DNA from: Turicibacter bilis
Lineage (GTDB): Bacteria; Bacillota_I; Bacilli_A; MOL361; Turicibacteraceae
DNA: 64,000 nt
Assembly (NCBI RefSeq): GCF_024499055.1
Contig: NZ_CP071249.1
Coordinates: 62,001 to 126,000, forward strand
Reading direction: 5' to 3'
The notes below the pieces were generated by a model. The model searched no databases. It saw only the letters and a program-made list of their open reading frames with translations, and had not been told where the DNA came from. The translations under genes and the position numbers were made by a program. Positions 1 through 64,000 of this stretch are shown here, piece after piece (position 1 is the stretch's first letter; each line of letters starts with the position of its first letter).

Positions 1-1
1 A

Positions 2-886
2 TTTTCATTATTCATTGAAGGGGTTCAGCTTATCGCAAAAAGAGGAATTGTTGAAGTGGATGACTTAATTAATAATACCGTGGGGTGTATGATTGGGTAT
101 GGAATGGTAATGATGGTGATTGAATTATTTAAGTGGTTTAAGTGTAAAAATCAAAACATATCATTTGTTAAAATGGGGATGATTCAACTACCGCTTGTCA
201 TCACACTTGTTGCATTCGGTTTGATTTTTTATTCGTATGATCAGAAAGAATTTGGGAATTTAAGGAGTGCTCCTGTCTTTAAAGTTAATATGTCAAATAT
301 TGAGTTAATCACAGACCTTTCTTTTTCAAATGCTGTGACTCAAGCAGCTGTTTATGCTGCAAACGTTGGGACAAAGGCAGACACACGAGAGGTAGCCAAT
401 CAATGGTTTTCCTATGTAGGAGCAACGATTGATGACAGTCAAATTGATGTCTATGGTGAGACGATTATTTATTATTCAACCGATCGGGATTATTTGATTT
501 GGGTTGATTTTTTAGGGTTGGCTATTTCGTTTCGGGATTGGACACACTGGGATAGTCCCAAGCAAGCGGGATATACATTAGAAGAAGTGACTGAAATTTT
601 AGGGACATACGGTATTACATTACCTAAGGATGTGATTTTTGTTGATCATAGAGATGGAACTTATACATTAGAAGCGAAAATGGGGGAGGTTAATGGTTAT
701 TATTTAGATGGATTTATTGATTGCACGATTACAACTGATGGTTCAATTGAATCGATTAGGAACCATATGATTCAATATGAAGAATATAAAACAGTGGATA
801 TCTTATCAGAGGCACAAGCTTTTATGCAGCTGAAAAAGGGAAATGTGAAAGAAGGATACCTTAAGTATTTATATAAGTCCAGATAA
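2..886 (+). pseudogene. VanZ-family membrane protein, 5' end outside window, 3' end cut by hairpin repeat
   Basis: The reading frame is open from the first bases of the window, so the gene starts upstream. The first visible residues (F-I-E-G-V-Q-L, then R-G-I-V-E-V-D-D-L-I-N-N-T-V-G) match the end of the VanZ domain, a small multi-membrane domain linked in some cases to teicoplanin resistance. A further membrane segment and a soluble C-terminal region of about 200 residues without recognised motif follow. The frame ends a few codons inside a hairpin repeat (872-919), and what looks like the lost C-terminus continues in another frame near 960-1139. I therefore read it as an interrupted gene. 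Function in this form is doubtful. Confidence 0.6.
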
Positions 887-919
887 GTTTTTTACATCGT
901 AAAAACTTTTAGCTGGACT
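872..919. repeat. Small hairpin repeat interrupting the VanZ-family gene
   Basis: Inverted arms AGTCCAGATAAGTTTTTTAC (876-895) and an imperfect complement ending in CTGGACT (899-919) form a hairpin. The left arm with its flank (872-905) recurs almost unchanged at 2274-2307. The repeat supplies the stop codon of the upstream frame. It may be a tiny MITE-like insertion or a mobile terminator; no transposase is nearby. Confidence 0.55.
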
Positions 920-959
920 ATAGTCTGCCTTGCACGGCATAACCATCTCATATTTCGGT

Positions 960-1139
960 TGCTGTATTAAATGTAGAAAACATTTCTGTTTGTATTTAGA
1001 TTTGATGGAGCCGATTGAAGTTAAAGCGGTTAGCTTGCAGTACGAAATGGATTCAAAAGGTTATTATCAGCCAATGTATCATTTTGAGGTTTTAAATCAT
1101 AATCAAGCAGCATCTATCTGGATTCCAGCTATTCCATAA
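960..1139 (+). pseudogene. Detached C-terminal remnant of the VanZ-family protein
   Basis: A short open stretch encodes residues such as M-E-P-I-E-V-K-A-V-S-L-Q-Y-E and Y-Y-Q-P-M-Y-H-F-E-V and ends in S-I-W-I-P-A-I-P. This looks like the C-terminal end of an extracellular domain, not a free-standing protein. It is in a different frame from the upstream gene, has no convincing ribosome binding site, and begins just after the hairpin repeat. Assignment to the same original gene rests on position and on style of sequence, not on an alignment. Confidence 0.4.
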
Positions 1140-1191
1140 GGGATTGATTTTAAAGTTAGACTCATGAAATTCTTATTTAAGAAGGGATTCA

Positions 1192-1692
1192 ATGAGAAAA
1201 GTCATGATTATAGGTTGTCCTGGTAGTGGGAAAACAACACTAGCTAGAAAACTTTCATGTAAACTGAACTTGCCGCTTGTTCATCTTGATGTGTTGAACT
1301 GGCGAGATCATTGGCAACCAGTCTCAACAGAAGAATTTGATGCCTTACTTTTACAGGAAGTCCGAAAAGAAGCATGGATTATTGACGGAAACTATCATCG
1401 GACAATTCCACTTAGGTTAGAACAATGTGATACTGTTATTTACTTAGATTATTCGCGAATGACTTGTTTGTTGGGGGTTATTAAACGAGTTCTTAAAGGG
1501 TATGGTAAATCGCGACCAGATATGGGAGGAAATTGTCCTGAACGATTTGACTTTAGTTTTTTTAAGTTTGTTTGGGACTTTAACAAAAATAATCGAAAAA
1601 ACTACTTAGAGATGCTAAGTCATCAAAAAGATAAGACAGTCATTATTTTTCATAATCGAAGAGAATGTTCGGAATTTTTAAGAAAGTTGTAA
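1192..1692 (+). CDS. Adenylate kinase-like P-loop protein (topology modulation/FlaR-like family)
   Basis: The protein is 166 residues. Its N-terminus carries a Walker A motif G-C-P-G-S-G-K-T (residues 8-15), followed by L-D-V-L-N-W-R and then W-I-I-D-G-N-Y, the usual pattern of small nucleotide-kinase-like proteins annotated as DNA topology modulation protein or FlaR. The true substrate of this family is not established. The start ATG at 1192 follows an AAGAAGGGA ribosome binding site. Length is normal for the family. It stands alone between the broken VanZ gene and a small regulator-like gene. Confidence 0.7.
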   Translation: MRKVMIIGCPGSGKTTLARKLSCKLNLPLVHLDVLNWRDHWQPVSTEEFDALLLQEVRKEAWIIDGNYHRTIPLRLEQCDTVIYLDYSRMTCLLGVIKRVLKGYGKSRPDMGGNCPERFDFSFFKFVWDFNKNNRKNYLEMLSHQKDKTVIIFHNRRECSEFLRKL

Positions 1693-1835
1693 ATCTATAA
1701 GAATCATTTATAGAAAGGAAAAAGAAAAGATTAAGATGTCACGATTTGATTCATTTCGATTATACTACTAGTGTAGTGGCAGTTGTCATTTTTATAATGA
1801 AATTGCCTTAACTTTGGTGTAAGGACGTGGAGAAG

Positions 1836-2261
1836 ATGAAGGATGAACTCTTTCGTGAACAATTAAAAAGTTTGTTAATAGAGTATCATTTGACACTCGA
1901 GGCACTGAGTCATTTAACAAATATCAGTTTACTTTGGTTTACTGAAGTGTTAGAAAAGAAATCAACGTTAAGTGCTTTATCGGATGAACAGCTATTAACA
2001 CTCAGTTTAACGATTGAAATGTTTAGAGTGGGGATCACAGCGATCAAAGATGATGAACGGGTTTTAACCATTATGAAACTTTTAATCGTTGAATGTGGGC
2101 TAAAACTCGAAACCTTTGCTGCATATGCGAACGTTCCTCTAGAAGAGGTTCAACTCTTTTTAGCTCATCCTGAACAAGTTGAGGTTGAAGTTAAGTATCG
2201 GTTGGCAGTTAAAGTCATGTTTTTGTTTTCATTGTTCAAAGATTCTATCAGCTTAATTTAA
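1836..2261 (+). CDS. Small protein with two helix-turn-helix-like repeats
   Basis: The protein is 141 residues from the ATG at 1836, which has AAGGA 10 nt upstream; a GTG at 1827 is possible but too close to that site. It contains two related halves (about residues 8-60 and 80-130), each with a pattern E-x-L-x-x-L-T-x-I-S or E-T-F-A-x-Y-A-N-V, reminiscent of HTH domains seen in small Bacillota proteins annotated only as HTH domain-containing. There is no effector domain and no membrane segment. Function is unknown. A copy of the hairpin repeat half follows at 2274. Confidence 0.5.
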   Translation: MKDELFREQLKSLLIEYHLTLEALSHLTNISLLWFTEVLEKKSTLSALSDEQLLTLSLTIEMFRVGITAIKDDERVLTIMKLLIVECGLKLETFAAYANVPLEEVQLFLAHPEQVEVEVKYRLAVKVMFLFSLFKDSISLI

Positions 2262-2273
2262 TCAAAATCAATG

Positions 2274-2307
2274 TATAAGTCCAGATAAGTTTTTTACAGC
2301 GTAAAAA
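2274..2307. repeat. Second copy of the 34-bp repeat half
   Basis: This stretch matches 872-905 with a single clear difference (CAGCG against CATCG) but lacks the right-hand inverted arm. It lies just after the stop codon of the preceding gene, where a hairpin could act as a transcription terminator. Confidence 0.6.
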
Positions 2308-2383
2308 ATAAGTTCTAGTAGTGGAAGATGCCTTTGTATTAAAGTAGTTAGAAAACTAAATACATTTTTATTCTTATATAGAC

Positions 2384-2414
2384 GAGTTATCTTACCCTAA
2401 GATAGCTCTTTTTT
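2384..2414 (+). terminator. Rho-independent terminator
   Basis: Stem GAGTTATCTTA/TAAGATAGCTC (one G-T pair, short loop) followed by TTTTTT. It separates the small HTH-like gene from the M15 peptidase gene. Confidence 0.75.
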
Positions 2415-2552
2415 CTAGTTAGCTTTGAATGGTACTTGTTTTATACATTTTTTTGGTACAAGGGATTAAATGATTTAGCTTATTCTATCATTCATTCCTC
2501 ATAAAATTGAAAGTTCTGTCGTAAACTGTAAGTAGGAAAGTGAGGGGTACTT

Positions 2553-3224
2553 ATGCTGCTTGAAATGATGGCTAGTCTTTATTTAAATGAGTGTCCATTG
2601 TTACAGTCAGGGGTTGATCCTTTCATTTTATTTGAAGTAGGGGAGGAGGAGACAATGAGTTGTTTTCAAGTACTGACGCTACAAGAACAGTATGGTGATT
2701 GTTTAGAACAACAAGTTCCATTGGATCCAAGCATCATTACTTATGACGAGTTACGTTATTTAAAGGTTTTACATTTTGGTTATGATGGGCTTTTTCATGT
2801 GGGAGAACTTATTGTCAATGTAAAAGTGGCGGACGAAGTTCTCGATATTTTTAAACAACTGTATTTAATGAGATATCCGATTGAGAAATTGCGTGTGATG
2901 AGTTGTTATGGGGGCTCTGATGAGCTATCGATGGAAGATAACAATAGCAGTTCGTTTAATTTTCGTCATGTCACGGATGGAGGTAAATTGTCTAATCATG
3001 CCTATGGATTGGCGATTGATTTAAATCCGAAAGTGAATCCGTATGTGAAAAATGATTTAGTTTTACCCACAAATGGGCTAGCCTATGTGAATCGAGATCA
3101 ACATGTACTAGGTATTATTAAAAAGAACGATGCTGTTTATCAACTGTTTACGTCACATGGATGGACGTGGGGAGGCGATTGGACGAGTTTAAAAGACTAT
3201 CAGCATTTTGAGAAAAAATATTAG
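2553..3224 (+). CDS. M15-family D-alanyl-D-alanine carboxypeptidase-like protein
   Basis: The protein is 223 residues. The C-terminal half holds the zinc peptidase signature: S-N-H-A-Y-G-L-A-I-D-L-N-P (SxHxxGxAxD, about residues 148-160) and the later Y-Q-H-F-E (HxE), with G-W-T-W-G-G-D-W between, as in the peptidase M15_4 / VanY-like group that trims peptidoglycan peptides or acts as an endolysin-type L,D-peptidase. No signal peptide is evident at the N-terminus, so export is unclear. The start ATG at 2553 lies after AGTGAGGGG. A shared terminator separates it from ispH. Confidence 0.75.
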   Translation: MLLEMMASLYLNECPLLQSGVDPFILFEVGEEETMSCFQVLTLQEQYGDCLEQQVPLDPSIITYDELRYLKVLHFGYDGLFHVGELIVNVKVADEVLDIFKQLYLMRYPIEKLRVMSCYGGSDELSMEDNNSSSFNFRHVTDGGKLSNHAYGLAIDLNPKVNPYVKNDLVLPTNGLAYVNRDQHVLGIIKKNDAVYQLFTSHGWTWGGDWTSLKDYQHFEKKY

Positions 3225-3258
3225 AAAGGGGCTATCTCATTTCGAGACAGCCCCTTTT
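3225..3258. terminator. Bidirectional terminator between the M15 peptidase gene and ispH
   Basis: Near-perfect stem AAGGGGCT...CTC / GAG...AGCCCCTT with A-run on the left and T-run on the right. It lies between two convergent genes and can serve both. Confidence 0.85.
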
Positions 3259-4198
3259 ATTTGCGTTTGAATAACACTTTATCACTTGTAATATGTGATG
3301 TTGTATTCCATGTACTTGGATCGTTTTTATCATAAGCCTCTAAGAAATCAATCACTTCTTTTGTAATTGGTGTTGGCGTTGAAGCCCCTGCTGTCACAGC
3401 AACTGTTTCAACCTCTTTTAACCAGTTTAAGTCAAGATCTTCAAGTGAGGCAATACGATAGGATGGTGTATTAGCACGTTCAATTGAAATTTGTGATAAA
3501 CGAGCCGTGTTATTACTGTGTGGGTCTCCAACGACAATTGTTAAATCTGCTTCAATAGCTTGAGTTGCCACTGCTTCTTGACGAACTTGTGTCGCATTAC
3601 AAATTTCTTTAATAAATTGTGCTTGTGGGAATTTTTCTTGGATTTTTTGCGATAATGAATATACATCCCATAAACTCATGGTTGTCTGATTGGTGATGAT
3701 AATTTTTTCATTATCAAGATTTAATCCTTCTAATTCATTTGCTTTTGAAATGAGATGAATGTGCTCAGGGTCGACACCAAGTGCCCCTTCCGTTTCAGGG
3801 TGTCCCTGTTTACCAATGTAAATTACGTCGTACCCTGCGTCGATATGCTCTTTCATTAAGACATGGGTTTTGATGACATCTTTACAGCTAGCATCAATAA
3901 CTGTTAATCCTTTATCGATTGCTTTTTGTTTAACGGATGGAGAAATTCCATGCGCAGTAAAGATAACAGTCCCAGTATCAATTTGATCTAGTAACTCATC
4001 ACGTGTTTTTGATTTATCATCAACTGTAATCACGCCTAAATCATCGATGGCTTTTGTGATATGTTCATTGTGAACAATCATCCCTAAAACATAAATTGGA
4101 CGTGGTAATGTTTCATTCAGTGCTGCATCTTGGACAATATTTAAAGCGCCGATGACACCTGAACAATAACCACGTGGAGCAATTTTAATTACTTTCAA
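3257..4198 (-). CDS. ispH: 4-hydroxy-3-methylbut-2-enyl diphosphate reductase (IspH/LytB)
   Basis: IspH is the last enzyme of the MEP isoprenoid pathway, reducing HMBPP to IPP and DMAPP with a [4Fe-4S] cluster. The three cluster cysteines are visible in the contexts P-R-G-Y-C-S-G-V, D-A-S-C-K-D and E-I-C-N-A-T-Q, along with T-A-H-G-I-S and G-D-P-H-S-N-N-T. From the TTG at 4198 the product (M-K-V-I-K-I-A-P-R-G) has the normal start of the family with AGAGGTG at the right distance; a GTG at 4207 would overlap that site. IspG, the previous enzyme, is encoded about 3 kb away on the same strand. Confidence 0.93.
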   Translation of the reverse strand: MKVIKIAPRGYCSGVIGALNIVQDAALNETLPRPIYVLGMIVHNEHITKAIDDLGVITVDDKSKTRDELLDQIDTGTVIFTAHGISPSVKQKAIDKGLTVIDASCKDVIKTHVLMKEHIDAGYDVIYIGKQGHPETEGALGVDPEHIHLISKANELEGLNLDNEKIIITNQTTMSLWDVYSLSQKIQEKFPQAQFIKEICNATQVRQEAVATQAIEADLTIVVGDPHSNNTARLSQISIERANTPSYRIASLEDLDLNWLKEVETVAVTAGASTPTPITKEVIDFLEAYDKNDPSTWNTTSHITSDKVLFKRK

Positions 4199-4401
4199 TG
4201 AACTCACCTCTGCTTTAGATTTGGGTTTATTATATCATATTTCGACGATTATCTCCTAATAATAAAGAATATAGGTTGAATTTGGTCACTCACATTTGGT
4301 AAGATAGAATTTGTGCGTCAAAAGGAATTTGCAAAATAATGAGAATTTTGTCGTTAAGATTGATAGAAGTTAGTTATACTAACATTGAAGGAGTGGTATT
4401 C

Positions 4402-5703
4402 ATGTCTGTACGTTTTCAAGATTTAAATATAAAACCATATTTAAAGGCAGCTGTTGCTGATTTACATTTTGAAACTTTAACACAAATCCAAGAAGAGGTT
4501 ATGCCGTTAGCATTAAAAGGAAAAGATATTATCGGTCAATCGCAAACGGGAAGTGGAAAAACACATGCGTTCTTAATTCCAATTTTCCAAGGGTTAGATG
4601 AAGAGTTACAACAAGTTCAAGCAGTGATTACAACACCAACACGTGAACTTGCTGAACAAATTTATAATGTGGCAAATCAACTAGCATCATTCAGTGATAA
4701 ACCAATTAAAATTGCACGTTATGTGGGTGGAACCGATAAACAAAAAACAATTGAAAAATTAGGTACACAGCCACAAATCGTTATCGGAACACCTGGACGT
4801 ATCAAAGACTTAGCGATTAACGAACGTGTCTTATTAGTTCATACAGCGAAAATGTTTGTTGTCGATGAAGCAGATATGACACTGGAAACAGGGTTTTTAA
4901 CAGATATTGATCAAATCGCAGGAACAATGGGACGCGGATTACAAATGATGGTTTTCTCAGCAACAATTCCTCAAGCGTTAAAACCATTCTTAAAAAAATA
5001 TATGACAGCCCCAACGCATGTTCATATTCAACCACGCCAACAAACAGCTGTTAAGATTGAACATATCTTATATCCAACGAAACACCGTAGTCGTGTTAAT
5101 ATCATTGCTAATATTTTAAAGGCATTAAATCCATATTTAGCAATTATTTTCGTCAATACAAAACAAAATGCCACAACAGTTTCAAATGCTTTAATGTCAC
5201 AAGGATTCCGTGTTGGACAAATTCATGGTGATTTAACACCACGTCAACGTCGTCAAATGATGCAACGTATTCGTAACTTAGAATTCCAATACATTGTGGC
5301 TACAGATATTGCGGCACGCGGAATTGATATTGAAGGAGTAAGTCATGTCATCAACTATGAATTACCACAAGATTTAGAGTTCTACATTCACCGTGTTGGA
5401 CGTACTGCTCGTGGAAACTATGATGGAGTGGCAATCACATTATATGATTCAGCTGAAGAAGAATTATTACAAGAGTTAGAAGCACGTGGAATTGAATTTA
5501 ACTATAAAGAAGTTAAAAATGGTGAATTAGTGGCTGTTAATGCTCGTAATGCCCGTCAAAAACGTGAGAAAAAAGAAAATGAAATCGATAAGATTGCAAA
5601 GTCGAAAGTGCGTAAACCTAAGAAAGTAACGCCAGGATATAAAAAGAAAATGAAAGCTCAAATGGAGCAAGTGAAACGTCAAGAACGCCGTAAGCGTAAA
5701 TAA
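4402..5703 (+). CDS. cshB: DEAD-box ATP-dependent RNA helicase (CshB-like)
   Basis: The 433-residue protein has the ordered SF2 motifs: Q motif (T-L-T-Q-I-Q), Walker A S-Q-T-G-S-G-K-T, P-T-R-E-L-A, G-T-P-G-R, D-E-A-D, S-A-T, then R-G-I-D-I-E and H-R-V-G-R-T-A-R-G. The C-terminus is a lysine/arginine-rich tail typical of RNA-binding DEAD proteins such as CshB, a cold-shock and RNA-remodelling helicase. The start ATG at 4402 follows GAAGGAG; an upstream ATG at 4339 has no site. Position between ispH and nfo matches the yqfP-yqfR-yqfS order of Bacillus, which supports CshB over CshA. Confidence 0.88.
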   Translation: MSVRFQDLNIKPYLKAAVADLHFETLTQIQEEVMPLALKGKDIIGQSQTGSGKTHAFLIPIFQGLDEELQQVQAVITTPTRELAEQIYNVANQLASFSDKPIKIARYVGGTDKQKTIEKLGTQPQIVIGTPGRIKDLAINERVLLVHTAKMFVVDEADMTLETGFLTDIDQIAGTMGRGLQMMVFSATIPQALKPFLKKYMTAPTHVHIQPRQQTAVKIEHILYPTKHRSRVNIIANILKALNPYLAIIFVNTKQNATTVSNALMSQGFRVGQIHGDLTPRQRRQMMQRIRNLEFQYIVATDIAARGIDIEGVSHVINYELPQDLEFYIHRVGRTARGNYDGVAITLYDSAEEELLQELEARGIEFNYKEVKNGELVAVNARNARQKREKKENEIDKIAKSKVRKPKKVTPGYKKKMKAQMEQVKRQERRKRK

Positions 5704-5727
5704 GTATTGAAAGTCAGGTGATGAGGG

Positions 5728-6630
5728 ATGTTGAAAATCGGTTCTCATGTTGGGATGGCAGGTAAAGAGATGTTACTTGGGGCTGCAAAAGAAGCAGCTT
5801 CATACGGGGCCAACACATTTATGATTTACACGGGGGCTCCACAAAATACACGTCGTAAACCTATTGAAGAATTAAATATTGAAGCGGGATGGCAGTACAT
5901 GAATGAGCATGGTCTATCGGATATCGTCGTTCATGCGCCATATATTATTAACTTAGCAAATACCGTGAAACCAGAAACTTTTGAATTAGCTGTTGAGTTT
6001 TTAGCCAAAGAAATTGAACGTTCTGAAGCCCTTCGTGCGTATACATTAGTTCTTCACCCAGGGGCTCACGTTGGAGCTGGTGTAGAAGTTGGACTTAAAA
6101 AAATCGTTGAAGGATTAAATGAAGTGTTAACGAAAGACACAGCAATTACGATTGCGTTAGAAACAATGGCCGGTAAAGGAACAGAGGTTGGACGTAGTTT
6201 TGACGAATTAGCTTATATTTTTGATAATGTTGTTCATAATGATAAGCTACGTGTTTGCTTCGATACATGCCACGTTCATGATGCAGGATATGATATTGTG
6301 AATGATTTTGCAGGAGTATTAGAATCATTTGATCGTTTAATCGGAAAAAAACAAATTGCAGCATTCCATATTAACGATAGTAAAAATGTGAGCGGAGCGA
6401 AAAAAGACCGTCATGAAAATATCGGATTTGGAGAAATCGGATTTGATGCGTTAAAATATATCATGTATCATCCAGATTTCAAAAAAGTACCTAAAATTTT
6501 AGAAACACCATATGTGGCTGTAGGTGGAGATTCAAAAGATAAAGTACCACCCTATAAACAAGAGATTGAAATGTTTAGAAAAGGTGAATTTGACCCTCAA
6601 AATTTAGATCGTATTTTAGGACGTCTATAA
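5728..6630 (+). CDS. nfo: Deoxyribonuclease IV (AP endonuclease)
   Basis: The 300-residue TIM-barrel enzyme cleaves 5' to abasic sites in base excision repair. Signatures include the start [35 protein letters not shown] and [13 protein letters not shown], which provide the three-zinc ligands (His, Glu, Asp), plus A-F-H-I-N-D-S-K. Length is normal. It starts 24 bp after the helicase stop codon with AGGTGATGAGGG before the ATG, so the two genes are probably one operon. A strong terminator follows. Confidence 0.93.
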
Positions 6631-6634
6631 TAAG

Positions 6635-6667
6635 AAAAATAACCATCCAAATGGATGGTTATTTTTT
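6635..6667. terminator. Terminator after nfo, possibly bidirectional
   Basis: Stem AAAATAACCATCC/GGATGGTTATTTT with four-base loop and T-run; the A-run on the other side suits the convergent DUF2624 gene, whose stop codon lies within it. Confidence 0.85.
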
Positions 6668-6925
6668 GTTGAAAATGACATTGCGTTTAATGTTCGTAAT
6701 AAGTTCGTGATATTTTGATATATTGGACGTATTTAGATGAGTACGTAATTGATCGTGGTTTAAGGATAAAGAACTTTCATCGATGACTTCGTTCCAGTAA
6801 TTGGTTAATATGTAGTGGAAACATTCCAAATCACTAGCATCGATGCGCAAGTCATTTTTAGAATTTAATAAGATTAAATCTTCAATCGTAAGTTGCATTA
6901 AGGTAGCTTTTAATAACTCATACAT
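6659..6925 (-). CDS. DUF2624-family protein (YqfT-like)
   Basis: The product is 88 residues from the ATG at 6925, preceded by AAAGGGGGAACC; a longer frame upstream has no site. It begins M-Y-E-L-L-K-A-T-L and continues T-I-E-D-L-I-L-L, which fits the DUF2624 family of small Bacillota proteins of unknown role. In Bacillus subtilis the family member yqfT sits beside nfo, as here, although this copy is convergent to nfo. Identification relies mainly on this neighbourhood and size. No catalytic motif is visible. Confidence 0.6.
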   Translation of the reverse strand: MYELLKATLMQLTIEDLILLNSKNDLRIDASDLECFHYILTNYWNEVIDESSLSLNHDQLRTHLNTSNISKYHELITNIKRNVIFNKK

Positions 6926-7175
6926 AGCGGTTCCCCCTTTTGCAATAAATGAGCCATACTCATTTATACTATGTATCCTATGACAAAACGTTCTAAAAAA
7001 TGAGTCGTTTTTTAAAGACAACGGTTACTTCTCTCTATATAAAGTTATTTTTAAAAAATAATATAATAAATATAAAATTATCAAGTTTTAAATCCATTCA
7101 TGAAAATGTAAGAGAAGAATCAAGAGTCATTAAAACAAAAACAAACCAAAGTACAACAATTATGACTTAAATTAT

Positions 7176-7204
7176 AAAAACGAGGAGTTCATCTCCTCGT
7201 TTTT
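7176..7204. terminator. Terminator of ispG, bidirectional
   Basis: Perfect stem AAAACGAGGAG/CTCCTCGTTTT with short loop TTCAT. The interval 6926-7175 otherwise shows only A/T-rich sequence with no gene. Confidence 0.85.
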
Positions 7205-7205
7205 G

Positions 7206-8294
7206 TTAGTTATGTTGTTGTTCACGTTCTTTAACAAGTAATTGAATTTCTTCAACTAATGTGTCAAACATTTGATCTTCAGGTACTTTACGAATGATTT
7301 CTCCATTTTTAATAAGTAATCCTTCACCACGTCCACCAGCAATTCCGATATCAGCATTTTTAGCTTCACCTGGACCATTGACCGCACATCCCATAACGGC
7401 CACATGAATATCATGAGGAATCGTTGTTAGGTAGTCTTCTACACGTTGTGCGAGTGGAATTAAGTTATATTGGATACGTCCGCACGTTGGGCATGAAATG
7501 AGGGTTGGTGCATTTTTGATTAATCCGAAATTCTTTAAAATTTCACGTGCGACTTTAATTTCTTCGACTGGGTCAGCACTTAATGAGACACGCATCGTAT
7601 TTCCAATTCCTTGATTTAATAAGATACCAAGACCGATTGAACTTTTAATCGTCCCAGAGAAAACTGTTCCCGCTTCTGTAATTCCTAAGTGTAGTGGATA
7701 AGAGAAGGTTTGAGCTGCTAATTCATAAGCTTTAATCGCTAAATCAGTATCTGAGGCTTTTAATGAGATAATAATATCTTCAAATCCAAGTTCTTCTAAA
7801 ATTTGAACATGGAATTTAGCACTTTCCACCATTCCTTCAGGTGTCGCTTTCCCATACTTTTGTAAAATATTTTTCTCTAGTGAACCTGCATTAACACCAA
7901 TTCGAATAGCAACTTGTTTAGCCTTAGCTGCTTCAACGACTTGGCGCACTTTTTCCTCATTTCCAATATTACCTGGATTAATGCGAATTTTATCAACGCC
8001 TGCTTCAATGGCTATTAACGCTAAACGATAATCAAAATGAATATCTACTACTAATGGAATGGTAATACGTTCTTTAATTTCTTTTAAAGCTTTGGCATCT
8101 GTTTCATCTAAACATGCCACTCGAACAAGTTGACACCCAGCTTTAGCTAAGCGGTTAATTTGCTCAACCGTTGCTTCAATATCGTGTGTTTTTGTCGTTG
8201 TCATACTTTGAATAATAACTTCATTAGCACCACCAATGTATAATTCTCCAACTTTAACACGTTTTGTATTGTTACGATGTGTGATTATTGACAT
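7206..8294 (-). CDS. ispG: 4-hydroxy-3-methylbut-2-en-1-yl diphosphate synthase (IspG/GcpE)
   Basis: IspG converts MEcPP to HMBPP, feeding IspH. The 362-residue protein shows the TIM-barrel N-terminal half ([24 protein letters not shown]) and the C-terminal [4Fe-4S] half with I-S-C-P-T-C-G-R and [12 protein letters not shown], the bacterial cluster ligands. The ATG at 8294 has GGGGTG upstream. It is a short-form bacterial enzyme, as usual in Bacillota. It is monocistronic by appearance, with a terminator directly downstream. Confidence 0.94.
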
Positions 8295-8424
8295 CGAATT
8301 TCACCCCACAATTTAGCTTCTTTTAAGATAAAGTGCCAGATTGGCATATCTTATCTGTATTAATTATATAATAATTCTAAAGTGTTTCAACTATTATACT
8401 TAAAATTAAAGGAGGGGGATTAGG

Positions 8425-9048
8425 ATGGCAGGTTATATTTTACCACCATTACCCTATGCTTATAATGCACTAGAACCCATTATTGATGCAAAAACGGTAG
8501 AGATTCATTATACGAAGCATCATAAAGCCTATTTAGATAAGTTAAATGAGTTAGTTAAACGTTACCCTTCATTTTTTGAAGGGAAAAGCATTGAAGAGGT
8601 GTTAAGTCAACCAGAAGAAATCCCAGCTGATATTCGACAAGATGTGATTAATCAAGGAGGGGGGTATGATAACCATAACTTATACTTTTATAGTTTATCT
8701 CCGAATGGGGGAGGAAAACCTTATGGAAAGTTAGCTAAAGAGATTAATCTAACCTTTGGTAGCTTCAATCAATTAAAGCAGCTGCTAAGTCAAGCATCAA
8801 TCAGTCAATTTGGTTCAGGATATGGGTGGCTTGTTTTAAATAATCAAAAGAAATTACAAGTTGCTAAAACATTAAATCAAAATTCACCATTAAGTGCGGG
8901 CTATACTCCTTTATTGAATATAGATGTATGGGAACATGCCTACTATTTAAAATATCAAAATCGTCGTGCTGATTATGTGGATGCTATTTTTGAGATTATT
9001 AATTGGGATGAAGTAGAGCGACGTTACGAAGAGGCAATGAATAAATAA
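8425..9048 (+). CDS. sodA: Superoxide dismutase, Fe/Mn type
   Basis: The 207-residue protein carries the metal ligands of Fe/Mn-SOD in order: H-Y-T-K-H-H-K-A-Y near residue 28, N-H-N-L-Y-F near residue 87, and D-V-W-E-H-A-Y-Y-L-K-Y near residue 170. It converts superoxide to peroxide and oxygen in the cytoplasm. The sequence G-G-Y-D-N-H-N-L and a charged insertion around residues 48-75 are slightly atypical against the most common SodA sequences. A strong GGAGGGGG precedes the ATG. A weak hairpin terminator follows. Confidence 0.88.
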   Translation: MAGYILPPLPYAYNALEPIIDAKTVEIHYTKHHKAYLDKLNELVKRYPSFFEGKSIEEVLSQPEEIPADIRQDVINQGGGYDNHNLYFYSLSPNGGGKPYGKLAKEINLTFGSFNQLKQLLSQASISQFGSGYGWLVLNNQKKLQVAKTLNQNSPLSAGYTPLLNIDVWEHAYYLKYQNRRADYVDAIFEIINWDEVERRYEEAMNK

Positions 9049-9057
9049 TGGCTAAAG

Positions 9058-9085
9058 ACTGGTATGAAAAATGACCAGTTTTTTT
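9058..9085 (+). terminator. Probable terminator of sodA
   Basis: ACTGGT and ACCAGT arms with a ten-base loop followed by seven T. The short stem makes it weaker than the other terminators here. Confidence 0.55.
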
Positions 9086-9272
9086 GATGTTTAATCCTAA
9101 AAAAGTGATTAGATAATCATGAGAGTTAAAGTAAAGAAAGAAAGTGATTTTCATTGAAACAATCAATTGAAAATTCATCATACTAAGAATAGTTTTTACA
9201 CAAAAAATTCAATTGGCCTCTTTTCAATTATGATATAATAAGTGAGAAGTTAGAGTGGAAAGGTGTAGGATC

Positions 9273-11417
9273 ATGATAGATAAGTTTTTAAAACTAATTA
9301 AGTCATTAGTTTTTAGGATACATGTGCTAAAGGGTGTTTGCCTTATTTTATTTTTAGTTGTTGTTTTTCGTTTATATGCCATTCAGGTGACGTATTCGGC
9401 TGATTATCAAGCCTATATTGATCGAACATCCACTATTGAATTACAAAAAAATGTACCTCGTGGGGTCATTTATGATCGCAATATGGATGTACTCGTTGAT
9501 AATGAAGCGGTGAGTACGATTACATATCAACGATATTCAGACGTTAGTGAGAGTGAAATGAAAGAAATTGCAAGTCAATTAGCAGATTTAATTGATGTTG
9601 ACTTCACCAAGTTAACATCACGTGATTTGAAAGACTTATATCTTGAAAAGTTTGAGGATGAAGCGAAAGAATTATATACGAAAGAAGAAGCAAAGACCTT
9701 AGAGGATAAAGAGCTTTATCAACTGCAGTTGAGTCGTATCACGGATGAGATGTTAGCCCAGTTAACCGATCATGATAAAGAGACGCATGCGATTTATATT
9801 AACATGAAAAAAGGAACGAATTTAACGTCCAATATTATTAAAAAAGGGGCGACAGAAGATGAAGTTGCGATTGTGAGTGAGCACTTAGAAGAAATGCCAG
9901 GAGTTAATACAGAGGTGGATTGGGATCGTACTTATCCAAGCGTGGCAGAGTGGCATCCTATTTATGGACGTGTTTCAACCTATGAACAAGGATTACCAGC
10001 GACTTTATCTAGTTATTACAAGGCCCATGATTATCAGTCAAATGATCGTGTGGGATTATCACAATTAGAACTTTATTATGAGCCCCTTCTTCGAGGCTAT
10101 AAATCACAGTATGTCTTAACGAATGAAAATGAGACGTCAAACTATGATGCGATTTATGAAGGTCAACGTGGCTATGAATTAGTATTAACGATTGATGCCG
10201 AGTTACAGGCAGCTGTAAATCAAATCGTCAAAGAAGAGTTAATAAATGCGAAAAAAAATTCGTCAACGACGCAATATTTACGTGAAGCTTATATTGTCAT
10301 GACCAATCCAAATACGGGTGAAATTTTAGCTATGACGGGAAATATTATTGAGTGGGACGAAGAAGCTAAAGATTATAAAATTATCGACAATTCTCTTGGA
10401 ACTTTCCAAAACTCATTTACGGTGGGATCAGTTGTTAAAGGTGCCAGTTTATTAACAGGATTTAAGTATGGCGATTCATGGCCAGGAAAAACAATCACTG
10501 ATACTAAGATGTATTTCAAAGGTGGTCTAATTAAAGGATCATGGAAAAATCTTGGAGGGGTTGATGATATAGCTGCCTTAAAGTTTTCAAGTAACGTTTA
10601 TTTCTTCCAACAAACAATTTCAATGGGCGGATCTTCTTATTCTCCATATATGACCCTTAACCTTGATTTAGACGCTTTTGAGAAATATCGTTCAACGTTT
10701 AATGAGTTTGGTTTAGGTGTGAGCACTGGCATTGATTTACCGAATGAATCAACTGGCCTGATAGAGTCTCAACGTACACCAGGGAAGTTACTTGACTTTG
10801 CGATTGGACAGGCTGACCTTTATACGCCAATGCAGTTAGTGCAATATGTGTCAACAATTGCGACAAGTGGGAAACGATTTGCACCAACACTTGTTAAAGA
10901 AGTCTATTTACCCTCAAATGATGATGTGAGTGGTAAACAACTGGTTAAAGGATTTACGCCTAACTTATTAAATGTCGTTGAGTTAGATCAAACATACTTC
11001 AATCGTGTTCATCAAGGTTTTGTTGCAGCGTTGCAACAATCAGGTGGGACAGGATATTCAGTATTTGCAAAAGCAAAATATAATCCCGCGGGAAAAACAG
11101 GGACAGCCCAGGAGTATGCACGTGATGAGGAAGGAAAGTATATCAAAGATGCAAATGGAGAATTGATTGATGTTCATAACCGTACGTTAATTGCTTACGC
11201 TCCGGCAGATAATCCAGAAGTTGCAATTTCAGTTGTTGTTCCGCAATGTGAACTCCCAAGCCAATCACATCCTATTTCGTTACAAATTGGAGAGCGAGCG
11301 ATGCAAGCGTATTTTGATTTGAAAAAGGAACGAGCGAATATTCAAAACAATACTGTAGAAACGGACGAGTTAACAGTTCCGGCAGATGAACAAGTTTCTG
11401 CTGATGATTCGAACTAA
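9273..11417 (+). CDS. Class B penicillin-binding protein (PBP2-like transpeptidase)
   Basis: The 714-residue protein has one N-terminal membrane anchor (about residues 15-35, V-C-L-I-L-F-L-V-V-V-F), a PBP dimerisation region, and a transpeptidase domain with S-V-V-K (SxxK nucleophile), S-S-N (SxN) and K-T-G-T-A (KTG box). It cross-links peptidoglycan at the outer face of the membrane. There are no PASTA domains, and the tail after the transpeptidase domain is a short acidic stretch. The start ATG at 9273 follows GGAAAGGTG; a GTG at 9255 has no room for a site. TATAAT at 9234-9239 may be its -10 box. The interval 11418-11629 contains no gene. Confidence 0.88.
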   Translation: MIDKFLKLIKSLVFRIHVLKGVCLILFLVVVFRLYAIQVTYSADYQAYIDRTSTIELQKNVPRGVIYDRNMDVLVDNEAVSTITYQRYSDVSESEMKEIASQLADLIDVDFTKLTSRDLKDLYLEKFEDEAKELYTKEEAKTLEDKELYQLQLSRITDEMLAQLTDHDKETHAIYINMKKGTNLTSNIIKKGATEDEVAIVSEHLEEMPGVNTEVDWDRTYPSVAEWHPIYGRVSTYEQGLPATLSSYYKAHDYQSNDRVGLSQLELYYEPLLRGYKSQYVLTNENETSNYDAIYEGQRGYELVLTIDAELQAAVNQIVKEELINAKKNSSTTQYLREAYIVMTNPNTGEILAMTGNIIEWDEEAKDYKIIDNSLGTFQNSFTVGSVVKGASLLTGFKYGDSWPGKTITDTKMYFKGGLIKGSWKNLGGVDDIAALKFSSNVYFFQQTISMGGSSYSPYMTLNLDLDAFEKYRSTFNEFGLGVSTGIDLPNESTGLIESQRTPGKLLDFAIGQADLYTPMQLVQYVSTIATSGKRFAPTLVKEVYLPSNDDVSGKQLVKGFTPNLLNVVELDQTYFNRVHQGFVAALQQSGGTGYSVFAKAKYNPAGKTGTAQEYARDEEGKYIKDANGELIDVHNRTLIAYAPADNPEVAISVVVPQCELPSQSHPISLQIGERAMQAYFDLKKERANIQNNTVETDELTVPADEQVSADDSN

Positions 11418-11629
11418 GATTCAATAAAAATATTCACTCAGTATGTATGAGATAGGGAAAAATATCCTATTATATAGAAGAGTTATACTAATATGACAAC
11501 TATTTTTAAATTAGGTATAAATTAGTTAAAAATAGGACTTGAGCCATGTTCAAGCATTTGTTATAATTTTTACACACAATATTAAACAACAAAGAATCAC
11601 TTTATAGTACAAAAATGATAAAAAAAACT

Positions 11630-11658
11630 TTGTTTTTTGTAGTCTCTCATGCTATAAT
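11630..11658 (+). promoter_or_regulatory. SigA-type promoter of rpmG
   Basis: TTGTTT (11630-11635) and TATAAT (11653-11658) are separated by 17 bp and end about 33 bp before the L33 start codon. Confidence 0.7.
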
Positions 11659-11690
11659 GTAGAAGTTGTTATTAGATTGGAGGGATTTTA

Positions 11691-11840
11691 GTGCGAGTAA
11701 ATCTTACATTAAAATGTACAGTTTGCGGTGAAGAAAACTACATTTCTAAGAAAAATAAACGTAATAACCCAGAACGTCTTGAGATGAATAAATACTGCCC
11801 ACGTTGCCGTAAATCAACTGCTCATCGCGAGAAAAAATAA
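11691..11840 (+). CDS. rpmG: 50S ribosomal protein L33
   Basis: A 49-residue protein starting at GTG 11691 after GGAGGG. It begins [17 protein letters not shown] and contains a second C-P-R-C, so it is the zinc-ribbon (C+) form of L33, the form kept when zinc is sufficient. It ends in a basic tail H-R-E-K-K. It has its own promoter and terminator. Secretion genes often follow L33 in Bacillota, but here ldh follows after a terminator. Confidence 0.92.
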
Positions 11841-11860
11841 GGAATACTTCCTTTTTATAA

Positions 11861-11888
11861 ATCCTGTTATTCAACAGGATTTTTTTTA
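11861..11888 (+). terminator. Terminator of rpmG
   Basis: Perfect stem ATCCTGTT/AACAGGAT with a short loop followed by eight T. Confidence 0.85.
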
Positions 11889-11924
11889 TGTAGAGGAGTA
11901 ATGGAAATCTTAGATGAAAGAAGT

Positions 11925-11942
11925 TTGTGAAAACGTTAATAA
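11925..11942. promoter_or_regulatory. Candidate CcpA (cre) site overlapping a Rex-like half site, upstream of ldh
   Basis: TGAAAACGTTAATA (11928-11941) matches 13 of 14 positions of the cre consensus TGWAANCGNTNWCA. The same bases, read as TTGTGAA-N4-TTAATAA, keep one perfect Rex half site and 5 of 7 bases of the other. The site lies about 70 bp upstream of the ldh -35 box, a place more fitting for activation than for blockage. Control of ldh by CcpA and by the NADH sensor Rex is established in several Bacillota; operation here is inferred. Confidence 0.45.
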
Positions 11943-11995
11943 TGTTTTTGTTTTATTAAAAAAGCGCTTTTTTTACAATTTTCGATTAATATTGT

Positions 11996-12024
11996 TTGTG
12001 AAAAAATGTATTATGGTATATAAT
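11996..12024 (+). promoter_or_regulatory. Promoter of ldh
   Basis: TTGTGA (11996-12001), 17-bp spacer, TATAAT (12019-12024). This predicts a leader of about 105 nt before the ldh start codon. Confidence 0.6.
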
Positions 12025-12137
12025 AAAAATGAATTAAGGACACATTTGTTATTAGCACAAATATGGAAGCTGTTGGAGTTAGTGGAAGTTGTATGCAAAT
12101 TAGTGTGTCAAAAAAACATATATTAGAGGTGACAGTA

Positions 12138-13082
12138 ATGCAAACAGGTGTAAGACGTGTTGTTTTAGTTGGAACTGGATTCGTAGGAATGAGTTTCGCT
12201 TACTCAATGTTAAATCAAGGTGGATTAGAAGAGTTCGTTTTAGTCGACGTAAACAAAGATAAAGCTGAAGGGGAAGCAATGGATTTATCTCATGGTTTAG
12301 CATTCGCCCCAAATAAAATGGATATCTGGGCTGGAACATATGAAGACTGCAAAACTGCAGATGTTGTAGTTATCACTGCAGGTGCTGCTCAAGCTCCAGG
12401 AGAAACTCGTTTAGACTTAGTTGAGAAAAATGCAAAAATCATGCGTGGAATCGTTCGCGAAGTTATGAAATCAGGATTCAACGGAATCTTCGTTATTGCA
12501 AGTAACCCAGTAGATGTATTAACTTACGTTGCATGGCAAGAATCAGGATTACCACGTCATCGTGTAATCGGATCAGGAACAACTTTAGATACTGCTCGTT
12601 TACGTTATGAAATCGGAAAATACTTAAATGTTGACCCACGTAACGTTCACGGATACATCGTTGGTGAGCACGGAGATACTGAGTTCCCATTATGGTCTCA
12701 TACAACAGTTGGTGTTCAACCAATCTTAGACGTTGTTGCGAAAAATCCAAAATTCAACAAAGAAGATTTAGAGCAAATCTACGTAAACGTACGTGATGCT
12801 GCATATCACATCATTGAACGTAAACGTGCAACTTATTACGGAATCGGTATGGCATTAACTCGTATCGTTAAAGCTATCTTAAGCGACGAAAACAGCTGTT
12901 TATCAGTTTCAGCTTACTTAAACGGACAATACGGACAAAATGATGTATTCGTAGGAGTTCCTGCAATCATCAACCGTAACGGAGTTCGTGAAGTATTTGA
13001 ATTAAACATCACTGAAGAAGAAAAAGAAAAATTAACTAAATCAGTTAATGTATTAAAAGAAACTTTAGCAACTGTTAAATAA
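12138..13082 (+). CDS. ldh: L-lactate dehydrogenase
   Basis: The 314-residue enzyme reduces pyruvate to L-lactate with NADH. The N-terminal Rossmann motif is [11 protein letters not shown], with the usual acidic residue L-V-D-V-N for NAD binding; the substrate loop [10 protein letters not shown] holds the catalytic arginine, and G-E-H-G-D-T-E holds the active-site histidine. Start at ATG 12138 after AGAGGTGA; an upstream in-frame ATG at 12063 lies in the leader and would add an unusual extension. Very regular codon use suggests high expression. Followed by a strong terminator. Confidence 0.94.
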
Positions 13083-13096
13083 TTTCTTTTTTCTGT

Positions 13097-13124
13097 AAGC
13101 ACTGTGCAAAGCACAGTGCTTTTT
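13097..13124 (+). terminator. Terminator of ldh
   Basis: Perfect ten-base stem AGCACTGTGC/GCACAGTGCT with a three-base loop followed by TTTT. Confidence 0.85.
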
Positions 13125-13309
13125 CATATATTTTAATTAATATGTAACCGGTTAATATTATAAAATTAAAGGGTTTACAGCTTTTTATTATAATGATATT
13201 ATGATAAAATGTATGAGAAAAGATTTTGATAAGATTAAAAAGACGGTACAAGAAAGCGTTTGATTTCACTTGACCGATTAGATAGGAAATATAAGGAGGA
13301 ATTTTGAAA

Positions 13310-14251
13310 ATGAACAAGTATGTATTTGGAATTGATGTTGGTGGGACGACAATTAAATGTGGTTTATTCTCATCAAAAGGTGAAGTGCTAGAGTCGTGGG
13401 AAATTGTTACAAATAAAGCGGATAATGGGGATCATATTATTGCTAATATTGCAGAAACAATCCAAGCAAAATGTGAAGAAAAAGGAATTCAAATTGAAGA
13501 AGTTGAAGGAGTTGGAGTAGGTGTTCCAGGTCCAGTTGATAACAATGGAGTTGTTAAAGTTGCTGTTAACTTAGGATGGTCAGAGCGTGATGTTAAATCT
13601 GAGTTAGAATCATTAGTTAAAGTTCCAGTAGCAGTCGGAAATGACGCGAATGTTGCGGCATTAGGTGAGTTATGGTTAGGAGCTGCAGCAGGTTCACATG
13701 ATGCCATTATGTTCACTTTAGGAACTGGTGTTGGTGGCGGAGTTATCGTAGATGGTAAAGTCGTTGCCGGTGTTCATGGTGCTGGTGGAGAAATCGGACA
13801 TTTAGCTGTTGTATTAGAGGATGGAAATCAATGTAACTGTGGTAAAAAAGGATGCTTAGAAACAGTAGCATCAGCGACAGGGATTGTTCGTGAAACTGAA
13901 AAGTACTTAGCAGCATGTGATGAAGCTTCTTCATTACGTAGCTTAGAAAAAATCGAAGCAAAAGATGTTTTTGATGCAGCTAAAGCAGGAGATGCAGTTG
14001 GATTAAAAATGGTTGATCAATTAGGGCGTTATATCGGTTTAGCAGCTGCTAACTTAGCTGCAACGACAGATCCACAAAAAATTATCATCGGTGGTGGAGT
14101 CTCTAAAGCAGGAGATATCTTAATTGATACAATCGTGAAACATTATCAAAACTATGCATTTAGTGCAGTTCGCCAAACAGAGTTCGTTTTAGCCGAGTTA
14201 GGAAACGACGCTGGAATCGTTGGTTCAGCTTATTTAGCAAAAACAGTTTAA
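13310..14251 (+). CDS. glk: ROK-family glucokinase
   Basis: The 313-residue protein phosphorylates glucose to glucose-6-phosphate. It has the phosphate-binding G-I-D-V-G-G-T-T-I-K, the catalytic region G-N-D-A-N-V-A-A-L-G-E, G-T-G-V-G-G-G, and the ROK zinc-binding signature G-E-I-G-H-L followed by C-N-C-G-K-K-G-C-L-E. Start at ATG 13310, nine bases after AAGGAGGA; a TTG at 13304 would be too close. A terminator follows, then an MBL-fold hydrolase gene. Other ROK sugar kinases cannot be fully excluded, but the overall form is that of bacterial GlcK. Confidence 0.9.
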   Translation: MNKYVFGIDVGGTTIKCGLFSSKGEVLESWEIVTNKADNGDHIIANIAETIQAKCEEKGIQIEEVEGVGVGVPGPVDNNGVVKVAVNLGWSERDVKSELESLVKVPVAVGNDANVAALGELWLGAAAGSHDAIMFTLGTGVGGGVIVDGKVVAGVHGAGGEIGHLAVVLEDGNQCNCGKKGCLETVASATGIVRETEKYLAACDEASSLRSLEKIEAKDVFDAAKAGDAVGLKMVDQLGRYIGLAAANLAATTDPQKIIIGGGVSKAGDILIDTIVKHYQNYAFSAVRQTEFVLAELGNDAGIVGSAYLAKTV

Positions 14252-14260
14252 TGAAATAAA

Positions 14261-14285
14261 AAAGCACCCTTTTTGAGGGTGCTTT
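14261..14285 (+). terminator. Terminator of glk
   Basis: Perfect stem AGCACCCT/AGGGTGCT with a TTTTG loop, flanked by A-run and a short T-run. It may allow some read-through to the next gene. Confidence 0.75.
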
Positions 14286-14308
14286 AAGTCGTATTAGAGG
14301 TGATGAGT

Positions 14309-14935
14309 GTGAAAGTCTATCCATTAGTTTTAGGACCTGTACAAACGTCTTGTTATATCGTTTCAAATCATGAAAGAGCAGTTGTTGTTGATCCAGCGGC
14401 TAATGCTAATCAAATTATTCAATATTTAGGAATGAAAAAATTAAAATTAGAGGCGATTTTTTTAACACATGGACATTTTGATCATATTGGTGCAGTGAAT
14501 GAGTTAGTAGAAAAATATCAAGTACCAATTTACGCGCATAAAAAGGAAAAAGAATATTTTGAGAAATCTGAAGTGAATTTATCGCCGATGATTTATGAGC
14601 GTCTCATTTTAAATCCTGATTTTGAGTATCGTTTTGTAAGTGATGAAGAGAGCATTGAGTGTTTAGAAACAAAAATAAAAGTTTTTCATGTTCCAGGTCA
14701 TACAACAGGAAGCTTATGCTATTATTTTGAAGAAGATGAGATAGTCTTTACAGGAGATACATTATTTAAGCAGTCAATCGGACGTACTGACTTTATTTAC
14801 GGAAATCATGAGCAATTAGTGACAGGGATTAGACGTAAATTATTAACGTTGCCAGGACAGACACTTGTTTATCCAGGGCACGGAGAATGTACAACAATTG
14901 AGGAAGAATCAAAACATAATCCATTTTTAGCTTAG
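14309..14935 (+). CDS. Metallo-beta-lactamase-fold hydrolase (glyoxalase II-like, YqgX type)
   Basis: The 208-residue protein contains the MBL signature T-H-G-H-F-D-H-I-G (about residues 52-60), a later histidine in H-V-P-G-H-T-T-G-S, the bridging aspartate in F-T-G-D-T-L-F, and Y-P-G-H-G near the C-terminus. These are the two-metal ligands of glyoxalase II-like thioester hydrolases. In Bacillus the gene yqgX lies next to glcK, matching this pair. Start chosen at GTG 14309, seven bases after AGAGGTG; ATG 14303 is an alternative. True substrate is not known from sequence. Confidence 0.85.
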   Translation: MKVYPLVLGPVQTSCYIVSNHERAVVVDPAANANQIIQYLGMKKLKLEAIFLTHGHFDHIGAVNELVEKYQVPIYAHKKEKEYFEKSEVNLSPMIYERLILNPDFEYRFVSDEESIECLETKIKVFHVPGHTTGSLCYYFEEDEIVFTGDTLFKQSIGRTDFIYGNHEQLVTGIRRKLLTLPGQTLVYPGHGECTTIEEESKHNPFLA

Positions 14936-14938
14936 AAC

Positions 14939-14971
14939 GTCATGCAATCGTTTGATTACATGACTTTTTTT
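14939..14971 (+). terminator. Terminator of the MBL hydrolase gene
   Basis: GTCATG and CATGAC arms followed by seven T. Confidence 0.6.
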
Positions 14972-14986
14972 ATACTCAGAACATAA

Positions 14987-15013
14987 TAAAAGAAGGATTA
15001 ATCTCCTTCTTTT
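14987..15013 (-). terminator. Terminator of aroK
   Basis: Perfect stem AAAAGAAGGA/TCCTTCTTTT with a short loop at the 3' end of the minus-strand aroK; symmetric, so it can work in both directions. Confidence 0.75.
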
Positions 15014-15512
15014 ATTGATTCATTTGATTTTTAATTTGTTCAACCACCTCTGCTACAGTTAAGTGATCCGTCTTAACCGTTATATGGGCGCAGTCACGAT
15101 AAAAGTTTTCACGCGCTTTATATAAAGAAGTTAGTTTGGTTTCGATTATCTCATTTTGTAACAAAGGACGATTATTAATATCAAGTCGTTTTATTAGTGT
15201 GGTAATCTCAGTTTCTAAAAAAATAACTAGTGTGTGTTCAGTTAATAGTTGGCGATTTTCTTGACGAACGATGATCCCACCTCCGGTAGAGATTACGCCT
15301 GGATGATTGATTAGTTGTTGTAGGGCATTTGTTTCACAATCACGAAAATAAGATTCACCTTGTGTTTCGAAAATGGAAGAAATGCTTTGGTGTTTTGTGT
15401 TTTCAATATACAAATCGGTATCAACCCACGATAAATTTAAGTCCATTGCTAATTTTTTCCCAATAGTTGTTTTTCCACTTCCCATCATCCCAATTAAGAC
15501 GATTGGCCTCAT
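15012..15512 (-). CDS. aroK: Shikimate kinase
   Basis: The 166-residue protein phosphorylates shikimate in the chorismate pathway. It opens M-R-P-I-V-L-I-G-M-M-G-S-G-K-T-T, with the Walker A G-M-M-G-S-G-K-T, followed by D-T-D for shikimate binding, F-R-D-C-E-T near residue 60, S-T-G-G-G-I-I and R-P-L-L lid residues. The ATG at 15512 lies six bases after AGAGGTG, better than the GTG at 15521. It is downstream of comGG on the same strand with a 12-bp gap to that stop codon, so it may be read from the comG operon as well. Confidence 0.9.
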   Translation of the reverse strand: MRPIVLIGMMGSGKTTIGKKLAMDLNLSWVDTDLYIENTKHQSISSIFETQGESYFRDCETNALQQLINHPGVISTGGGIIVRQENRQLLTEHTLVIFLETEITTLIKRLDINNRPLLQNEIIETKLTSLYKARENFYRDCAHITVKTDHLTVAEVVEQIKNQMNQ

Positions 15513-15523
15513 GCATCTCACCT

Positions 15524-15901
15524 CTATTTTAAAAGATATGTTTGTTGCTTTTTATTGTATTCAACAGTTCCTTGTCCTAAATATTCATTATAAAGAAATT
15601 TATAGGTCACATCAAGTTTTTCATATCCATTTGAATACGTAAAAGTAGCCGTGGTTCCATTGTGTAAGGTGATTTTTTTTGATGGCATGTTATTGCTTGG
15701 GGTAAAATTAGCGTCAGATAATTCGTCTATGATAGTGGCTAGACATTCTTTTTCAAGGATGGATAGTATGAAATGCTGTTGCTCGAGTTCATAAGTCCGA
15801 ACCTGATTTTCGATTCGATAAGCGAAATGGAGTAGGAGAAGGGCGATAATAAAACTGATAGCCAATGTCAATGGAAGAATCACCCCTTGTTCATTCTTCA
15901 T
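15524..15901 (-). CDS. comGG: ComGG-like minor pseudopilin
   Basis: The 125-residue protein is the last of the pseudopilin-like set. It opens K-N-E-Q-G-V-I-L-P-L-T-L-A followed by one hydrophobic helix (about residues 8-30), then a small soluble domain with Y-E-L-E-Q-Q-H-F. This resembles ComGG/type IV pilus assembly X-like proteins of competence operons. It overlaps the comGF 3' end by 11 bp. Sequence conservation in ComGG is low, so the name rests on operon position and architecture. Confidence 0.7.
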   Translation of the reverse strand: MKNEQGVILPLTLAISFIIALLLLHFAYRIENQVRTYELEQQHFILSILEKECLATIIDELSDANFTPSNNMPSKKITLHNGTTATFTYSNGYEKLDVTYKFLYNEYLGQGTVEYNKKQQTYLLK

Positions 15902-16478
15902 CTAATCCCTCCTGGAAAATTTCAATTAATTGTGCTTCATCTAACTTATCCTGTATGGTTTCATTTAAGTTTTCTTTATTTAACTCCTCAGATGCTGTTT
16001 CATATGACTCTGTCAATTGTAAGGGGAATAAAGAAGAGGAGAGGTAAATGGTATATTGATTACCATTTGAGCTGTGTAAAGTGAGGGTAACTGATTGGTC
16101 ATGATGAAGGGTAGTGGTAAGTTTGTCACAGTGATAGAGAGCGACTTCGCCTCCTTTTCCGCCCACTTGACGCATGAGACGATGATTGGAGATGTAATAG
16201 GTTGGGACGGTTCCATTGGCTAAGTGAATTTGAAATTGAGAGGACGTATTGGAAAAATGATTGGCACGTTTGGCTTCCTTTTGAAGTTGAGTGCGAAGTA
16301 CACTAATTTCTTGTTGCGTGACTTGATTTAGATCGACTTGATAGAAGTTAATGAGTGGAAGGAGCTGGGTTATTAAGAGAACGAGTAAGGCGGTGATGGA
16401 CAATGCGATGAGATGTTCAACGAGTAGAAAGCCGTGATTAGAAAGTTTAAAAACAGATCGTTTTATCAGTAAAATCAC
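15891..16478 (-). CDS. comGF: ComGF-like pseudopilin
   Basis: A prepilin-like N-terminus S-N-H-G-F-L-L-V-E-H-L-I-A-L-S-I is followed by a hydrophobic helix and a domain ending in an unusual glutamate-rich tail (E-S-Y-E-T-A-S-E-E-L-N-K-E-N). The family normally ends soon after the globular domain, so this acidic tail of about 35 residues is noteworthy. The start is uncertain: GTG 16478 is chosen because it overlaps the comGE end as do other operon junctions, but the frame is open to 16544. Role: minor component of the DNA-uptake pseudopilus. Confidence 0.65.
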   Translation of the reverse strand: MILLIKRSVFKLSNHGFLLVEHLIALSITALLVLLITQLLPLINFYQVDLNQVTQQEISVLRTQLQKEAKRANHFSNTSSQFQIHLANGTVPTYYISNHRLMRQVGGKGGEVALYHCDKLTTTLHHDQSVTLTLHSSNGNQYTIYLSSSLFPLQLTESYETASEELNKENLNETIQDKLDEAQLIEIFQEGLDEE

Positions 16479-16758
16479 CTCGTTTATACGTTGCGCAAAG
16501 TTTAGCATCTTTTTGAGTGACGGTATATGAAATAGGGTTAACAAACTCTAGAGGAAAGTCATAGGCAGTTTGATAAAAGAATGATTGATCTTTAAGTTCG
16601 TAAAGTTTATAGTAGATGGCTTGTTCTATTTCAAGTTGTTGTTGGATTTGAAGCAAAGTGGGGAGGGTTTTGACTAGCGTGATTCCGATTGTGGTTAAGA
16701 TAATAAGTCCAACGAGACATTCTGTGAGGATATATCCCTGCTGATTAATTGGCTTCAC
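16447..16758 (-). CDS. comGE: ComGE-like minor pseudopilin
   Basis: The product is 103 residues from GTG 16758, ten bases after AGGAGG located inside the end of comGD. It shows the class III prepilin signature N-Q-Q-G-Y-I-L-T-E-C-L-V-G and a hydrophobic helix to about residue 35, then a short soluble domain. It would be processed by the ComC peptidase and inserted in the competence pseudopilus. Overlap with comGD (14 bp) and comGF indicates translational coupling. Confidence 0.7.
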   Translation of the reverse strand: MKPINQQGYILTECLVGLIILTTIGITLVKTLPTLLQIQQQLEIEQAIYYKLYELKDQSFFYQTAYDFPLEFVNPISYTVTQKDAKLCATYKRGDFTDKTICF

Positions 16759-17194
16759 GAATATCGATTCCTCCTGTTCCAATCGAAAAAACAATATTTT
16801 TTTTGAAATGTTCACTTTGAATGGTTATTGTCTTCCCATTCGAGACATGACCGAGGTTATTAAAGGTGAGGTCCGTCGTATTAGCACTCACAGATGGAAT
16901 ACTAATCCCTGGTGGAAATTGACGCTTTATTTTTATTTTGGAGTTATTTTGAATGATGACATAATAGTTTTGTTTATGAAAGATTCGAATGGATAAAGTG
17001 CTGCCTTGAATGGGCATCATATTATACTCTCTGACATAATGCAAATCTGATTGAAGGACTGAAGTGGCTTGATTGAGCTTCATATGATCATAAAGCTTGA
17101 TGAAAGTTGGGGCACTCAAAAGATAAATTATTCCTGTGATAGTTAGAGCCAGAAGGGCTTCAATGAGAGTAAATGCTTTTTGATTGTTAAACAT
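16745..17194 (-). CDS. comGD: ComGD-like pseudopilin
   Basis: The 149-residue protein begins M-F-N-N-Q-K-A-F-T-L-I-E-A-L-L-A-L, a canonical prepilin cleavage motif before F with conserved glutamate at +5, followed by a hydrophobic helix and a GspH-like domain (A-T-S-V-L-Q-S-D-L-H-Y-V-R-E-Y-N). Its ATG overlaps the comGC stop codon in TAATG, typical of coupled translation. Confidence 0.8.
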   Translation of the reverse strand: MFNNQKAFTLIEALLALTITGIIYLLSAPTFIKLYDHMKLNQATSVLQSDLHYVREYNMMPIQGSTLSIRIFHKQNYYVIIQNNSKIKIKRQFPPGISIPSVSANTTDLTFNNLGHVSNGKTITIQSEHFKKNIVFSIGTGGIDIREAN

Positions 17195-17469
17195 TATTCA
17201 AAATCGGGAATAGTATAATCATTACCACAGACTTTTTTTCCATCAGCTTCATTAATCCCCTCATTAGTACTAAGTCCTAAAAGTTTATTTGAGGTTTGTT
17301 TAGCCCTCACTGATGATTGGAAAGCTTCGCATCCTGTTTCATTAGCTTTTGTAAGGGCAGCACTTGCCTGTGGGAATGCTAGTACCACTAATATTCCAAC
17401 GATAATCATGACAATAAGCATTTCAATTAATGTAAATCCTTTTTGATTTTTGTTGATTAATTTTTTCAT
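17194..17469 (-). CDS. comGC: ComGC major competence pseudopilin
   Basis: The 91-residue protein begins M-K-K-L-I-N-K-N-Q-K and then has G-F-T-L-I-E-M-L-I-V-M-I-I, the prepilin peptidase site and N-terminal helix of the major pseudopilin. Two cysteines (N-E-T-G-C-E and K-K-V-C-G-N) are available for the intramolecular disulphide known in ComGC. GGAGGAATAAATTT precedes the ATG. It polymerises outside the membrane into the competence pilus that brings DNA to ComEA. Confidence 0.88.
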   Translation of the reverse strand: MKKLINKNQKGFTLIEMLIVMIIVGILVVLAFPQASAALTKANETGCEAFQSSVRAKQTSNKLLGLSTNEGINEADGKKVCGNDYTIPDFE

Positions 17470-17492
17470 AAATTTATTCCTCCTAGATTTTA

Positions 17493-18521
17493 TTAGATGA
17501 GTTGAGCCATTTGAAAGACGGGTTGTAGCAGGCTCAGATAGATAAGAATGATGATGAAACCAATAAGCATCAAGAAAGTAAATTGAATGATTTTAAAGGT
17601 GTTATTTAGCATGGTGGTCAGCATTTGGAGCTCGGATTTTGTATAGTAACCAAGTTCAGTATGAACTTGTCCGATTTGTAAGGCGTGTTTCATGATGATT
17701 TTGAAGTAAGGCGTAAAGTAAGGACTTTGATGAAAGACGTCTTCAAGTGAAACACCTGCTTCTAGCTGAGTCTGAAATTCATAAATGATGAGTTGAATCA
17801 TGGGGATGGTTTCGAAGTTTCTCATCATCAAGAGACTTTCTTTGAGGGGAAGGCCACAGTTTAAGAAGACGAGCCATTGACTGCTAAAGTAATAAGAAAA
17901 TACTTTTTGAAATAGTTGTCTCAGTAGTGGACAGTGAAATAAGATGTATTTCATCTTCAGTTGAAATCTTTTACCATGCCACTTTAAGGTAAGGAATGCA
18001 AAACATCCGATGAGAACAAAGAAAGCGAGTACGATCCCCAAAATGAGAAGAATGGTGTTTAATAGGCTTTGATCACCTTCGATATTAAAACTATTGTAAA
18101 AGCTATCAAGTTGAGGAAAGAAAAAGAAATAAACACTGGCCAAAATCACAATCATTAAAGCAAATAAAGAGACAGGATAACGGAGCTTCTTATTCAGCTC
18201 AGTTTTGCTTTGAAGATGATAGTCACTATATTGGGCCGACTTTTGTAATCCTTGTAATAAGGATCCTGCTTCTTCACTACACCTGACGATATAGACGATT
18301 CTTTTTTCAAAGTGACAAGCTTCTAAGGTAGTGGCAAAAGATTGACCACTGGCACAGCAGTTTAACATAAAATCAACGGCTTCTTTTTTAAAGAGTGAGG
18401 TCATGACATCAAGGGCCTGCGCAATAGAAAATCCCTGTTCAAGTAATTGACTGAAGCGGGAAAGAAACTTTTGTTGAGTAGGGAGTGTCCAATAGTGATT
18501 TAGCTGACGTGATGTTGACAT
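17493..18521 (-). CDS. comGB: ComGB pilus-assembly platform membrane protein
   Basis: The 342-residue protein has the GspF/PilC architecture: a cytoplasmic N-terminal T2SSF domain (F-S-R-F-S-Q-L-L-E-Q-G-F-S-I-A-Q-A-L), a membrane segment near 115-135, a second pair near 150-175, a second T2SSF domain (L-N-C-G-L-P-L-K-E-S-L) and a C-terminal helix. It anchors the ComGA ATPase. Its start overlaps the comGA 3' end by 22 bp. With comGA split upstream, expression from the comG promoter across 34 kb is unlikely, so this gene may be silent while the element is integrated. Confidence 0.85.
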   Translation of the reverse strand: MSTSRQLNHYWTLPTQQKFLSRFSQLLEQGFSIAQALDVMTSLFKKEAVDFMLNCCASGQSFATTLEACHFEKRIVYIVRCSEEAGSLLQGLQKSAQYSDYHLQSKTELNKKLRYPVSLFALMIVILASVYFFFFPQLDSFYNSFNIEGDQSLLNTILLILGIVLAFFVLIGCFAFLTLKWHGKRFQLKMKYILFHCPLLRQLFQKVFSYYFSSQWLVFLNCGLPLKESLLMMRNFETIPMIQLIIYEFQTQLEAGVSLEDVFHQSPYFTPYFKIIMKHALQIGQVHTELGYYTKSELQMLTTMLNNTFKIIQFTFLMLIGFIIILIYLSLLQPVFQMAQLI

Positions 18522-19039
18522 TCAAATAACTCCTCATCTAGTGTTTTATACGGAAGTGAGCAAAGATTTCCTTGTTGGATTTGTGAGAATAAGTGGTCGA
18601 GCTGCTCACCGAAGCAAAGTTCAAAGATGGCTTTTCGTTCATCTTCCTTTTGTATCAGTCGTTGATTAACAACGCCTACGAGTGCCTGTTCGAGTTCTTG
18701 CAAAGAAATACCTAAATCGAGTAAGCGAGTTATCGTTCCCATGACATTTTTGGCATGTACCGTTGAGATGACTAGATGACCTGTAAAAGCAGCTCGTAGT
18801 GCTTGATGGGCTGTTTGATTATCTCGGATTTCACCGATAATAATAACATCTGGATCATGGCGTAAAATTTCTTTAATCCCAACGTCATAAGTCATTCCCA
18901 GGCTTTCATTCACTTGCATTTGGACGATATCAGGTTGTTGATATTCAACCGGATCTTCAATTGTGACGATGCTTTTTCCTAAGTGATGTTTAAGGTAATC
19001 AATGAAGGCATAGGTTGTTGTTGTTTTCCCGCTTCCCGT
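18500..19039 (-). pseudogene. comGA: comGA 3' part (C-terminal ATPase half), separated by the mobile element
   Basis: Read on the minus strand from the junction, the codons give T-G-S-G-K-T-T-T-T-Y-A-F, then I-E-D-P-V-E-Y (Asp box), I-I-I-G-E-I-R-D (Walker B) and S-T-V-H-A-K-N (His box), the hallmarks of GspE/PilB secretion ATPases. The first part of the Walker A motif is missing and is found at 53728 on the other side of the element. No start codon lies between the junction and an in-frame stop inside the element; an internal M-Q-V-N-E-S at 18919 would leave out the P-loop. As integrated, it cannot make a working ATPase. Confidence 0.93.
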
Positions 19040-19064
19040 ACACGCTCCATTTGAAAACCGAAAA
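19032..19064. other. Left attachment junction (attL) in comGA
   Basis: Plus strand CTTCCC-GT-ACACGC: bases up to GT (19038-19039) belong to comGA, those after it to the element. GAAAACCGAAAA at 19053-19064 is the inverted counterpart of TTTTCGGTTTTC at 53702-53713 on the right end. In the circular form these arms would flank the GT core 13 and 14 bases away, the usual symmetry of a serine-recombinase attP. Confidence 0.85.
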
Positions 19065-19077
19065 GGGGTAAAAAAAA

Positions 19078-20433
19078 TTAGTTATTCCAAATGATTTTTA
19101 AACTCTCGTTAGTTACAATTATTTTTTTTATGAATAGATTGATAATTTCCGTTTGCGTCTCCGTATCGCATTCAAATAGGTTAGGAATACCGTTTTTAAT
19201 AGCTTTTTGAACTTCTGAAACTTCTGTTATTTCTTGCTGCTTCATTAGAACTTCCTTTTTTTGTTTGTTCAAATCATTTAATTTAGTGTTGAGTAAATCT
19301 TTAGATAATCGTTCTTCCATATAAAGATCTAATAGTTTATTTATCTTTCGATCTATTTGATTTAATTGTTTGGTGAAATTAAGTGGTTTAGGTATTTTGA
19401 TTTCACCGCTCATTTCTAAATTCATGATTCGATTGAAAATTTCATGTTGAAAGTCTGAGCATTTAATTCGTCGATTAAAACATTTACTCTCATAACGTGC
19501 GGGGAGTTTACGCCGACGGCATACATAGTTTTGGTAATTTACAATTCTACCTGATGAAGTTGTTTTTGACGCATATTGAATAACATAGTTCTCACCACAA
19601 CAACTACAAATAATTTTTCCTGTAAATAGCTTTTTTTTAGGTTTACCAAACGAAGCAACCCGATTCTCGTCAAAGATTTGTTGAGCTTGATTGAATAACT
19701 CAGTCGATATAATAGGTTCATGACTGCCTTTAAACCATTCCTTTTTAAACGATACCTCTCCGAGATACAATCGATTTTGAAGAATACGAATAATACGATT
19801 ATGGTTTAATTTTTTAAATCCTTCTTCCTCTAGTTTTTTTCTAGCCGCAGTTGGAGATTTTAGTTTGATAAATTCTTCATACAATCTAAGAATATGTTGC
19901 CGTTCTTCCTCAACTACTTTTAAATGTCCAGGTGTTACTTGAATATAGCCATAGGGATTATCCAGTCCGCCTCCAACCCATAACCCTTTTTCTTGAATCA
20001 TCTTATGTTGACCATCTCGTAAACGTTCAATAATGACTTCACGTTCGAGTTGAGCGAATACAGACATGACCCCGATCATCGCCCGTCCAGAGGGGGTGGA
20101 AGTATCAATCGTTTCTGAAAGAGAAATGAACTGGACATTATTTGGTAAAAATATTTTTTCGATTAAATAAAGTGTATCGTGTTGGCTACGGCTTAATCGA
20201 TCGAGGCGATAAACGATTACGGCATTGATTTTTTTGTGACAAATATCTTTTTGTAATTGTTCTATCGCGGGACGGTTTAAATTAGAACCGCTATAACCTC
20301 CATCGATATACTCACTCATTTCGTTCCAACCCTTAGATTTGCAAAATGCCTGCATCCGCTCAAGTTGTAGCGGGATACTGTAATTATCAATCTGTTTCTC
20401 TGTTGATACACGAGCATATAATGCTACCTTCAT
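19078..20433 (-). CDS. Serine recombinase B (site-specific, resolvase/invertase type)
   Basis: The 451-residue protein starts at ATG 20433 after GGAGG. Domains: resolvase catalytic domain with nucleophile serine in Y-A-R-V-S-T-E (about residue 10) and Y-R-L-D-R-L-S-R-S, a recombinase domain (N-P-Y-G-Y-I, R-I-L-Q-N-R-L-Y-L-G-E-V), a zinc ribbon (C-S-C-C-G-E-N and a C-R-R-R-K-L-P-A-R-Y-E-S-K-C knuckle) and a C-terminal coiled coil. The stop codon is 40 bp from the attL core, the typical place of an integrase. It is a paralogue of the gene upstream. It probably catalyses integration or excision; which partner does what is not visible. Confidence 0.9.
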   Translation of the reverse strand: MKVALYARVSTEKQIDNYSIPLQLERMQAFCKSKGWNEMSEYIDGGYSGSNLNRPAIEQLQKDICHKKINAVIVYRLDRLSRSQHDTLYLIEKIFLPNNVQFISLSETIDTSTPSGRAMIGVMSVFAQLEREVIIERLRDGQHKMIQEKGLWVGGGLDNPYGYIQVTPGHLKVVEEERQHILRLYEEFIKLKSPTAARKKLEEEGFKKLNHNRIIRILQNRLYLGEVSFKKEWFKGSHEPIISTELFNQAQQIFDENRVASFGKPKKKLFTGKIICSCCGENYVIQYASKTTSSGRIVNYQNYVCRRRKLPARYESKCFNRRIKCSDFQHEIFNRIMNLEMSGEIKIPKPLNFTKQLNQIDRKINKLLDLYMEERLSKDLLNTKLNDLNKQKKEVLMKQQEITEVSEVQKAIKNGIPNLFECDTETQTEIINLFIKKIIVTNESLKIIWNN

Positions 20434-20456
20434 TTTGATTCCTCCAAGTAATGGAT

Positions 20457-21815
20457 TTATTGATTCCAAATAATTTGTAAGCTATTTTCTTTAACAATGA
20501 TTTTATCAATAAATAAATCAACAATCGCCGTTTGAGTATCTAAATCACATTCAAATAAATTGGGTATTCCTTCTTTTATCATTTGTTCCATACGTGTTAT
20601 TTCGTAATCCGTATCTTTTGATTGAGTTATTAAATTCTCTTTTTGTTGATTTAAATCGGCTAATTTTACATCAAGTGTCTCTTTGGGCAGTCCACTCTCA
20701 ATATATAAATCTAAGATTTTATTGATTTTTTCATCAAGAGCCTTAATTTTCGTTGAGTAGTCAACTGGCGTTCTCTTTCTGTTGAATTCAATTTCACCAC
20801 TCACTTCTAAATTCATGATCCGATTAAAAATTTCTTCTTCTAAGTCTGTACGCTGGATATTCCGATTAAAACATTTACTCTCATAACGTGCCGGCATTTT
20901 ACGGCGACAACAAACCATATAGAAATATCGAGTTTGAGTTTTTAAATCTTTTTGGGAATACGATCGATAATTTTCACCGCAAAGTCCACAAACTACTTTT
21001 TGTCGGAAAACGTTGTTTTTTATTTTTCCATAATTTTTATATTTCAAATGTTCATTTACTTTTTGTGCTTGATTAAATAACTCAGTCGAGATAATCGGTT
21101 CATGTGCACCTTTGTACCATTCACCACCAAATGAAACCTCTCCTATATAAACACGATTTTTTAAGAGGGGGATAATCCGCCACTCAGCTAACGGTTTAAA
21201 TCCTTCTTTTTCAAGCTTTTTTTGAACTTTAATATAAGACTTTAATATGACATATTCTTCGAATATTCTAACAATATGAGCGCGTTCATCCTCGTTGATG
21301 ACTAATTTTCCACGTTTGAGCCTTGTAAAACCATAGGGACAGCTCTCAGCACCACCTGCCCACAAACCTTCATCTTTGACCATCTTTAATCGTCCTGAGC
21401 GTAAACGTTCGGTAATCGTTTCTCGTTCTAGTTGGGCGAAGACTGACATCACGCCGATCATCGCTCGACCAAAGGGAGTAGAGGTGTCAATCGTTTCTGA
21501 AATTGAGATGAATTCCACATTATTAGGAAGAAACATTTCTTCAATTAAATAGAGCGTGTCACGTTGGCTACGACTTAACCGATCTAAACGATAAACAATC
21601 ACGGCATTAATCTTTTTATCAGCAATATCTTTTTGCAACTGTTGGAGCGCAGGGCGGTTTAGGTTAGAACCACTATATCCTCCGTCTACATACTCCGTCA
21701 TGTCATCCCATCCCTTAGATAAACAAAACGCTTTCATTCTTTCCTTTTGTAAAGGAATGCTGTAGTTTTCAATTTGTTGCTCGGTTGAAACTCTTGCATA
21801 CAGTGCTACTTTCAT
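20457..21815 (-). CDS. Serine recombinase A (paralogue of recombinase B)
   Basis: The 452-residue protein has the same domain order: Y-A-R-V-S-T-E-Q-Q with the catalytic serine, Y-V-D-G-G-Y-S-G-S-N-L-N-R-P, Y-R-L-D-R-L-S-R-S-Q-R-D, recombinase domain, zinc ribbon (C-G-L-C-G-E-N and C-C-R-R-K-M-P) and coiled coil. It is closely similar to recombinase B throughout, most diverged in the zinc ribbon and C-terminal part, the region that contacts att DNA. The 23-bp gap to B implies one transcript. Two full paralogues in tandem are unusual; a heteromeric recombinase or separate integration and excision roles are possible. Confidence 0.9.
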   Translation of the reverse strand: MKVALYARVSTEQQIENYSIPLQKERMKAFCLSKGWDDMTEYVDGGYSGSNLNRPALQQLQKDIADKKINAVIVYRLDRLSRSQRDTLYLIEEMFLPNNVEFISISETIDTSTPFGRAMIGVMSVFAQLERETITERLRSGRLKMVKDEGLWAGGAESCPYGFTRLKRGKLVINEDERAHIVRIFEEYVILKSYIKVQKKLEKEGFKPLAEWRIIPLLKNRVYIGEVSFGGEWYKGAHEPIISTELFNQAQKVNEHLKYKNYGKIKNNVFRQKVVCGLCGENYRSYSQKDLKTQTRYFYMVCCRRKMPARYESKCFNRNIQRTDLEEEIFNRIMNLEVSGEIEFNRKRTPVDYSTKIKALDEKINKILDLYIESGLPKETLDVKLADLNQQKENLITQSKDTDYEITRMEQMIKEGIPNLFECDLDTQTAIVDLFIDKIIVKENSLQIIWNQ

Positions 21816-21887
21816 TTTCCTTTTCCTCCGATAATAGTAGTAAAGACCTCAGTGTGAGGCCTTTTTTATTCTGTAAATAACTATTTA

Positions 21888-22517
21888 TTAATCAACAAAT
21901 GGGCTTACCATCCCAACGAATTTTCCCAAAATACAAATCTCATCTACCTGATCACCAACTATTGTGATGGGATTCTCATTTTCAGAAGTTGGTGATCGTA
22001 AGACAATGACATCCTCAAAGTGATAATACTTCTTAATCATTGCTTTTTCATCGGCTAGTGCAACAGCAACAATTGCTCCATTTTCCGCCACTGACTGCTT
22101 TTTAAAGATCGCATAAACCTTATTATCAACAAGGAGTCCCGTCATTCCTTTGTCCTTCACTTCAATTTCTAAGGCGAAAAAGTGACCCGTTTCGCTAGAA
22201 TAAGGATTATTAATTTCACCTATGACATCCCCAAACTTATTAGCAAACACTTCATGATAAACACTGACTTTATCATTGGAATAAGTAGTTGTACCTTCTG
22301 ATACATACTCCTCAATCCCAAGCAATACAAGTGGAGAGATGTCTAATGCTTTCGAGAGAAGGACCATTTTATCTCGTCTCATATTTTCAATTTTTCCTAA
22401 CTCCCATTTCCATGCCGTTGTCTTATCAACTCCACATAGCTTTCCTAAATCACTATAAGAAAGACCTAATTGTATTCTTCGTGCTTTGATAATGTCTTTA
22501 ACTTCTGTATTGTTCAT
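21888..22517 (-). CDS. CI/LexA-like repressor with degenerate S24 domain
   Basis: The 209-residue protein has an XRE helix-turn-helix (R-I-Q-L-G-L-S-Y-S-D-L-G-K-L-C-G-V, residues 14-30) and an S24 peptidase-like C-terminal domain. In LexA and CI proteins the second domain has a catalytic Ser in a D-S-M context; here the corresponding stretch reads V-K-D-K-G-M-T-G-L-L, so the Ser appears replaced by Gly, while the lysine region (A-M-I-K-K-Y-Y) is kept. RecA-triggered self-cleavage may thus be absent, and release of repression may need an antirepressor, as in SaPI Stl. It is divergent from the Cro-like gene across 346 bp. Confidence 0.8.
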   Translation of the reverse strand: MNNTEVKDIIKARRIQLGLSYSDLGKLCGVDKTTAWKWELGKIENMRRDKMVLLSKALDISPLVLLGIEEYVSEGTTTYSNDKVSVYHEVFANKFGDVIGEINNPYSSETGHFFALEIEVKDKGMTGLLVDNKVYAIFKKQSVAENGAIVAVALADEKAMIKKYYHFEDVIVLRSPTSENENPITIVGDQVDEICILGKFVGMVSPFVD

Positions 22518-22863
22518 CGCAGTTCTTGAATCTCCTTTTTAATACATATTTTCCTAATATAACCACATCCTTTTTTTAATGATACTACCCGTGTTGCTTG
22601 AAATCAACATCTGTTGTTGATTTAATATTATTTTTTCCAATTTGAAGTTATTTTATGTAATAAAATACAACAATCGTTGCTTTTTATAAACATATAGAAC
22701 TAGATAATAACATTTGATGGGAATTGGTGTTGTTTTGTCTATCATGACACTTTTTGAAGAATAAAATAAAAAATTTACAAAAATAAGCGCTTTCCTATTG
22801 ATTAAAGCCATAAATTGGTATATTATGGAGTTGATTAAAAGCCACGAAATGGAAGGGGATACA
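22518..22863. promoter_or_regulatory. Divergent control region between repressor and Cro-like gene, with candidate operator
   Basis: A perfect inverted repeat AAATCAACA-N5-TGTTGATTT lies at 22601-22623 in the direction of the repressor promoter. Related elements follow (GTGTTGCTTG at 22591, ACAACAATCGTTGC near 22668). Such repeated half sites in a divergent intergenic region are expected for a CI/Cro switch. The region holds no gene. Confidence 0.6.
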
Positions 22864-23097
22864 ATGACAATGAATGTTGCATTATTGAAATACTATATTG
22901 GATTAAGGGGAATGAATCTCACTCAATTTGCTGCACTGTTAGGGGTTAATAGAAGTTTTATCTATGCTAAGCTGCGAAAACCAGATAGTTTTTCGCGTTC
23001 TGACATTAAATTAATTATGCAAACATTAGATTTAACACCCGATGAGCTGTTAAATATTTTTTTCCCTGATGCGTTGACTAAAAGCAACGATAACTAA
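22864..23097 (+). CDS. Cro-like XRE-family regulator
   Basis: The 77-residue protein starts at ATG 22864 after GGAAGGGG; the frame is open upstream but without a site. The helix-turn-helix is at N-L-T-Q-F-A-A-L-L-G-V-N-R-S-F-I-Y-A (about residues 18-35), followed by S-R-S-D-I-K-L-I-M-Q-T-L-D-L-T-P-D-E-L. It is the first gene of the rightward early operon opposite the repressor, the position of Cro or of an early activator. Confidence 0.75.
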   Translation: MTMNVALLKYYIGLRGMNLTQFAALLGVNRSFIYAKLRKPDSFSRSDIKLIMQTLDLTPDELLNIFFPDALTKSNDN

Positions 23098-23122
23098 GGG
23101 GGCAATCATAGGGGGATTAGAA

Positions 23123-23449
23123 ATGAAAGTTAATACACCACTTGGAATCATTGAATTTTCTGATGCATTAAAAAATTATGGTTATGCATCGGTCGATACA
23201 AAAAAGACTTTAAAGAAGTTGAAGATTCAGACATATGATGAGGGGAAAGAAATTTTATGGTATCGTAATGCAGCGAATCAGGCGATTACGGAGATTAGTT
23301 GTAGGAAAGATAAACCACAGGACTATGAATATACGTGTCCATGCGGTTATGAATTAAAATCGGGGTTTAATTTAGAAAGCATCAGATGTCATCAATGCGA
23401 AGAACTGATGACTAAAACATACATCGGGGTCGTGGCACAAGTTGTTTAG
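23123..23449 (+). CDS. Small zinc-ribbon protein of unknown function
   Basis: The 108-residue protein has two cysteine pairs near its end, C-P-C-G and C-H-Q-C, separated by 17 residues, giving a zinc-ribbon-like knuckle. The N-terminal part (K-V-N-T-P-L-G-I-I-E-F-S-D-A-L-K) has no known motif. AGGGGGATTAGAA precedes the ATG. It lies between the Cro-like gene and the replication gene, so a role in early element functions is likely but not shown. Confidence 0.55.
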   Translation: MKVNTPLGIIEFSDALKNYGYASVDTKKTLKKLKIQTYDEGKEILWYRNAANQAITEISCRKDKPQDYEYTCPCGYELKSGFNLESIRCHQCEELMTKTYIGVVAQVV

Positions 23450-23467
23450 ATCGATGGGGGGATGAAG

Positions 23468-23683
23468 ATGTTAGCGGGATTTTTATTTAAAGAATATGAG
23501 ATGAATCAGGAGGGGGTTGTAACAGGCTATAAAGTTCTTTTGAAAAATGAACAAGTGGCAACCCTTGAATACCGTAGCCATACGTGGATTGGGGCCATTG
23601 TCAAAGATATCAATATTATTACTAAGCGTGATCAATCCGTGATGCGAGTCGCGGGTTGGATTATTCATGAATTGAAGGGATAG
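23468..23683 (+). CDS. Small hypothetical protein in early operon
   Basis: A 71-residue protein (M-L-A-G-F-L-F-K-E-Y-E) from ATG 23468, seven bases after a GGGGGG site; ATG 23462 is directly beside that site and less likely. The pattern of alternating hydrophobic residues suggests a small beta-rich fold. No motif recognised. It is followed by the hairpin cluster before rep. Confidence 0.5.
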   Translation: MLAGFLFKEYEMNQEGVVTGYKVLLKNEQVATLEYRSHTWIGAIVKDINIITKRDQSVMRVAGWIIHELKG

Positions 23684-23724
23684 GATTTCTAAAGATTCAT
23701 CACGATCAGCAGATAGAAAAGATG

Positions 23725-23807
23725 TTCGACAAAAAGAGAAGAAATTCTTCTCTTTAACGAACTTGTATAGGATATTAACAAGTCGACCATTTTTAGATTT
23801 TGTCGAA
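23725..23807. other. Nested and adjacent inverted repeats upstream of rep: candidate rolling-circle origin
   Basis: TTCGACAAAA (23725-23734) and TTTTGTCGAA (23798-23807) are exact inverse copies. Between them lie a second perfect hairpin AAAGAGAAG-N5-CTTCTCTTT (23733-23755) and a third, ACTTGT/ACAAGT (23761-23783). The cluster ends 30 bp before the rep start codon. Double-strand origins of HUH-Rep replicons often consist of such hairpins near rep; regulation of rep by the same site is also possible. Confidence 0.5.
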
Positions 23808-23837
23808 TAAGTGGGAGTTAAAATGGGGGAAGTCGTG

Positions 23838-24764
23838 ATGAAGAAAAAAGTATTTGATGATTATGATTATGAGAGTTTTTATAATCAATCCTTTCATGAG
23901 CAAACAGGGGAATTATTAAATGATGGTGTGAAGTCGTTAAGGGGAGTGGCTTATACCACAGCAACCATTAAAGCGGGAAATCAGTTAGAAGTAGAGATTT
24001 ATCCCTCATTTAAAAAAGAGATTCCTGAGATGATGAGACGATTTAAACAAAAGAAAAGTCGTGAGAGTAGTGAGCAACAGAAGAATTTGAATGATCGAAA
24101 TGCGAAGAAAAAGTTAATACGGTTAGTTCATGAAAATTTTTATACGGGTGATTACTGGTGTACCCTAACGTTTAAAGAGGAACCACAAGATTTAGAAACA
24201 GCAGAAAAGTTAAGTAAGAATTTTTTTAGACGGATTAACCGAGTCAGAAAGAAAAAAGGCTTAGAAAATGCGAAGTATGTTTATGTGATTGAAGAGGGAA
24301 CAACGGGAACCGAGCGATTCCATCTCCATTTAATTATGGATAATGGGTTAACCAAAGAAGAAGTGGAATCCAAGTGGAAACTAGGGGCATCAACCATTCG
24401 AACGTTAAATTATTACAAAGAAGAAAACTTCATTGGGGTTTGTAAGTACATGGTAAAGGATGAAGAAACGTATAAAAGAACGGCTTTTAGATTAAAGGGG
24501 AAGCGTCGTTGGGGAAGTAGTAAAGGAAATCTTGTGTTACCAAAGCCCTCAAAGAATCGCACCAAAATGAGTAAGCGGAAAGTGATGGATATGGTGTTAA
24601 ATCAAGATTCGATTGGTGAGAAATTAGAGCAAGACTATCCCATGTATCAATTTAAAGAAGTGGAAATTAGATATAGCGACTGGAATGGTTTGTTTTATAT
24701 TTATGCACGGATGCAAAGTAAAAAGCTGAGAAGGCGGGTATCCGAACGTACAAGTCGAACCTAG
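23838..24764 (+). CDS. HUH-type rolling-circle replication initiator (Rep)
   Basis: The 308-residue protein has the three Rep motifs in order: Y-W-C-T-L-T-F (motif 1, about residue 105), R-F-H-L-H-L-I-M (motif 2, the His-hydrophobic-His metal site) and C-K-Y-M-V-K-D-E (motif 3, catalytic tyrosine and lysine). Such proteins nick one strand of the origin and stay bound to the 5' end. No helicase domain is attached, so a host helicase would be needed. The start ATG at 23838 lies after GGGGGAAG. A hairpin with arms CTAGCA/TGCTAG spans the stop codon. It indicates that the excised element replicates as a circle through single-stranded DNA. Confidence 0.8.
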   Translation: MKKKVFDDYDYESFYNQSFHEQTGELLNDGVKSLRGVAYTTATIKAGNQLEVEIYPSFKKEIPEMMRRFKQKKSRESSEQQKNLNDRNAKKKLIRLVHENFYTGDYWCTLTFKEEPQDLETAEKLSKNFFRRINRVRKKKGLENAKYVYVIEEGTTGTERFHLHLIMDNGLTKEEVESKWKLGASTIRTLNYYKEENFIGVCKYMVKDEETYKRTAFRLKGKRRWGSSKGNLVLPKPSKNRTKMSKRKVMDMVLNQDSIGEKLEQDYPMYQFKEVEIRYSDWNGLFYIYARMQSKKLRRRVSERTSRT

Positions 24765-24858
24765 CAGTCAAAATTGACGGAGAAAATTTTGTGATGCTAG
24801 AGGACTTGATAGAGCGGATGCCGTACGAGGCTAGATTGAGAGGAATGAGGGTGAGAAG

Positions 24859-25038
24859 ATGAAACAGTTAGAAGTGATTTATCCATTTGATATTGAAGTG
24901 TTGACAGAAACAAAACGTATTTTAAGACTTTTGATTCATAATGAATTGGTTGCCATTGAGCAGAGAAATCGAGCCGAATTTTGTGCGAAGCATTGTGATC
25001 AATTAGAACAACGACTTTATCATTTGTTAAATAACTGA
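24859..25038 (+). CDS. Small hypothetical protein (59 residues)
   Basis: M-K-Q-L-E-V-I-Y-P-F-D-I-E-V, then a helical stretch with many Glu and Arg, ending H-L-L-N-N. GAGGGTGAGAAG precedes the ATG. No family recognised. It sits between rep and the next small gene with tight spacing, in the same direction, so it is likely part of the replication operon. Confidence 0.5.
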   Translation: MKQLEVIYPFDIEVLTETKRILRLLIHNELVAIEQRNRAEFCAKHCDQLEQRLYHLLNN

Positions 25039-25066
25039 TGATTTGAAGCGAGAAAGGAGAATCGCC

Positions 25067-25438
25067 GTGACGTTACAAGAGTATTTGAAGCAGCATCAGA
25101 TGAAGTTATCGACCTTTGCTAAAACGTATAATCTGGATTATCACGGGCTTTTTCGAGTGAAACAGGGGGCAGTCACACGAGATGAAGCAATCAAGCGTGT
25201 CTTTGAACAGTTAAATATTATTAATGATGGGAAGCAGAAAGTGGGAGAACCAAACACCTCTTTTCTATCTCAAGAATGTGTGTGTATTCATTGTGAGCCT
25301 TCGGGTGACATCTATTGTTATTACCGTCATCACTTACAAGAGATAGAAGAATATTTATTACAACAGGACATTCCCTATTATGTCAGACAAGCAAAAGGCT
25401 ACTGGTTAGTGAAGTATGATAAGGAGGCAGATCGATGA
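25067..25438 (+). CDS. Small protein with N-terminal HTH-like segment
   Basis: The product is 123 residues from GTG 25067, with AAAGGAGA at proper distance; an upstream start would overlap that site. Residues 3-45 (L-Q-E-Y-L-K-Q-H-Q-M-K-L-S-T-F-A-K-T-Y) resemble a helix-turn-helix, followed by a region with C-V-C-I-H-C and aromatic residues. It overlaps ssb by four bases (ATGA), which implies coupled translation with SSB and a role tied to replication. Confidence 0.55.
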   Translation: MTLQEYLKQHQMKLSTFAKTYNLDYHGLFRVKQGAVTRDEAIKRVFEQLNIINDGKQKVGEPNTSFLSQECVCIHCEPSGDIYCYYRHHLQEIEEYLLQQDIPYYVRQAKGYWLVKYDKEADR

Positions 25439-25986
25439 TTAATAATATTGTTTTAGTGGGGCGGACCACCAAAATGATTGAATTAAAGCAAAACAAAAAC
25501 GGGACAAACTATGTGCAATTTACCTTAGCAGTGAATCGCCCCTATAAAGATGAACAAGGGCAACAACAGGCGGATTTTATTACTTGTGTCGCATGGAATA
25601 AAACGGCGGAAACCATTGCTAACTACGTTTTAAAAGGAATGATGATTGGGATTGAGGGGCGATTACAAGTCAGAAGTTATAGTAATGAAGCGGGAGTCCG
25701 CCAGTATCTATCAGAGGTTTTAGTTAATCGATTCACATTCTTAGAGTCCAAGAAAAGTAATAATACCTTAGAATCAGTAGACACTTTTAAGGCACAACAT
25801 GATCCCACTACTGAAACAAGTTATAATCCTTATGATCCAAACTTCTCAAATCCTAATTACTCTCCCACCAGTCAAAACTACAACAATCCCTTTACAACCG
25901 CTACAACTTTGGCTGGGAGTTTAAATAGGGCAATGAATACTACCATGAATTCTATCTCCATTCATGATGAAGTCTTACCTTTTTAG
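25435..25986 (+). CDS. ssb: Single-stranded DNA-binding protein
   Basis: The 183-residue protein opens I-N-N-I-V-L-V-G-R-T-T-K and has the OB-fold pattern Y-V-Q-F-T-L-A-V-N-R and D-F-I-T-C-V-A-W-N-K-T-A-E, then G-I-E-G-R-L-Q-V-R-S-Y. A low-complexity linker rich in N, P, S, T and Y leads to the acidic tip D-E-V-L-P-F, the docking tail for host replication proteins. Its presence with a rolling-circle Rep fits protection of the displaced single strand. It ends the replication operon. Confidence 0.92.
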   Translation: MINNIVLVGRTTKMIELKQNKNGTNYVQFTLAVNRPYKDEQGQQQADFITCVAWNKTAETIANYVLKGMMIGIEGRLQVRSYSNEAGVRQYLSEVLVNRFTFLESKKSNNTLESVDTFKAQHDPTTETSYNPYDPNFSNPNYSPTSQNYNNPFTTATTLAGSLNRAMNTTMNSISIHDEVLPF

Positions 25987-26458
25987 AAAAGGAGCTTACA
26001 GTAGTTCTATTTTTCTTTGAAGATAATATAATCATATTATAACTATCTAATTCGTAACTGTTATATAGTGTAACTTAGAAATAAAATTAAATAACCACAC
26101 TCTAGAAGTTACTAAGGTGAGCTTTATAATCGTAACTAAATGGGCTAATATATTTTTGATTAAGAAGGAAAAGTCTTCTATACCGTACTTAGTTGAGTTT
26201 ACATTTACATCTAAATGTTGACGATTGGATAGAAGAAATAGCTACAAGATTAAATGATAATGCAACATGTTATTATACTTGTCACTCTACAAGATAAAAG
26301 GCTCTTTTAGATATCTACTGGTAGTGAAGAGGTTTAAATAAGAGAATATATGCTCTTTTTTATAAACAAAGCAGGTATTATAATACAAGTTAAATATTGG
26401 GATATTATGATAAAGTATGCTTAAACAAAGATAAAAAAATCATTATGGGGGAACATAA
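25987..26458. other. Non-coding interval, nothing recognised
   Basis: AT-rich sequence without a credible gene. The last part is the likely promoter and leader of the EcsC-family gene. I see no strong repeat. Confidence 0.4.
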
Positions 26459-27523
26459 ATGAAAAATAATAACCAATATACTCTTCCAGTTCCTATAATT
26501 GATGTTAAAGAAGAAGATTCTTTAGATAAGTTGACTAAAAGATATGAGAAGCTCGTTGAGCCTAGCAAATTATCAAAGTTAGGCGGCAAAGTTATTGATG
26601 TTCTACCAGAACCAGTCAAAAAATTGGGAACGGGGGTAGGAAATTCTATCTCAGAGCAAGAACTTTATATTCAGTCTATGAAAATAGTTGCAGATGGTTT
26701 TAAGATTGTAGAAGAATATGCTATTAAGTTTACAATTAGTGAGGAGTCAATATTAAAAAAAATAAATGAAATAGTTCCAAACAACAATATTTCTAGTTTG
26801 AATGAGGTATGTTTGGCAAGGGGATATGATATATCTAAGTTAGTAGGTTCATATAAAACTAAGGACATAGGCCTTGCATTTGTAGAAGGTGGAATAACTG
26901 GAATATTTGGATTTGCCGGATTGCCGTTTAACCTAGTATTGAGTACGTTTTTATATTATCGTGCAGTTCAGTCCATTGCTATGTATTATGGTTATGATGT
27001 TAAAAATGATGCTAATGAGCTAGTGATATCGAGTGAAGTCTTTATGAGTGCCTTGAGCCCAAGAAGAAGTGATGCCAGTGGCTTAACTGATATAATTGGA
27101 AAAGTAATGTTAATAAGTAAAGCAACGACAGTAAAGCAGGTAGCAAAAAAGGGATGGGGAGAGATGGCTTCTAGGGGTGGAGTAGAGTTATTAATTGCTC
27201 AGATGAGAGCCTTGGCCCATAAATCTGCGAAGAAAGCACTTGAGAAGGCTGGGAAAAAAGGACTAGAGAAAAGTATTTTTAAAGATGTATTTGAGCAAAT
27301 TGGTAGAAAACTTGCATTGAAAACCGTTCAACGAGCTGTCCCTGTTATATCAGGTGTTATTGGTGCATGTTTTGATACTGCACAAATGAACAAAGTATTG
27401 GAATATGCCGATGTGTTTTATAACAAGCGATATATTTTAGAAAAACAATATAGAATAGATTGTATGGTTGGAGTTATTAATGACGAAAGTATAATTGAAA
27501 ATATGGAAGAACTTAATACATAA
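26459..27523 (+). CDS. EcsC-family protein
   Basis: The 354-residue protein matches the EcsC family: a central glycine-rich hydrophobic stretch (E-G-G-I-T-G-I-F-G-F-A-G-L-P-F-N-L) followed by Y-Y-R-A-V-Q-S-I-A-M-Y-Y-G-Y-D, and a second hydrophobic region A-V-P-V-I-S-G-V-I-G-A-C-F-D near the end. The family is of unknown function; the founding gene lies near an ABC exporter in Bacillus, and members occur in accessory and phage-related regions. GGGGGAACATAA precedes the ATG. It stands alone on the element, so it may be a cargo gene. Confidence 0.72.
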   Translation: MKNNNQYTLPVPIIDVKEEDSLDKLTKRYEKLVEPSKLSKLGGKVIDVLPEPVKKLGTGVGNSISEQELYIQSMKIVADGFKIVEEYAIKFTISEESILKKINEIVPNNNISSLNEVCLARGYDISKLVGSYKTKDIGLAFVEGGITGIFGFAGLPFNLVLSTFLYYRAVQSIAMYYGYDVKNDANELVISSEVFMSALSPRRSDASGLTDIIGKVMLISKATTVKQVAKKGWGEMASRGGVELLIAQMRALAHKSAKKALEKAGKKGLEKSIFKDVFEQIGRKLALKTVQRAVPVISGVIGACFDTAQMNKVLEYADVFYNKRYILEKQYRIDCMVGVINDESIIENMEELNT

Positions 27524-28000
27524 TTATATTTAAGCGGAGATATGTTTTAGGAATAGTAATCCCGAAATACAATTCGCAGTTTATATGTGTATTATATTAG
27601 AATTAAGCAGTTTTAATATTTACTGGGACATATCGTACTTGAATACGATTTGCTCTTATTTTAGTAAAATGAGCAAATAATAATTTAATTTAAATAGAAA
27701 GTTATTACGGGGCAAATAATTTTAAGATTATTATAATAAATCAATACAATAGGCACTCATTTGAGTGTCTTTTATTATGCTCAAAGATATTTAGTGTTTC
27801 AAAAAATCATAATAAACCTATTTTAGTCATGATGATAACTCTTTTTGAAGAAGATAGAAATTAGATAATAATTCATTCAGGGCTTATTGTGATTATCAAG
27901 ATATTATAACTTATAGGGGTAGCTAAATTCATTTCACAGTAAAGATAAGTGGTCTTTAAGAAGATGAATAATACTCTCGTATAGCGATTTTGGACATCGG

Positions 28001-28125
28001 TAAATGTTTGAATTGTTTAACACTTATTTTGGGTCTGTACGGAATTTGTTTTTGGCTATGTGGTAAACTCCCAGAGTTTACAAGTAAATTTTACACTCTA
28101 TTGATGTACGATACACATACGAGGG
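28001..28125 (+). repeat. Left copy of inverted repeat flanking the TerS-lysis module
   Basis: From TAAATG to ACATACGAG this copy matches the reverse complement of 30301-30426, with highest agreement over the first 80 bases (shared CTTATT, GGTCTGTACGGA, GCTATG). It contains a hairpin GTAAACTC/GAGTTTAC, which in the other copy is CAAACTCT/AGAGTTTG: paired changes that keep the stem. Confidence 0.7.
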
Positions 28126-28458
28126 GATATAAGGGGAGAGTGAATAGTTTAGCTTGTCAGGATTAAATAGTGTCGTCAATGCAGCCATTTTTTACGGGAT
28201 AAAATAAAATAATTAAAAAATTAGATAATGCTCTAAATATCTGATAAATAAAAATCTCAACGGCAAAGCGAATAAAACAACCAATAAATGAGTCAAATAT
28301 AGGTTTATATTTAAGCGATCAACCCTAACTGGGATGAGAGCGTAAATCAGGATATAATAATGAGTGTAACGCTATCAACCGTTACTATTTACACGATATC
28401 CTCCATTTACTCATCACTATTTTTAAAAATCCAAGAAAGTCTCTCATATTTTCTTTTA

Positions 28459-28485
28459 AGCCGTTCAAATGAATGGCTTTTTTAA
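28459..28485 (+). terminator. Terminator just upstream of terS
   Basis: AAGCCGTTCA/TGAATGGCTT with a two-base loop followed by TTTTT. It isolates the lysis module from upstream transcripts, or acts as an attenuator in its leader. Confidence 0.7.
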
Positions 28486-28512
28486 TAGCAATAAATGAAA
28501 GGGGAAGTGAAA

Positions 28513-28854
28513 ATGGAAAACAAATTAAGAGGAAGTTATGACAAGGTTTTTAGTGCAAGAGAGGGATTGCCTGATGAAGTCAAAAGATTGTATGAGGCGA
28601 TTGCCTGGCATTTAGAGGGGGCAGATGTGTTAAGTAATTTGGATATTGATTGTATTGAAATGACCGCCTATGCGATTTATCGAATGCGACAAGCAAGACA
28701 ATCACTAGATCAAGAAGGACTATTGATTCAGCAAGGGGAAAAGCTCGTTAAAAATCCTGCGGCTAACATTGAAAAAGACTATCAGAAGATTTTTTGGCAA
28801 GGTTGTGTTCAGTTGGGGCTTAGTCCTGTTAGTCGAGCCAAACTAAGTAAATGA
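28513..28854 (+). CDS. Phage terminase small subunit (P27 family)
   Basis: The 113-residue protein begins M-E-N-K-L-R-G-S-Y-D after AAAGGGGAAG. The central pattern I-A-W-H-L-E-G-A-D-V-L-S-N-L-D and I-D-C-I-E-M-T-A-Y-A-I-Y, and the end P-A-A-N-I-E-K-D-Y-Q-K-I-F followed by L-G-L-S-P-V-S-R-A-K-L, follow the P27 small terminase family, which recognises packaging sites. No large terminase gene is present in the window, so TerS here would have to work with the large subunit of another phage, as in phage-inducible islands. Assignment is by family pattern, not by alignment. Confidence 0.72.
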   Translation: MENKLRGSYDKVFSAREGLPDEVKRLYEAIAWHLEGADVLSNLDIDCIEMTAYAIYRMRQARQSLDQEGLLIQQGEKLVKNPAANIEKDYQKIFWQGCVQLGLSPVSRAKLSK

Positions 28855-28891
28855 TGAAGGCTACGTTTTAATCTGAAAGGGGGTGTAAAAC

Positions 28892-29332
28892 GTGATAGCA
28901 ACCAAAATGATAGAGGTCTTTTCACATGAAATTAGTGTGCCAGTTGGGGGAATGACATTGGTAGTTTTTTTAATGATCTGTGATATTCTCAGTGGAATAT
29001 TTAAAGCCATCGCTCAGAAGCGGGGCATCAATTCAACCATCGGAACGAACGGACTTATTAGAAAAGCAGGGGTCTTATTGGCGTTATTAGTATTTATTGT
29101 GGTAGATTCTCTTGTGGAATTAAACTTTGTTTCGCTCATTCCAAGTGAGGTGTTAGACGTGTTCAAGCTTCAACAGACATGTATTGGACTTAGCCATGTC
29201 ATGTTAGGCTTTTTTGGACTCTTTGAACTCGTGAGCTTGTTTGAGAATTTAGGGGAAGTTGGGGTACCATTACCAAACTTTATTATGAAATCGGTGGAAC
29301 GCTTAAAAGTTACATTAGAGGGGGAAAAATAA
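28892..29332 (+). CDS. Phage holin (toxin secretion/phage lysis holin family)
   Basis: The 146-residue protein starts at GTG 28892 after AAAGGGGGTG. It has the family pattern L-M-I-C-D-I-L-S-G-I-F-K-A, then G-I-N-S-T-I-G-T-N-G-L-I-R-K-A and two to three membrane helices. Holins form membrane pores that release endolysin. The gene ends three bases before the amidase start codon, the usual lysis pair. A related short protein occurs on the chromosome at 63299. Confidence 0.85.
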   Translation: MIATKMIEVFSHEISVPVGGMTLVVFLMICDILSGIFKAIAQKRGINSTIGTNGLIRKAGVLLALLVFIVVDSLVELNFVSLIPSEVLDVFKLQQTCIGLSHVMLGFFGLFELVSLFENLGEVGVPLPNFIMKSVERLKVTLEGEK

Positions 29333-29334
29333 AA

Positions 29335-30228
29335 ATGTATACTATTAAACAAAATTTAGTCGCATCAGAAAACTATTCGGTAAAATGTCCACATTCCATG
29401 ACTGCTGAATTTATCGTCGTTCATAATACCGCTAATGATGCAACCGCAGAGAATGAGGTTGCCTATATGATTCGTAATAAAAATCAAGTCTCCTTTCATT
29501 ATGCCGTCGATGATCAAGAGGTTGTCCAAGGTGTACCGATTAACCGTAATACTTGGCATGCAGGAGATGGGAATGGCGAAGGGAATCGAAAAGGAATTTC
29601 CATAGAAATCTGTTATTCTAAATCAGGGGGAACACGCTTTGATCAGGCTGAAAAAAATGCCGCACACTTTATCGCCACTCTTTTAAGAGAGCGAGGTTGG
29701 GGTATTGAAAAGGTGAAAAAACATCAAGATTTTAGAAATAAATATTGCCCCCATCGCACCCTTGATAAGGGGTGGAATGGCTTCATTCAAATGATTAAAA
29801 GTTATTTAAATGATATACCCGTAACATCATCAAGCTTTAAAGTTGGTGAGAAGGTTCGAGTGAAGGAATCAGCCACACAGTATGCAACAGGACAAGCACT
29901 GGCGTGGTTTGTGAAAGGCTCGATTTATGAAGTCACAAAGGTAGCAGGAGATCAACTGTTGTTATCGGATATTATTTCATGGGTTTGGATTGATGACGTG
30001 GAAAAGGTGAGTGCTAATACCGTTATTCCAAAATCTTATCCATTCTTAGTTGAGATCATCTGTGATGAACTTAACATTAGACAAAAAGCCGACTTTAATT
30101 CTAAGGTCGTTGGAACGGTTAAACGTGGAGAAGTCTACACCATAACTAAAGAAGAAAATGGCTTAGGTAAACTAAAATCAGGCGTTGGATATATTAGCAT
30201 GAATCCAAATTACATCAAGAAAAAGTAA
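29335..30228 (+). CDS. Endolysin: N-acetylmuramoyl-L-alanine amidase with SH3-like C-terminus
   Basis: The 297-residue protein has an Amidase_2 domain (residues about 20-160) with zinc ligands in I-V-V-H-N-T-A, the family stretch S-F-H-Y-A-V-D-D, V-K-K-H-Q-D-F and Y-C-P-H-R-T. C-terminal repeats (G-E-K-V-R-V-K-E-S-A and L-N-I-R-Q-K-A-D-F-N) are SH3b-type cell wall binding modules. It has no signal peptide, so it depends on the preceding holin. A terminator follows immediately. Confidence 0.9.
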   Translation: MYTIKQNLVASENYSVKCPHSMTAEFIVVHNTANDATAENEVAYMIRNKNQVSFHYAVDDQEVVQGVPINRNTWHAGDGNGEGNRKGISIEICYSKSGGTRFDQAEKNAAHFIATLLRERGWGIEKVKKHQDFRNKYCPHRTLDKGWNGFIQMIKSYLNDIPVTSSSFKVGEKVRVKESATQYATGQALAWFVKGSIYEVTKVAGDQLLLSDIISWVWIDDVEKVSANTVIPKSYPFLVEIICDELNIRQKADFNSKVVGTVKRGEVYTITKEENGLGKLKSGVGYISMNPNYIKKK

Positions 30229-30232
30229 AAAG

Positions 30233-30256
30233 GAGAGCAAATTCGCTCTCTTTTTT
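30233..30256 (+). terminator. Terminator of the lysis module
   Basis: GAGAGC/GCTCTC with a six-base loop, followed by TTTTTT. Confidence 0.75.
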
Positions 30257-30300
30257 CGTATCATGATCAAAGAAAAAAACCTGCACGCCTCACTTATTAT

Positions 30301-30426
30301 CTCGTATGTGTACGACATTAGGCCCGACTACGGTATTACATTACAAACTCTGGGAGAGTTTGTCGCATAGCTTAAAACAAAGTCCGTACAGACCAATAAT
30401 AAGCGTTAAACAGTTCAACCATTTAC
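30301..30426 (-). repeat. Right copy of inverted repeat flanking the TerS-lysis module
   Basis: Reverse complement of 28001-28125 over about 120 bp with scattered differences. The central hairpin is AAACTCTGGGAGAGTTT on the plus strand. Its placement after the lysis terminator and that of its partner before terS frame a 2.2-kb module. Confidence 0.7.
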
Positions 30427-30591
30427 TGCGGATATATATTTACTTAATTAACTACTAAAATTACATTTTTTACTATTTTTTTCATATTAAGGAGAAGAAA
30501 CGAATATAGTATCTATGTAGTAATATGTAGTTTTTTATAATGTTATTAGGTAGATGTTTCGAAAGAGAAACATAAAAGGGAGGTAATGTGT

Positions 30592-31446
30592 TTGAAAAAA
30601 ATAATTGTTTTAATGTTATTTATTGCAGGTAGTACCATATTTTTTGCTTGTAGTGACCAAGATAATTCTAATTCGGTTGGAGATTCAACAGGAGAAACCT
30701 CTAATTCAGTTGAAGATTTAACGGAAGGAGATCTTATTTTAGCGGATGAATTTAATTTAGTTTATTCTAACCCTAAAGAATATAAAGGTAGAAAAGTAGA
30801 GTTTTATGGTAAAATTTTCATTGAGCCGGAAAAGGATGCTGAAGGAACATATTTACAAATGTATACTCTCAATCAAGGAAGTGATGGGAATACAGTAGTT
30901 GCAATTCAGGATCCCAATCTAGATGTTAGCAATGGTGATATTGTTTATGTAAAGGGAGTAGTTGGTGATGTGTTTGAGGGAACAAATGCGTTTGGAGCTA
31001 CAATTGTAGCCCCACAGATTTTAGCGAATTCAATTGAAAAATCAGATTATGCAACAGCTTTTTCACCGGCTTTAAAAGTGATTGAAGTTAATCAAGAAAT
31101 TAATCAACATGGTTATAGTATGACTTTAGAGCGTATTGAATTAGCAGCAAGTGAGACACGTGTATACTTAAAAATTAAAAATGATTCATCAGATAATATT
31201 TCATTTTATAGTTTCAATTCAGTAATAATACAAGGATCAAATCAAATTAGTGAGGAAGATAATTGGGATGCAGACTATCAAGAAATTAATAGCGAAATTT
31301 TCCCAGGTGTTACTTCACAAGGTGTTGTTACATTTGCTCCAGTTGATATCCAGGGAGAAAATCTTAAATTAGTTTTTGAAGGTAGTTCAGATGATTACTA
31401 TTTAGATTTTGAACCATTTATTTTTGAATGTTCACTTACTGAGTAG
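30592..31446 (+). CDS. Lipoprotein with OB-fold-like and DUF4352-like domains
   Basis: The protein is 284 residues from TTG 30592, eight bases after AGGGAGG; an ATG at 30586 is too close to that site. It has a signal peptide (M-K-K-I-I-V-L-M-L-F-I-A) and a lipobox ending F-F-A-C at about residue 20, then a Ser/Asn/Glu-rich linker. Residues 55-140 (Y-S-N-P-K-E-Y-K-G-R-K-V-E-F-Y-G-K) look like an OB-fold, and residues 160-280 (M-T-L-E-R-I-E-L-A, V-Y-L-K-I-K-N-D-S) like the Ig-like DUF4352 domain. It would be anchored to the outer membrane face. Function unknown; it is the last gene before the array. Confidence 0.7.
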   Translation: MKKIIVLMLFIAGSTIFFACSDQDNSNSVGDSTGETSNSVEDLTEGDLILADEFNLVYSNPKEYKGRKVEFYGKIFIEPEKDAEGTYLQMYTLNQGSDGNTVVAIQDPNLDVSNGDIVYVKGVVGDVFEGTNAFGATIVAPQILANSIEKSDYATAFSPALKVIEVNQEINQHGYSMTLERIELAASETRVYLKIKNDSSDNISFYSFNSVIIQGSNQISEEDNWDADYQEINSEIFPGVTSQGVVTFAPVDIQGENLKLVFEGSSDDYYLDFEPFIFECSLTE

Positions 31447-31453
31447 CTAAATT

Positions 31454-31493
31454 AAAATAAGCTATCAAGAGTTATGGCCGGATGGCTTATTTT
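31454..31493 (+). terminator. Terminator of the lipoprotein gene
   Basis: AAATAAGCTATC and GATGGCTTATTT arms around a 15-base loop, ending in TTTT. Confidence 0.6.
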
Positions 31494-31684
31494 CTAAACA
31501 ATTGGAGTACATATTATTTTCGATAATACCTAGAGAATCCATACTGTACTAACGGAGAATGGGAAGTGTTTTTAAGTAGAATAAATATAGGATTTTTATA
31601 GAGAGAGGAGCTTTATGTTTAATGTCATGTCTCAATTATCAATTTGAGAAAGTCTTAAAGCCTTGATGAAAATAATTACTATCC

Positions 31685-32123
31685 TCCCGCTACTATGAAA
31701 ACTACTAACTACATCTTCCCTAATAAACACAATAAAACATGGATAGGCTAATCACGTTGATACGTCATTAGCCTTTTGTTATTGGATTTTTCACATTAGA
31801 ACTTTTATCATCACTAAACATGTAATCTTTCCAGTTCGCCTCATATCGTACCGATATTCGAGCGTAGGCAATTGATGTTTAGTGGTTATAGTTAATAGAG
31901 GTTGCATCTAGTAGCGGGAGGAATCTTTCTATCCCAAGTAGTAATCTTAGTACATGGTTTTCATGAAGCTGCTAACTGTTGCTTTGCAAGAATTAGCAGC
32001 TTCATGATCTAAACAGTTATTTATGAAGTGATAATTATTCATAAAAAATTATCACTTTTCAAATCAAATGATATATAACGAACCATAAGAAAACCAACAC
32101 GGCATCAATGCGGTGTTGGTATC
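31685..32123 (+). ncRNA. Structured unit 1
   Basis: Complete unit: closing pair 31685-31693/31911-31919; hairpin GGCTAATCACG/CGTCATTAGCC (31745-31772); stem CACTAAACAT/ATGTTTAGTG (31811-31883) with inner ATATCG/CGATAT; hairpin TCATGAAGCTGCTAA/TTAGCAGCTTCATGA (31961-32007) capped by GTTGC/GCAA; an A/T hairpin (32025-32060); tail hairpin CCAACAC/GTGTTGG. Confidence 0.65.
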
Positions 32124-32174
32124 TATAATCATTGAAATAGTAATATAAAAGGGGATTGAACTAATCATGAATTA

Positions 32175-32607
32175 TCCCGCTACAAGTGAGTATCTAACTT
32201 CAATAATCCTAAACATAAATTAACCAATGGATAGGCTAATCAGATTTCATATCATTCGCCTTTTCTCATTGGATTTTTCATCCATAAATAAGAGTGGTCA
32301 CTAAATATTCAACCCCACCAGTACCTCCCATACCAGCGTATGGTGAGGGTATGGGCTTGATATTTAGTTTTTATATCTAATAGAAATGACAAAAAGTAGC
32401 GGGATAATTATTTCAATACCTAGTAATCGTCTTTGTACTAGGGGGATAAAGTGCTAACTGTTGCAGCAGCAAGAATTAGCACTTTATCATTCTAAGACTA
32501 AATTTATAAATAGTTAAGGGTTCATCAAACACACGCATTCTTCTAAGTGGAGTATTTCCTCACAAATAATAGGAAAACCCACACGGCACGAGTGCGGTGT
32601 GGGTATC
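32175..32607 (+). ncRNA. Structured unit 2
   Basis: Complete unit. The inner stem is CACTAAATAT/ATATTTAG where unit 1 has CTAAACAT/ATGTTTAG. The apical hairpin CATACC/GGTATG occupies the place of ATATCG/CGATAT. The long hairpin is GATAAAGTGCTAA/TTAGCACTTTATC and the tail stem is CCCACAC/GTGTGGG. All are paired replacements relative to unit 1. Confidence 0.65.
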
Positions 32608-32658
32608 CTTAATCAGTTGAAACTCGGATTTAAAAAGCATTTAAACTAATCAGCATTA

Positions 32659-33183
32659 TCCCGCTACAGGAAAATTTCTAACTACATTTCCCCTAACTAT
32701 CCCTCCACCAAGGCCTCTATCCTACGGATATTCTTGGCGGGTGGAGTTGCTATTTAGGTTCATTTAATCACGATAATTATTACATTAGAATAGAAAATCG
32801 ATAGGCTAATCATGTATCCACATCATTAGCCTTTTCTTATTAGATTGTTATCACTAAAATTTAATAATCACTAACCATTCAATCCACCTATTGCTTAAAT
32901 ACTTCGTATGTTTATAGCAGGTGTCTTGATGTTTAGTGTGTTTATGGAATTAAGAGGGTTACATAGTAGCGGGAACGTTCTTTTCTTTATACCAAGAGAT
33001 AGTCTTAGTTTATAGCAAGTGAATACGCTCAACTGTTGCTAGTAGCAACGATTGAGCGTATTCATTATAAATACATATAAAGAAGATAGTCTGACTAAAC
33101 GGATATTTCTTCTGATAGATAGGTTAATTCACATACATAGAATAATAAGAAAACCCAAACGGCATGGATGCGGTTTGGGTATC
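32659..33183 (+). ncRNA. Structured unit 3
   Basis: Complete unit with the extra 5' module: CCACC...ATCCTACGGAT...GGTGG ending CTATTTAGG (32693-32758). The long hairpin is GTGAATACGCTCAA/TTGAGCGTATTCAT and the tail stem CCCAAAC/GTTTGGG, again compensatory to other units. The sequence after it reaches AATCAGGATTAT, the lead-in of a next unit, and then turns into the MBL gene segment. Confidence 0.65.
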
Positions 33184-33451
33184 AATATTTGATTAGAATA
33201 GAGATATAAAAGGATATTTAGATAATCAGGATTATTGTGGTATAATTCTCCTTAAAAAACTATATCTTTAAATGTATTACTCTTTATACTCATTAATTTG
33301 AGTACATTTTTATGTTAATTTTTAAATATATCAATTAATATGGTTATTTTTAACAATTAGATGTTGTGATTTATGGAATTCTCTTGTAATATTTATTGAA
33401 AGTTAATTTTTGTGGAAAATAAATAAATGTAAATAGGAAGGGTGTTTCAAG

Positions 33452-35437
33452 GTGTTAAACAAGATTTTTAATTGGTGGAAAAGTCTAAGTGAAAAACAAA
33501 AAGGGCTATGTATCTTATTTTTACTACTAGCATTACCTATTATTTTTGTAGCAGGTCTATTTCTATTTATACTTATTCCATTTATTGTAATGCTTGTAGC
33601 GTTTATTTTACTAGTTTTAGCATTATTCAAACGCGATAAAAGAAGACAGTTTGGAATATCATCGCTAATAGCTTTTATTATTTCAGTATCAACATTTTCT
33701 ATGGTAGATATGTTTATGCAATCAGATATGATGAATACTGAAGAAGAAACTGTTAATGTTGATCAACTTGAAGAATCTGAAAAAGAAACTTTAGCAGTAG
33801 GTTCGATACATGAAAATGAGACAATCAATCATTTACTCAGTGAGTTAAATGCTAAGTATGGAATTGGCTTAACTGAAGAATCTTTTACCGAGAAGGTACA
33901 AGATATTAAGGTATCATTTCAGCTTAATGGCGTAGATATTTCAGTTAGTGATACAGATAAGAATCTGTTTATTGAACTGAATCAAACGGTTAAAAAAGAT
34001 AACGATGGTGCATTGCTTGAAGGGTTTAGACAACTAATGTCGGCTTTAAGTTTACCGATTTCAAATACTGATTTTAATAAATTAGTATCTGAGTTAAAGA
34101 CATATCAGTATCAAGATTATAACAAATATACGATTAATGATTCAGATTTTACACTTAATCGTCAAGAGTTAGAAAATGATGAAGTCAAATTAACAATTAA
34201 AGGTCAATTATCTAAAGCGGACTTGTTCAAAGCTTCAGATGTTGATTATAAATTAGAGTTAGGTAAAGTTGAAACAGATAAAAAAGAAGAGTCTAATGAG
34301 GAAATTAAAAACGAGACAACAGAGCAATCAATTCAAGAAGCGGGAGATAATAGTTCACCTGTAACTCAACAAGTTTCAGGTGATACAAAAGTTCACTTTA
34401 TTGATACTGGTCATTCAGATTCGGTTTTAATTGAGAATAATGGAAAGTTTGCTTTAATTGATGCGGGAGATCGAGATGATGATACTACAGTTAAGTCTTA
34501 TTTAACTGGACAAGGTGTTAAACGTTTAGAATATCTCATTATTACTCATTTCCATGCTGATCATTTTGGTGCAGCAGATACAGTTGTGACAGACTTTGAA
34601 GTGGGAACAACATTTGTTTCAAATGGAAATGCTGATACACAAGTCTATCAAGATTTTATTAATTCCTTGTCAAATAAAGGTTTAAAACCAAGTGTTCCAT
34701 TAGAAGGTGGAGAGGTTTCTTTAGGAAATGCCACATTAACCTTCTATAATACAAGAGGTGGAAATTCTAATGAAAATAATAATTCATTAGTAACGCTTCT
34801 TCAAAGTGGTTCAAGACAAGCATTATTTACAGGTGATGCAGAAAGCCAAGTTGAAGCAAACTTAACCAACATTGGAGATGTTGATTTATTCAAAGCAGGA
34901 CATCATGGTTCTGACACAAGTAATACATCTAGTTTATTAAACCGTATTAAACCTGAACACGTAGTTATTATGGCAGGTGCTAATAATAAGTATGGACATC
35001 CAAGTGCTGAGGTAATGAATCGTTTTAAAAGCTTAGGAATTCCTGTTTATCGAACAGATGAACAAGGCACAATCATTGTTACTTTAAGTGAAGATGGTGT
35101 CTCAGTAGACAAAGAACCGGGAAGCTATAAATCAGGAGATGGAACACAAAGCTCAAGTAGTACATCAAGCAATTCATCGAATAGCACATCAAGTGAAGCG
35201 TCAAGTAATTCATCAAATAGTACGTCAAGTGAATCATCTAGTCAAGAGTCTACAACAACTCAAAATAAAGACGATAATCCAAATGGAGTACATAATCAAC
35301 AATCAACAGCTCCTCAACAGTCTTATCAAAACTGTACATTACTAAGACAAGATTATCCAGATGGTGTGCCACAAGGACATCCAGCCTATGCATCGAAGCA
35401 TGATCGAGACAAAGATGGTTGGGCATGTGAACGTTAG
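33452..35437 (+). CDS. Membrane-anchored MBL-fold hydrolase with Ser-rich linker and Excalibur domain
   Basis: The 661-residue protein starts at GTG 33452 after GGAAGGG. Two to three N-terminal helices (residues 18-80) are followed by a soluble region of 240 residues, then a ComEC/Rec2-type metallo-beta-lactamase domain (K-V-H-F-I-D-T-G-H-S-D, I-T-H-F-H-A-D-H-F-G, A-L-F-T-G-D-A, K-A-G-H-H-G-S-D), a Ser/Thr-rich linker and a calcium-binding Excalibur domain with D-R-D-K-D-G-W-A-C-E at the very end. ComEC-like MBL domains are linked to DNA degradation on uptake; here it has no channel domain. It lies inside the RNA-like array, replacing the 5' part of unit 4. Confidence 0.8.
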   Translation: MLNKIFNWWKSLSEKQKGLCILFLLLALPIIFVAGLFLFILIPFIVMLVAFILLVLALFKRDKRRQFGISSLIAFIISVSTFSMVDMFMQSDMMNTEEETVNVDQLEESEKETLAVGSIHENETINHLLSELNAKYGIGLTEESFTEKVQDIKVSFQLNGVDISVSDTDKNLFIELNQTVKKDNDGALLEGFRQLMSALSLPISNTDFNKLVSELKTYQYQDYNKYTINDSDFTLNRQELENDEVKLTIKGQLSKADLFKASDVDYKLELGKVETDKKEESNEEIKNETTEQSIQEAGDNSSPVTQQVSGDTKVHFIDTGHSDSVLIENNGKFALIDAGDRDDDTTVKSYLTGQGVKRLEYLIITHFHADHFGAADTVVTDFEVGTTFVSNGNADTQVYQDFINSLSNKGLKPSVPLEGGEVSLGNATLTFYNTRGGNSNENNNSLVTLLQSGSRQALFTGDAESQVEANLTNIGDVDLFKAGHHGSDTSNTSSLLNRIKPEHVVIMAGANNKYGHPSAEVMNRFKSLGIPVYRTDEQGTIIVTLSEDGVSVDKEPGSYKSGDGTQSSSSTSSNSSNSTSSEASSNSSNSTSSESSSQESTTTQNKDDNPNGVHNQQSTAPQQSYQNCTLLRQDYPDGVPQGHPAYASKHDRDKDGWACER

Positions 35438-35463
35438 AATGATTAAATAAGTCATTAACAAGA

Positions 35464-35506
35464 AAAAGACAGTCAAGTAGCATAAAGTTACTTAACTGTC
35501 TTTTTT
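35464..35506 (+). terminator. Terminator of the MBL-Excalibur gene
   Basis: GACAGTCAAGTA/TACTTAACTGTC with a nine-base loop and TTTTTT. The same type of terminator recurs at 52901 and 53419, pointing to a shared gene-cassette family. Confidence 0.8.
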
Positions 35507-35578
35507 AATTTATTTAAATTTCAAAATGGAAAAAGGAAAATGATTGATTAGGTTGTATTGTATAGTGAGGTGATACAC

Positions 35579-35719
35579 ATGACAGATAAACAAAAACAAT
35601 TTGAAGAAAGATTGGAATCATTAATTTTATTAAAGGCTTTGCTGATTAAAGATAATAAATTTTATGAAGTAGCACAAAAAGAGTATCAAGAAGCAAGGGA
35701 AAGAGCCTTGGTATATTAA
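35579..35719 (+). CDS. Very small helical protein, paralogue of 52241 gene
   Basis: A 46-residue protein M-T-D-K-Q-K-Q-F-E-E-R-L-E-S-L-I-L-L-K-A after GTGAGGTGA. It is clearly related to the 48-residue product at 52241 (Q-F-E-E-R-L, L-L-K-A-L-L-I-K-D-N, E-V-A-Q). It probably folds as a two-helix hairpin. Function unknown. Its last residues differ from the other copy because the sequence there passes into the array unit. Confidence 0.55.
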   Translation: MTDKQKQFEERLESLILLKALLIKDNKFYEVAQKEYQEARERALVY

Positions 35720-35730
35720 CATAAATCTTA

Positions 35731-35947
35731 GTAGCGGGAGATTTTTTCTTTATACTCAGATATACTCTTAGTTTATAGCAAGTGAATAAGCCTCAACTAT
35801 TGTTTTGCAACGATTGAACCTTATTCATTATTAATAGATTTAAATAGGAGTGTTTTAATTAAAGAGTATCTTCTTCTGCTAGATAGGTAGGTATTTATAC
35901 TTAGAATAGTAAGAAAACCCAAACGGCATGAATGTGTTTTTGGTATC
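35731..35947 (+). ncRNA. Structured unit 4, 3' part only
   Basis: Begins with the closing strand GTAGCGGGA (35731-35739); the matching 5' strand and inner domain are absent, replaced by the segment 33241-35719. The long hairpin is GTGAATAAGCCTCAA/TTGAACCTTATTCAT with a looser stem, and the tail hairpin CCCAAAC.../...TTTTTGGT has lost pairs. It looks like a decaying remnant. Confidence 0.5.
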
Positions 35948-35993
35948 CATGCTTTTATAGTGATATAAAAGAGGAGTAAGATAATCAGAATCA

Positions 35994-36308
35994 TCCCGCT
36001 ACAAGAATTCATCTAATTACATTTCACCTAAATATCAATCCACCTATGTCACATCATGCTGATGTTTGGGTGAGGTGGAGTTGCTATTTAGGTTCTTTTA
36101 ATAACTATAACGATGACATTAGAATAGACATTGATAGGCTAATCATGCTCACACATCATTCACCTTTTCATATTAGAATTTTAGCACTAAAACTATGGTT
36201 CTTACTAACCATCAATCCTCCGAGTTTCCTACATACTGACGTATGTTAGGCGTGGAGTCTTGATGTTTAGTCTTTTCATTTAATAAAAAGAATTTCAAAG
36301 TAGCGGGA
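35994..36308 (+). ncRNA. Structured unit 5, lacking standard 3' hairpins
   Basis: Inner domain complete: closing pair 35994-36002/36300-36308; 5' module CCACC/GGTGG with ACATCATGCTGATGT apex; ACCATCAATCC/GGAGTCTTGATG part. After GTAGCGGGA the usual two hairpins are missing; instead a distinct 390-bp segment follows. Confidence 0.55.
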
Positions 36309-36701
36309 AATATCCACGTATAAAACTAGGACTAGAAAAGTTAATCGGTATTTTTTGCATATCGTGTCATGATATTCAATAGGCAACGATAGAACAGTTG
36401 CTGTTAATTTATCAAAATAACCTAGCTAATGACAGCTAGGCTTTTTCTTTCAGTTTTCAGACATAAAAAAAGAAGAACAGCTGACTAGGCTGTTCTTCAA
36501 CCAACAAACCAAACAAACCAAATAAAAGAGAAATAACAATCAAAGTTATAACTTTTTAATTCGTTACATAAATAGTATATCACAATTCATTCGTAGTTAC
36601 CATATAAAACTAGAATCAGAAAAGTTACACAGCATATCATACCGTTTAACTCTCCTTGAATGAATAGCATCTTAGGGTGCCCAGTTTCTAAACCAAACTC
36701 A
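36309..36701. other. Non-array segment with two terminator-like hairpins and a direct repeat
   Basis: TATAAAACTAGGACTAGAAA at about 36319 recurs, slightly changed, at 36604 (TATAAAACTAGAATCAGAAA), each followed by AGTTA and GCATAT. Between the two copies are hairpins CCTAGCT/AGCTAGG (36421-36441) with T-run and AGAACAGC/GCTGTTCT (36474-36496). No gene is visible. The direct repeat suggests an insertion of about 285 bp. Confidence 0.5.
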
Positions 36702-37213
36702 TCCCGCTACAAGTGAGTATCTAACTTCAATAATCCTAAATATAAATTAACCAATCGATAGGCTAATCATGCAAGTGCATCATTAGCCTTTTCTTATTGA
36801 TTGCTAAGGTGCAAATCTAACGATTTTTGCACTTAGCGAATAAATTTATTTTTAAACTAGATGATCCCTAACCATTCAATCCTCACTCATGCCTTCCATA
36901 CTAGCATATGGTTAGGGCGGTGAGTCTTGATGGTTAGCTTTGTATTTAACAAAGGTTATAGCATGGTAGCGGGAGAGTGTTATTTATTTACAAAGAGTAA
37001 ATCTAAGTATATAGAATTTGATAAAGCCCAACTGTTGCAAGAAGCAACGATTGGGCTTTATCATTATCAACAATGTTATAAGGATTTAAATAACGGTTCA
37101 AAAATGAACGGTTATTTACTCAGATTACTAAACGATACCTACTGATTAAAGAAGTAGTAATTATAGCAAGACAGATAAGAAAACGAACACGGCAAGCTTG
37201 CGGTGTTGGTATC
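36702..37213 (+). ncRNA. Structured unit 6
   Basis: Complete unit with the optional GCTAAGGTGCAAAT/TTTTGCACTTAGC hairpin (36803-36838). Inner stem CTAACCAT/ATGGTTAG. Long hairpin TGATAAAGCCCAA/TTGGGCTTTATCA, tail GCAAGCTTGC inside CACGG/CGGTG. An extra hairpin AATAACGGTTCA/TGAACGGTTATT (37088-37115) is shared with units 7 and 12. Confidence 0.65.
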
Positions 37214-37252
37214 CATGATGTTTTGAGATAGAGATATAAAAAAAATGCCCCG

Positions 37253-37825
37253 TTAGAAACGATAAACTGTAATATAGGGAGTATGTATAGGTTCGATGTA
37301 ATTTAATGATCTTGTTGGACCTTTCCACTTCTCGAATTTTTTTCTTCTTTTTCCCATTAAATTAGATTTTTCGTTGTTGATTGCACTAATTTCTATTTCA
37401 ACATCATGTTTCTTTTTCTTTTTCTTTGTATGTGAATTTATGTACTCTTGATATTCTTTCCGTAAGAATTCATTATGATTATTTATAATTAGTTGATATT
37501 TGGTTTTCTCTAAATAGCATAATCCTTTAATTTTCTCAATTTGATTTAAAGAAACTTTCTGCTTTATATCTACAACAGATGTAAATTTCAAACCTTCTGA
37601 CTGATGTATAAGAATTTCAGGATTACTTTTTGTTTTTTTAAAATTTTGTTTGGTTTTTTTAGTGTTTTTTGTTGTTGAGGAAAAAGTAGTTTCGTAGTTG
37701 GGATTATATTTATATAGGCGTAATCCAAAATAGATATTATTTGATTTGATGATTAATATTGGAACTACTTTCTTATTTGGTAATCGTCCAAGTATGATTT
37801 CAGATTCATTAAAGTGTTTATTCAT
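37253..37825 (-). CDS. Hypothetical basic protein between array units
   Basis: A 190-residue, lysine-rich protein (M-N-K-H-F-N-E-S-E-I-I-L-G-R-L-P-N-K-K), with K-K-T-K-Q-N-F-K-K-T-K and K-K-K-K-K-K stretches and a beta-rich start (P-I-L-I-I-K-S-N-N-I-Y-F-G-L). It is encoded opposite to the array. The charge suggests nucleic acid binding, but no known domain is visible. The start at 37825 has AATGAGCGATAAAA upstream, a weak site. It lies precisely between the tail of unit 6 and the lead-in of unit 7. Confidence 0.5.
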   Translation of the reverse strand: MNKHFNESEIILGRLPNKKVVPILIIKSNNIYFGLRLYKYNPNYETTFSSTTKNTKKTKQNFKKTKSNPEILIHQSEGLKFTSVVDIKQKVSLNQIEKIKGLCYLEKTKYQLIINNHNEFLRKEYQEYINSHTKKKKKKHDVEIEISAINNEKSNLMGKRRKKFEKWKGPTRSLNYIEPIHTPYITVYRF

Positions 37826-37971
37826 TTTTATCGCTCATTTCTGTAGTTTTTATAAATTCCCCATAGAGTCCAATCTGTATAGGTAAAGTTTAACACTGGA
37901 AATAAATGGTGTAAAGAGGGGTGAACAGTCGTGATAAAAATTTTAAAAGATATGAACAGTAAGCAGGAGCA

Positions 37972-38476
37972 TCCCGCTACAAGAATTATTCTAACTTCAA
38001 TTCCCGCTACTAATATTAAATAGATAGGCTAATCATGTTCGCACATCATTAGCCTTTTCTTATTTGATGCTAAGGTGCAAATCTAACGATTTTTGCACTT
38101 AGCGAATTCTTTTAAAATAAGACGTTCCCTAACCATTCAATCCCTTTATTTGCCCCACATCATGCTGATGTTAGGGGCTTTAGGGCTTGATGTTTAGGTG
38201 TTGCTTAATAGAGGAGGCTTCTTAGTAGCGGGAGAGTGTTCTTTCTAATTACAGACTAAATCTGAGTACATAGAATTTGATAAAGCCCCAACTGTTGCAG
38301 GGCGCAACGATTGGGGCTTTATCATTATCAACCATATTATAAATAAGGACGTAAATAACGGTTCAAAAATGAACGGTTATTTACTCAGATTATTAACCGA
38401 TATCTACTGATTGAAAAGATATTCTTTATAGTAAGATAGTAAGAAAACCAACACGGTAGACTACGGTGTTGGTATC
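37972..38476 (+). ncRNA. Structured unit 7
   Basis: Complete unit, with a second nested TCCCGCTAC at 38002-38010. From about 38054 it is nearly identical to unit 12, but the GTTGC-loop-GCAAC cap and the GTAG/CTAC tail cap differ from unit 12 by paired changes. Inner stem CCCTAACCATTC...CTTGATGTTTAGG. Confidence 0.65.
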
Positions 38477-38526
38477 CATGTCTTTTGTGATAGGGATAGA
38501 AAAGATGATTGAAGTAACCCTAGGCA

Positions 38527-38770
38527 TCCCGCTACAAAGGAAGATAAAATCTTATCCCCAAAAGAAAGAGTCACTAAATGATCAATCCCACCGATTCACC
38601 CACCTATTGCATATGGCGGATGTGGTGTGGCTTGATATTTAGTTGTTGTATTTAACAAAGGTCATTCAGCGTAGCGGGAAATTACCTAACGATTTAACAC
38701 TAGAAAATATTTAAAAGTATGAAAAAAGCCCTAATGATTGCAGGGGGAAGCAACGATTAGGGTTTACTTT
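38527..38770 (+). ncRNA. Structured unit 8, shortened
   Basis: Closing pair 38527-38535/38671-38679 encloses only the CACTAAATGATC/CTTGATATTTAG stem. The long hairpin AAGCCCTAA/TTAGGGTTT follows (38726-38766). The standard tail hairpin is absent; the next 170 bp contain only short inverted repeats such as AAGTGCTA/TAGCACTCT and CACTTTATT/AATAAGTG. Confidence 0.55.
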
Positions 38771-38940
38771 AATGTAAGTATATAATTATAAGGAAGAGTA
38801 GAAAGTAAATTTTTTTATAAGTGCTAGGGGGAGTAGCACTCTAATGTTATTGGCATAAATGTTTAAAAGTATTCACTTTATTGAAAATAAGTGATGATCG
38901 TGCCTTCATTAACAAGAGAGTATCTGACTAACCATAGGTG

Positions 38941-39382
38941 TCCCGCTACCATTCGTGATTAAACTTCAAGGCTTCTTAATAACAACAAGTAAATGGATAG
39001 GCTAATCATGTCAGAAGATAATTAACATCATTAGCCTTTTCTTATTGGATGTTTTATCTTAGAACAAGACAATCACTAAGCATCAATCCCCTTATTTGCC
39101 CATATCGTGCCGATATTGGGGCGTTGGGGTTTGTTGCTTAGCTTTTTTGTTTAACTAAGATTATTCAACGTAGCGGGACAGGATGTTTAATGCCTAGCGA
39201 TCTTCTTCATACAAGGGGGCATGAAGCAGCTAACGGTTGCTTTGCAACGATTAGCGCTTCATGACTCTAATTCTAACTTTCTAAAAAGTTAAGGTTTCAT
39301 AAAATACACGCATTCTTCTAAGCGAGAGAAGGAGTCACAAGCCATAAGAAAACCAACACGGCATCAATGCGGTGTTGGTATC
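38941..39382 (+). ncRNA. Structured unit 9
   Basis: Complete unit. Inner stem CACTAAGCA/TTGCTTAG, with G-C replacing the A-T or C-G pair seen at this position in other units. Apex ATATCG/CGATAT. Long hairpin CATGAAG...GCTAA/TTAGC...CTTCATG; tail CCAACAC/GTGTTGG with GCATCAATGC cap. Confidence 0.65.
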
Positions 39383-39433
39383 CATGATCATTAGGAGATA
39401 GATATAAAAGGGAGTGGAACTAATCATGAACTA

Positions 39434-39568
39434 TCCCACTACAAGAACTTATCTAACTACATTTCACCTAAATATCAATCCCCCATACTTCTATCCTAAC
39501 GGATATTCAGGTGCGGTGAATGTGCTATTTAGCTTGTTAGTTAACAAAAGGAATTTCTAATAGCGACA
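39434..39568 (+). ncRNA. Structured unit 10, decayed
   Basis: Opens with TCCCACTAC (one change) and holds the 5' module ATCCTAACGGAT with CTATTTAG, but the closing strand is reduced to ATAGCGACA and no 3' hairpins follow. The next 140 bp are plain AT-rich sequence leading into a protein gene. Confidence 0.45.
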
Positions 39569-39706
39569 GATTTTTAGTTAATATAAATAATATATGAAAT
39601 AGATTAAGTTAGTGGTGAATTATTAACTAGAATATAAAAATATAGGGAATATCCACCTAGTTATTAGCATATACATTAGGGAACAAGTAATAAATGGGGG
39701 ATAAGT

Positions 39707-40105
39707 ATGAAAAAATATATGAGTAATGAAGAGTTTTGTAACTGCCATACTATCGATCATCGAGATTTTTATAAGATTGATGATGAACTAGAAAGAAAAA
39801 ACATTAGGGATATAGAGAGTAAAATCAAATATGTGAGAGAAAATTATGGTGGACAAATCTATATGAACTTTGTTTTAAGAGAATTAGATGATATTATTTT
39901 AATGAACTACCATCAAGTGAATGATGAGTACAGGTTTTCAAAATGTGCAGTGGATGGGTTACTTCGTTCATATCTATTTGCTACACAGTATATGCAAGAA
40001 GGGTTACCAGAACATGCATATGACTATATAAAAGGAAAAGCTAACTCATTTATAAATGAGTTATTAGAGCAGTATAAACAAAATGAAAATTTAAAGGATA
40101 TCTAG
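39707..40105 (+). CDS. Hypothetical acidic protein between array units
   Basis: A 132-residue protein (M-K-K-Y-M-S-N-E-E-F-C-N-C-H-T-I-D-H) preceded by AATGGGGGATAAGT. It is mostly helical by composition, with many Glu, Tyr and Asn; no membrane segment or known motif. It occupies the gap between the decayed unit 10 and unit 11, in array orientation. Function unknown. Confidence 0.5.
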   Translation: MKKYMSNEEFCNCHTIDHRDFYKIDDELERKNIRDIESKIKYVRENYGGQIYMNFVLRELDDIILMNYHQVNDEYRFSKCAVDGLLRSYLFATQYMQEGLPEHAYDYIKGKANSFINELLEQYKQNENLKDI

Positions 40106-40197
40106 ATAAAATTATATTACAGATGATTCAGGAAACTTAATGATTATATACTAGGCTTTTTAATACAATGTAAAAACGCTATAACTAATCAGAATGA

Positions 40198-40642
40198 TCT
40201 CGCTACCATGTAGCATTTTTATTTCAATGTTTCCTAATAACAATAAGTAAATGGATAGGCTAATCACGTTCACACGTCATTAGCCTTTTCTCATTGGATT
40301 TTTAGCACTAAAACTATGGTTCTTACTAACCATCCATCCTCCGAGTATCCGACATACTTGCGTATGTTCGGAGTGGAGTCTTGGTGGTTAGTTTCTATGT
40401 TGAATAAAGAAGATTTCAAAGTAGCGGGAAAATTAGTTCTTTACTGAATGTTTATCTTAGTAAATGATTTCATGAAGTGGCTAACTGTTGCTTTGCAACG
40501 ATTAGCCCTTCATGATCCTAAACAGTTATTTATAAAAATTTTGTTGTTCATAAAAAATTATCACTCTTCAAGTAGAATAATCAATCACAAATAATAAGAA
40601 AACCAACACGGCACGGGGGCGGTGTTGGTATCCATGATGTTT
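40198..40642 (+). ncRNA. Structured unit 11
   Basis: Opening strand is CTCGCTAC (one change); closing GTAGCGGGA at 40421. Hairpin GGCTAATCACG/CGTCATTAGCC; stem ACTAACCATCCATCC/GGAGTCTTGGTGGTTAGT with apex CATACTTGCGTATG; long hairpin CATGAAG...GCTAA/TTAGC...CTTCATG; tail CCAACAC/GTGTTGG with GGCACGGGGGCGG cap. Confidence 0.65.
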
Positions 40643-40684
40643 TGAGAAAGAAATCAAAAAGGCACTAAGAATAAGCATAAACTA

Positions 40685-41276
40685 TCCCGCTACAAGAAAG
40701 TATCTGACTACATTTCCCCTAAATATCAATCCACTTCCGTCATATCCTGCGGATATTTTGGAGCAGTGGAATTGCTATTTAGTGTTATTTAATAATCATA
40801 TTAATCCCGCTATATTAAAGCATGGATAGGCGAATCACATTGATAAGTCATTCGCTTTTTCTTATTTGATGCTAAGGTGCAAATCTAACGATTTTTGCAC
40901 TTAGCGAATTCTTTTAAAACAAGACGTTCCCTAACCATTCAATCCCCTTATTTGCCCACATCATGCTGATGTTGGGGGCTTTAGGGCTTGATGGTTAGGT
41001 GTTGCTTAATAGAGGAGGCTTCTTAGTAGCGGGAGAGTGTTCTTTCTAATTACAGACTAAATCTGAGTACATAGAATTTGATAAAGCCCCAACTGTTGTT
41101 ATACAACGATTGGGGCTTTATCATTATCAACCATATTATAAATAAGGACGTAAATAACGGTTCAAAAATGAACGGTTATTTACTCAGATTATTAACCGAT
41201 ATCTACTGATTGAAAAGATATTCTTTATAGTAAGACAATAAGAAAACCAACACGGCAAGTCTGCGGTGTTGGTATC
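40685..41276 (+). ncRNA. Structured unit 12
   Basis: Longest unit: closing pair 40685-40693/41026-41034, 5' module CCACTTCC.../...GCAGTGG with ATATCCTGCGGATAT apex, nested TCCCGCTAT at 40804, hairpin GGCGAAT/ATTCGC where most units have GGCTAAT/ATTAGCC, optional GCTAAGGTGC hairpin, then a 3' half almost identical to unit 7 but with GTTGT/ACAAC cap. Confidence 0.65.
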
Positions 41277-41328
41277 CTTGATTTTTTGAGAAATAAATTA
41301 AAAAAGCATTAAGAATGAGCATGGAATA

Positions 41329-41851
41329 TCCCGCTACTATGGAACTATCTAACTATATCTATCCTAAATATCAATCCACCTGCGCCATATCCTACGGATA
41401 TTTTAGACGGGTGGAATTGCTATTTAGGTGCATTTGCTAATTCTAAGCCTCCTGCAACAACTAAACCAAGGATAGGCTAATCATGCAAGTGCATCATTAG
41501 CCTTTTCTTATCCTATCTTTCATCCCAAAACAACGTCATCACTAAACATCAATCCCCAGTGCTACCATCCTTGCGTATGGTTAGGGCGTGGGGATTGATG
41601 TTTAGCTGTTTTTGTTTAATAGAGGAGACTGCATCGTAGTGGGAGATATTCCCTTCTATACAAATGAAAAACCATAGTTCATAGAATTTGAAATCCCCCC
41701 AACGGTTGCTAGGCAACTATTGGGGGGATTTCGTTATAAATAAAAATATAAATACAAACCCGTTACTAAATCATATCTTCTGATTAAAGAAGAAATTAAT
41801 GTAGCAAGAACAATAAGAAAACCAAAACGACAGGAATGTGGTGTTGGTATC
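41329..41851 (+). ncRNA. Structured unit 13
   Basis: Closing strand is GTAGTGGGA (G-T pair in place of G-C). 5' module ATATCCTACGGATAT; hairpin ATGC/GCAT within GGCTAAT/ATTAGCC; stem CACTAAACATCAATCCCC/GGGGATTGATGTTTAG; long hairpin GAAATCCCCCCAA/TTGGGGGGATTTC; tail hairpin partly degraded. Confidence 0.6.
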
Positions 41852-41900
41852 CATCGTGTTTTGAGATAGATTTAAAAGGTGATAGAAATAACCATAGGCA

Positions 41901-42055
41901 TCCTGCTCCAAAGGAAGATAAAACCTTATACCCCAAAAGAAAGAGTCACTAACCATTCAATCCATCTATTGCCTTACCTATTACATACGGTGTGGGCATA
42001 TGTCTTGATGTTTAGTTTTTTATTTAACAGGGGGTATTTCGGTTAGCATCCACGT
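41901..42055 (+). ncRNA. Structured unit 14, decayed end of array
   Basis: Opening strand is TCCTGCTCC; only the CACTAACCATTC/CTTGATGTTTAG stem with a reduced apex is recognisable. No closing strand or 3' hairpins. It resembles unit 8 in layout (AAAGGAAGATAAAA, CCCCAAAAGAAAGAGTCACTAA). Confidence 0.45.
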
Positions 42056-42832
42056 TCATATACATGTTACAAGTGATTTTCAAGATATATGATATTAAAA
42101 AATTATATATACCATAAATTAAAAGATATGTAATAAAGCTTATAAGAATTGGAGAAACATTTAATTCAATAGAGATGTGATTTAGCATAAGAGATGGTGA
42201 ACCGTATCATAAATAGGGGATAGTTTTACTGAATTTGGAAGTATCGATGAAAGATGTTTAGAGTAAATATTTATATGTATGCTTAGTGGTAAAAGTATAC
42301 ATATAAATAGGCTGTGTTTTAAATAAATGTTGATGCCTGAAATCGTTGATATCATCAAGTTTGATTAACTAATCCATGAACATCATACACGCTGAGTTCA
42401 TGATTTTAGTTAAAGATCAACACTCTTCTAAAACAGAGCCTATAAATAAAAGAATCTGAGAAATTAGATAAGATTTAGATATTAATTGGTACTATAGGGA
42501 GTTAAAGGATAATATTTAATTTTTTTGCATTATGGGCTTTGGGAAACTTGCTTTTATATCCAAAAGCTTTTTTATTTTCAAATAAGCGAAAATAGACATT
42601 AATATAAAATTATTTAAATTGTCTAGTCTATTTGCTTGAAGTTGATTAATTCAGTAAGAACTAAACTAAGAATTTAATTTAGTTACAAAATATGAACTTT
42701 AATGAAAACTACTTAAATATAGTTAGAATCTAACTGTATTTATTGAAGGAATATTGAGGAGTGAAGAGAATTATGATAGAATTAGTATAGTATCTAATAA
42801 TAATTTGATACATGATAATGAGAGGTCAAAAG
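42056..42832. other. Non-coding interval before the restriction-modification operon
   Basis: AT-rich, holding one MITE-like insertion (42307-42443) and the leader of the controller gene. No gene is supported. Confidence 0.45.
42307..42443. mobile_element. MITE-like insertion with 28-bp terminal inverted repeats
   Basis: The left end ATAGGCTGTGTTTTA and the right end TAAAACAGAGCCTAT are inverted copies, and similarity continues inward to ATGTTGAT/ATCAACAC. ATAAAT flanks both ends outside AGGCT/AGCCT, a possible target duplication. The ends resemble those of ISL3-type elements (GGCTCTGTTT); there is no coding capacity. Confidence 0.65.
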
Positions 42833-43054
42833 ATGCACATTGATTATAAAAAATTATGGATAATGTTAATTGAAAATAATATGAGTAAAAGTGAATTGAG
42901 AAAGAAAGCAAAGCTTTCAGCAGGTGTGTTTACACGTTTAAATAAAAACGAGGATGTATCATTGGCTGCTTTAAAAAACATATGTGAAATACTAGAATGT
43001 GATATCGGAGACATCTGTAGTTTTGTTGATAATGTTGAAGGTGAGGAAAAATAA
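42833..43054 (+). CDS. XRE-family controller protein of the restriction-modification operon
   Basis: A 73-residue HTH protein from ATG 42833 after GAGAGG: I-D-Y-K-K-L-W-I-M-L-I-E-N-N, N-M-S-K-S-E-L-R-K-K-A, then V-S-L-A-A-L-K-N-I-C-E-I-L-E-C-D-I-G-D-I. This is the YozG/Cro-like type often found as regulator upstream of DNA methyltransferases. Its stop codon overlaps the next start (TAATG), so both are coupled. Probably it adjusts expression of the operon when the element enters a new host. Confidence 0.75.
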   Translation: MHIDYKKLWIMLIENNMSKSELRKKAKLSAGVFTRLNKNEDVSLAALKNICEILECDIGDICSFVDNVEGEEK

Positions 43055-43959
43055 TGTTTAGGACAGTCGATTTATTTTGTGGGTGTGGCGGAATGTCACT
43101 CGGATTTCAGAATGCAGGATATGATATTCTTGCAGCGTATGATAACTGGAAGCCTGCAGTTGAGACTTATAGAAAGAATTTTAAGCACATAATATATGAG
43201 AGAGATTTATCTGATGAAAGTATAGTATCAGAAGTTGCTAGTTTTAAGCCACAGATTATTATTGGAGGACCGCCTTGTCAAGATTTTTCATCAGCAGGGC
43301 ACCGTGATGAAACGCGGGGTAGGGCTATACTTTCAAAGACATATACTGATATCGTTACGACAGCAATGCCAAAGTATTTTGTAATGGAAAATGTACCAAG
43401 AATCAGAGTTAGTGATATATATAAGAATATTTATAATATATTTAAAGAAAATGGATATGGATTGACAGAGAAAATTTTAGATGCAAGTCTTTGTGGTGTA
43501 CCACAAAAAAGAAAAAGATTATTCCTTATTGGTTGTTTGGGGGCAAAAGACAATTTTTTATCGGATATATTAGATGCGGGATTATCAAAAAAACCAATGT
43601 CTATTCATGACTATTTAGGTGATTCACTTGGTGTAGAATATTACTTTAGGATTCCGAGAAGCTATAGTAGAAGAGCAATTTTTAGCATTTATGAACCATG
43701 TGTTACGATAAGAGGTGTGGATAGACCCATACCACCAAACTATAAAAAGCATCCTCAGGATTTAGTTGATATAGGTCCAGAGGTAAGAGCTTTGACACCA
43801 AAAGAAAGAAGTTATATCCAAACATTTCCAGAAGAATTTATATTTGAAGAGAATAGAACAAATACAAATCAGATGATTGGCAATGCTGTACCTGTAAAAC
43901 TGGCAGAATATATTGCAAATGCAATTTTAGAATACGAGAATGGATGTGAAGATGATTAA
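43054..43959 (+). CDS. DNA (cytosine-5) methyltransferase 1
   Basis: The 301-residue enzyme shows all main C5 motifs: I (D-L-F-C-G-C-G-G-M-S-L-G-F), IV (G-G-P-P-C-Q-D-F-S with catalytic Cys), VI (M-E-N-V), VIII (Q-K-R-K-R-L-F-L-I-G), a short target-recognition region and IX/X (G-N-A-V-P-V-K-L-A-E-Y). It is short for the family, so the target domain is compact. The downstream gene encodes a close paralogue. Arginine codons are mostly AGA, unlike the chromosomal genes. Confidence 0.92.
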   Translation: MFRTVDLFCGCGGMSLGFQNAGYDILAAYDNWKPAVETYRKNFKHIIYERDLSDESIVSEVASFKPQIIIGGPPCQDFSSAGHRDETRGRAILSKTYTDIVTTAMPKYFVMENVPRIRVSDIYKNIYNIFKENGYGLTEKILDASLCGVPQKRKRLFLIGCLGAKDNFLSDILDAGLSKKPMSIHDYLGDSLGVEYYFRIPRSYSRRAIFSIYEPCVTIRGVDRPIPPNYKKHPQDLVDIGPEVRALTPKERSYIQTFPEEFIFEENRTNTNQMIGNAVPVKLAEYIANAILEYENGCEDD

Positions 43960-44845
43960 TACTATAGATTTATTTTGCGGATGTGGTGGTATGTCTTGCG
44001 GATTTCAAAATGCAGGATTTAATATTATGGAGGCTTATGATATTTGGGATGCTGCTATAAAAATATATGAGAAGAACTTTAAACACCCAGTTTATAAAAA
44101 AGATCTTAATGATGATGATACAATTGAAATACTAAAAGGGAAAAAACCAGATATAATAATTGGAGGTCCTCCTTGCCAAGATTTTTCAATTGCCGGCAAT
44201 AGAAAAATGGGGGAAAGAGCAAATTTAACTATACGATATGCACAAATTATTGCGGCTATAAAACCAAAATGGTTTGTCATGGAAAATGTATACAACATAG
44301 AAAGGATGCCTATACTTCCAGAAGCAATAAAAATTTTTAAAGAAGCAGGCTATGGAATTACGAGCAAGGTGCTCGATGCTTCTCGATGCGGTGTTCCTCA
44401 GAAAAGAAAGCGATTTTTTTTAATAGGGAATATTGAAGCACAAGATGGATTTTTAGATGAAATACTTGAAACAAATCTCAGTGAAAAGCAAATGACTTTA
44501 TATGATTATCTTGGAGATTCACTTCAAACAGAATTTTATTATATGCATCCTCGTAGTTATAATAGACGAGCTGTATTTAGCATTTATGAACCGAGTGCAA
44601 CAATAAGAGGGGTTAATCGTCCTATTCCTAGTGGTTATCAACGTCATAATGCTGATAAAGCTGATATATCAGAGGGAGTAAGAAGTCTTACAACAAAGGA
44701 ACGCAGTTATATACAAACATTTCCAGAAGAGTTTGAATTTGTGGGAAGTAAGACAGTAATGGAACAAGTAATTGGTAATGCAGTTCCAGTTAAACTTGCG
44801 GAATATGTAGCTAATTGTATTTTAGAATACAAAGAAAGGGGGTAA
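43952..44845 (+). CDS. DNA (cytosine-5) methyltransferase 2
   Basis: The 297-residue paralogue of the preceding enzyme begins M-I-N-T-I-D-L-F-C-G-C-G-G-M-S-C-G-F at ATG 43952, overlapping the previous stop by eight bases. Motifs IV (G-G-P-P-C-Q-D-F-S), VI (M-E-N-V), VIII (Q-K-R-K-R-F-F-L-I-G) and X (I-G-N-A-V-P-V-K-L) are intact. The two differ most between residues about 175 and 210 and in the motif IV-VI interval. Paired C5 enzymes usually modify the two strands of an asymmetric site. Confidence 0.92.
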   Translation: MINTIDLFCGCGGMSCGFQNAGFNIMEAYDIWDAAIKIYEKNFKHPVYKKDLNDDDTIEILKGKKPDIIIGGPPCQDFSIAGNRKMGERANLTIRYAQIIAAIKPKWFVMENVYNIERMPILPEAIKIFKEAGYGITSKVLDASRCGVPQKRKRFFLIGNIEAQDGFLDEILETNLSEKQMTLYDYLGDSLQTEFYYMHPRSYNRRAVFSIYEPSATIRGVNRPIPSGYQRHNADKADISEGVRSLTTKERSYIQTFPEEFEFVGSKTVMEQVIGNAVPVKLAEYVANCILEYKERG

Positions 44846-44847
44846 CA

Positions 44848-47442
44848 ATGATTAATTATTCTGCACTTCAACAACAGATAAAAAATTTAGGTGAGAGTGA
44901 AGGAACACCAACTTTTTTGCATCAATTTTTACAAATTTATAATATTCCTAAAGCTACATTGATGAGACTTAATATTACAGATGGTGTAAAGACAGATGTT
45001 GAAGTATGTGTTACAAATAAGTTGGTTTATATGTTTACGTTAAATGAAAATCTATATACTCGATATAGTGCGTTACAAAAGAGAAAGAATACGACAAGTA
45101 AAGCAAGAATTGTAATGCTAATGAATACAAGAGAAATCTTGGCATTTGATTCTAAGACAAGTGATTGGCTCTCGTGTCCAATTAAGGAACTGTATAAGGA
45201 GTGCGATTTCTTTTATCCACTTATGGGAATGGAGCGAGCAATACTCAATGATAGAAAGACTGTCGATGTAAAAATTGGAGAAAAATTTGCACAGTTTTAT
45301 AACGAGATGCTTGTCTTAAATGCTGGAAAAGAGGAATCTTTGAAGATGTTATTAACAGCTCTTATTACAGCATTTTTTGCAGATAGTTTTGATATTGTAA
45401 TGCAGAAATCTATTTTTTACTGGTTAACTAAGTATACCAAAACAGATGGAAGTGATGTTTCTAGTTTCTTAGATGACTTTTTTAGAGCATTATATGAAGA
45501 TAAAGAACAAAGCGATGATTATATTGGGTCAAAGATTAATAATACAATTTATGGATTAGAATTATCACCACTTGAGCTGAATTTCAATAAATCTACTAGA
45601 AAAATTTTGATCGAAATAAGTGAGTTTGATTGGGCTGATGTTGAGCCTGAAGTATTGGGAGCACTTATTCAAAATATAGCATTTCCAGAAGAAAAGGCTG
45701 TTGCTTATAACTATACAAGCACAGCCAATATTTATAAAGTTATTGGACCACTATTTATGGATGATTTAGATACAGAGTTTGAGAAGATAAAAAAGGGACA
45801 AGTATCTGGAGTAGATTTTTTAAAAAAATTATCGAGAATTAAAGTTTTAGATCCAGCATGTGGTACAGGTAATTTTTTGATGATTTCCTACAAAGAATTA
45901 AAAAGACTTGAATTATATGTAAAGGATTATTTAGAATCTCAAGAGATTCCTTATGAAAGAAAAGAATATGTTGTTTTAGAAAACTTTTATGGTATTGAAG
46001 CTAATGGTTTAGCTTCAATAATAACAAGAATTGGTTTACTGTTTAGCAAGTTAAAATATGAAACAGCAGATATAGCAACGTTAAGGTTGCCAGATCATAA
46101 TATCATAAACAATATAGCTACGGATGTAGAATGGAATAGTTTTTGTCCAAAGTCTGGATATCAAGTGTTTATTATAGGCAATCCATCATACAAAGGAAAG
46201 GACCTTAGTACTAAACAAAAAAATGCTATGGGTAGGGTATTTGCTGATGAAATAAAAAATGGAGTAAAGATTGGGGAATTAGACTACTGTACATGTTGGT
46301 TTTATTTAGCAAGTGAATATATAAAAGATAGTAATTGTGCGTTTGCTTTTGTTACAACTAATTCTTTGACACAAGGTACTCATGTTCCAGTATTATGGCC
46401 AATGTTATTTAATAAAGGAATTTGCATATCATTTGCTTACTCCGCATTTAAATGGAAAAATGGTGGAAAAAATAATACAGCTGTAACAGTTGTGGTTATT
46501 GGATGTAGAACAATTATGTTTCCACACCATAAGACTATTTATAGAAATGACTTAGTGTATGATGCAGATGATATTAGTCCATATTTAACTAAAGGTAATG
46601 TTATTATTCAAAAAGAAAATAGGGCACCTATTAGTAAACAATTACCTAAGATGATAAAAGGTAATATGCCTTACGGAGAAGCCCTATTATTAACACCAAA
46701 AGAAAAAGATGAACTTGTTAGCATATACCCAGAATCAATTAAATTCCTAAGACGTGTGGTAGGAGCTAATGAATTTATAAAGGGAATCGAAAGGTGGTGC
46801 TTATGGATTTCAGATAATGAATTAACAGAGGCAATAAGTATTCCACTTATTGCAGACAGAATTGAAAGAGTAAGGGAATATCGACTAGATAGTAAATGCT
46901 CTGCTCAAATGAAAGAAAATCCACATCGTTTTCGAGAAATACATATACCACAGAAGTATACACTTGTAATTCCGGCAGTTTCATCAGAAAATAGAGAATA
47001 TTTTCAAATTGGTTATGTAGGAAGAGATGTTGTTGTAACCAATCTATGTTTTACTATTTATGATGCAGAACCATGGGTGTTTGGTATTATTTCGTCAAAG
47101 ATGCATAATTTATGGGCAAGAATAGTATGTGGAGGTTTAGAAACGCGACCTAGATATTCCAATGTATTAGGTTATAATACATTTCCGCTACCTGAGTTAA
47201 CAAAAGAACAGAAACAGGACATTTCTAAAGCTTCATTACAGGTGATTTTAGAACGAGAAAATCATTCGGAAATGACTTTAAGAGACTTATATAATGAAGA
47301 TACTATGCCACAGGGATTAAAATATGCACATAAATTATTAGATAAAGTTGTAGAGAGCTGCTATAAAAAAGAAGAATTTTGTTCTGATCAAGAAAGACTT
47401 GACTCGATGTTTTTATTATATAAAACCATAAAGGAGGGGTGA
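44848..47442 (+). CDS. MmeI/YeeA-like adenine DNA methyltransferase, apparently without nuclease motif
   Basis: The 864-residue protein has motif I D-P-A-C-G-T-G-N-F (about residue 340) and motif IV I-I-G-N-P-S-Y (NPPY variant), followed by S-L-T-Q-G-T-H-V-P-V-L-W-P and A-F-K-W-K-N-G-G-K-N-N-T-A-V, typical of the MmeI/YeeA type IIL enzymes. The N-terminal domain aligns by style (A-R-I-V-M-L-M-N-T-R-E-I-L-A-F-D) but where MmeI has an E-x-K nuclease site I read V-E-V-C-V-T-N-K-L-V-Y, so cleavage is doubtful. A target-recognition region makes up the last third. It overlaps no neighbour; RBS AAGGGGGT lies before ATG 44848. Confidence 0.8.
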   Translation: MINYSALQQQIKNLGESEGTPTFLHQFLQIYNIPKATLMRLNITDGVKTDVEVCVTNKLVYMFTLNENLYTRYSALQKRKNTTSKARIVMLMNTREILAFDSKTSDWLSCPIKELYKECDFFYPLMGMERAILNDRKTVDVKIGEKFAQFYNEMLVLNAGKEESLKMLLTALITAFFADSFDIVMQKSIFYWLTKYTKTDGSDVSSFLDDFFRALYEDKEQSDDYIGSKINNTIYGLELSPLELNFNKSTRKILIEISEFDWADVEPEVLGALIQNIAFPEEKAVAYNYTSTANIYKVIGPLFMDDLDTEFEKIKKGQVSGVDFLKKLSRIKVLDPACGTGNFLMISYKELKRLELYVKDYLESQEIPYERKEYVVLENFYGIEANGLASIITRIGLLFSKLKYETADIATLRLPDHNIINNIATDVEWNSFCPKSGYQVFIIGNPSYKGKDLSTKQKNAMGRVFADEIKNGVKIGELDYCTCWFYLASEYIKDSNCAFAFVTTNSLTQGTHVPVLWPMLFNKGICISFAYSAFKWKNGGKNNTAVTVVVIGCRTIMFPHHKTIYRNDLVYDADDISPYLTKGNVIIQKENRAPISKQLPKMIKGNMPYGEALLLTPKEKDELVSIYPESIKFLRRVVGANEFIKGIERWCLWISDNELTEAISIPLIADRIERVREYRLDSKCSAQMKENPHRFREIHIPQKYTLVIPAVSSENREYFQIGYVGRDVVVTNLCFTIYDAEPWVFGIISSKMHNLWARIVCGGLETRPRYSNVLGYNTFPLPELTKEQKQDISKASLQVILERENHSEMTLRDLYNEDTMPQGLKYAHKLLDKVVESCYKKEEFCSDQERLDSMFLLYKTIKEG

Positions 47443-47447
47443 TTCAG

Positions 47448-49370
47448 ATGACTGAAAATATAGTCAACGTAAATTATGAAGCAACTGGGAAGAGTATACA
47501 GACAAATAAACTGGGAATGAGAGAGATGCAAGCTAAGGCATATGAAGCTAGAAATGCACAATATTTGCTTTTGAAAGCACCTCCAGCATCAGGAAAGTCA
47601 AGAGCTCTTATGTTTATTGCATTGGATAAACTAAAAACAAAACAGGTATCTAAGGTAATTGTTGCGGTGCCTGAACGTTCAATAGGTGGCTCATTTAAAA
47701 ACACAAAATTATCTGATTTTGGATTTCACAGTGATTGGATAGTAGAAGATGAATATAACTTATGTCTTCCGGGAGGAGAGTCAAGAAAGGTATCAGCATT
47801 AGGGCGTTTTTTGGATTCTGATTCTGATAAGTTAATATGTACGCATTCTACATTAAGATTTGCATTTGATAAATTTGGAGTTACAAAGTTTAACAATTGT
47901 CTAATTGCAATTGATGAATTTCATCATGTGTCAGCAAACTACGAAAGTAAATTAGGTGAGTTAGTACGAATGCTAATGGACAGCACTAGTGCACATATTT
48001 TGGCTATGACTGGTTCTTATTTCAGAGGAGATGGTATTCCAGTTTTAATGCCAGAGGATGAGGCAAAATTCTACAAGGTTACTTATAATTATTATGAACA
48101 GTTGAACGGTTATACTTTTTTAAAATCGTTAGGAATTGGATTTCATTTTTATCATGGGCGTTATACAGAGGCAATTGATGAAGTACTTGACACAAATAAG
48201 AAAACTATTCTGCATATACCTAATGTAAATTCAGGGGAATCGACTAAAGATAAGTATATTGAAGTGGATACAATCCTTGACAAAATTGGAGAGATTGTTG
48301 ATGTTAATAGTGAAACTAATATTATTTCTGTAAAGCGAACAGATGGAAAAATTATTAAAGTAGCAGATTTAGTGAATGATAATGCGACTGAAAGAGAGAA
48401 AACAATAACTTTTTTAAGGAATGTATCCTCGTTGGATGATGTAGATTTAATTATTGCATTAGGCATGGCAAAAGAAGGATTTGATTGGAAGTACTGTGAA
48501 CATGCATTGACAGTCGGATATAGAGGATCATTGACAGAAATAATTCAGATTATTGGAAGGTGTACTCGGGATAGTAGTAATAAAACCCATGCACAATTTA
48601 CTAATCTTATAGCCGAACCAGATGCCGAAAATAACGAAGTTATTGAGGCTGTTAACAATATGTTGAAGGCTATAGCGGCCTCATTACTAATGGAACAAGT
48701 TCTTGCACCAAATTTTAATTTTAAGCCAAAGAATGGTGATGATACTACTAATAGTAGTAAAACTATAAAAATTAAAGGCTTGAGAGAACCTATAACACCA
48801 AGAGTAAAGAATATTTTGGATTCAGATTTAACTGAATTAAAGGCAAGCATTTTACAGGATCCTGATATGGTGAAGTCATTCTCAGGAGCAGTAGATACTG
48901 ATGTTATCAACCATGTATTTTTACCAAAGATTATAATGACAAAATATCCTGACTTGCTAGATGATGAGGTGGAGACAGTAAGAGAACATCTTGTGGCGGA
49001 TATGGTTATTAGGCATTCTGAAAAAAGTACTCATGGAGATAAAAGATTGATTAAGTTGGTAGATCAATTTATAAATATTGAAGAGTTAAGTATCGATTTA
49101 ATTGATTCAGTTAATCCGTTTCAACAGGCTTATGAAGTGATTTCAAAGAATATGACTCCGAGAGTATTAAAATCTATTCAGGAATGTGTTGCAGCATTTA
49201 AAGTTAATATGACAGATGATGAAGCAATATATTTATGGCCTAAGATTCAAGAGTTCGTTAAAGTAACCAGAAGACATCCTTCATTGGATGCATTGGATCC
49301 ACATGAAAGACGATTGGCAGAAGCACTTGTGTATTTACGACAAGTTAAAAGGGAGCAGAAAAATGAATAG
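47448..49370 (+). CDS. SF2 DEAD/DEAH-type helicase of the methyltransferase operon
   Basis: The 640-residue protein has Walker A A-P-P-A-S-G-K-S-R (about residue 48), Walker B I-D-E-F-H-H, motif III M-T-G-S-Y-F-R-G and motif VI Q-I-I-G-R-C-T-R-D, so both RecA-like domains are complete. The C-terminal 230 residues are helical and unassigned. AAGGAGGGG ends six bases before ATG 47448, inside the previous stop. Helicases of this kind in restriction systems move or unwind DNA for a nuclease; here the nuclease would be the next gene product. Confidence 0.85.
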   Translation: MTENIVNVNYEATGKSIQTNKLGMREMQAKAYEARNAQYLLLKAPPASGKSRALMFIALDKLKTKQVSKVIVAVPERSIGGSFKNTKLSDFGFHSDWIVEDEYNLCLPGGESRKVSALGRFLDSDSDKLICTHSTLRFAFDKFGVTKFNNCLIAIDEFHHVSANYESKLGELVRMLMDSTSAHILAMTGSYFRGDGIPVLMPEDEAKFYKVTYNYYEQLNGYTFLKSLGIGFHFYHGRYTEAIDEVLDTNKKTILHIPNVNSGESTKDKYIEVDTILDKIGEIVDVNSETNIISVKRTDGKIIKVADLVNDNATEREKTITFLRNVSSLDDVDLIIALGMAKEGFDWKYCEHALTVGYRGSLTEIIQIIGRCTRDSSNKTHAQFTNLIAEPDAENNEVIEAVNNMLKAIAASLLMEQVLAPNFNFKPKNGDDTTNSSKTIKIKGLREPITPRVKNILDSDLTELKASILQDPDMVKSFSGAVDTDVINHVFLPKIIMTKYPDLLDDEVETVREHLVADMVIRHSEKSTHGDKRLIKLVDQFINIEELSIDLIDSVNPFQQAYEVISKNMTPRVLKSIQECVAAFKVNMTDDEAIYLWPKIQEFVKVTRRHPSLDALDPHERRLAEALVYLRQVKREQKNE

Positions 49371-50547
49371 GAATAAGTTTGCAGAGATTTTTGCTGATGA
49401 CCATCTTGGCTTGTTAGACATATCAGATGCAAAGCAGACAACTGAACGTACACCCTCTGAGCAAAGACTAATTAGCAGCTTTGAGGAAATTAATAATTTT
49501 TATGAGGAAAATGGGAGAGAACCTAAATTAGGTGCGGATATTACAGAGTTTATGTTGGCATCTCGTTTGCAAGGTATTAGAAATAGTCCTCAAAAAGTGA
49601 AAATTTTGTTGCCATTTGATTTTTATGATTTACTCAAAGTTGAACAGACAAAATCAGTAACTATTGAAGAGCTTCTTAGGGATGATCCATTAAATCTTCT
49701 TAATATAGATGAAATGGAGGATAGTATCTTTTCACTAAAACACGTAAAAAAGACTGATAGAATACGTCCTGACTATATCTCTAGAAGAAATATATGTGAG
49801 AATTTTGATGAGTATGAGGGAATGTTTGAGCAAGTCCATACTGAGTTGAAAAGCGGTGTTCGAAAGCTAGTCAAATTTAGTCAACATGATTTATCAGAGG
49901 GAAAATTTTTTGTATTAAGAGGAGTTTTACTTTATCTTGAAAAAAGTGAACATACTGAGCAGGAAAAACAATATGATAGCGGAGTGCGTATTAGAAAAGA
50001 TGGAAGAACACATTGTGTATTTGATAATGGGACAGAGTCAGATATGTTGTATCGATCTTTATATAAAGCACTATTAAAAGATGGATTTGGGGTGAGTGAG
50101 CCGATAGAAACAGTTAATAATTCTGTTGAGATTTCAGATGATGATGTACAAAATGGTTATATTTATGTATTAAAAAGTATGAGCGCTGATCCTAATGTTT
50201 CTAATATGAAAGATTTATACAAAATAGGCATGTGTAGTGGTGATGTTACCGAGAGGATTAAAAATGCTCCAAATGAGCCAACGTATTTGATGAGTCAAGT
50301 TCAGGTAGAGTTAACTGTACGATGTTATAATATAAATGTATTAAATTTAGAGGCAACAATTCATTCATTCTTTAATGAGGTTAACGTTCTATTTGAAGTT
50401 ATAGACAAGGATGGGAATAAACGTTATCCTAAAGAATGGTTTGTAGTTCCACTTCCAATTATACAAGAAGCAATACAGCTTATTGTTGACGGAAAAATTA
50501 ATAATTATGAATATGATTCTACTATGCAGGCTATTATACAAAAATAA
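49363..50547 (+). CDS. GIY-YIG (T5orf172-type) nuclease-like protein
   Basis: The 394-residue protein starts at ATG 49363 after AAAAGGGAGCAG, overlapping the helicase stop. The C-terminal domain (about 275-390) holds G-Y-I-Y-V-L-K-S as the first GIY-like strand, L-Y-K-I-G-M-C-S as the second, and N-L-E-A-T-I-H-S-F-F, matching the T5orf172 branch of GIY-YIG proteins. The catalytic Arg/Glu set (G-D-V-T-E-R-I-K and L-E-A-T) seems present. The N-terminal 270 residues are of unknown fold and may bind DNA or the helicase. As the only nuclease-like gene of the operon, it is the likely effector. Confidence 0.78.
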   Translation: MNRNKFAEIFADDHLGLLDISDAKQTTERTPSEQRLISSFEEINNFYEENGREPKLGADITEFMLASRLQGIRNSPQKVKILLPFDFYDLLKVEQTKSVTIEELLRDDPLNLLNIDEMEDSIFSLKHVKKTDRIRPDYISRRNICENFDEYEGMFEQVHTELKSGVRKLVKFSQHDLSEGKFFVLRGVLLYLEKSEHTEQEKQYDSGVRIRKDGRTHCVFDNGTESDMLYRSLYKALLKDGFGVSEPIETVNNSVEISDDDVQNGYIYVLKSMSADPNVSNMKDLYKIGMCSGDVTERIKNAPNEPTYLMSQVQVELTVRCYNINVLNLEATIHSFFNEVNVLFEVIDKDGNKRYPKEWFVVPLPIIQEAIQLIVDGKINNYEYDSTMQAIIQK

Positions 50548-50594
50548 GGAAGCATAGATGAGACATAACACTATAATATTACTATGCAATTAAT

Positions 50595-50668
50595 AATAAC
50601 CTTTTTGAAATGAATACAAATTCAAATATATATTATAAATTTGAATAATTCATTTCAGGGAGGTTATT
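50595..50668 (+). promoter_or_regulatory. Long imperfect inverted repeat that contains the ribosome binding site
   Basis: AATAACC/GGTTATT and TGAAATGAAT/ATTCATTTCA pair around an AT-rich centre. The GGGAGG of the downstream gene is in the 3' arm, two to three bases from the start of the outer stem. Folding of the transcript would hide this site, so it could be a translational control element, or the structure may be the operon's terminator region. Confidence 0.5.
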
Positions 50669-50671
50669 TTT

Positions 50672-50977
50672 ATGCAAAAAGTAAGATACCAAAGAGAAGT
50701 AAAACATTTACGACTACCAGACGAAGTAAAGTTACGGTTATCAGAAACATTAGGCATATTAGATGAGAACTATGGAGACAACAGAGATGTAGATGTTCAG
50801 CTAGGGGGATATGCTCTTATTGCAGAAAATCTGTTTGACACAAAGTATATTCAAAAGAATCTTATTAAAGATACGGTACCTGAAGAAGTCGAAGAGATTG
50901 TAACAAACGATGGTTTGGAGTATAATTTGATACTTTTCATTGTGTCAATTTATAGAAAGTTATTTTTTATATTTTGA
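50672..50977 (+). CDS. Small hypothetical protein, C-terminus possibly altered by insertion
   Basis: A 101-residue protein (M-Q-K-V-R-Y-Q-R-E-V-K-H-L-R-L-P-D-E-V), acidic in the middle (V-P-E-E-V-E-E-I-V-T). The last 20 residues (I-L-F-I-V-S-I-Y-R-K-L-F-F-I-F) are strongly hydrophobic and unlike the rest. A broken IS3-type gene begins shortly after, so the end of the frame may be a new junction. Function unknown. Confidence 0.5.
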   Translation: MQKVRYQREVKHLRLPDEVKLRLSETLGILDENYGDNRDVDVQLGGYALIAENLFDTKYIQKNLIKDTVPEEVEEIVTNDGLEYNLILFIVSIYRKLFFIF

Positions 50978-51058
50978 GTATGTGGTTCTAGTATAGTTTT
51001 ATGTATACACATAAGTTAAGTCGTTATACTAGACTTAATCAAAGAATGTGTCGCTATC

Positions 51059-51290
51059 AAAAAATATAATACTGAATTTAAATCAATGATTGTTGAACTT
51101 TATAAAAAGGGACGTTTAGTCAAAGACCTTAGTCGTGAATATGGTGTGTCAGAAGTTACTATCTATAAATAGATCAAACAGTTTTCTCTAATTGCCACAA
51201 TTGATAATACTGAGATTGCATTAGAGGAAATTAGACGTATGAAGCAAAAAAATGTTACGTTTAAAAAAGGAGAATGAAATCTTAAAAAAG
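51059..51290 (+). pseudogene. IS3-family transposase OrfA remnant
   Basis: Translating from 51059 gives K-K-Y-N-T-E-F-K-S-M-I-V-E-L-Y-K and L-S-R-E-Y-G-V-S-E-V-T-I-Y-K, the OrfA helix-turn-helix, then a stop codon (TAG) in the place of the usual tryptophan, and I-K-Q-F beyond. It ends near 51290, after which no OrfB remains. A dead insertion sequence. Confidence 0.8.
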
Positions 51291-51323
51291 GATATAAAAT
51301 ATGAATTTATATAATCATAGGTC

Positions 51324-51433
51324 TCCCGCTACAAAGAAAACCGCTTCTTCAATTCTAACCTAAAACTTAAGGTCTTGTTACTTGCATCCCTGCGATGGGG
51401 CAGTACCAAGACCTTTTATTTAGTGTAGCGGGA
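51324..51433 (+). ncRNA. Minimal solitary unit related to the array
   Basis: TCCCGCTAC (51324-51332) and GTAGCGGGA (51425-51433) close a 110-nt domain with a central hairpin AAGGTCTTG/CAAGACCTT and inner CATC/GATG. TTTTT follows the closing strand directly, so this copy could also terminate transcription. It sits 9 kb from the array end beside a dead IS. Confidence 0.6.
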
Positions 51434-51530
51434 TTTTTATGCTTTTGGATGGAAACGTAAATGGGGATATAATTAAAGGGTAGGTGGCGCTAACCTTCAA
51501 AAAACATAATGAATTCGGGGGGAATTAAAG

Positions 51531-51737
51531 ATGCAAGATATTTATGATCGCAAGTTATCTATTTATTTAACGGCTGGTCAAGACGATGAGGGGAACGACA
51601 TTGTAAAGGCTAAGTCTTTTTCAAATGTTCGATTAGACACAACGGATGATGAGTTATCAGAGTTTAGAGATAAATATATCGCGTTATCATCTGGAACTCA
51701 TACTAAAACGGTAGTTGCCGATTATCGTCAGCTTTAG
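51531..51737 (+). CDS. DUF1659-family protein
   Basis: A 68-residue protein (Y-L-T-A-G-Q-D-D-E-G-N-D-I-V-K-A-K-S-F) after GGGGGGAATTAAAG. It resembles the DUF1659 family, small Bacillota proteins of unknown role that are usually paired with a DUF2922 protein, as here, 32 bp downstream. No membrane segment. Name given by pattern and pairing. Confidence 0.6.
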   Translation: MQDIYDRKLSIYLTAGQDDEGNDIVKAKSFSNVRLDTTDDELSEFRDKYIALSSGTHTKTVVADYRQL

Positions 51738-51769
51738 TAAACAATAATAAATGATAGGGGGATAAGATT

Positions 51770-52006
51770 ATGGAAGAAACATACACATTAACTTGTAAAT
51801 TCAAAGATACTCAGAATAAAACACGCTCAATTGAGATTAACAATCCAACAGAAGATTTATCAGACGATAAAATTTTAGACTTCATGAATTATGTGATTGA
51901 TAGTGAAGTATTAGTCTTAAATGAGACACAACCTGACTTAAAATACGCGAGTATTGCAGGTGCCTCTTTAACAACGAAACGTGTTGAAGAAATTACATTA
52001 GCTTAA
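51770..52006 (+). CDS. DUF2922-family protein
   Basis: A 78-residue protein (M-E-E-T-Y-T-L-T-C-K-F-K-D-T-Q-N-K-T) with D-L-S-D-D-K-I-L-D-F-M-N-Y-V-I, ending A-S-L-T-T-K-R-V-E-E-I, as in DUF2922. It follows the DUF1659 gene with its own AGGGGGA site; the pair ends in a strong terminator. Function of the pair is not known. Confidence 0.6.
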   Translation: MEETYTLTCKFKDTQNKTRSIEINNPTEDLSDDKILDFMNYVIDSEVLVLNETQPDLKYASIAGASLTTKRVEEITLA

Positions 52007-52012
52007 TATAGG

Positions 52013-52045
52013 AAAGAGCCATTACATCAGTAGTGGCTCTTTTTT
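52013..52045 (+). terminator. Terminator of the DUF1659-DUF2922 pair
   Basis: AAGAGCCATTAC/GTAGTGGCTCTT followed by TTTTT; one G-T pair in the stem. Confidence 0.8.
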
Positions 52046-52240
52046 AGTGAAAAAATATGTTTAATGAAGAAAAATTGTGGTAAACTAAGTAAGTCATTAT
52101 TTTATGTATCACACAAATATATCACTATCATAAAAGGCATTAGTCGTTTAACGATTGCTGCTTTTTCATTTTCTATAGGAAGTTAAATTTAAAAAAGGAA
52201 ATCATCTTTAATAATCGTATAGTGATATGAGGTGATAAAA

Positions 52241-52387
52241 ATGACAAAGGAAAAACAATTTGAAGAAAGATTAGATTCACTATTATTATTAAAGGCTCTA
52301 TTAATTAAGGATAATGAATTTGATGAAGTGGCACAAAGAGAGTATGACAAGGCATTAGAGAGAGCGTTTAAGTTACTAGAAGAATAA
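52241..52387 (+). CDS. Very small helical protein, paralogue of 35579 gene
   Basis: A 48-residue protein M-T-K-E-K-Q-F-E-E-R-L-D-S-L-L-L-L-K-A after ATGAGGTGATAA, ending A-F-K-L-L-E-E. It shares the N-terminal two thirds with the gene at 35579, and its C-terminal coding sequence recurs as a fragment at 53369. Function unknown. Confidence 0.55.
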   Translation: MTKEKQFEERLDSLLLLKALLIKDNEFDEVAQREYDKALERAFKLLEE

Positions 52388-52488
52388 TTGAAAACTTGAT
52401 GATTACATCATGAAAAATTAAATAAATCCTTTTATACAGAATAAATCGTCCTCTTATTCATATTTATTAATAATAAGGGGGAGAGGAT

Positions 52489-52845
52489 ATGCAATTAAAA
52501 GAGCTGGAAAATTATTTAGAAGGACAAGATGTTGAGGGTTATGATCTTTTTGAAGAGCAAAATCAGGAACATAGGTTATGGTTAGAGCAAAGGGCTATTC
52601 ATATTCCTGAATACAACATTAAAATCAGGGAGGGAATTTGCGAAACGTGGGATATGGAGAACCAACAGTATGAGGATGATCATAGTTTCTATATGATTTT
52701 TAATAGTCTTACAGGTGAGTATCTTTATACAGAAGCTGGAAGTGGGATGTGCGTTAGTTTACATAACTTTCTGTCATTCAATAATCAAGAGAATTTATCA
52801 CATGATGAACTATTAGACCTGCCATGTGAAGTATATCTTATTTAA
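52489..52845 (+). CDS. Hypothetical acidic protein
   Basis: A 118-residue protein (M-Q-L-K-E-L-E-N-Y-L-E-G-Q-D-V-E-G) after AAGGGGGAGAGG. It is rich in Glu, Asp and Tyr, with a G-E-Y-L-Y-T-E-A-G-S-G-M-C turn. High negative charge at this size is seen in immunity and antirestriction proteins, but no family match is evident. A terminator follows. Confidence 0.5.
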   Translation: MQLKELENYLEGQDVEGYDLFEEQNQEHRLWLEQRAIHIPEYNIKIREGICETWDMENQQYEDDHSFYMIFNSLTGEYLYTEAGSGMCVSLHNFLSFNNQENLSHDELLDLPCEVYLI

Positions 52846-52900
52846 CAATTAGAATAGTACAGGATTAACTTTTAAACTGATAAAGTTGAATTCAAAACAA

Positions 52901-52942
52901 AAAAGGCAGTTAAGTAGCCATTGGCTAACGAACTGCTTTTTT
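52901..52942 (+). terminator. Terminator of the 118-residue protein gene
   Basis: GCAGTT...GTAGCC/GGCTA...AACTGC with A-run and T-run; same family as 35464 and 53419. Confidence 0.75.
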
Positions 52943-53195
52943 GTTATTTAAGAATGTGGATCAAAGGGAGTAACAAACAAGCGTTGTAAAAACTGAATAG
53001 TACACCTCTTTTACATATCTGCTACCATTTGAATTAAAATTTTGACCAAACTAAATACTAAAAGCAGCATTTTCTGTTTAAAAGAATCTATGTTTTTAAG
53101 AAACAGACATAAAATAACTCCCTTCTTACTATAATTGGAATATCGAACATAACTAAATGTGTGATTATTCGCTTAGTTTGAAAGGAGGTTTAACT

Positions 53196-53351
53196 ATGGC
53201 ATTATTCCCTAGAAAAAATCCATTTCATCTTCGTAAAGCATTTGTAGAACCAGGATGTGTTGTTTACTGCAATAATTGTGGATGTATTTTATCTGTCGGC
53301 ACAGACTATAATCCGTCAAATCCTTTATGTAATCGTTGCTATTGGATTTAA
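53196..53351 (+). CDS. Small zinc-knuckle protein (51 residues)
   Basis: From ATG 53196 after GAAAGGAGG: M-A-L-F-P-R-K-N-P-F-H-L-R-K, then C-N-N-C-G-C and C-N-R-C-Y-W-I, four cysteines in two pairs as in zinc ribbons. An earlier in-frame ATG at 53157 has no site. Function unknown. Confidence 0.55.
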   Translation: MALFPRKNPFHLRKAFVEPGCVVYCNNCGCILSVGTDYNPSNPLCNRCYWI

Positions 53352-53368
53352 CTTACAATTAAAAATAT

Positions 53369-53410
53369 AAAGCAATATTAGATAGAGCATTTAAGTTACT
53401 AGAAGAATAA
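53369..53410 (+). pseudogene. 3' fragment of the small helical protein gene
   Basis: The last 14 codons (K-A-I-L-D-R-A-F-K-L-L-E-E and stop) match the end of the gene at 52241 (A-L-E-R-A-F-K-L-L-E-E). The rest is absent, so it is a leftover of a duplication or recombination. Confidence 0.6.
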
Positions 53411-53418
53411 TAGATAAT

Positions 53419-53460
53419 AAAAAGGCAGTTAAGTAGCCATTCGCTACCTAACTGCTTTTT
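53419..53460. terminator. Bidirectional terminator near the right end of the element
   Basis: GCAGTTAAGTAGC/GCTACCTAACTGC with a five-base loop, A-run and T-run. It serves the minus-strand gene ending at 53464. Confidence 0.8.
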
Positions 53461-53463
53461 ATA

Positions 53464-53670
53464 TTATTTAAGAACATGACTGGATATGTTAAACAACTCT
53501 TCAATTTCATCTGTTGTATAGGTTGTTTGCACCCACATCATTTTATTGTAGTCAAATTGATTAACTAAATGTTGTTCATTTGTCATTACGTTAGAAATCC
53601 AAAGGTGATCGCCGATTCTATACATAGTTACATTACATCCACAATAATTCTCTTTTTTTGATTCCAACAT
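53464..53670 (-). CDS. Small hypothetical protein at the right end of the element
   Basis: A 68-residue protein (M-L-E-S-K-K-E-N-Y-C-G-C-N-V-T-M) with TAGGAGGAATAGCA upstream of the ATG. It has two early cysteines and aromatic residues, no known domain. It is the gene closest to attR and is transcribed toward the element interior. Because it lies beside the attachment site it is in the position of a recombination directionality factor, but nothing in the sequence shows that. Confidence 0.5.
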   Translation of the reverse strand: MLESKKENYCGCNVTMYRIGDHLWISNVMTNEQHLVNQFDYNKMMWVQTTYTTDEIEELFNISSHVLK

Positions 53671-53701
53671 TGCTATTCCTCCTAAACGATATGTATTTAT
53701 A

Positions 53702-53735
53702 TTTTCGGTTTTCAGAATAGTGCAACAGTTGGTCC
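53702..53735. other. Right attachment junction (attR) in comGA
   Basis: Plus strand GCAACA-GT-TGGTCCG: GT (53728-53729) is the shared core, bases to the right belong to comGA. TTTTCGGTTTTC at 53702-53713 pairs with GAAAACCGAAAA at the left end. Predicted attB in chromosomal orientation is CTTCCC-GT-TGGTCCG. Confidence 0.85.
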
Positions 53736-54161
53736 GCTAATTAGGATAAGTCCAGCCTGCATCTTCGCCATATCTTTTAAAATATCGACATTCTGAATAA
53801 AGTAAGGGATGTCATCGAGTGTTTTTTGTTGTTGATGATTAATGAGGCGTAGGACAAGACTTTGATAGTGTGAGGTGGGGAGAATGGAGACTCGTGTATA
53901 ATAGATGGTCGAGTCAGTCTGAAGCTGTAATAATCCCGATTGGGGTTGACGGGGATGCGTGAGAGTGAGTGAGGCTTGAAATTTAATATAGGCGAGCAAC
54001 TGCTCATATAAAGAAATGGGAATGGCTTCATGAGGAATCATAAAAGCTCCAACACGGAATTGAACGAGTATTTTATTCTCTTTTAAGATGAAATGAATAT
54101 CACTTGCCTTTAAGGTTTCAGCTCGTTGGATGATAGAGACGAGCTTCGTTTTGACTGGCAT
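53728..54161 (-). pseudogene. comGA: comGA 5' part (N-terminal domain), cut at the P-loop
   Basis: Read on the minus strand from ATG 54161 (after AGGAGGTGATC), it encodes M-P-V-K-T-K-L-V-S-I, then A-S-D-I-H-F-I (the S-D-I-H signature of GspE/PilB N-terminal regions), R-V-S-I-L-P-T and finally G-L-I-L-I-S-G-P-T. Immediately after the junction the element adds V-A-L-F and a stop (53712). The product is thus 150 residues with half a Walker A motif and no ATPase activity. The true promoter of comG lies upstream, in 54162-54300. Confidence 0.93.
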
Positions 54162-54170
54162 AATGATCAC

Positions 54171-55017
54171 CTCCTGACATGCTATACGTCAAGAAAGTGA
54201 AGATTCCTTTTAAAAATTCAGAATTGTTATACATTTTTTTCTATTTTTAGTTTAATGGTCTTTATCATAAATTTTATTAAGTTATGAATAACTAATCGAT
54301 AAAATAATTTTATTTTTTAAAAGGGGAATTTGAGACTTCAAATAAAATGACAACTGTTAGACACTACATGCTTATTCTGGATTAACGAATGGTGCTATTT
54401 AATTAATCATTTTTGTTAGTAATACATTCTAGTAGGTGTAGATAGGGAAGAGGATGAGCAATAGATGTGCACATGCCTGTTTTAAACAGGCTCAAGTCAC
54501 TAGTAATAGAATTACAATGGAGGAAATTTTACAGTCTCTTTTATCTTAATTGTGAGTTTTGGTGAATATAAAGGAAATATTTGCACAACGTTAGGGGAAT
54601 AAGTTACAATAAAGAGGTCATTTTTAGTTAGAGTGGTGGAATGGCCATGGATTTAATGGAATTTATTTTTAAAATATTTCCCAAAAGATATGAAGGTGAA
54701 ACGAAATCCTTAAGAGATGTATCAGGCTGAGTTTGCAGACGAATTAGCTGAATAACGTTGATTAGGTTGTCCAAAGAAGAGATCTTCATTCGAGCTATTT
54801 CATGAAAAACTGTCGCATTTATATTGACAATTGGTTATATAAAAAAGAGATTTGAAGCTATAGAACCTAAATTCATTTGTATTTAGACGGATAGCATCAT
54901 TATAAAAAAGAAAGGAGGCCTATTACGAGAGTGGTAAGTGATTAATCATGTAAGTTGGATGCTTGAAATGATGAAGGTTCATCTTGCCAAAAGAAGGGTT
55001 CGTAATAGAAAGAGTGT
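54171..55017. other. Non-coding interval between comGA and the P-type ATPase gene
   Basis: About 850 bp. The left end must hold the comG promoter (minus strand); TATAAC is present on that strand near 54230, but no clear -35. A palindrome GCCTGTTTTAAACAGGC lies at 54475-54491. Short coding-like stretches near 54650-54780 carry stops and are too short to support a gene. The right end is the leader of the ATPase gene. Confidence 0.45.
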
Positions 55018-57714
55018 ATGTTAAAGGGTTTAACAGATAAGCAGGTTCAAGAGAGCCGCTTAAAGTATGGAAGTAATGTGATTGAAGAGGCTGAGCCAGA
55101 AACATTTTTAGATAAAGTTAAAGGGCAGCTAGGGGATCCGATGATTAAATTATTAATTGCGATTGCCATTATTATGGGAATTCTTGCAGTGATTGGTTAT
55201 GGAGAGTGGTTAGAGGTAGCAGGAATTGTTTTCTCAGTTGCTTTAGTTACGCTTATTTCTGCTCGAACTGAACTGGCTTCAGATAGTGAATATCGTAAAT
55301 TAAAAAGTAGTGTTAAAAAAGAGACATGTAAAGTGTATCGTCATGGAAAAGTCGTTGAACTCGAGATTGATGATATCGTGGTAGGAGATTGTATTATTTT
55401 ACAATCAGGAGATAAAATTCCGGCTGATGGATTTTTAGTGGATGGCTTCATTAAAGTGGATAATTCGAGTTTGAATGGTGAGTCGGAAGAATGTAAGAAA
55501 TTTGCACATGAAGATCCAAATAGCGTTGAATTGTCGACGTGGAACACATCAATTACAGGGGATACATTCGTCGATGAAACCTCTGTGTTCCGTGGGGCAG
55601 TGACGGTCGATGGAAGTGCTGTGATGAAAGTCGTTCGCGTTGGAATGGCAACAGTCATGGGGGAAATGGCGAAAGAGATGGCTGATAATGAAGTTGATAG
55701 TCCATTAAAAGTGAAGTTATCAGATTTAGCCCATAAAATTTCAACCTTTGGTTACATTGGAGCTGTCCTCATCATGGTGGCATTGCTGTTCTCTAAAGTA
55801 ATGGCTATGGGTGGATTTGGTGCTTATTTTTCACAAGATCCTATTTTAATTTTCAAACAAATCTTAGAAGTGGTGATGCTAGCTGTTGTGATTATTGTGA
55901 TGGCTGTTCCTGAAGGATTACCATTAATGATTGCTATTGTGTTAATGCAAAATACGAAAAAACTATTAGATAGCCAAGTCTTAGTTCGTAAGCCTATTGG
56001 GATTGAAACAGCTGGGTCATTAAATATTTTATTTAGTGATAAAACAGGAACGATTACAAAAGGAAAGCTAGAGGTTGTTGAATTTTTCGATGGGGCTTTA
56101 GAAGATAGCTATGAAGCATCAGTCATGATCAAAGAACAAATGCTACTTTGTATTGGAAAAAATACAGGAGCCATGTTTGATGAAGCTGGAGAGATTATTG
56201 ACGGAAATGCAACAGATAAAGCTTTGCTATCGTTTGTAACTAAAGAAAATTATGAGGCAGTTCAAGGGATTAAAGTATTTAAATCACAACAATTTAACTC
56301 AGCTAATAAATACTCAGCAGCAGAGTTAGATGGAACAACTTATTACAAAGGAGCCCCTGAGCGTTTATTGTCACGTGCCAAATATTACTTAGATCATGAA
56401 GGAAATGTCATACCATTAGATCTAGCAGCGATCAATCAAAAAATTGACCAATTAGCTGAAAAATCAATGCGTGTTTTATCTTTTGCTTATAGTAATTCAC
56501 CATTAGTTGAAGATACTTTACCTACTGACTTAGTGATCATTGGTTTTGTTGGGATTCGTGATGATGTTCGACCAGAAGCTCGTCATGCTATTGGTGAAGT
56601 TCAGCAAGCGGGTGTTCAAGTCGTGATGATTACAGGTGACCGTAAAGAAACAGCGGTTGCGATTGCAAAAGATTGTGGGTTAATGAAAAAAGCGAGTGAT
56701 GTTGCTTTGACATCAGATGAATTAAATCAATTATCAGATGAAACAGTGAAAGAGATGTTACCGAATATCCGTGTTATTGCGCGTGCCTTACCAACGGATA
56801 AATCACGCATGGTCCGTTTAGCCCAAGAATTAAATTTAGTTTGTGGAATGACGGGGGATGGTGTGAATGATGCACCAGCTTTAAAACGTGCCGATGTTGG
56901 CTTTTCGATGGGATCAGGAACAGATGTAGCAAAAGAAGTCGGGGACATTGTTATTTTAGATGATAATTTTAAATCAATTGAAAGTGCCATTTTATATGGG
57001 CGTACAATTTATAATAATATTCAAAAATTTATTAAGTTCCAATTAACGATTAATGTGGCAGCTGTTGCAATTTGTGCGATTGCGCCATTCTTAGGAATGG
57101 AACAACCGTTAGGTGTCACTCATATTTTATGGATTAACTTAATTATGGATGGGTTAGGAGCGTTAGCTTTAGGATCAGAACCAGCTTTAAAAGCGTATAT
57201 GAATGAAAAACCTAAATCTCGTACAGAAAGCATTGTGTCACGAAAAATGATGGGACAAATCTTGGTCGCGGGAACTTATGTTACTATTTTAAGTTTAATT
57301 TTCTTAACATTACCATTCTTTAAACAGTTCTTTGGTAGTGAAGATATTCATTCAACGGCTTATTTCTCATTATTCGTTTTATTAGCTGTATTTAATGCGT
57401 TCAATATTCGTAGTGAAGGCCCGAATCTGTTTGTACATATGAATCAAAATCCAGGATTCATTAAAGTGATGGGGATGATTGTTATCGTGCAAATTATTTT
57501 AACATTTGTTGGTGGAAAAATGTTTAGCTGTACGCCAATGGGATTAGCTCATTGGGCGTTAATCTTGGTTTTAGCTGTTTCGATTATTCCAGTGGATTTA
57601 CTTAGAAAAACGATTGTTCGTGTTTTACATCCTAAAACACAAGTTTCCATTGTTGTGGAAGAGTCTCCTGTTTCAACAGCAAGCGAAGCAGATCAAAAAG
57701 CATTGGAATTTTAA
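55018..57714 (+). CDS. Calcium-transporting P-type ATPase (PMCA type)
   Basis: The 898-residue protein has the P2-type layout: N-terminal L-T-D-K-Q-V-Q-E-S-R-L-K-Y-G-S-N, two helices (46-85), actuator domain with L-N-G-E-S-E-E, helices with M-A-V-P-E-G-L-P as calcium-site helix 4, phosphorylation site S-D-K-T-G-T-I-T, K-G-A-P-E in the nucleotide domain, T-G-D-G-V-N-D-A-P-A-L and six C-terminal helices including N-L-I-M-D-G-L-G-A-L-A. It exports Ca2+ from the cytoplasm. The start ATG has only a weak GAAAGAG. No neighbour shares its direction closely. Confidence 0.88.
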   Translation: MLKGLTDKQVQESRLKYGSNVIEEAEPETFLDKVKGQLGDPMIKLLIAIAIIMGILAVIGYGEWLEVAGIVFSVALVTLISARTELASDSEYRKLKSSVKKETCKVYRHGKVVELEIDDIVVGDCIILQSGDKIPADGFLVDGFIKVDNSSLNGESEECKKFAHEDPNSVELSTWNTSITGDTFVDETSVFRGAVTVDGSAVMKVVRVGMATVMGEMAKEMADNEVDSPLKVKLSDLAHKISTFGYIGAVLIMVALLFSKVMAMGGFGAYFSQDPILIFKQILEVVMLAVVIIVMAVPEGLPLMIAIVLMQNTKKLLDSQVLVRKPIGIETAGSLNILFSDKTGTITKGKLEVVEFFDGALEDSYEASVMIKEQMLLCIGKNTGAMFDEAGEIIDGNATDKALLSFVTKENYEAVQGIKVFKSQQFNSANKYSAAELDGTTYYKGAPERLLSRAKYYLDHEGNVIPLDLAAINQKIDQLAEKSMRVLSFAYSNSPLVEDTLPTDLVIIGFVGIRDDVRPEARHAIGEVQQAGVQVVMITGDRKETAVAIAKDCGLMKKASDVALTSDELNQLSDETVKEMLPNIRVIARALPTDKSRMVRLAQELNLVCGMTGDGVNDAPALKRADVGFSMGSGTDVAKEVGDIVILDDNFKSIESAILYGRTIYNNIQKFIKFQLTINVAAVAICAIAPFLGMEQPLGVTHILWINLIMDGLGALALGSEPALKAYMNEKPKSRTESIVSRKMMGQILVAGTYVTILSLIFLTLPFFKQFFGSEDIHSTAYFSLFVLLAVFNAFNIRSEGPNLFVHMNQNPGFIKVMGMIVIVQIILTFVGGKMFSCTPMGLAHWALILVLAVSIIPVDLLRKTIVRVLHPKTQVSIVVEESPVSTASEADQKALEF

Positions 57715-57745
57715 TGATGACTTATTAGGGTGATAATTGATTGAT

Positions 57746-57784
57746 GAAAACCTAGTTAAAGGACGACTTTGACTAGGTTTTTCT
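57746..57784 (+). terminator. Terminator of the P-type ATPase gene
   Basis: AAAACCTAGT and ACTAGGTTTT arms around a 17-base interval, followed by TCTTTT. Confidence 0.7.
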
Positions 57785-58255
57785 TTTAGCCGGGGAGTCT
57801 GTAATGAGCTATAAATATAGCCTGGGAAATAATTATTAAACTCAATTAGTGTCATGTTAAATCACTTGTTGATTGATGAGGCGGGAATGTCATCCATGAA
57901 AAAACCATCTCATGAGATGCTTAAATGAAACGGCAAAGTCATTTAAAAATAACGGATGACGTTGCATACACTTAGTAAGATAGATATAGGCGAGTCACAC
58001 GTCTCATTTATAATAGCCAAGTATTGGATTGTTTCCTTGATAGTCAAGTTTTTCAATGCTTCATACGAGTGACGTTCATTCGCTCGAAAACTTTGTGTTT
58101 CGTATCTACAGATGGATATCGGTTGGGGTTAATGATTTGAGTCGAATCAAGGTCAGGTCCTTTTTTGATGAGTAAAGTAGAATAAAAGAGTTGAAAGTGT
58201 TGAAGAAAGTAAGTAGAATAAGGATAAATATGATTTGTGAAAGTGATGTGGAAAG
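57785..58255. other. Non-coding interval, nothing recognised
   Basis: About 470 bp with no supported gene on either strand; the last 40 bases are the leader of the DUF975 gene. Confidence 0.4.
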
Positions 58256-58951
58256 ATGAAGATTTTTTTAAGTGGAAGTGTCCCGCTTATTATTGTGATT
58301 ATCGCCTTATTTCAAAAGATTGAGTGGCGACGTCATATTAAGGAGCAGGCCCGCTCTTATTTTCAAGAAGGTGCTTGGATTAAGTTTGCTCTTTGTTTAA
58401 CGGTATCCGTTTTAGGAACGATGATTGTAACAGTTATTGTTGGAAGATTTCTGACGTTCTTTGCTTTTTTGGTCCCTTTGTTTGGAATGTCAATGATTTC
58501 GTATGGAACGATTGATGTTATGCATCGTATCCGTCGTGGACAAGAGTTTGGGCTAAGAGATTTTTTCCCAACCGATCAATTAGGTTCAGTCGTAGGACTT
58601 TATTTTATTAAAGGATTGTATCTTTTCTTCTGGTCATTATTATTAGCTGTTCCTGGAATTATCAAATCATATTCTTATTCTCAGGCGATGTTTATTTTAA
58701 ATGATAACCCTGGAATAGGGATTGATGAAGCGATCACACGTAGTCGTGAAATGATGAAGGGTCATAAGTGGGAGCTTGTGGTTTTACAATCGAGTTTCTT
58801 CGGATGGGCCATTTTAGGATCGTTTACTTTTGGGTTAGCTATTGTTTATATTTTACCTTTATATGCCATGTCTATGTTTGTTTTCTATGACTATGTCAAA
58901 AATGGTTATTTAAAATCGAATCAATACGAAAATGTTTATACAGTCTATTAG
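58256..58951 (+). CDS. DUF975-family integral membrane protein
   Basis: The 231-residue protein has five to six hydrophobic segments and the DUF975 hallmarks: F-G-M-S-M-I-S-Y-G, F-W-S-L-L-L-A-V-P-G-I-I-K-S-Y-S-Y-S-Q-A and D-E-A-I-T-R-S-R-E-M-M-K-G-H-K. Function of the family is unknown. Start at ATG 58256 with GTGGAAAG. Monocistronic, with a strong terminator. Confidence 0.8.
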   Translation: MKIFLSGSVPLIIVIIALFQKIEWRRHIKEQARSYFQEGAWIKFALCLTVSVLGTMIVTVIVGRFLTFFAFLVPLFGMSMISYGTIDVMHRIRRGQEFGLRDFFPTDQLGSVVGLYFIKGLYLFFWSLLLAVPGIIKSYSYSQAMFILNDNPGIGIDEAITRSREMMKGHKWELVVLQSSFFGWAILGSFTFGLAIVYILPLYAMSMFVFYDYVKNGYLKSNQYENVYTVY

Positions 58952-58967
58952 ATTGCTTTTGAGTCAT

Positions 58968-59004
58968 AAAAGTACGAGTTTCGCTGAGAATTCGTACTTT
59001 TTTT
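58968..59004 (+). terminator. Terminator of the DUF975 gene
   Basis: AAAAGTACGA/TTCGTACTTTT around a 12-base interval, ending in eight T. Confidence 0.8.
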
Positions 59005-59041
59005 GATTAGAAAACGTCGAAATGATATTTTGCGTCGCTTT

Positions 59042-59051
59042 GTGCTATAAT
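59042..59051 (+). promoter_or_regulatory. Extended -10 promoter of the FAD protein gene
   Basis: TGTGCTATAAT has the TG motif one base before TATAAT (59046-59051), an extended -10; no good -35 is seen. Transcription from about 59058 leaves an 18-nt leader before ATG 59076, which decides against the earlier ATG at 59058. Confidence 0.5.
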
Positions 59052-59075
59052 AGAGAAATGAAAGTGAGTGATGTT

Positions 59076-60674
59076 ATGATTCGAGTATCTCAAATCAAGA
59101 TTTCAATTGATGATCCGATTGAAAAAGTAAAAGAGTTATTATTAAAACAATTGAAGTTAAAAGAAAGTGACTTATTAGAATATAGAATTTATAAACAATC
59201 GATTGACGCTCGTCGCCGTGGAAAGCTAGATTTTGTTTATACGGTAGATATTGCGGTTAAAGATGAAGCGAAAATTTTAGCTAAGAAGTTACCAAATGTT
59301 TCGATCACACCAGATATCGAATATAAATATCCTGAGATGGGAACTGAAGTCATGAAACATCGTCCAGTTGTTGTTGGATTCGGTCCAGCAGGAATGTTTT
59401 CTGCTTTAATTTTAGCTGAGATGGGCTATTGTCCAATTGTTTTAGAGCGTGGAGGAGCGGTTGAAGATCGTGTCCGTTCAATTACTGAGTTTTGGAGTGA
59501 AGGAAAACTCGATCCTAATTCAAATGTTCAGTTTGGTGAAGGTGGGGCTGGGACATTTTCTGATGGGAAATTAACGACACGTGTTAAAGATTTACGTGGA
59601 CGTAAAGTGTTAGAAGCATTAGTCGAGGCAGGCGCACCAGAAGATATTTTATATATGGCTCACCCGCACGTTGGAACCGATTTATTACGTAATATTGTTA
59701 AAAATATTCGTGAAAAAATCATTTCATTAGGTGGAGAAGTTCGCTTTAATACACAAGCCACAGGGTTTATTATCGAAGAGGGACAAATGACAGGGGTTAA
59801 AATTAAAGGTGGCGAAATCATCGAAACGGAGCATGTCATTGTCGCGATTGGACATAGTGCACGTGATACGTTCTATGAGTTATATGAAAGTGGTGTTCAT
59901 TTTACAGCTAAACCATTTGCTGTTGGTGTTCGCGTGGAGCATCCGCAATCATTAATTGATGTGGCACAGTATAAAGAATTTGCTGGACATGAAAAATTAG
60001 GAGCAGCCGAATATCGATTAACGCATACGGCGTCAAATGGACGAGGGGTTTATACATTCTGTATGTGTCCAGGTGGATTAGTTGTTCCATCAAGTTCTGA
60101 AAAAGGTCGCTTAGTAACGAATGGAATGAGTGAACATGCCCGTGATCAAGACAATGCAAATAGTGCGTTACTTGTTCAAGTATTCCCAGAAGACTTTGGT
60201 TCAGATCACCCGTTAGCAGGTGTGGAGTTCCAACGTCGCTTAGAAGAAAAAGCTTTTGGATTAGGTGGAAGTAACTATACAGCACCAGCCCAATTAGTCG
60301 GTGATTTCTTAAAAGGACAAGCCTCTAAAAAATTAGGATCAGTGACTCCTTCATATGCCTTAGGTGTTAAATTAACGAACTTACGTCGTTTATTACCTGA
60401 TTATATTACGGATGCAATGGCAGATGGATTACAAGCCTTTGATCGTAAATTAAAAGGATTTGCGATGGATGATGCTGTTATGACAGGAGTAGAATCACGT
60501 TCATCCTCACCTGTTCGTATGGACCGTGACAGTGAAACGTTACAGTCATTAACAGTTAAAGGGCTATATCCATCCGGTGAAGGGGCAGGCTTCGCGGGTG
60601 GAATTGTCTCAGCTGGAATCGATGGAATCAAATGTGCAGAGGCTATGATTAAACAATTTCAAAAAATGAGCTAA
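59076..60674 (+). CDS. FAD-dependent oxidoreductase of the uncharacterised NAD(FAD)-utilising dehydrogenase family
   Basis: The 532-residue protein has an N-terminal domain of about 90 residues (R-V-S-Q-I-K-I-S-I-D-D-P, Y-K-Q-S-I-D-A-R-R), the FAD-binding G-F-G-P-A-G-M-F-S-A-L, L-E-R-G, Q-F-G-E-G-G-A-G-T-F-S-D-G-K-L, A-I-G-H-S-A-R-D, and a final G-E-G-A-G-F-A-G-G-I-V-S-A-G-I-D-G. This group is widespread in Bacteria and annotated only as FAD-dependent protein; its substrate is unknown. Length is normal. Confidence 0.85.
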   Translation: MIRVSQIKISIDDPIEKVKELLLKQLKLKESDLLEYRIYKQSIDARRRGKLDFVYTVDIAVKDEAKILAKKLPNVSITPDIEYKYPEMGTEVMKHRPVVVGFGPAGMFSALILAEMGYCPIVLERGGAVEDRVRSITEFWSEGKLDPNSNVQFGEGGAGTFSDGKLTTRVKDLRGRKVLEALVEAGAPEDILYMAHPHVGTDLLRNIVKNIREKIISLGGEVRFNTQATGFIIEEGQMTGVKIKGGEIIETEHVIVAIGHSARDTFYELYESGVHFTAKPFAVGVRVEHPQSLIDVAQYKEFAGHEKLGAAEYRLTHTASNGRGVYTFCMCPGGLVVPSSSEKGRLVTNGMSEHARDQDNANSALLVQVFPEDFGSDHPLAGVEFQRRLEEKAFGLGGSNYTAPAQLVGDFLKGQASKKLGSVTPSYALGVKLTNLRRLLPDYITDAMADGLQAFDRKLKGFAMDDAVMTGVESRSSSPVRMDRDSETLQSLTVKGLYPSGEGAGFAGGIVSAGIDGIKCAEAMIKQFQKMS

Positions 60675-60766
60675 AATAGTCAAATAGCGTCATAAATTTC
60701 GATTAACTTATCATATTATGTTAAGAGTATCTGAATTCTTAACAACTAATGTGCGAGGTGAAATTT

Positions 60767-61357
60767 ATGGCGCGTCTTTTATATATTAAAGCTAATCCTA
60801 AGCCATGCGATCAATCATTGACCTATCGCTTAAGTGATGTCTTTATTCAAGCGTACCAACAAGCTCATCCGACAGATGAGGTAGAGGTGCTTGACTTATA
60901 TCAAACGATTATGCCTATCATGGATTATGAACGATTGTCTCGTTATAATCAAGGAATAGAAACAGAGATTAAACAGATTGCTGAACAATTTAAATCTTAT
61001 GATAAATGTGTCATTGCAGCTCCAGTGTGGAATCATAGTTTTCCTGCGATGTTAAAGGTTTATTTAGATAACATTATTTATCGTCATGTGACGTTTACTT
61101 ATCAAGATGGAAAAATGCTTGGTCTTTGTTCAGAGATGAAGGTGCTGTATATTACCTCATCTGGGCAAGTCTATGATGGAGAGCGAAAATTTTTAGATCA
61201 TCATCAATCTCAAATTAAAGCTATTTTTGATTTAATTGGTCTCACTCAAGTTGAAGTGGTGGGACTGCTTGGTCGTAATCGATTATCTAACGAACAACTC
61301 CTTCAAGAAGTAGGAAAACTTCAAGGAGAGCTTCAACAAAAAGCTCAAATCTTTTAA
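60767..61357 (+). CDS. FMN-dependent NADH-azoreductase / NAD(P)H oxidoreductase
   Basis: The 196-residue flavodoxin-fold enzyme begins M-A-R-L-L-Y-I-K-A-N-P-K-P after GCGAGGTGA. The family pattern continues with A-A-P-V-W-N-H-S-F-P-A-M-L-K-V-Y-L-D-N-I-I and I-T-S-S-G. It reduces quinones or azo compounds with NADH, and is often linked to electrophile stress. No regulator is adjacent. A terminator with long loop follows. Confidence 0.85.
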   Translation: MARLLYIKANPKPCDQSLTYRLSDVFIQAYQQAHPTDEVEVLDLYQTIMPIMDYERLSRYNQGIETEIKQIAEQFKSYDKCVIAAPVWNHSFPAMLKVYLDNIIYRHVTFTYQDGKMLGLCSEMKVLYITSSGQVYDGERKFLDHHQSQIKAIFDLIGLTQVEVVGLLGRNRLSNEQLLQEVGKLQGELQQKAQIF

Positions 61358-61361
61358 GATG

Positions 61362-61411
61362 AACTCATAAGTAGAATCTAATACTTAAGGATCCTATTTA
61401 TGAGTTTTTTT
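61362..61411 (+). terminator. Terminator of the azoreductase gene
   Basis: AACTCATAA/TTATGAGTT with a 27-base loop, then TTTTTT. The remaining interval to 61685 has no gene. Confidence 0.6.
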
Positions 61412-61685
61412 GTGCTGTGCTCCAGGGTTCAGGGCATAAACTATTTGAAACATTCGTTTAAAGGCTCTTAAGTATTTCATGGTTTAAAGTCAATGGCATT
61501 ATGAGAGGAAATTTTGAAGGAATAATGATCAATGAACCGATTATCAAGATGCGGACATTTTTAAGAAGGATGAGGCGATGGCATCTTTCTATTCATAGCT
61601 CAAATAGAGGATAGGACATAGAGTTTTATAGAAAATTGAATTAAATGAGATATCATTCATTAGAATCTTATACTTTTGAAAGATT

Positions 61686-61716
61686 AAAAATCACACAGTT
61701 TAACTGTGTGATTTTT
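61686..61716. terminator. Terminator of the LysM gene, bidirectional
   Basis: Perfect stem AAAAATCACACAGTT/AACTGTGTGATTTTT; overlaps the LysM stop codon region on the minus strand. Confidence 0.85.
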
Positions 61717-62023
61717 AGCGTTCGATGGTAATGAGTTGGCCAGGTTGTAAAAATAAATTCTGATTCAAGGAAATAAGTTCATCAGGTGATAGTTTAAAGC
61801 GAATGAGAAGATCTCGAATGCATTCTCCTTCCGTAACGACATGAAGTTTTGAATTTGAAGGAAGAGGAACTTTGATTTGATGTTTCGTTTGAATGATGAG
61901 TGGCTTGTTTCCGTTAAGTTTGATTAATTGTTGTGGCGTGGTTTGAAACTTTGACGCAATCGTCCTGATAGTATCATTTGATTGAATTAAGTAGGTCGTT
62001 GTTGCAAATGTTTTTGATTCCAT
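61715..62023 (-). CDS. Small protein with two LysM domains
   Basis: The 102-residue protein has two LysM repeats: Y-L-I-Q-S-N-D-T-I-R-T-I-A-S-K-F (residues 12-50) and V-V-T-E-G-E-C-I-R-D-L-L-I-R-F (58-100). LysM binds N-acetylglucosamine chains of peptidoglycan. There is no signal peptide, so it would act inside the cell or be released otherwise; spore-related LysM proteins are a known case. CTCACTTCC on the plus strand gives GGAAGTGAG before its ATG. Confidence 0.8.
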   Translation of the reverse strand: MESKTFATTTYLIQSNDTIRTIASKFQTTPQQLIKLNGNKPLIIQTKHQIKVPLPSNSKLHVVTEGECIRDLLIRFKLSPDELISLNQNLFLQPGQLITIER

Positions 62024-62175
62024 ACGCTCACTTCCTTATGGTTTAGGACATCATTTCTACTATAATCTATGCAAAAAACATAGGCATTTGACTAATTTTT
62101 TGATAATGAAAATAACACATTTTTAGAGAGGGTGTCATAGGATGAGAGTAGAAAGGTAAGGAGGGAGGGATTAGG

Positions 62176-62727
62176 ATGGTGGGAGTTGTGACACTCTTAG
62201 TTATTTATTTAGTCGGCATGCATCTTCAAATGAATCAATCACTAAAACAGAAATTAACGCCAGACATTGATTATATTTTAATTTTAGGATCTTCATTAAG
62301 AAGTAATCATGTTACACAAACACTTCGTTCTCGATTGGAAAAAGGTGCAGAGCTTTTGAAAGAGAATCCACAGTTGATGGTTGTGGTCACGGGGGGGAAA
62401 GGAAGTGAAACCTTACCACCAGAAGCACATTTGATGCAAAAAGTATTAATCGAAGAGTATGGAATTGAAAAAGAACGAATTATCATGGAAGATCAAGCGC
62501 ATAATACGTTTGAAAATTTAATCTTGTCCAAACCGTTATTACCTAACCATAAAATTGCGATTGTGACAAATGAGTTTCATAGTATTCGTACGTCCTTTTT
62601 AGCGAAACGAATTGGGATGGATCATATGATTATAGGAGCGCCATCACCAATTCCGAAACGATATAAATGGGAGTTGCGAGAACATTTAGCGATTGTTAAA
62701 TCATGGATTTTTGATCGAGAAAGATAA
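62176..62727 (+). CDS. YdcF/SanA-like DUF218 protein
   Basis: The 183-residue protein has one N-terminal membrane segment (V-V-T-L-L-V-I-Y-L-V-G) and a DUF218 domain: D-Y-I-L-I-L-G-S-S-L-R, V-V-V-T-G-G-K-G, E-D-Q-A-H-N-T-F-E-N and V-T-N-E-F-H-S-I-R. The family is linked to envelope and vancomycin sensitivity phenotypes in enterobacteria (SanA), without known reaction. The ATG follows GGAGGGAGGGATTAGG. Confidence 0.85.
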   Translation: MVGVVTLLVIYLVGMHLQMNQSLKQKLTPDIDYILILGSSLRSNHVTQTLRSRLEKGAELLKENPQLMVVVTGGKGSETLPPEAHLMQKVLIEEYGIEKERIIMEDQAHNTFENLILSKPLLPNHKIAIVTNEFHSIRTSFLAKRIGMDHMIIGAPSPIPKRYKWELREHLAIVKSWIFDRER

Positions 62728-62765
62728 CGATATTTTGTATCAATTGACGTTTTTAAGGCAAACTC

Positions 62766-62794
62766 TTGCACTTTAGGCGTGTTAGTCATATAAT
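62766..62794 (+). promoter_or_regulatory. Promoter of the arsR-family gene
   Basis: TTGCAC (62766-62771), 17-bp spacer, TATAAT (62789-62794), 30 bp before the start codon. Confidence 0.7.
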
Positions 62795-62824
62795 CTTCAC
62801 ATAACGGTAAAATGAGGTGAAGAA

Positions 62825-63175
62825 ATGGAAGCATGTAGCTTAGAAGCCATTCATGATGATGTAGTTAAAAAAGTTAAAATAAAGATGCCAAACGATGATG
62901 ATTTATTAAAATTATCTGATTTATATAAAGCCATGGGAGATTTAACTCGAATTCGTATTCTTTCAGCCCTTGTTCATTCAGAAATGTGTGTATGTGATTT
63001 AGCAGCATTACTTGAAATGACACAATCAGCCATTTCACATCAATTACGTGTTTTAAGACAGGCGCACTTAGTGAATTATCGTAAAGAGGGAAAAGTTGTT
63101 TATTACTCACTAGATGATGATCATATTAAAATGTTATATGAACAAGGATTAGTTCACGTGCTTCATCAGCATTAG
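62825..63175 (+). CDS. ArsR/SmtB-family metal-responsive repressor (CadC/CzrA-like)
   Basis: The 116-residue winged-helix protein contains L-Y-K-A-M-G-D-L-T-R-I-R-I-L (family start), E-M-C-V-C-D-L-A-A-L-L (alpha-3 metal motif with two Cys) and the recognition helix T-Q-S-A-I-S-H-Q-L-R-V-L-R. The C-terminus D-D-H-I-K-M-L-Y-E-Q-G-L-V-H-V-L-H-Q-H has His residues for the alpha-5 site, and C4 at the N-terminus may add a ligand. It likely represses a metal efflux gene; the only downstream gene here is holin-like, so the target may be itself or elsewhere, such as beyond the window. Confidence 0.88.
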   Translation: MEACSLEAIHDDVVKKVKIKMPNDDDLLKLSDLYKAMGDLTRIRILSALVHSEMCVCDLAALLEMTQSAISHQLRVLRQAHLVNYRKEGKVVYYSLDDDHIKMLYEQGLVHVLHQH

Positions 63176-63205
63176 ACTAGATGAAGGAAAATAGCTTATA
63201 AACAG

Positions 63206-63238
63206 ACGTCAGATGATGATTTATCTGGCGTTTTTTTT
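63206..63238 (+). terminator. Terminator of the arsR-family gene
   Basis: ACGTCAGAT/ATCTGGCGT (one G-T pair) followed by eight T. Confidence 0.8.
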
Positions 63239-63298
63239 ATTTGGACACATCGAATCTCCTATTTTTCTAGAGGTTTATAGTAAAGGAGGGGGAGAGCA

Positions 63299-63568
63299 AT
63301 GTCGATGCATCGAATGTTAAGTGTAATTGCTGTAGTAGTATTAATTGATTTTGTAACGGGCTATGTCAAAGCATACTTGAAAGGGGAATTAAATAGCCCG
63401 ATTGGATTAGACGGACTGATACGAAAAGCCGTGATTTTATTATCAATGGTCGTTTTGACTGTGCTCCATTATTTAATTGGCTTTAATCTAATTGAGTGGC
63501 TATCTGAAGGAATGGATTTAATTTTTATGACACTTAATATTACACCGATTACTCAGTTTTTTCTCTAG
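63299..63568 (+). CDS. Short holin-family membrane protein
   Basis: An 89-residue protein after GGAGGGGG: V-L-I-D-F-V-T-G-Y-V-K-A, then N-S-P-I-G-L-D-G-L-I-R-K-A and two hydrophobic helices, the same pattern as the phage lysis holin at 28892. It ends earlier than that protein (89 against 146 residues), so it is shortened or a minimal member. No endolysin gene lies next to it. It may be a leftover of a phage or a domesticated export protein. Confidence 0.7.
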   Translation: MSMHRMLSVIAVVVLIDFVTGYVKAYLKGELNSPIGLDGLIRKAVILLSMVVLTVLHYLIGFNLIEWLSEGMDLIFMTLNITPITQFFL

Positions 63569-64000
63569 TTTAGACGAGTTTTAACCTATCCGTTTCATAG
63601 TAGAGATATTAACTTTAGTTATCTCCTTTAAAATAATATGGATAGAGATTCATCGTGAAAGTGATTCTGTGAATGAATTTAAGACAAATCATTTCAAAGA
63701 TAATTAACGATAAATCGTTTGAGTTGTTTGTGAAAACGGCACGGATTAATGATGAAAACGTCTTAATCAAGTTGACGATAAGATAGGTGATAGTCGACGA
63801 ACTTGATCAATGATGGATACCTCTTTAACAGGTCTCATTGAAAAAGCTATTTTTCAATCATCAAGAGAAGTGAGCAAAACAGCTATAAAGTATAAAGGGA
63901 ATACGCCGAGGATGTCAAGTGCCTATACCATCCGCCTTTCTGGGGCATATACAATAAGAGGGCAGACTTATATTAGGAGTGAGGAGTGATAGAATGCCTT
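63569..64000. other. Non-coding interval to window end
   Basis: No gene supported on either strand. GGAGTGAGGAGTGATAGAATG at the very end could be the ribosome binding site and start codon (63995) of a gene beyond the window. Confidence 0.35.

Follow-up and report, generated by a model that had tools for sequence, protein, structure and literature searches.

Several described systems bring accessory genes together with folded DNA or with a phage-type gene set, and the locus analysed here can be compared with five of them. It lies in a stretch of 64,000 nt from Turicibacter bilis (NZ_CP071249.1, positions 62,001–126,000, forward strand), referred to below as the window, whose numbering is used for all positions given without a contig name. 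Phage satellites (PICI etc.) share with the element found here an integrase, a repressor, a replication gene, their own small terminase, defence cargo and insertion in a conserved host gene, and neither capsid nor large terminase genes were found in the element; in contrast to them it measures 34.8 kb and carries holin and endolysin genes, an HUH rolling-circle Rep and an array of multiple DNA hairpins. As far as can be judged from predicted genes, the element fits the phage satellites on gene content, a decayed prophage being possible. Integron attC arrays likewise consist of folded sites whose pairing is imperfect, with mismatches and tips that vary, all in one direction and with unrelated accessory genes between them, whereas the present array comes with no IntI, has several hairpin types per unit, many gene-free units and another site sequence; it is not an integron, although it may work like one through a presumed exchange. 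What appears to be the nearest published mechanism is the qacC model, in which cargo is mobilised between rolling-circle origins and which was put forward for small plasmids that each have a single dso and a single sso (PMC5037232; the function of the sso is described in PMC5714925). In both cases the genes are flanked by structured DNA resembling origins, and rolling-circle replication may move them without a transposase, but here tens of modules are found in a chromosomal element. REP/BIME sequences with their RAYT share imperfect, mismatch-bearing hairpins in inverted pairs; here, however, the sites are not scattered over the genome, no RAYT was found and each unit has five to seven hairpins. 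SCC elements, which encode paired Ccr recombinases, likewise have a pair of large serine recombinases side by side and a region in which cargo builds up, whereas this element has a phage-type repressor, Rep, SSB, small terminase, lysis genes, other insertion genes and the hairpin array. Literature searches yielded no description of such hairpin arrays.

The element interrupts the competence gene comGA, the C-terminal half of which (18500–18919, minus strand) and the N-terminal half (53712–54170, minus strand) are found on its two sides, and alignment of intact comGA from four relatives across the joint placed the insertion near the Walker-A codons. From the recombinases to the endolysin the genes form one block, followed by the array and then by a restriction-modification cluster (Table 1). 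A serine recombinase of the element is 37% identical to the integrase of Listeria phage A118. Among the scanned ORFs of the element, none for a capsid, tail, portal or large terminase protein was found; a few of its small ORFs match no family, and an unrecognised structural gene may still be among them. The palindrome CTTTAACGAACTTGTATAGGATATTAACAAGTCG, just upstream of rep (approximately 23752–23785), is conserved in four of the four element copies compared; as a candidate Rep origin it is preferable to the array. Hairpin P4 of the array, which often holds CTTGAT, was rejected for this role, as the motif is not strictly conserved and the conserved palindrome lies upstream of rep instead. Also rejected was the array motif TCCCGCTAC as the core site of the serine recombinases: the comGA joint has the similar TCCCGCTTC, yet this stretch differs in the intact comGA of the relatives, and the likeness is therefore taken as chance. 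Between SSB and the small terminase, 27523–28495 is a noncoding, palindrome-bearing stretch conserved with the corresponding gaps in contigs L093, L094 and L095; a packaging site would be possible there. An ORF of 53 aa has two copies in the element (35558–35719 and 52229–52369; 75% identical) and a further one next to the genome's second array (L030:2469–2609).

Five genomes of the genus, one per species, were compared (G000, that of the window, to G004). G001 carries the gene block (Rep, SSB, small terminase and serine recombinases) as well, G003 has two copies of it, and two IMG/VR contigs also contain it, the small terminase having no match in the G003 stretches that were read. In every chromosomal case (G000, G001 and both copies in G003) an array lies downstream of the block in the same direction, and the IMG/VR contig L093 likewise ends in array sequence. 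Neither Rep nor the sites are present in G004; in the draft genome G002, Rep was not found and a single P3 relic remains. No hairpin sites were found in any other of the 395 genomes sampled from the class, and within G000 all sites found are confined to two arrays. The second of these starts beside a small-terminase fragment (L030:2886–3002), with no intact gene block, and is thus probably a decayed copy of the element. Two identical mutator-family transposase genes lie within this array (L030:14933–16156) and just after it (L031:4550–5773). Neither a search of plasmid and phage records with unit DNA nor a scan of genome and viral contigs for the exact P3 pattern gave a match, close relatives perhaps being absent from the records; a related Rep is encoded in MT836660 and MT837226, two phage records in which there is no comparable noncoding array. 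The Rep and SSB of the element also occur together in a tailed phage, in its early region. Insertions of the element family were seen at Walker-A-like codons of different ATPase genes, the names being read from translations in L093–L097: comGA here (19020–19060 and 53715–53745), apparently comFA in L093:1–446, and a PLD/helicase gene in L094:424–1171, L095:3300–3430 and L097:6600–6745.

Table 1. Features of the element and its hairpin array, in positions of the 64,000-nt window.
Feature	Position	Strand	Description
Integrated element, ~34.8 kb	18920..53711		In comGA Walker-A region; joints near 19039 and 53726
Two adjacent large serine recombinases (463, 452 aa)	19078..21815	-	Resolvase and Recombinase domains; phrog_95 integrase
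CI-like repressor	21888..22517	-	HTH and peptidase S24
Rolling-circle replication initiator (Rep, HUH)	23811..24764	+	PF23343, phrog_3584; FHLHL in translation
SSB	25435..25986	+	PF00436
Small terminase subunit	28495..28854	+	PF05119; 35–37% identical to phage small terminases
Phage holin and amidase endolysin	28892..30228	+	Domain/family matches
Hairpin-module array	31683..42030	+	Module searches and maps; one direction throughout, cargo genes between some units
P3 hairpin with two arm types	32226..32274	+	99.8% copy common with second array ends inside; joint 32242
Metallo-beta-lactamase fold (MBL) and Excalibur protein	33452..35437	+	Replaces P1a–P4 part of a unit
P3 hairpin with mispaired arms	36129..36177	+	95.8% copy common with second array begins inside; joint 36141
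Cargo gene, 190 aa	37253..37825	-	No known family
Unit 7	37972..38476	+	P1a 37972–37980 (second copy 38002–38010), P3 38019–38068, extra hairpin 38069–38103, P4 38126–38203, P1b 38225–38233, P5 38278–38324, P6 from ~38357, P7 ~38440–38476
P5 tip, unit 7	38294..38308	+	Unit 12 counterpart 41095–41107
P7 tip, unit 7	38456..38464	+	Inside conserved G.G mismatch
Cargo gene, 132 aa	39707..40105	+	No known family
Unit 12	40685..41276	+	P1a 40685–40693, P2 40692–40793, P3 40821–40870, P4 40928–41004, P1b 41026–41034, P5 41072–41131, P6 from ~41156, P7 ~41238–41276
Two cytosine methyltransferases, type IIG MmeI-like enzyme, helicase, T5orf172 protein	43054..50547	+	Cargo
Lone P1a-hairpin-P1b module	51324..51433	+	Far side of restriction cargo

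Modules of the array were defined by profile searches and by mapping of the units. A unit consists, in this order, of P1a (TCCCGCTAC), an optional P2, P3, P4 (related to P2), P1b (GTAGCGGGA), P5, P6 and P7. In each of P3, P5, P6 and P7 a mismatch separates the outer stem from the inner tip, and this mismatch is conserved as C.C in 36 of 38 P3 and as G.G in 32 of 34 P7 hairpins. P3 and the reverse complement of P7 represent the same type of site, with GGATA, a 7-bp stem, the C.C mismatch, the tip and TTTTCTTAT within 40–44 nt. The stems covary over approximately 30–56 copies per hairpin; folding of the tested P3, P5 and P7 hairpins as single-stranded DNA gave z-scores of −2.9 to −7.6, and controls with shuffled partners or slid structures did not reproduce the pairing. 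The order of the modules is altered in the G003 array at 655–663 kb (L036:6999–7217, 13325–13480, 13783–13966 and 15010–15234), where P3 stands ahead of TCCCGCTAC, a P5-like hairpin was scored on the other strand and P7 is missing, which indicates that modules can be rearranged.

Units 7 and 12 had originally been predicted to be recent duplicates, almost the same from about 38054–38476 and 40862–41276. Alignment bore this out for 38056–38476 against 40858–41276, near-identical over approximately 420 bp; it also showed that the common stretch is not the whole unit but runs from the right arm of P3 to P7, the flanks on both sides (the P1/P3 region upstream and all sequence past P7) being without match. 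The P5 tip reads GTTGC-AGGGC-GCAAC in unit 7 and GTTGT-TAT-ACAAC in unit 12, the last pair having changed from C-G to T-A in both arms, and the P7 tip reads GTA-GAC-TAC and GCA-AGTC-TGC, respectively, with T-A replaced by C-G, again in both arms. The twin stretch shows 14 change events. Seven of them fall in the tips, which make up 19 of 415 aligned positions (4.6%; binomial p = 1e-6), while none falls in the outer stems (34 positions) and seven fall in the remainder (356 positions). The predicted concentration of changes in tips with kept pairing was thus confirmed: the differences are not evenly spread, and the changed tip stems are compensated on both sides. The same ranking was obtained when 54 pairs of units sharing 85% identity or more were compared, pairs that overlap and are not independent, with differences per site of 18.2% in tips, 4.5% in outer stems and 9.9% at all other positions. 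Of the two causes that had been offered, structural selection is supported by the stems kept paired and by the conserved mismatches; recombination at the tips gained indirect support as exchange with hairpins as joints, but the swapping of whole tip cassettes was not shown, and template switching or nicking at the hairpin end could equally alter both arms of a tip. The idea that the tips serve as addresses found no support, since they vary freely and neither a partner sequence nor a reader of the tips was found.

The recent duplications were read base by base. A stretch of 560 bp, 99.8% identical between the two arrays some 350 kb apart, begins at CCTCCCGCTAC and ends in the P3 with mixed arms, while a copy of 470 bp begins inside a second, mispaired P3. 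Two further copies begin exactly at TCCCGCTAC with unrelated sequence upstream, and one of them ends at a P5 tip. In all, two recent joints lie in P3 hairpins and three exactly 5′ of TCCCGCTAC, these being few joints in alignments that tend to end in the variable tips. The second array, approximately 350 kb away, also contains a third near-identical version of the unit's central part (L030:14184–14455), which shares 97.8% identity with unit 12. The sequence common at the joints, about 9 to 16 bp, is short for RecA; homologous recombination driven by the repeats could account for part of the mosaic. Exchange in which the hairpins act as joints is supported indirectly by these recent joints and by the extent of the twin stretch of units 7 and 12, from P3 to P7.

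All large arrays hold cargo between their modules. Over the arrays this cargo comprises restriction systems, the MBL-Excalibur protein, GNAT, a two-component system with DsbD and a riboflavin operon; in the second array of G000 it includes an MFS transporter followed by a translation GTPase of the tetracycline ribosomal-protection-like type (L030:8095–11299). Weak matches of the MBL-Excalibur protein (33452–35437) to the defence-associated MBL families LmuA and RTasMBL were noted. Arrays of two species contain a GIY-YIG nuclease-like protein of 276–278 aa (L033:6740–7576 and L035:9648–10478; 87% identical), placed after P1b in both, and this protein is a possible mobility factor. Elsewhere the borders of cargo were not sharp in the cases read. 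The arrays do not follow a rule of one gene per cassette, gene-free units being common, some genes lying inside units and one operon having several genes.

The reading preferred here, which is held tentatively, is that DNA hairpin modules which shuffle cargo, rather than RNA genes, make up the array, and that the array serves a phage-satellite-like element as its cargo zone. It rests on the covarying, mismatch-bearing hairpins with their fast-changing tips, on the identity of P3 with the reverse complement of P7, on the linkage to the block of Rep, SSB, small terminase and serine recombinase genes, and on the cargo between modules and the joints at hairpins. The alternative that survives best, unlikely as it seems, is that the modules serve a long rolling-circle element as single-strand or lagging-strand origins, as packaging signals or in some similar replication role, and that they were multiplied in tandem and mixed by ordinary repeat recombination, with cargo being incidental. 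Every array is indeed oriented as Rep, a long displaced strand would gain from multiple start points, and the invariant GTAGCGGGA resembles the CS-6 motif TAGCG(T/A) of plasmid ssoA. Against this alternative, three recent joints start exactly at the 9-bp motif and are preceded by unrelated sequence; in addition, many modules are degenerate or split by cargo, and the second array has been retained without an intact gene block.

That each unit is instead the gene of a large structured RNA, multiplied in tandem, is improbable, even though strong multi-hairpin folds extend across 500–600 nt and covariation is strong. RNA stems accept G-U but not A-C pairs, and hairpins acting as DNA need no such bias. 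In P3, P4, P5 and P7, excluding the columns of the conserved mismatch and the pair that closes the P7 loop, 23 G-T and 32 A-C pairs were counted, whereas 27 distinct tRNA sequences of this genome, counted over their acceptor and T stems, gave 28 and 2, respectively (Fisher p = 1.8e-6, a guide only because the copies are related). With covariation but no wobble bias, unlike tRNAs, the array hairpins look like DNA hairpins and not like RNA. The equivalence of P3 with the reverse complement of P7, which exists only at the level of DNA and would be senseless for RNA, argues in the same direction, as do the differing module orders of the arrays and a search of Rfam 15, in which no credible match for the units was obtained at gathering or relaxed thresholds. 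Template-switch correction of quasi-palindromes was considered as a source of the covariation and set aside: it could also give covariation without wobble pairs but would erase the conserved mismatches, and these persist. If the DNA reading is right, counts of G-T against A-C pairs can help to separate DNA from RNA hairpins in covarying repeats.

The least credible explanation is that the array is a genuine integron or of the CALIN type, or that MITE/REP-type sequences were nested here by a tyrosine recombinase or Y1 transposase. In its favour are the one-directional folded sites with mismatch, variable tip and cargo between them, and the presence of Y1 transposases in the array-bearing genomes and their absence from G004. 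Against it, IntI (TIGR02249) had no match above the cut-off in the five genomes, which gave only Xer-type hits, as did all control genomes; alignments read by eye gave no consistent match to the attC R and L boxes (RYYYAAC / GTTRRRY) and showed no attC-type R boxes; the Y1 copies read are ordinary IS200-type elements far from the arrays, no RAYT being found; and the sites found in G000 all lie in two arrays instead of being scattered.

Under the preferred reading of DNA hairpin modules that shuffle cargo, the element would be excised and replicated by Rep, and the displaced single strand would fold into hairpins. Folded sites would then be cut or mis-copied and rejoined, by which modules and cargo could be shuffled within and between arrays; tip changes that leave the pairing intact would arise as a side effect of cuts or template switches where the hairpin ends, combined with selection for the fold. 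More speculatively, this may amount to a cassette-capture system unrelated to integrons, in which the rolling-circle strand of a satellite-like element folds into hairpins of several kinds and these serve as joints at which cargo and defence genes are collected and shuffled, the candidate enzymes being Rep, either of the paired serine recombinases or a structure-specific nuclease of the host. If true, this would explain why the tips vary while their pairing is kept, and single-stranded DNA would be the working form of the array. The genus would then stack accessory and anti-phage genes via folded DNA sites on phage parasites, in parallel to integrons.
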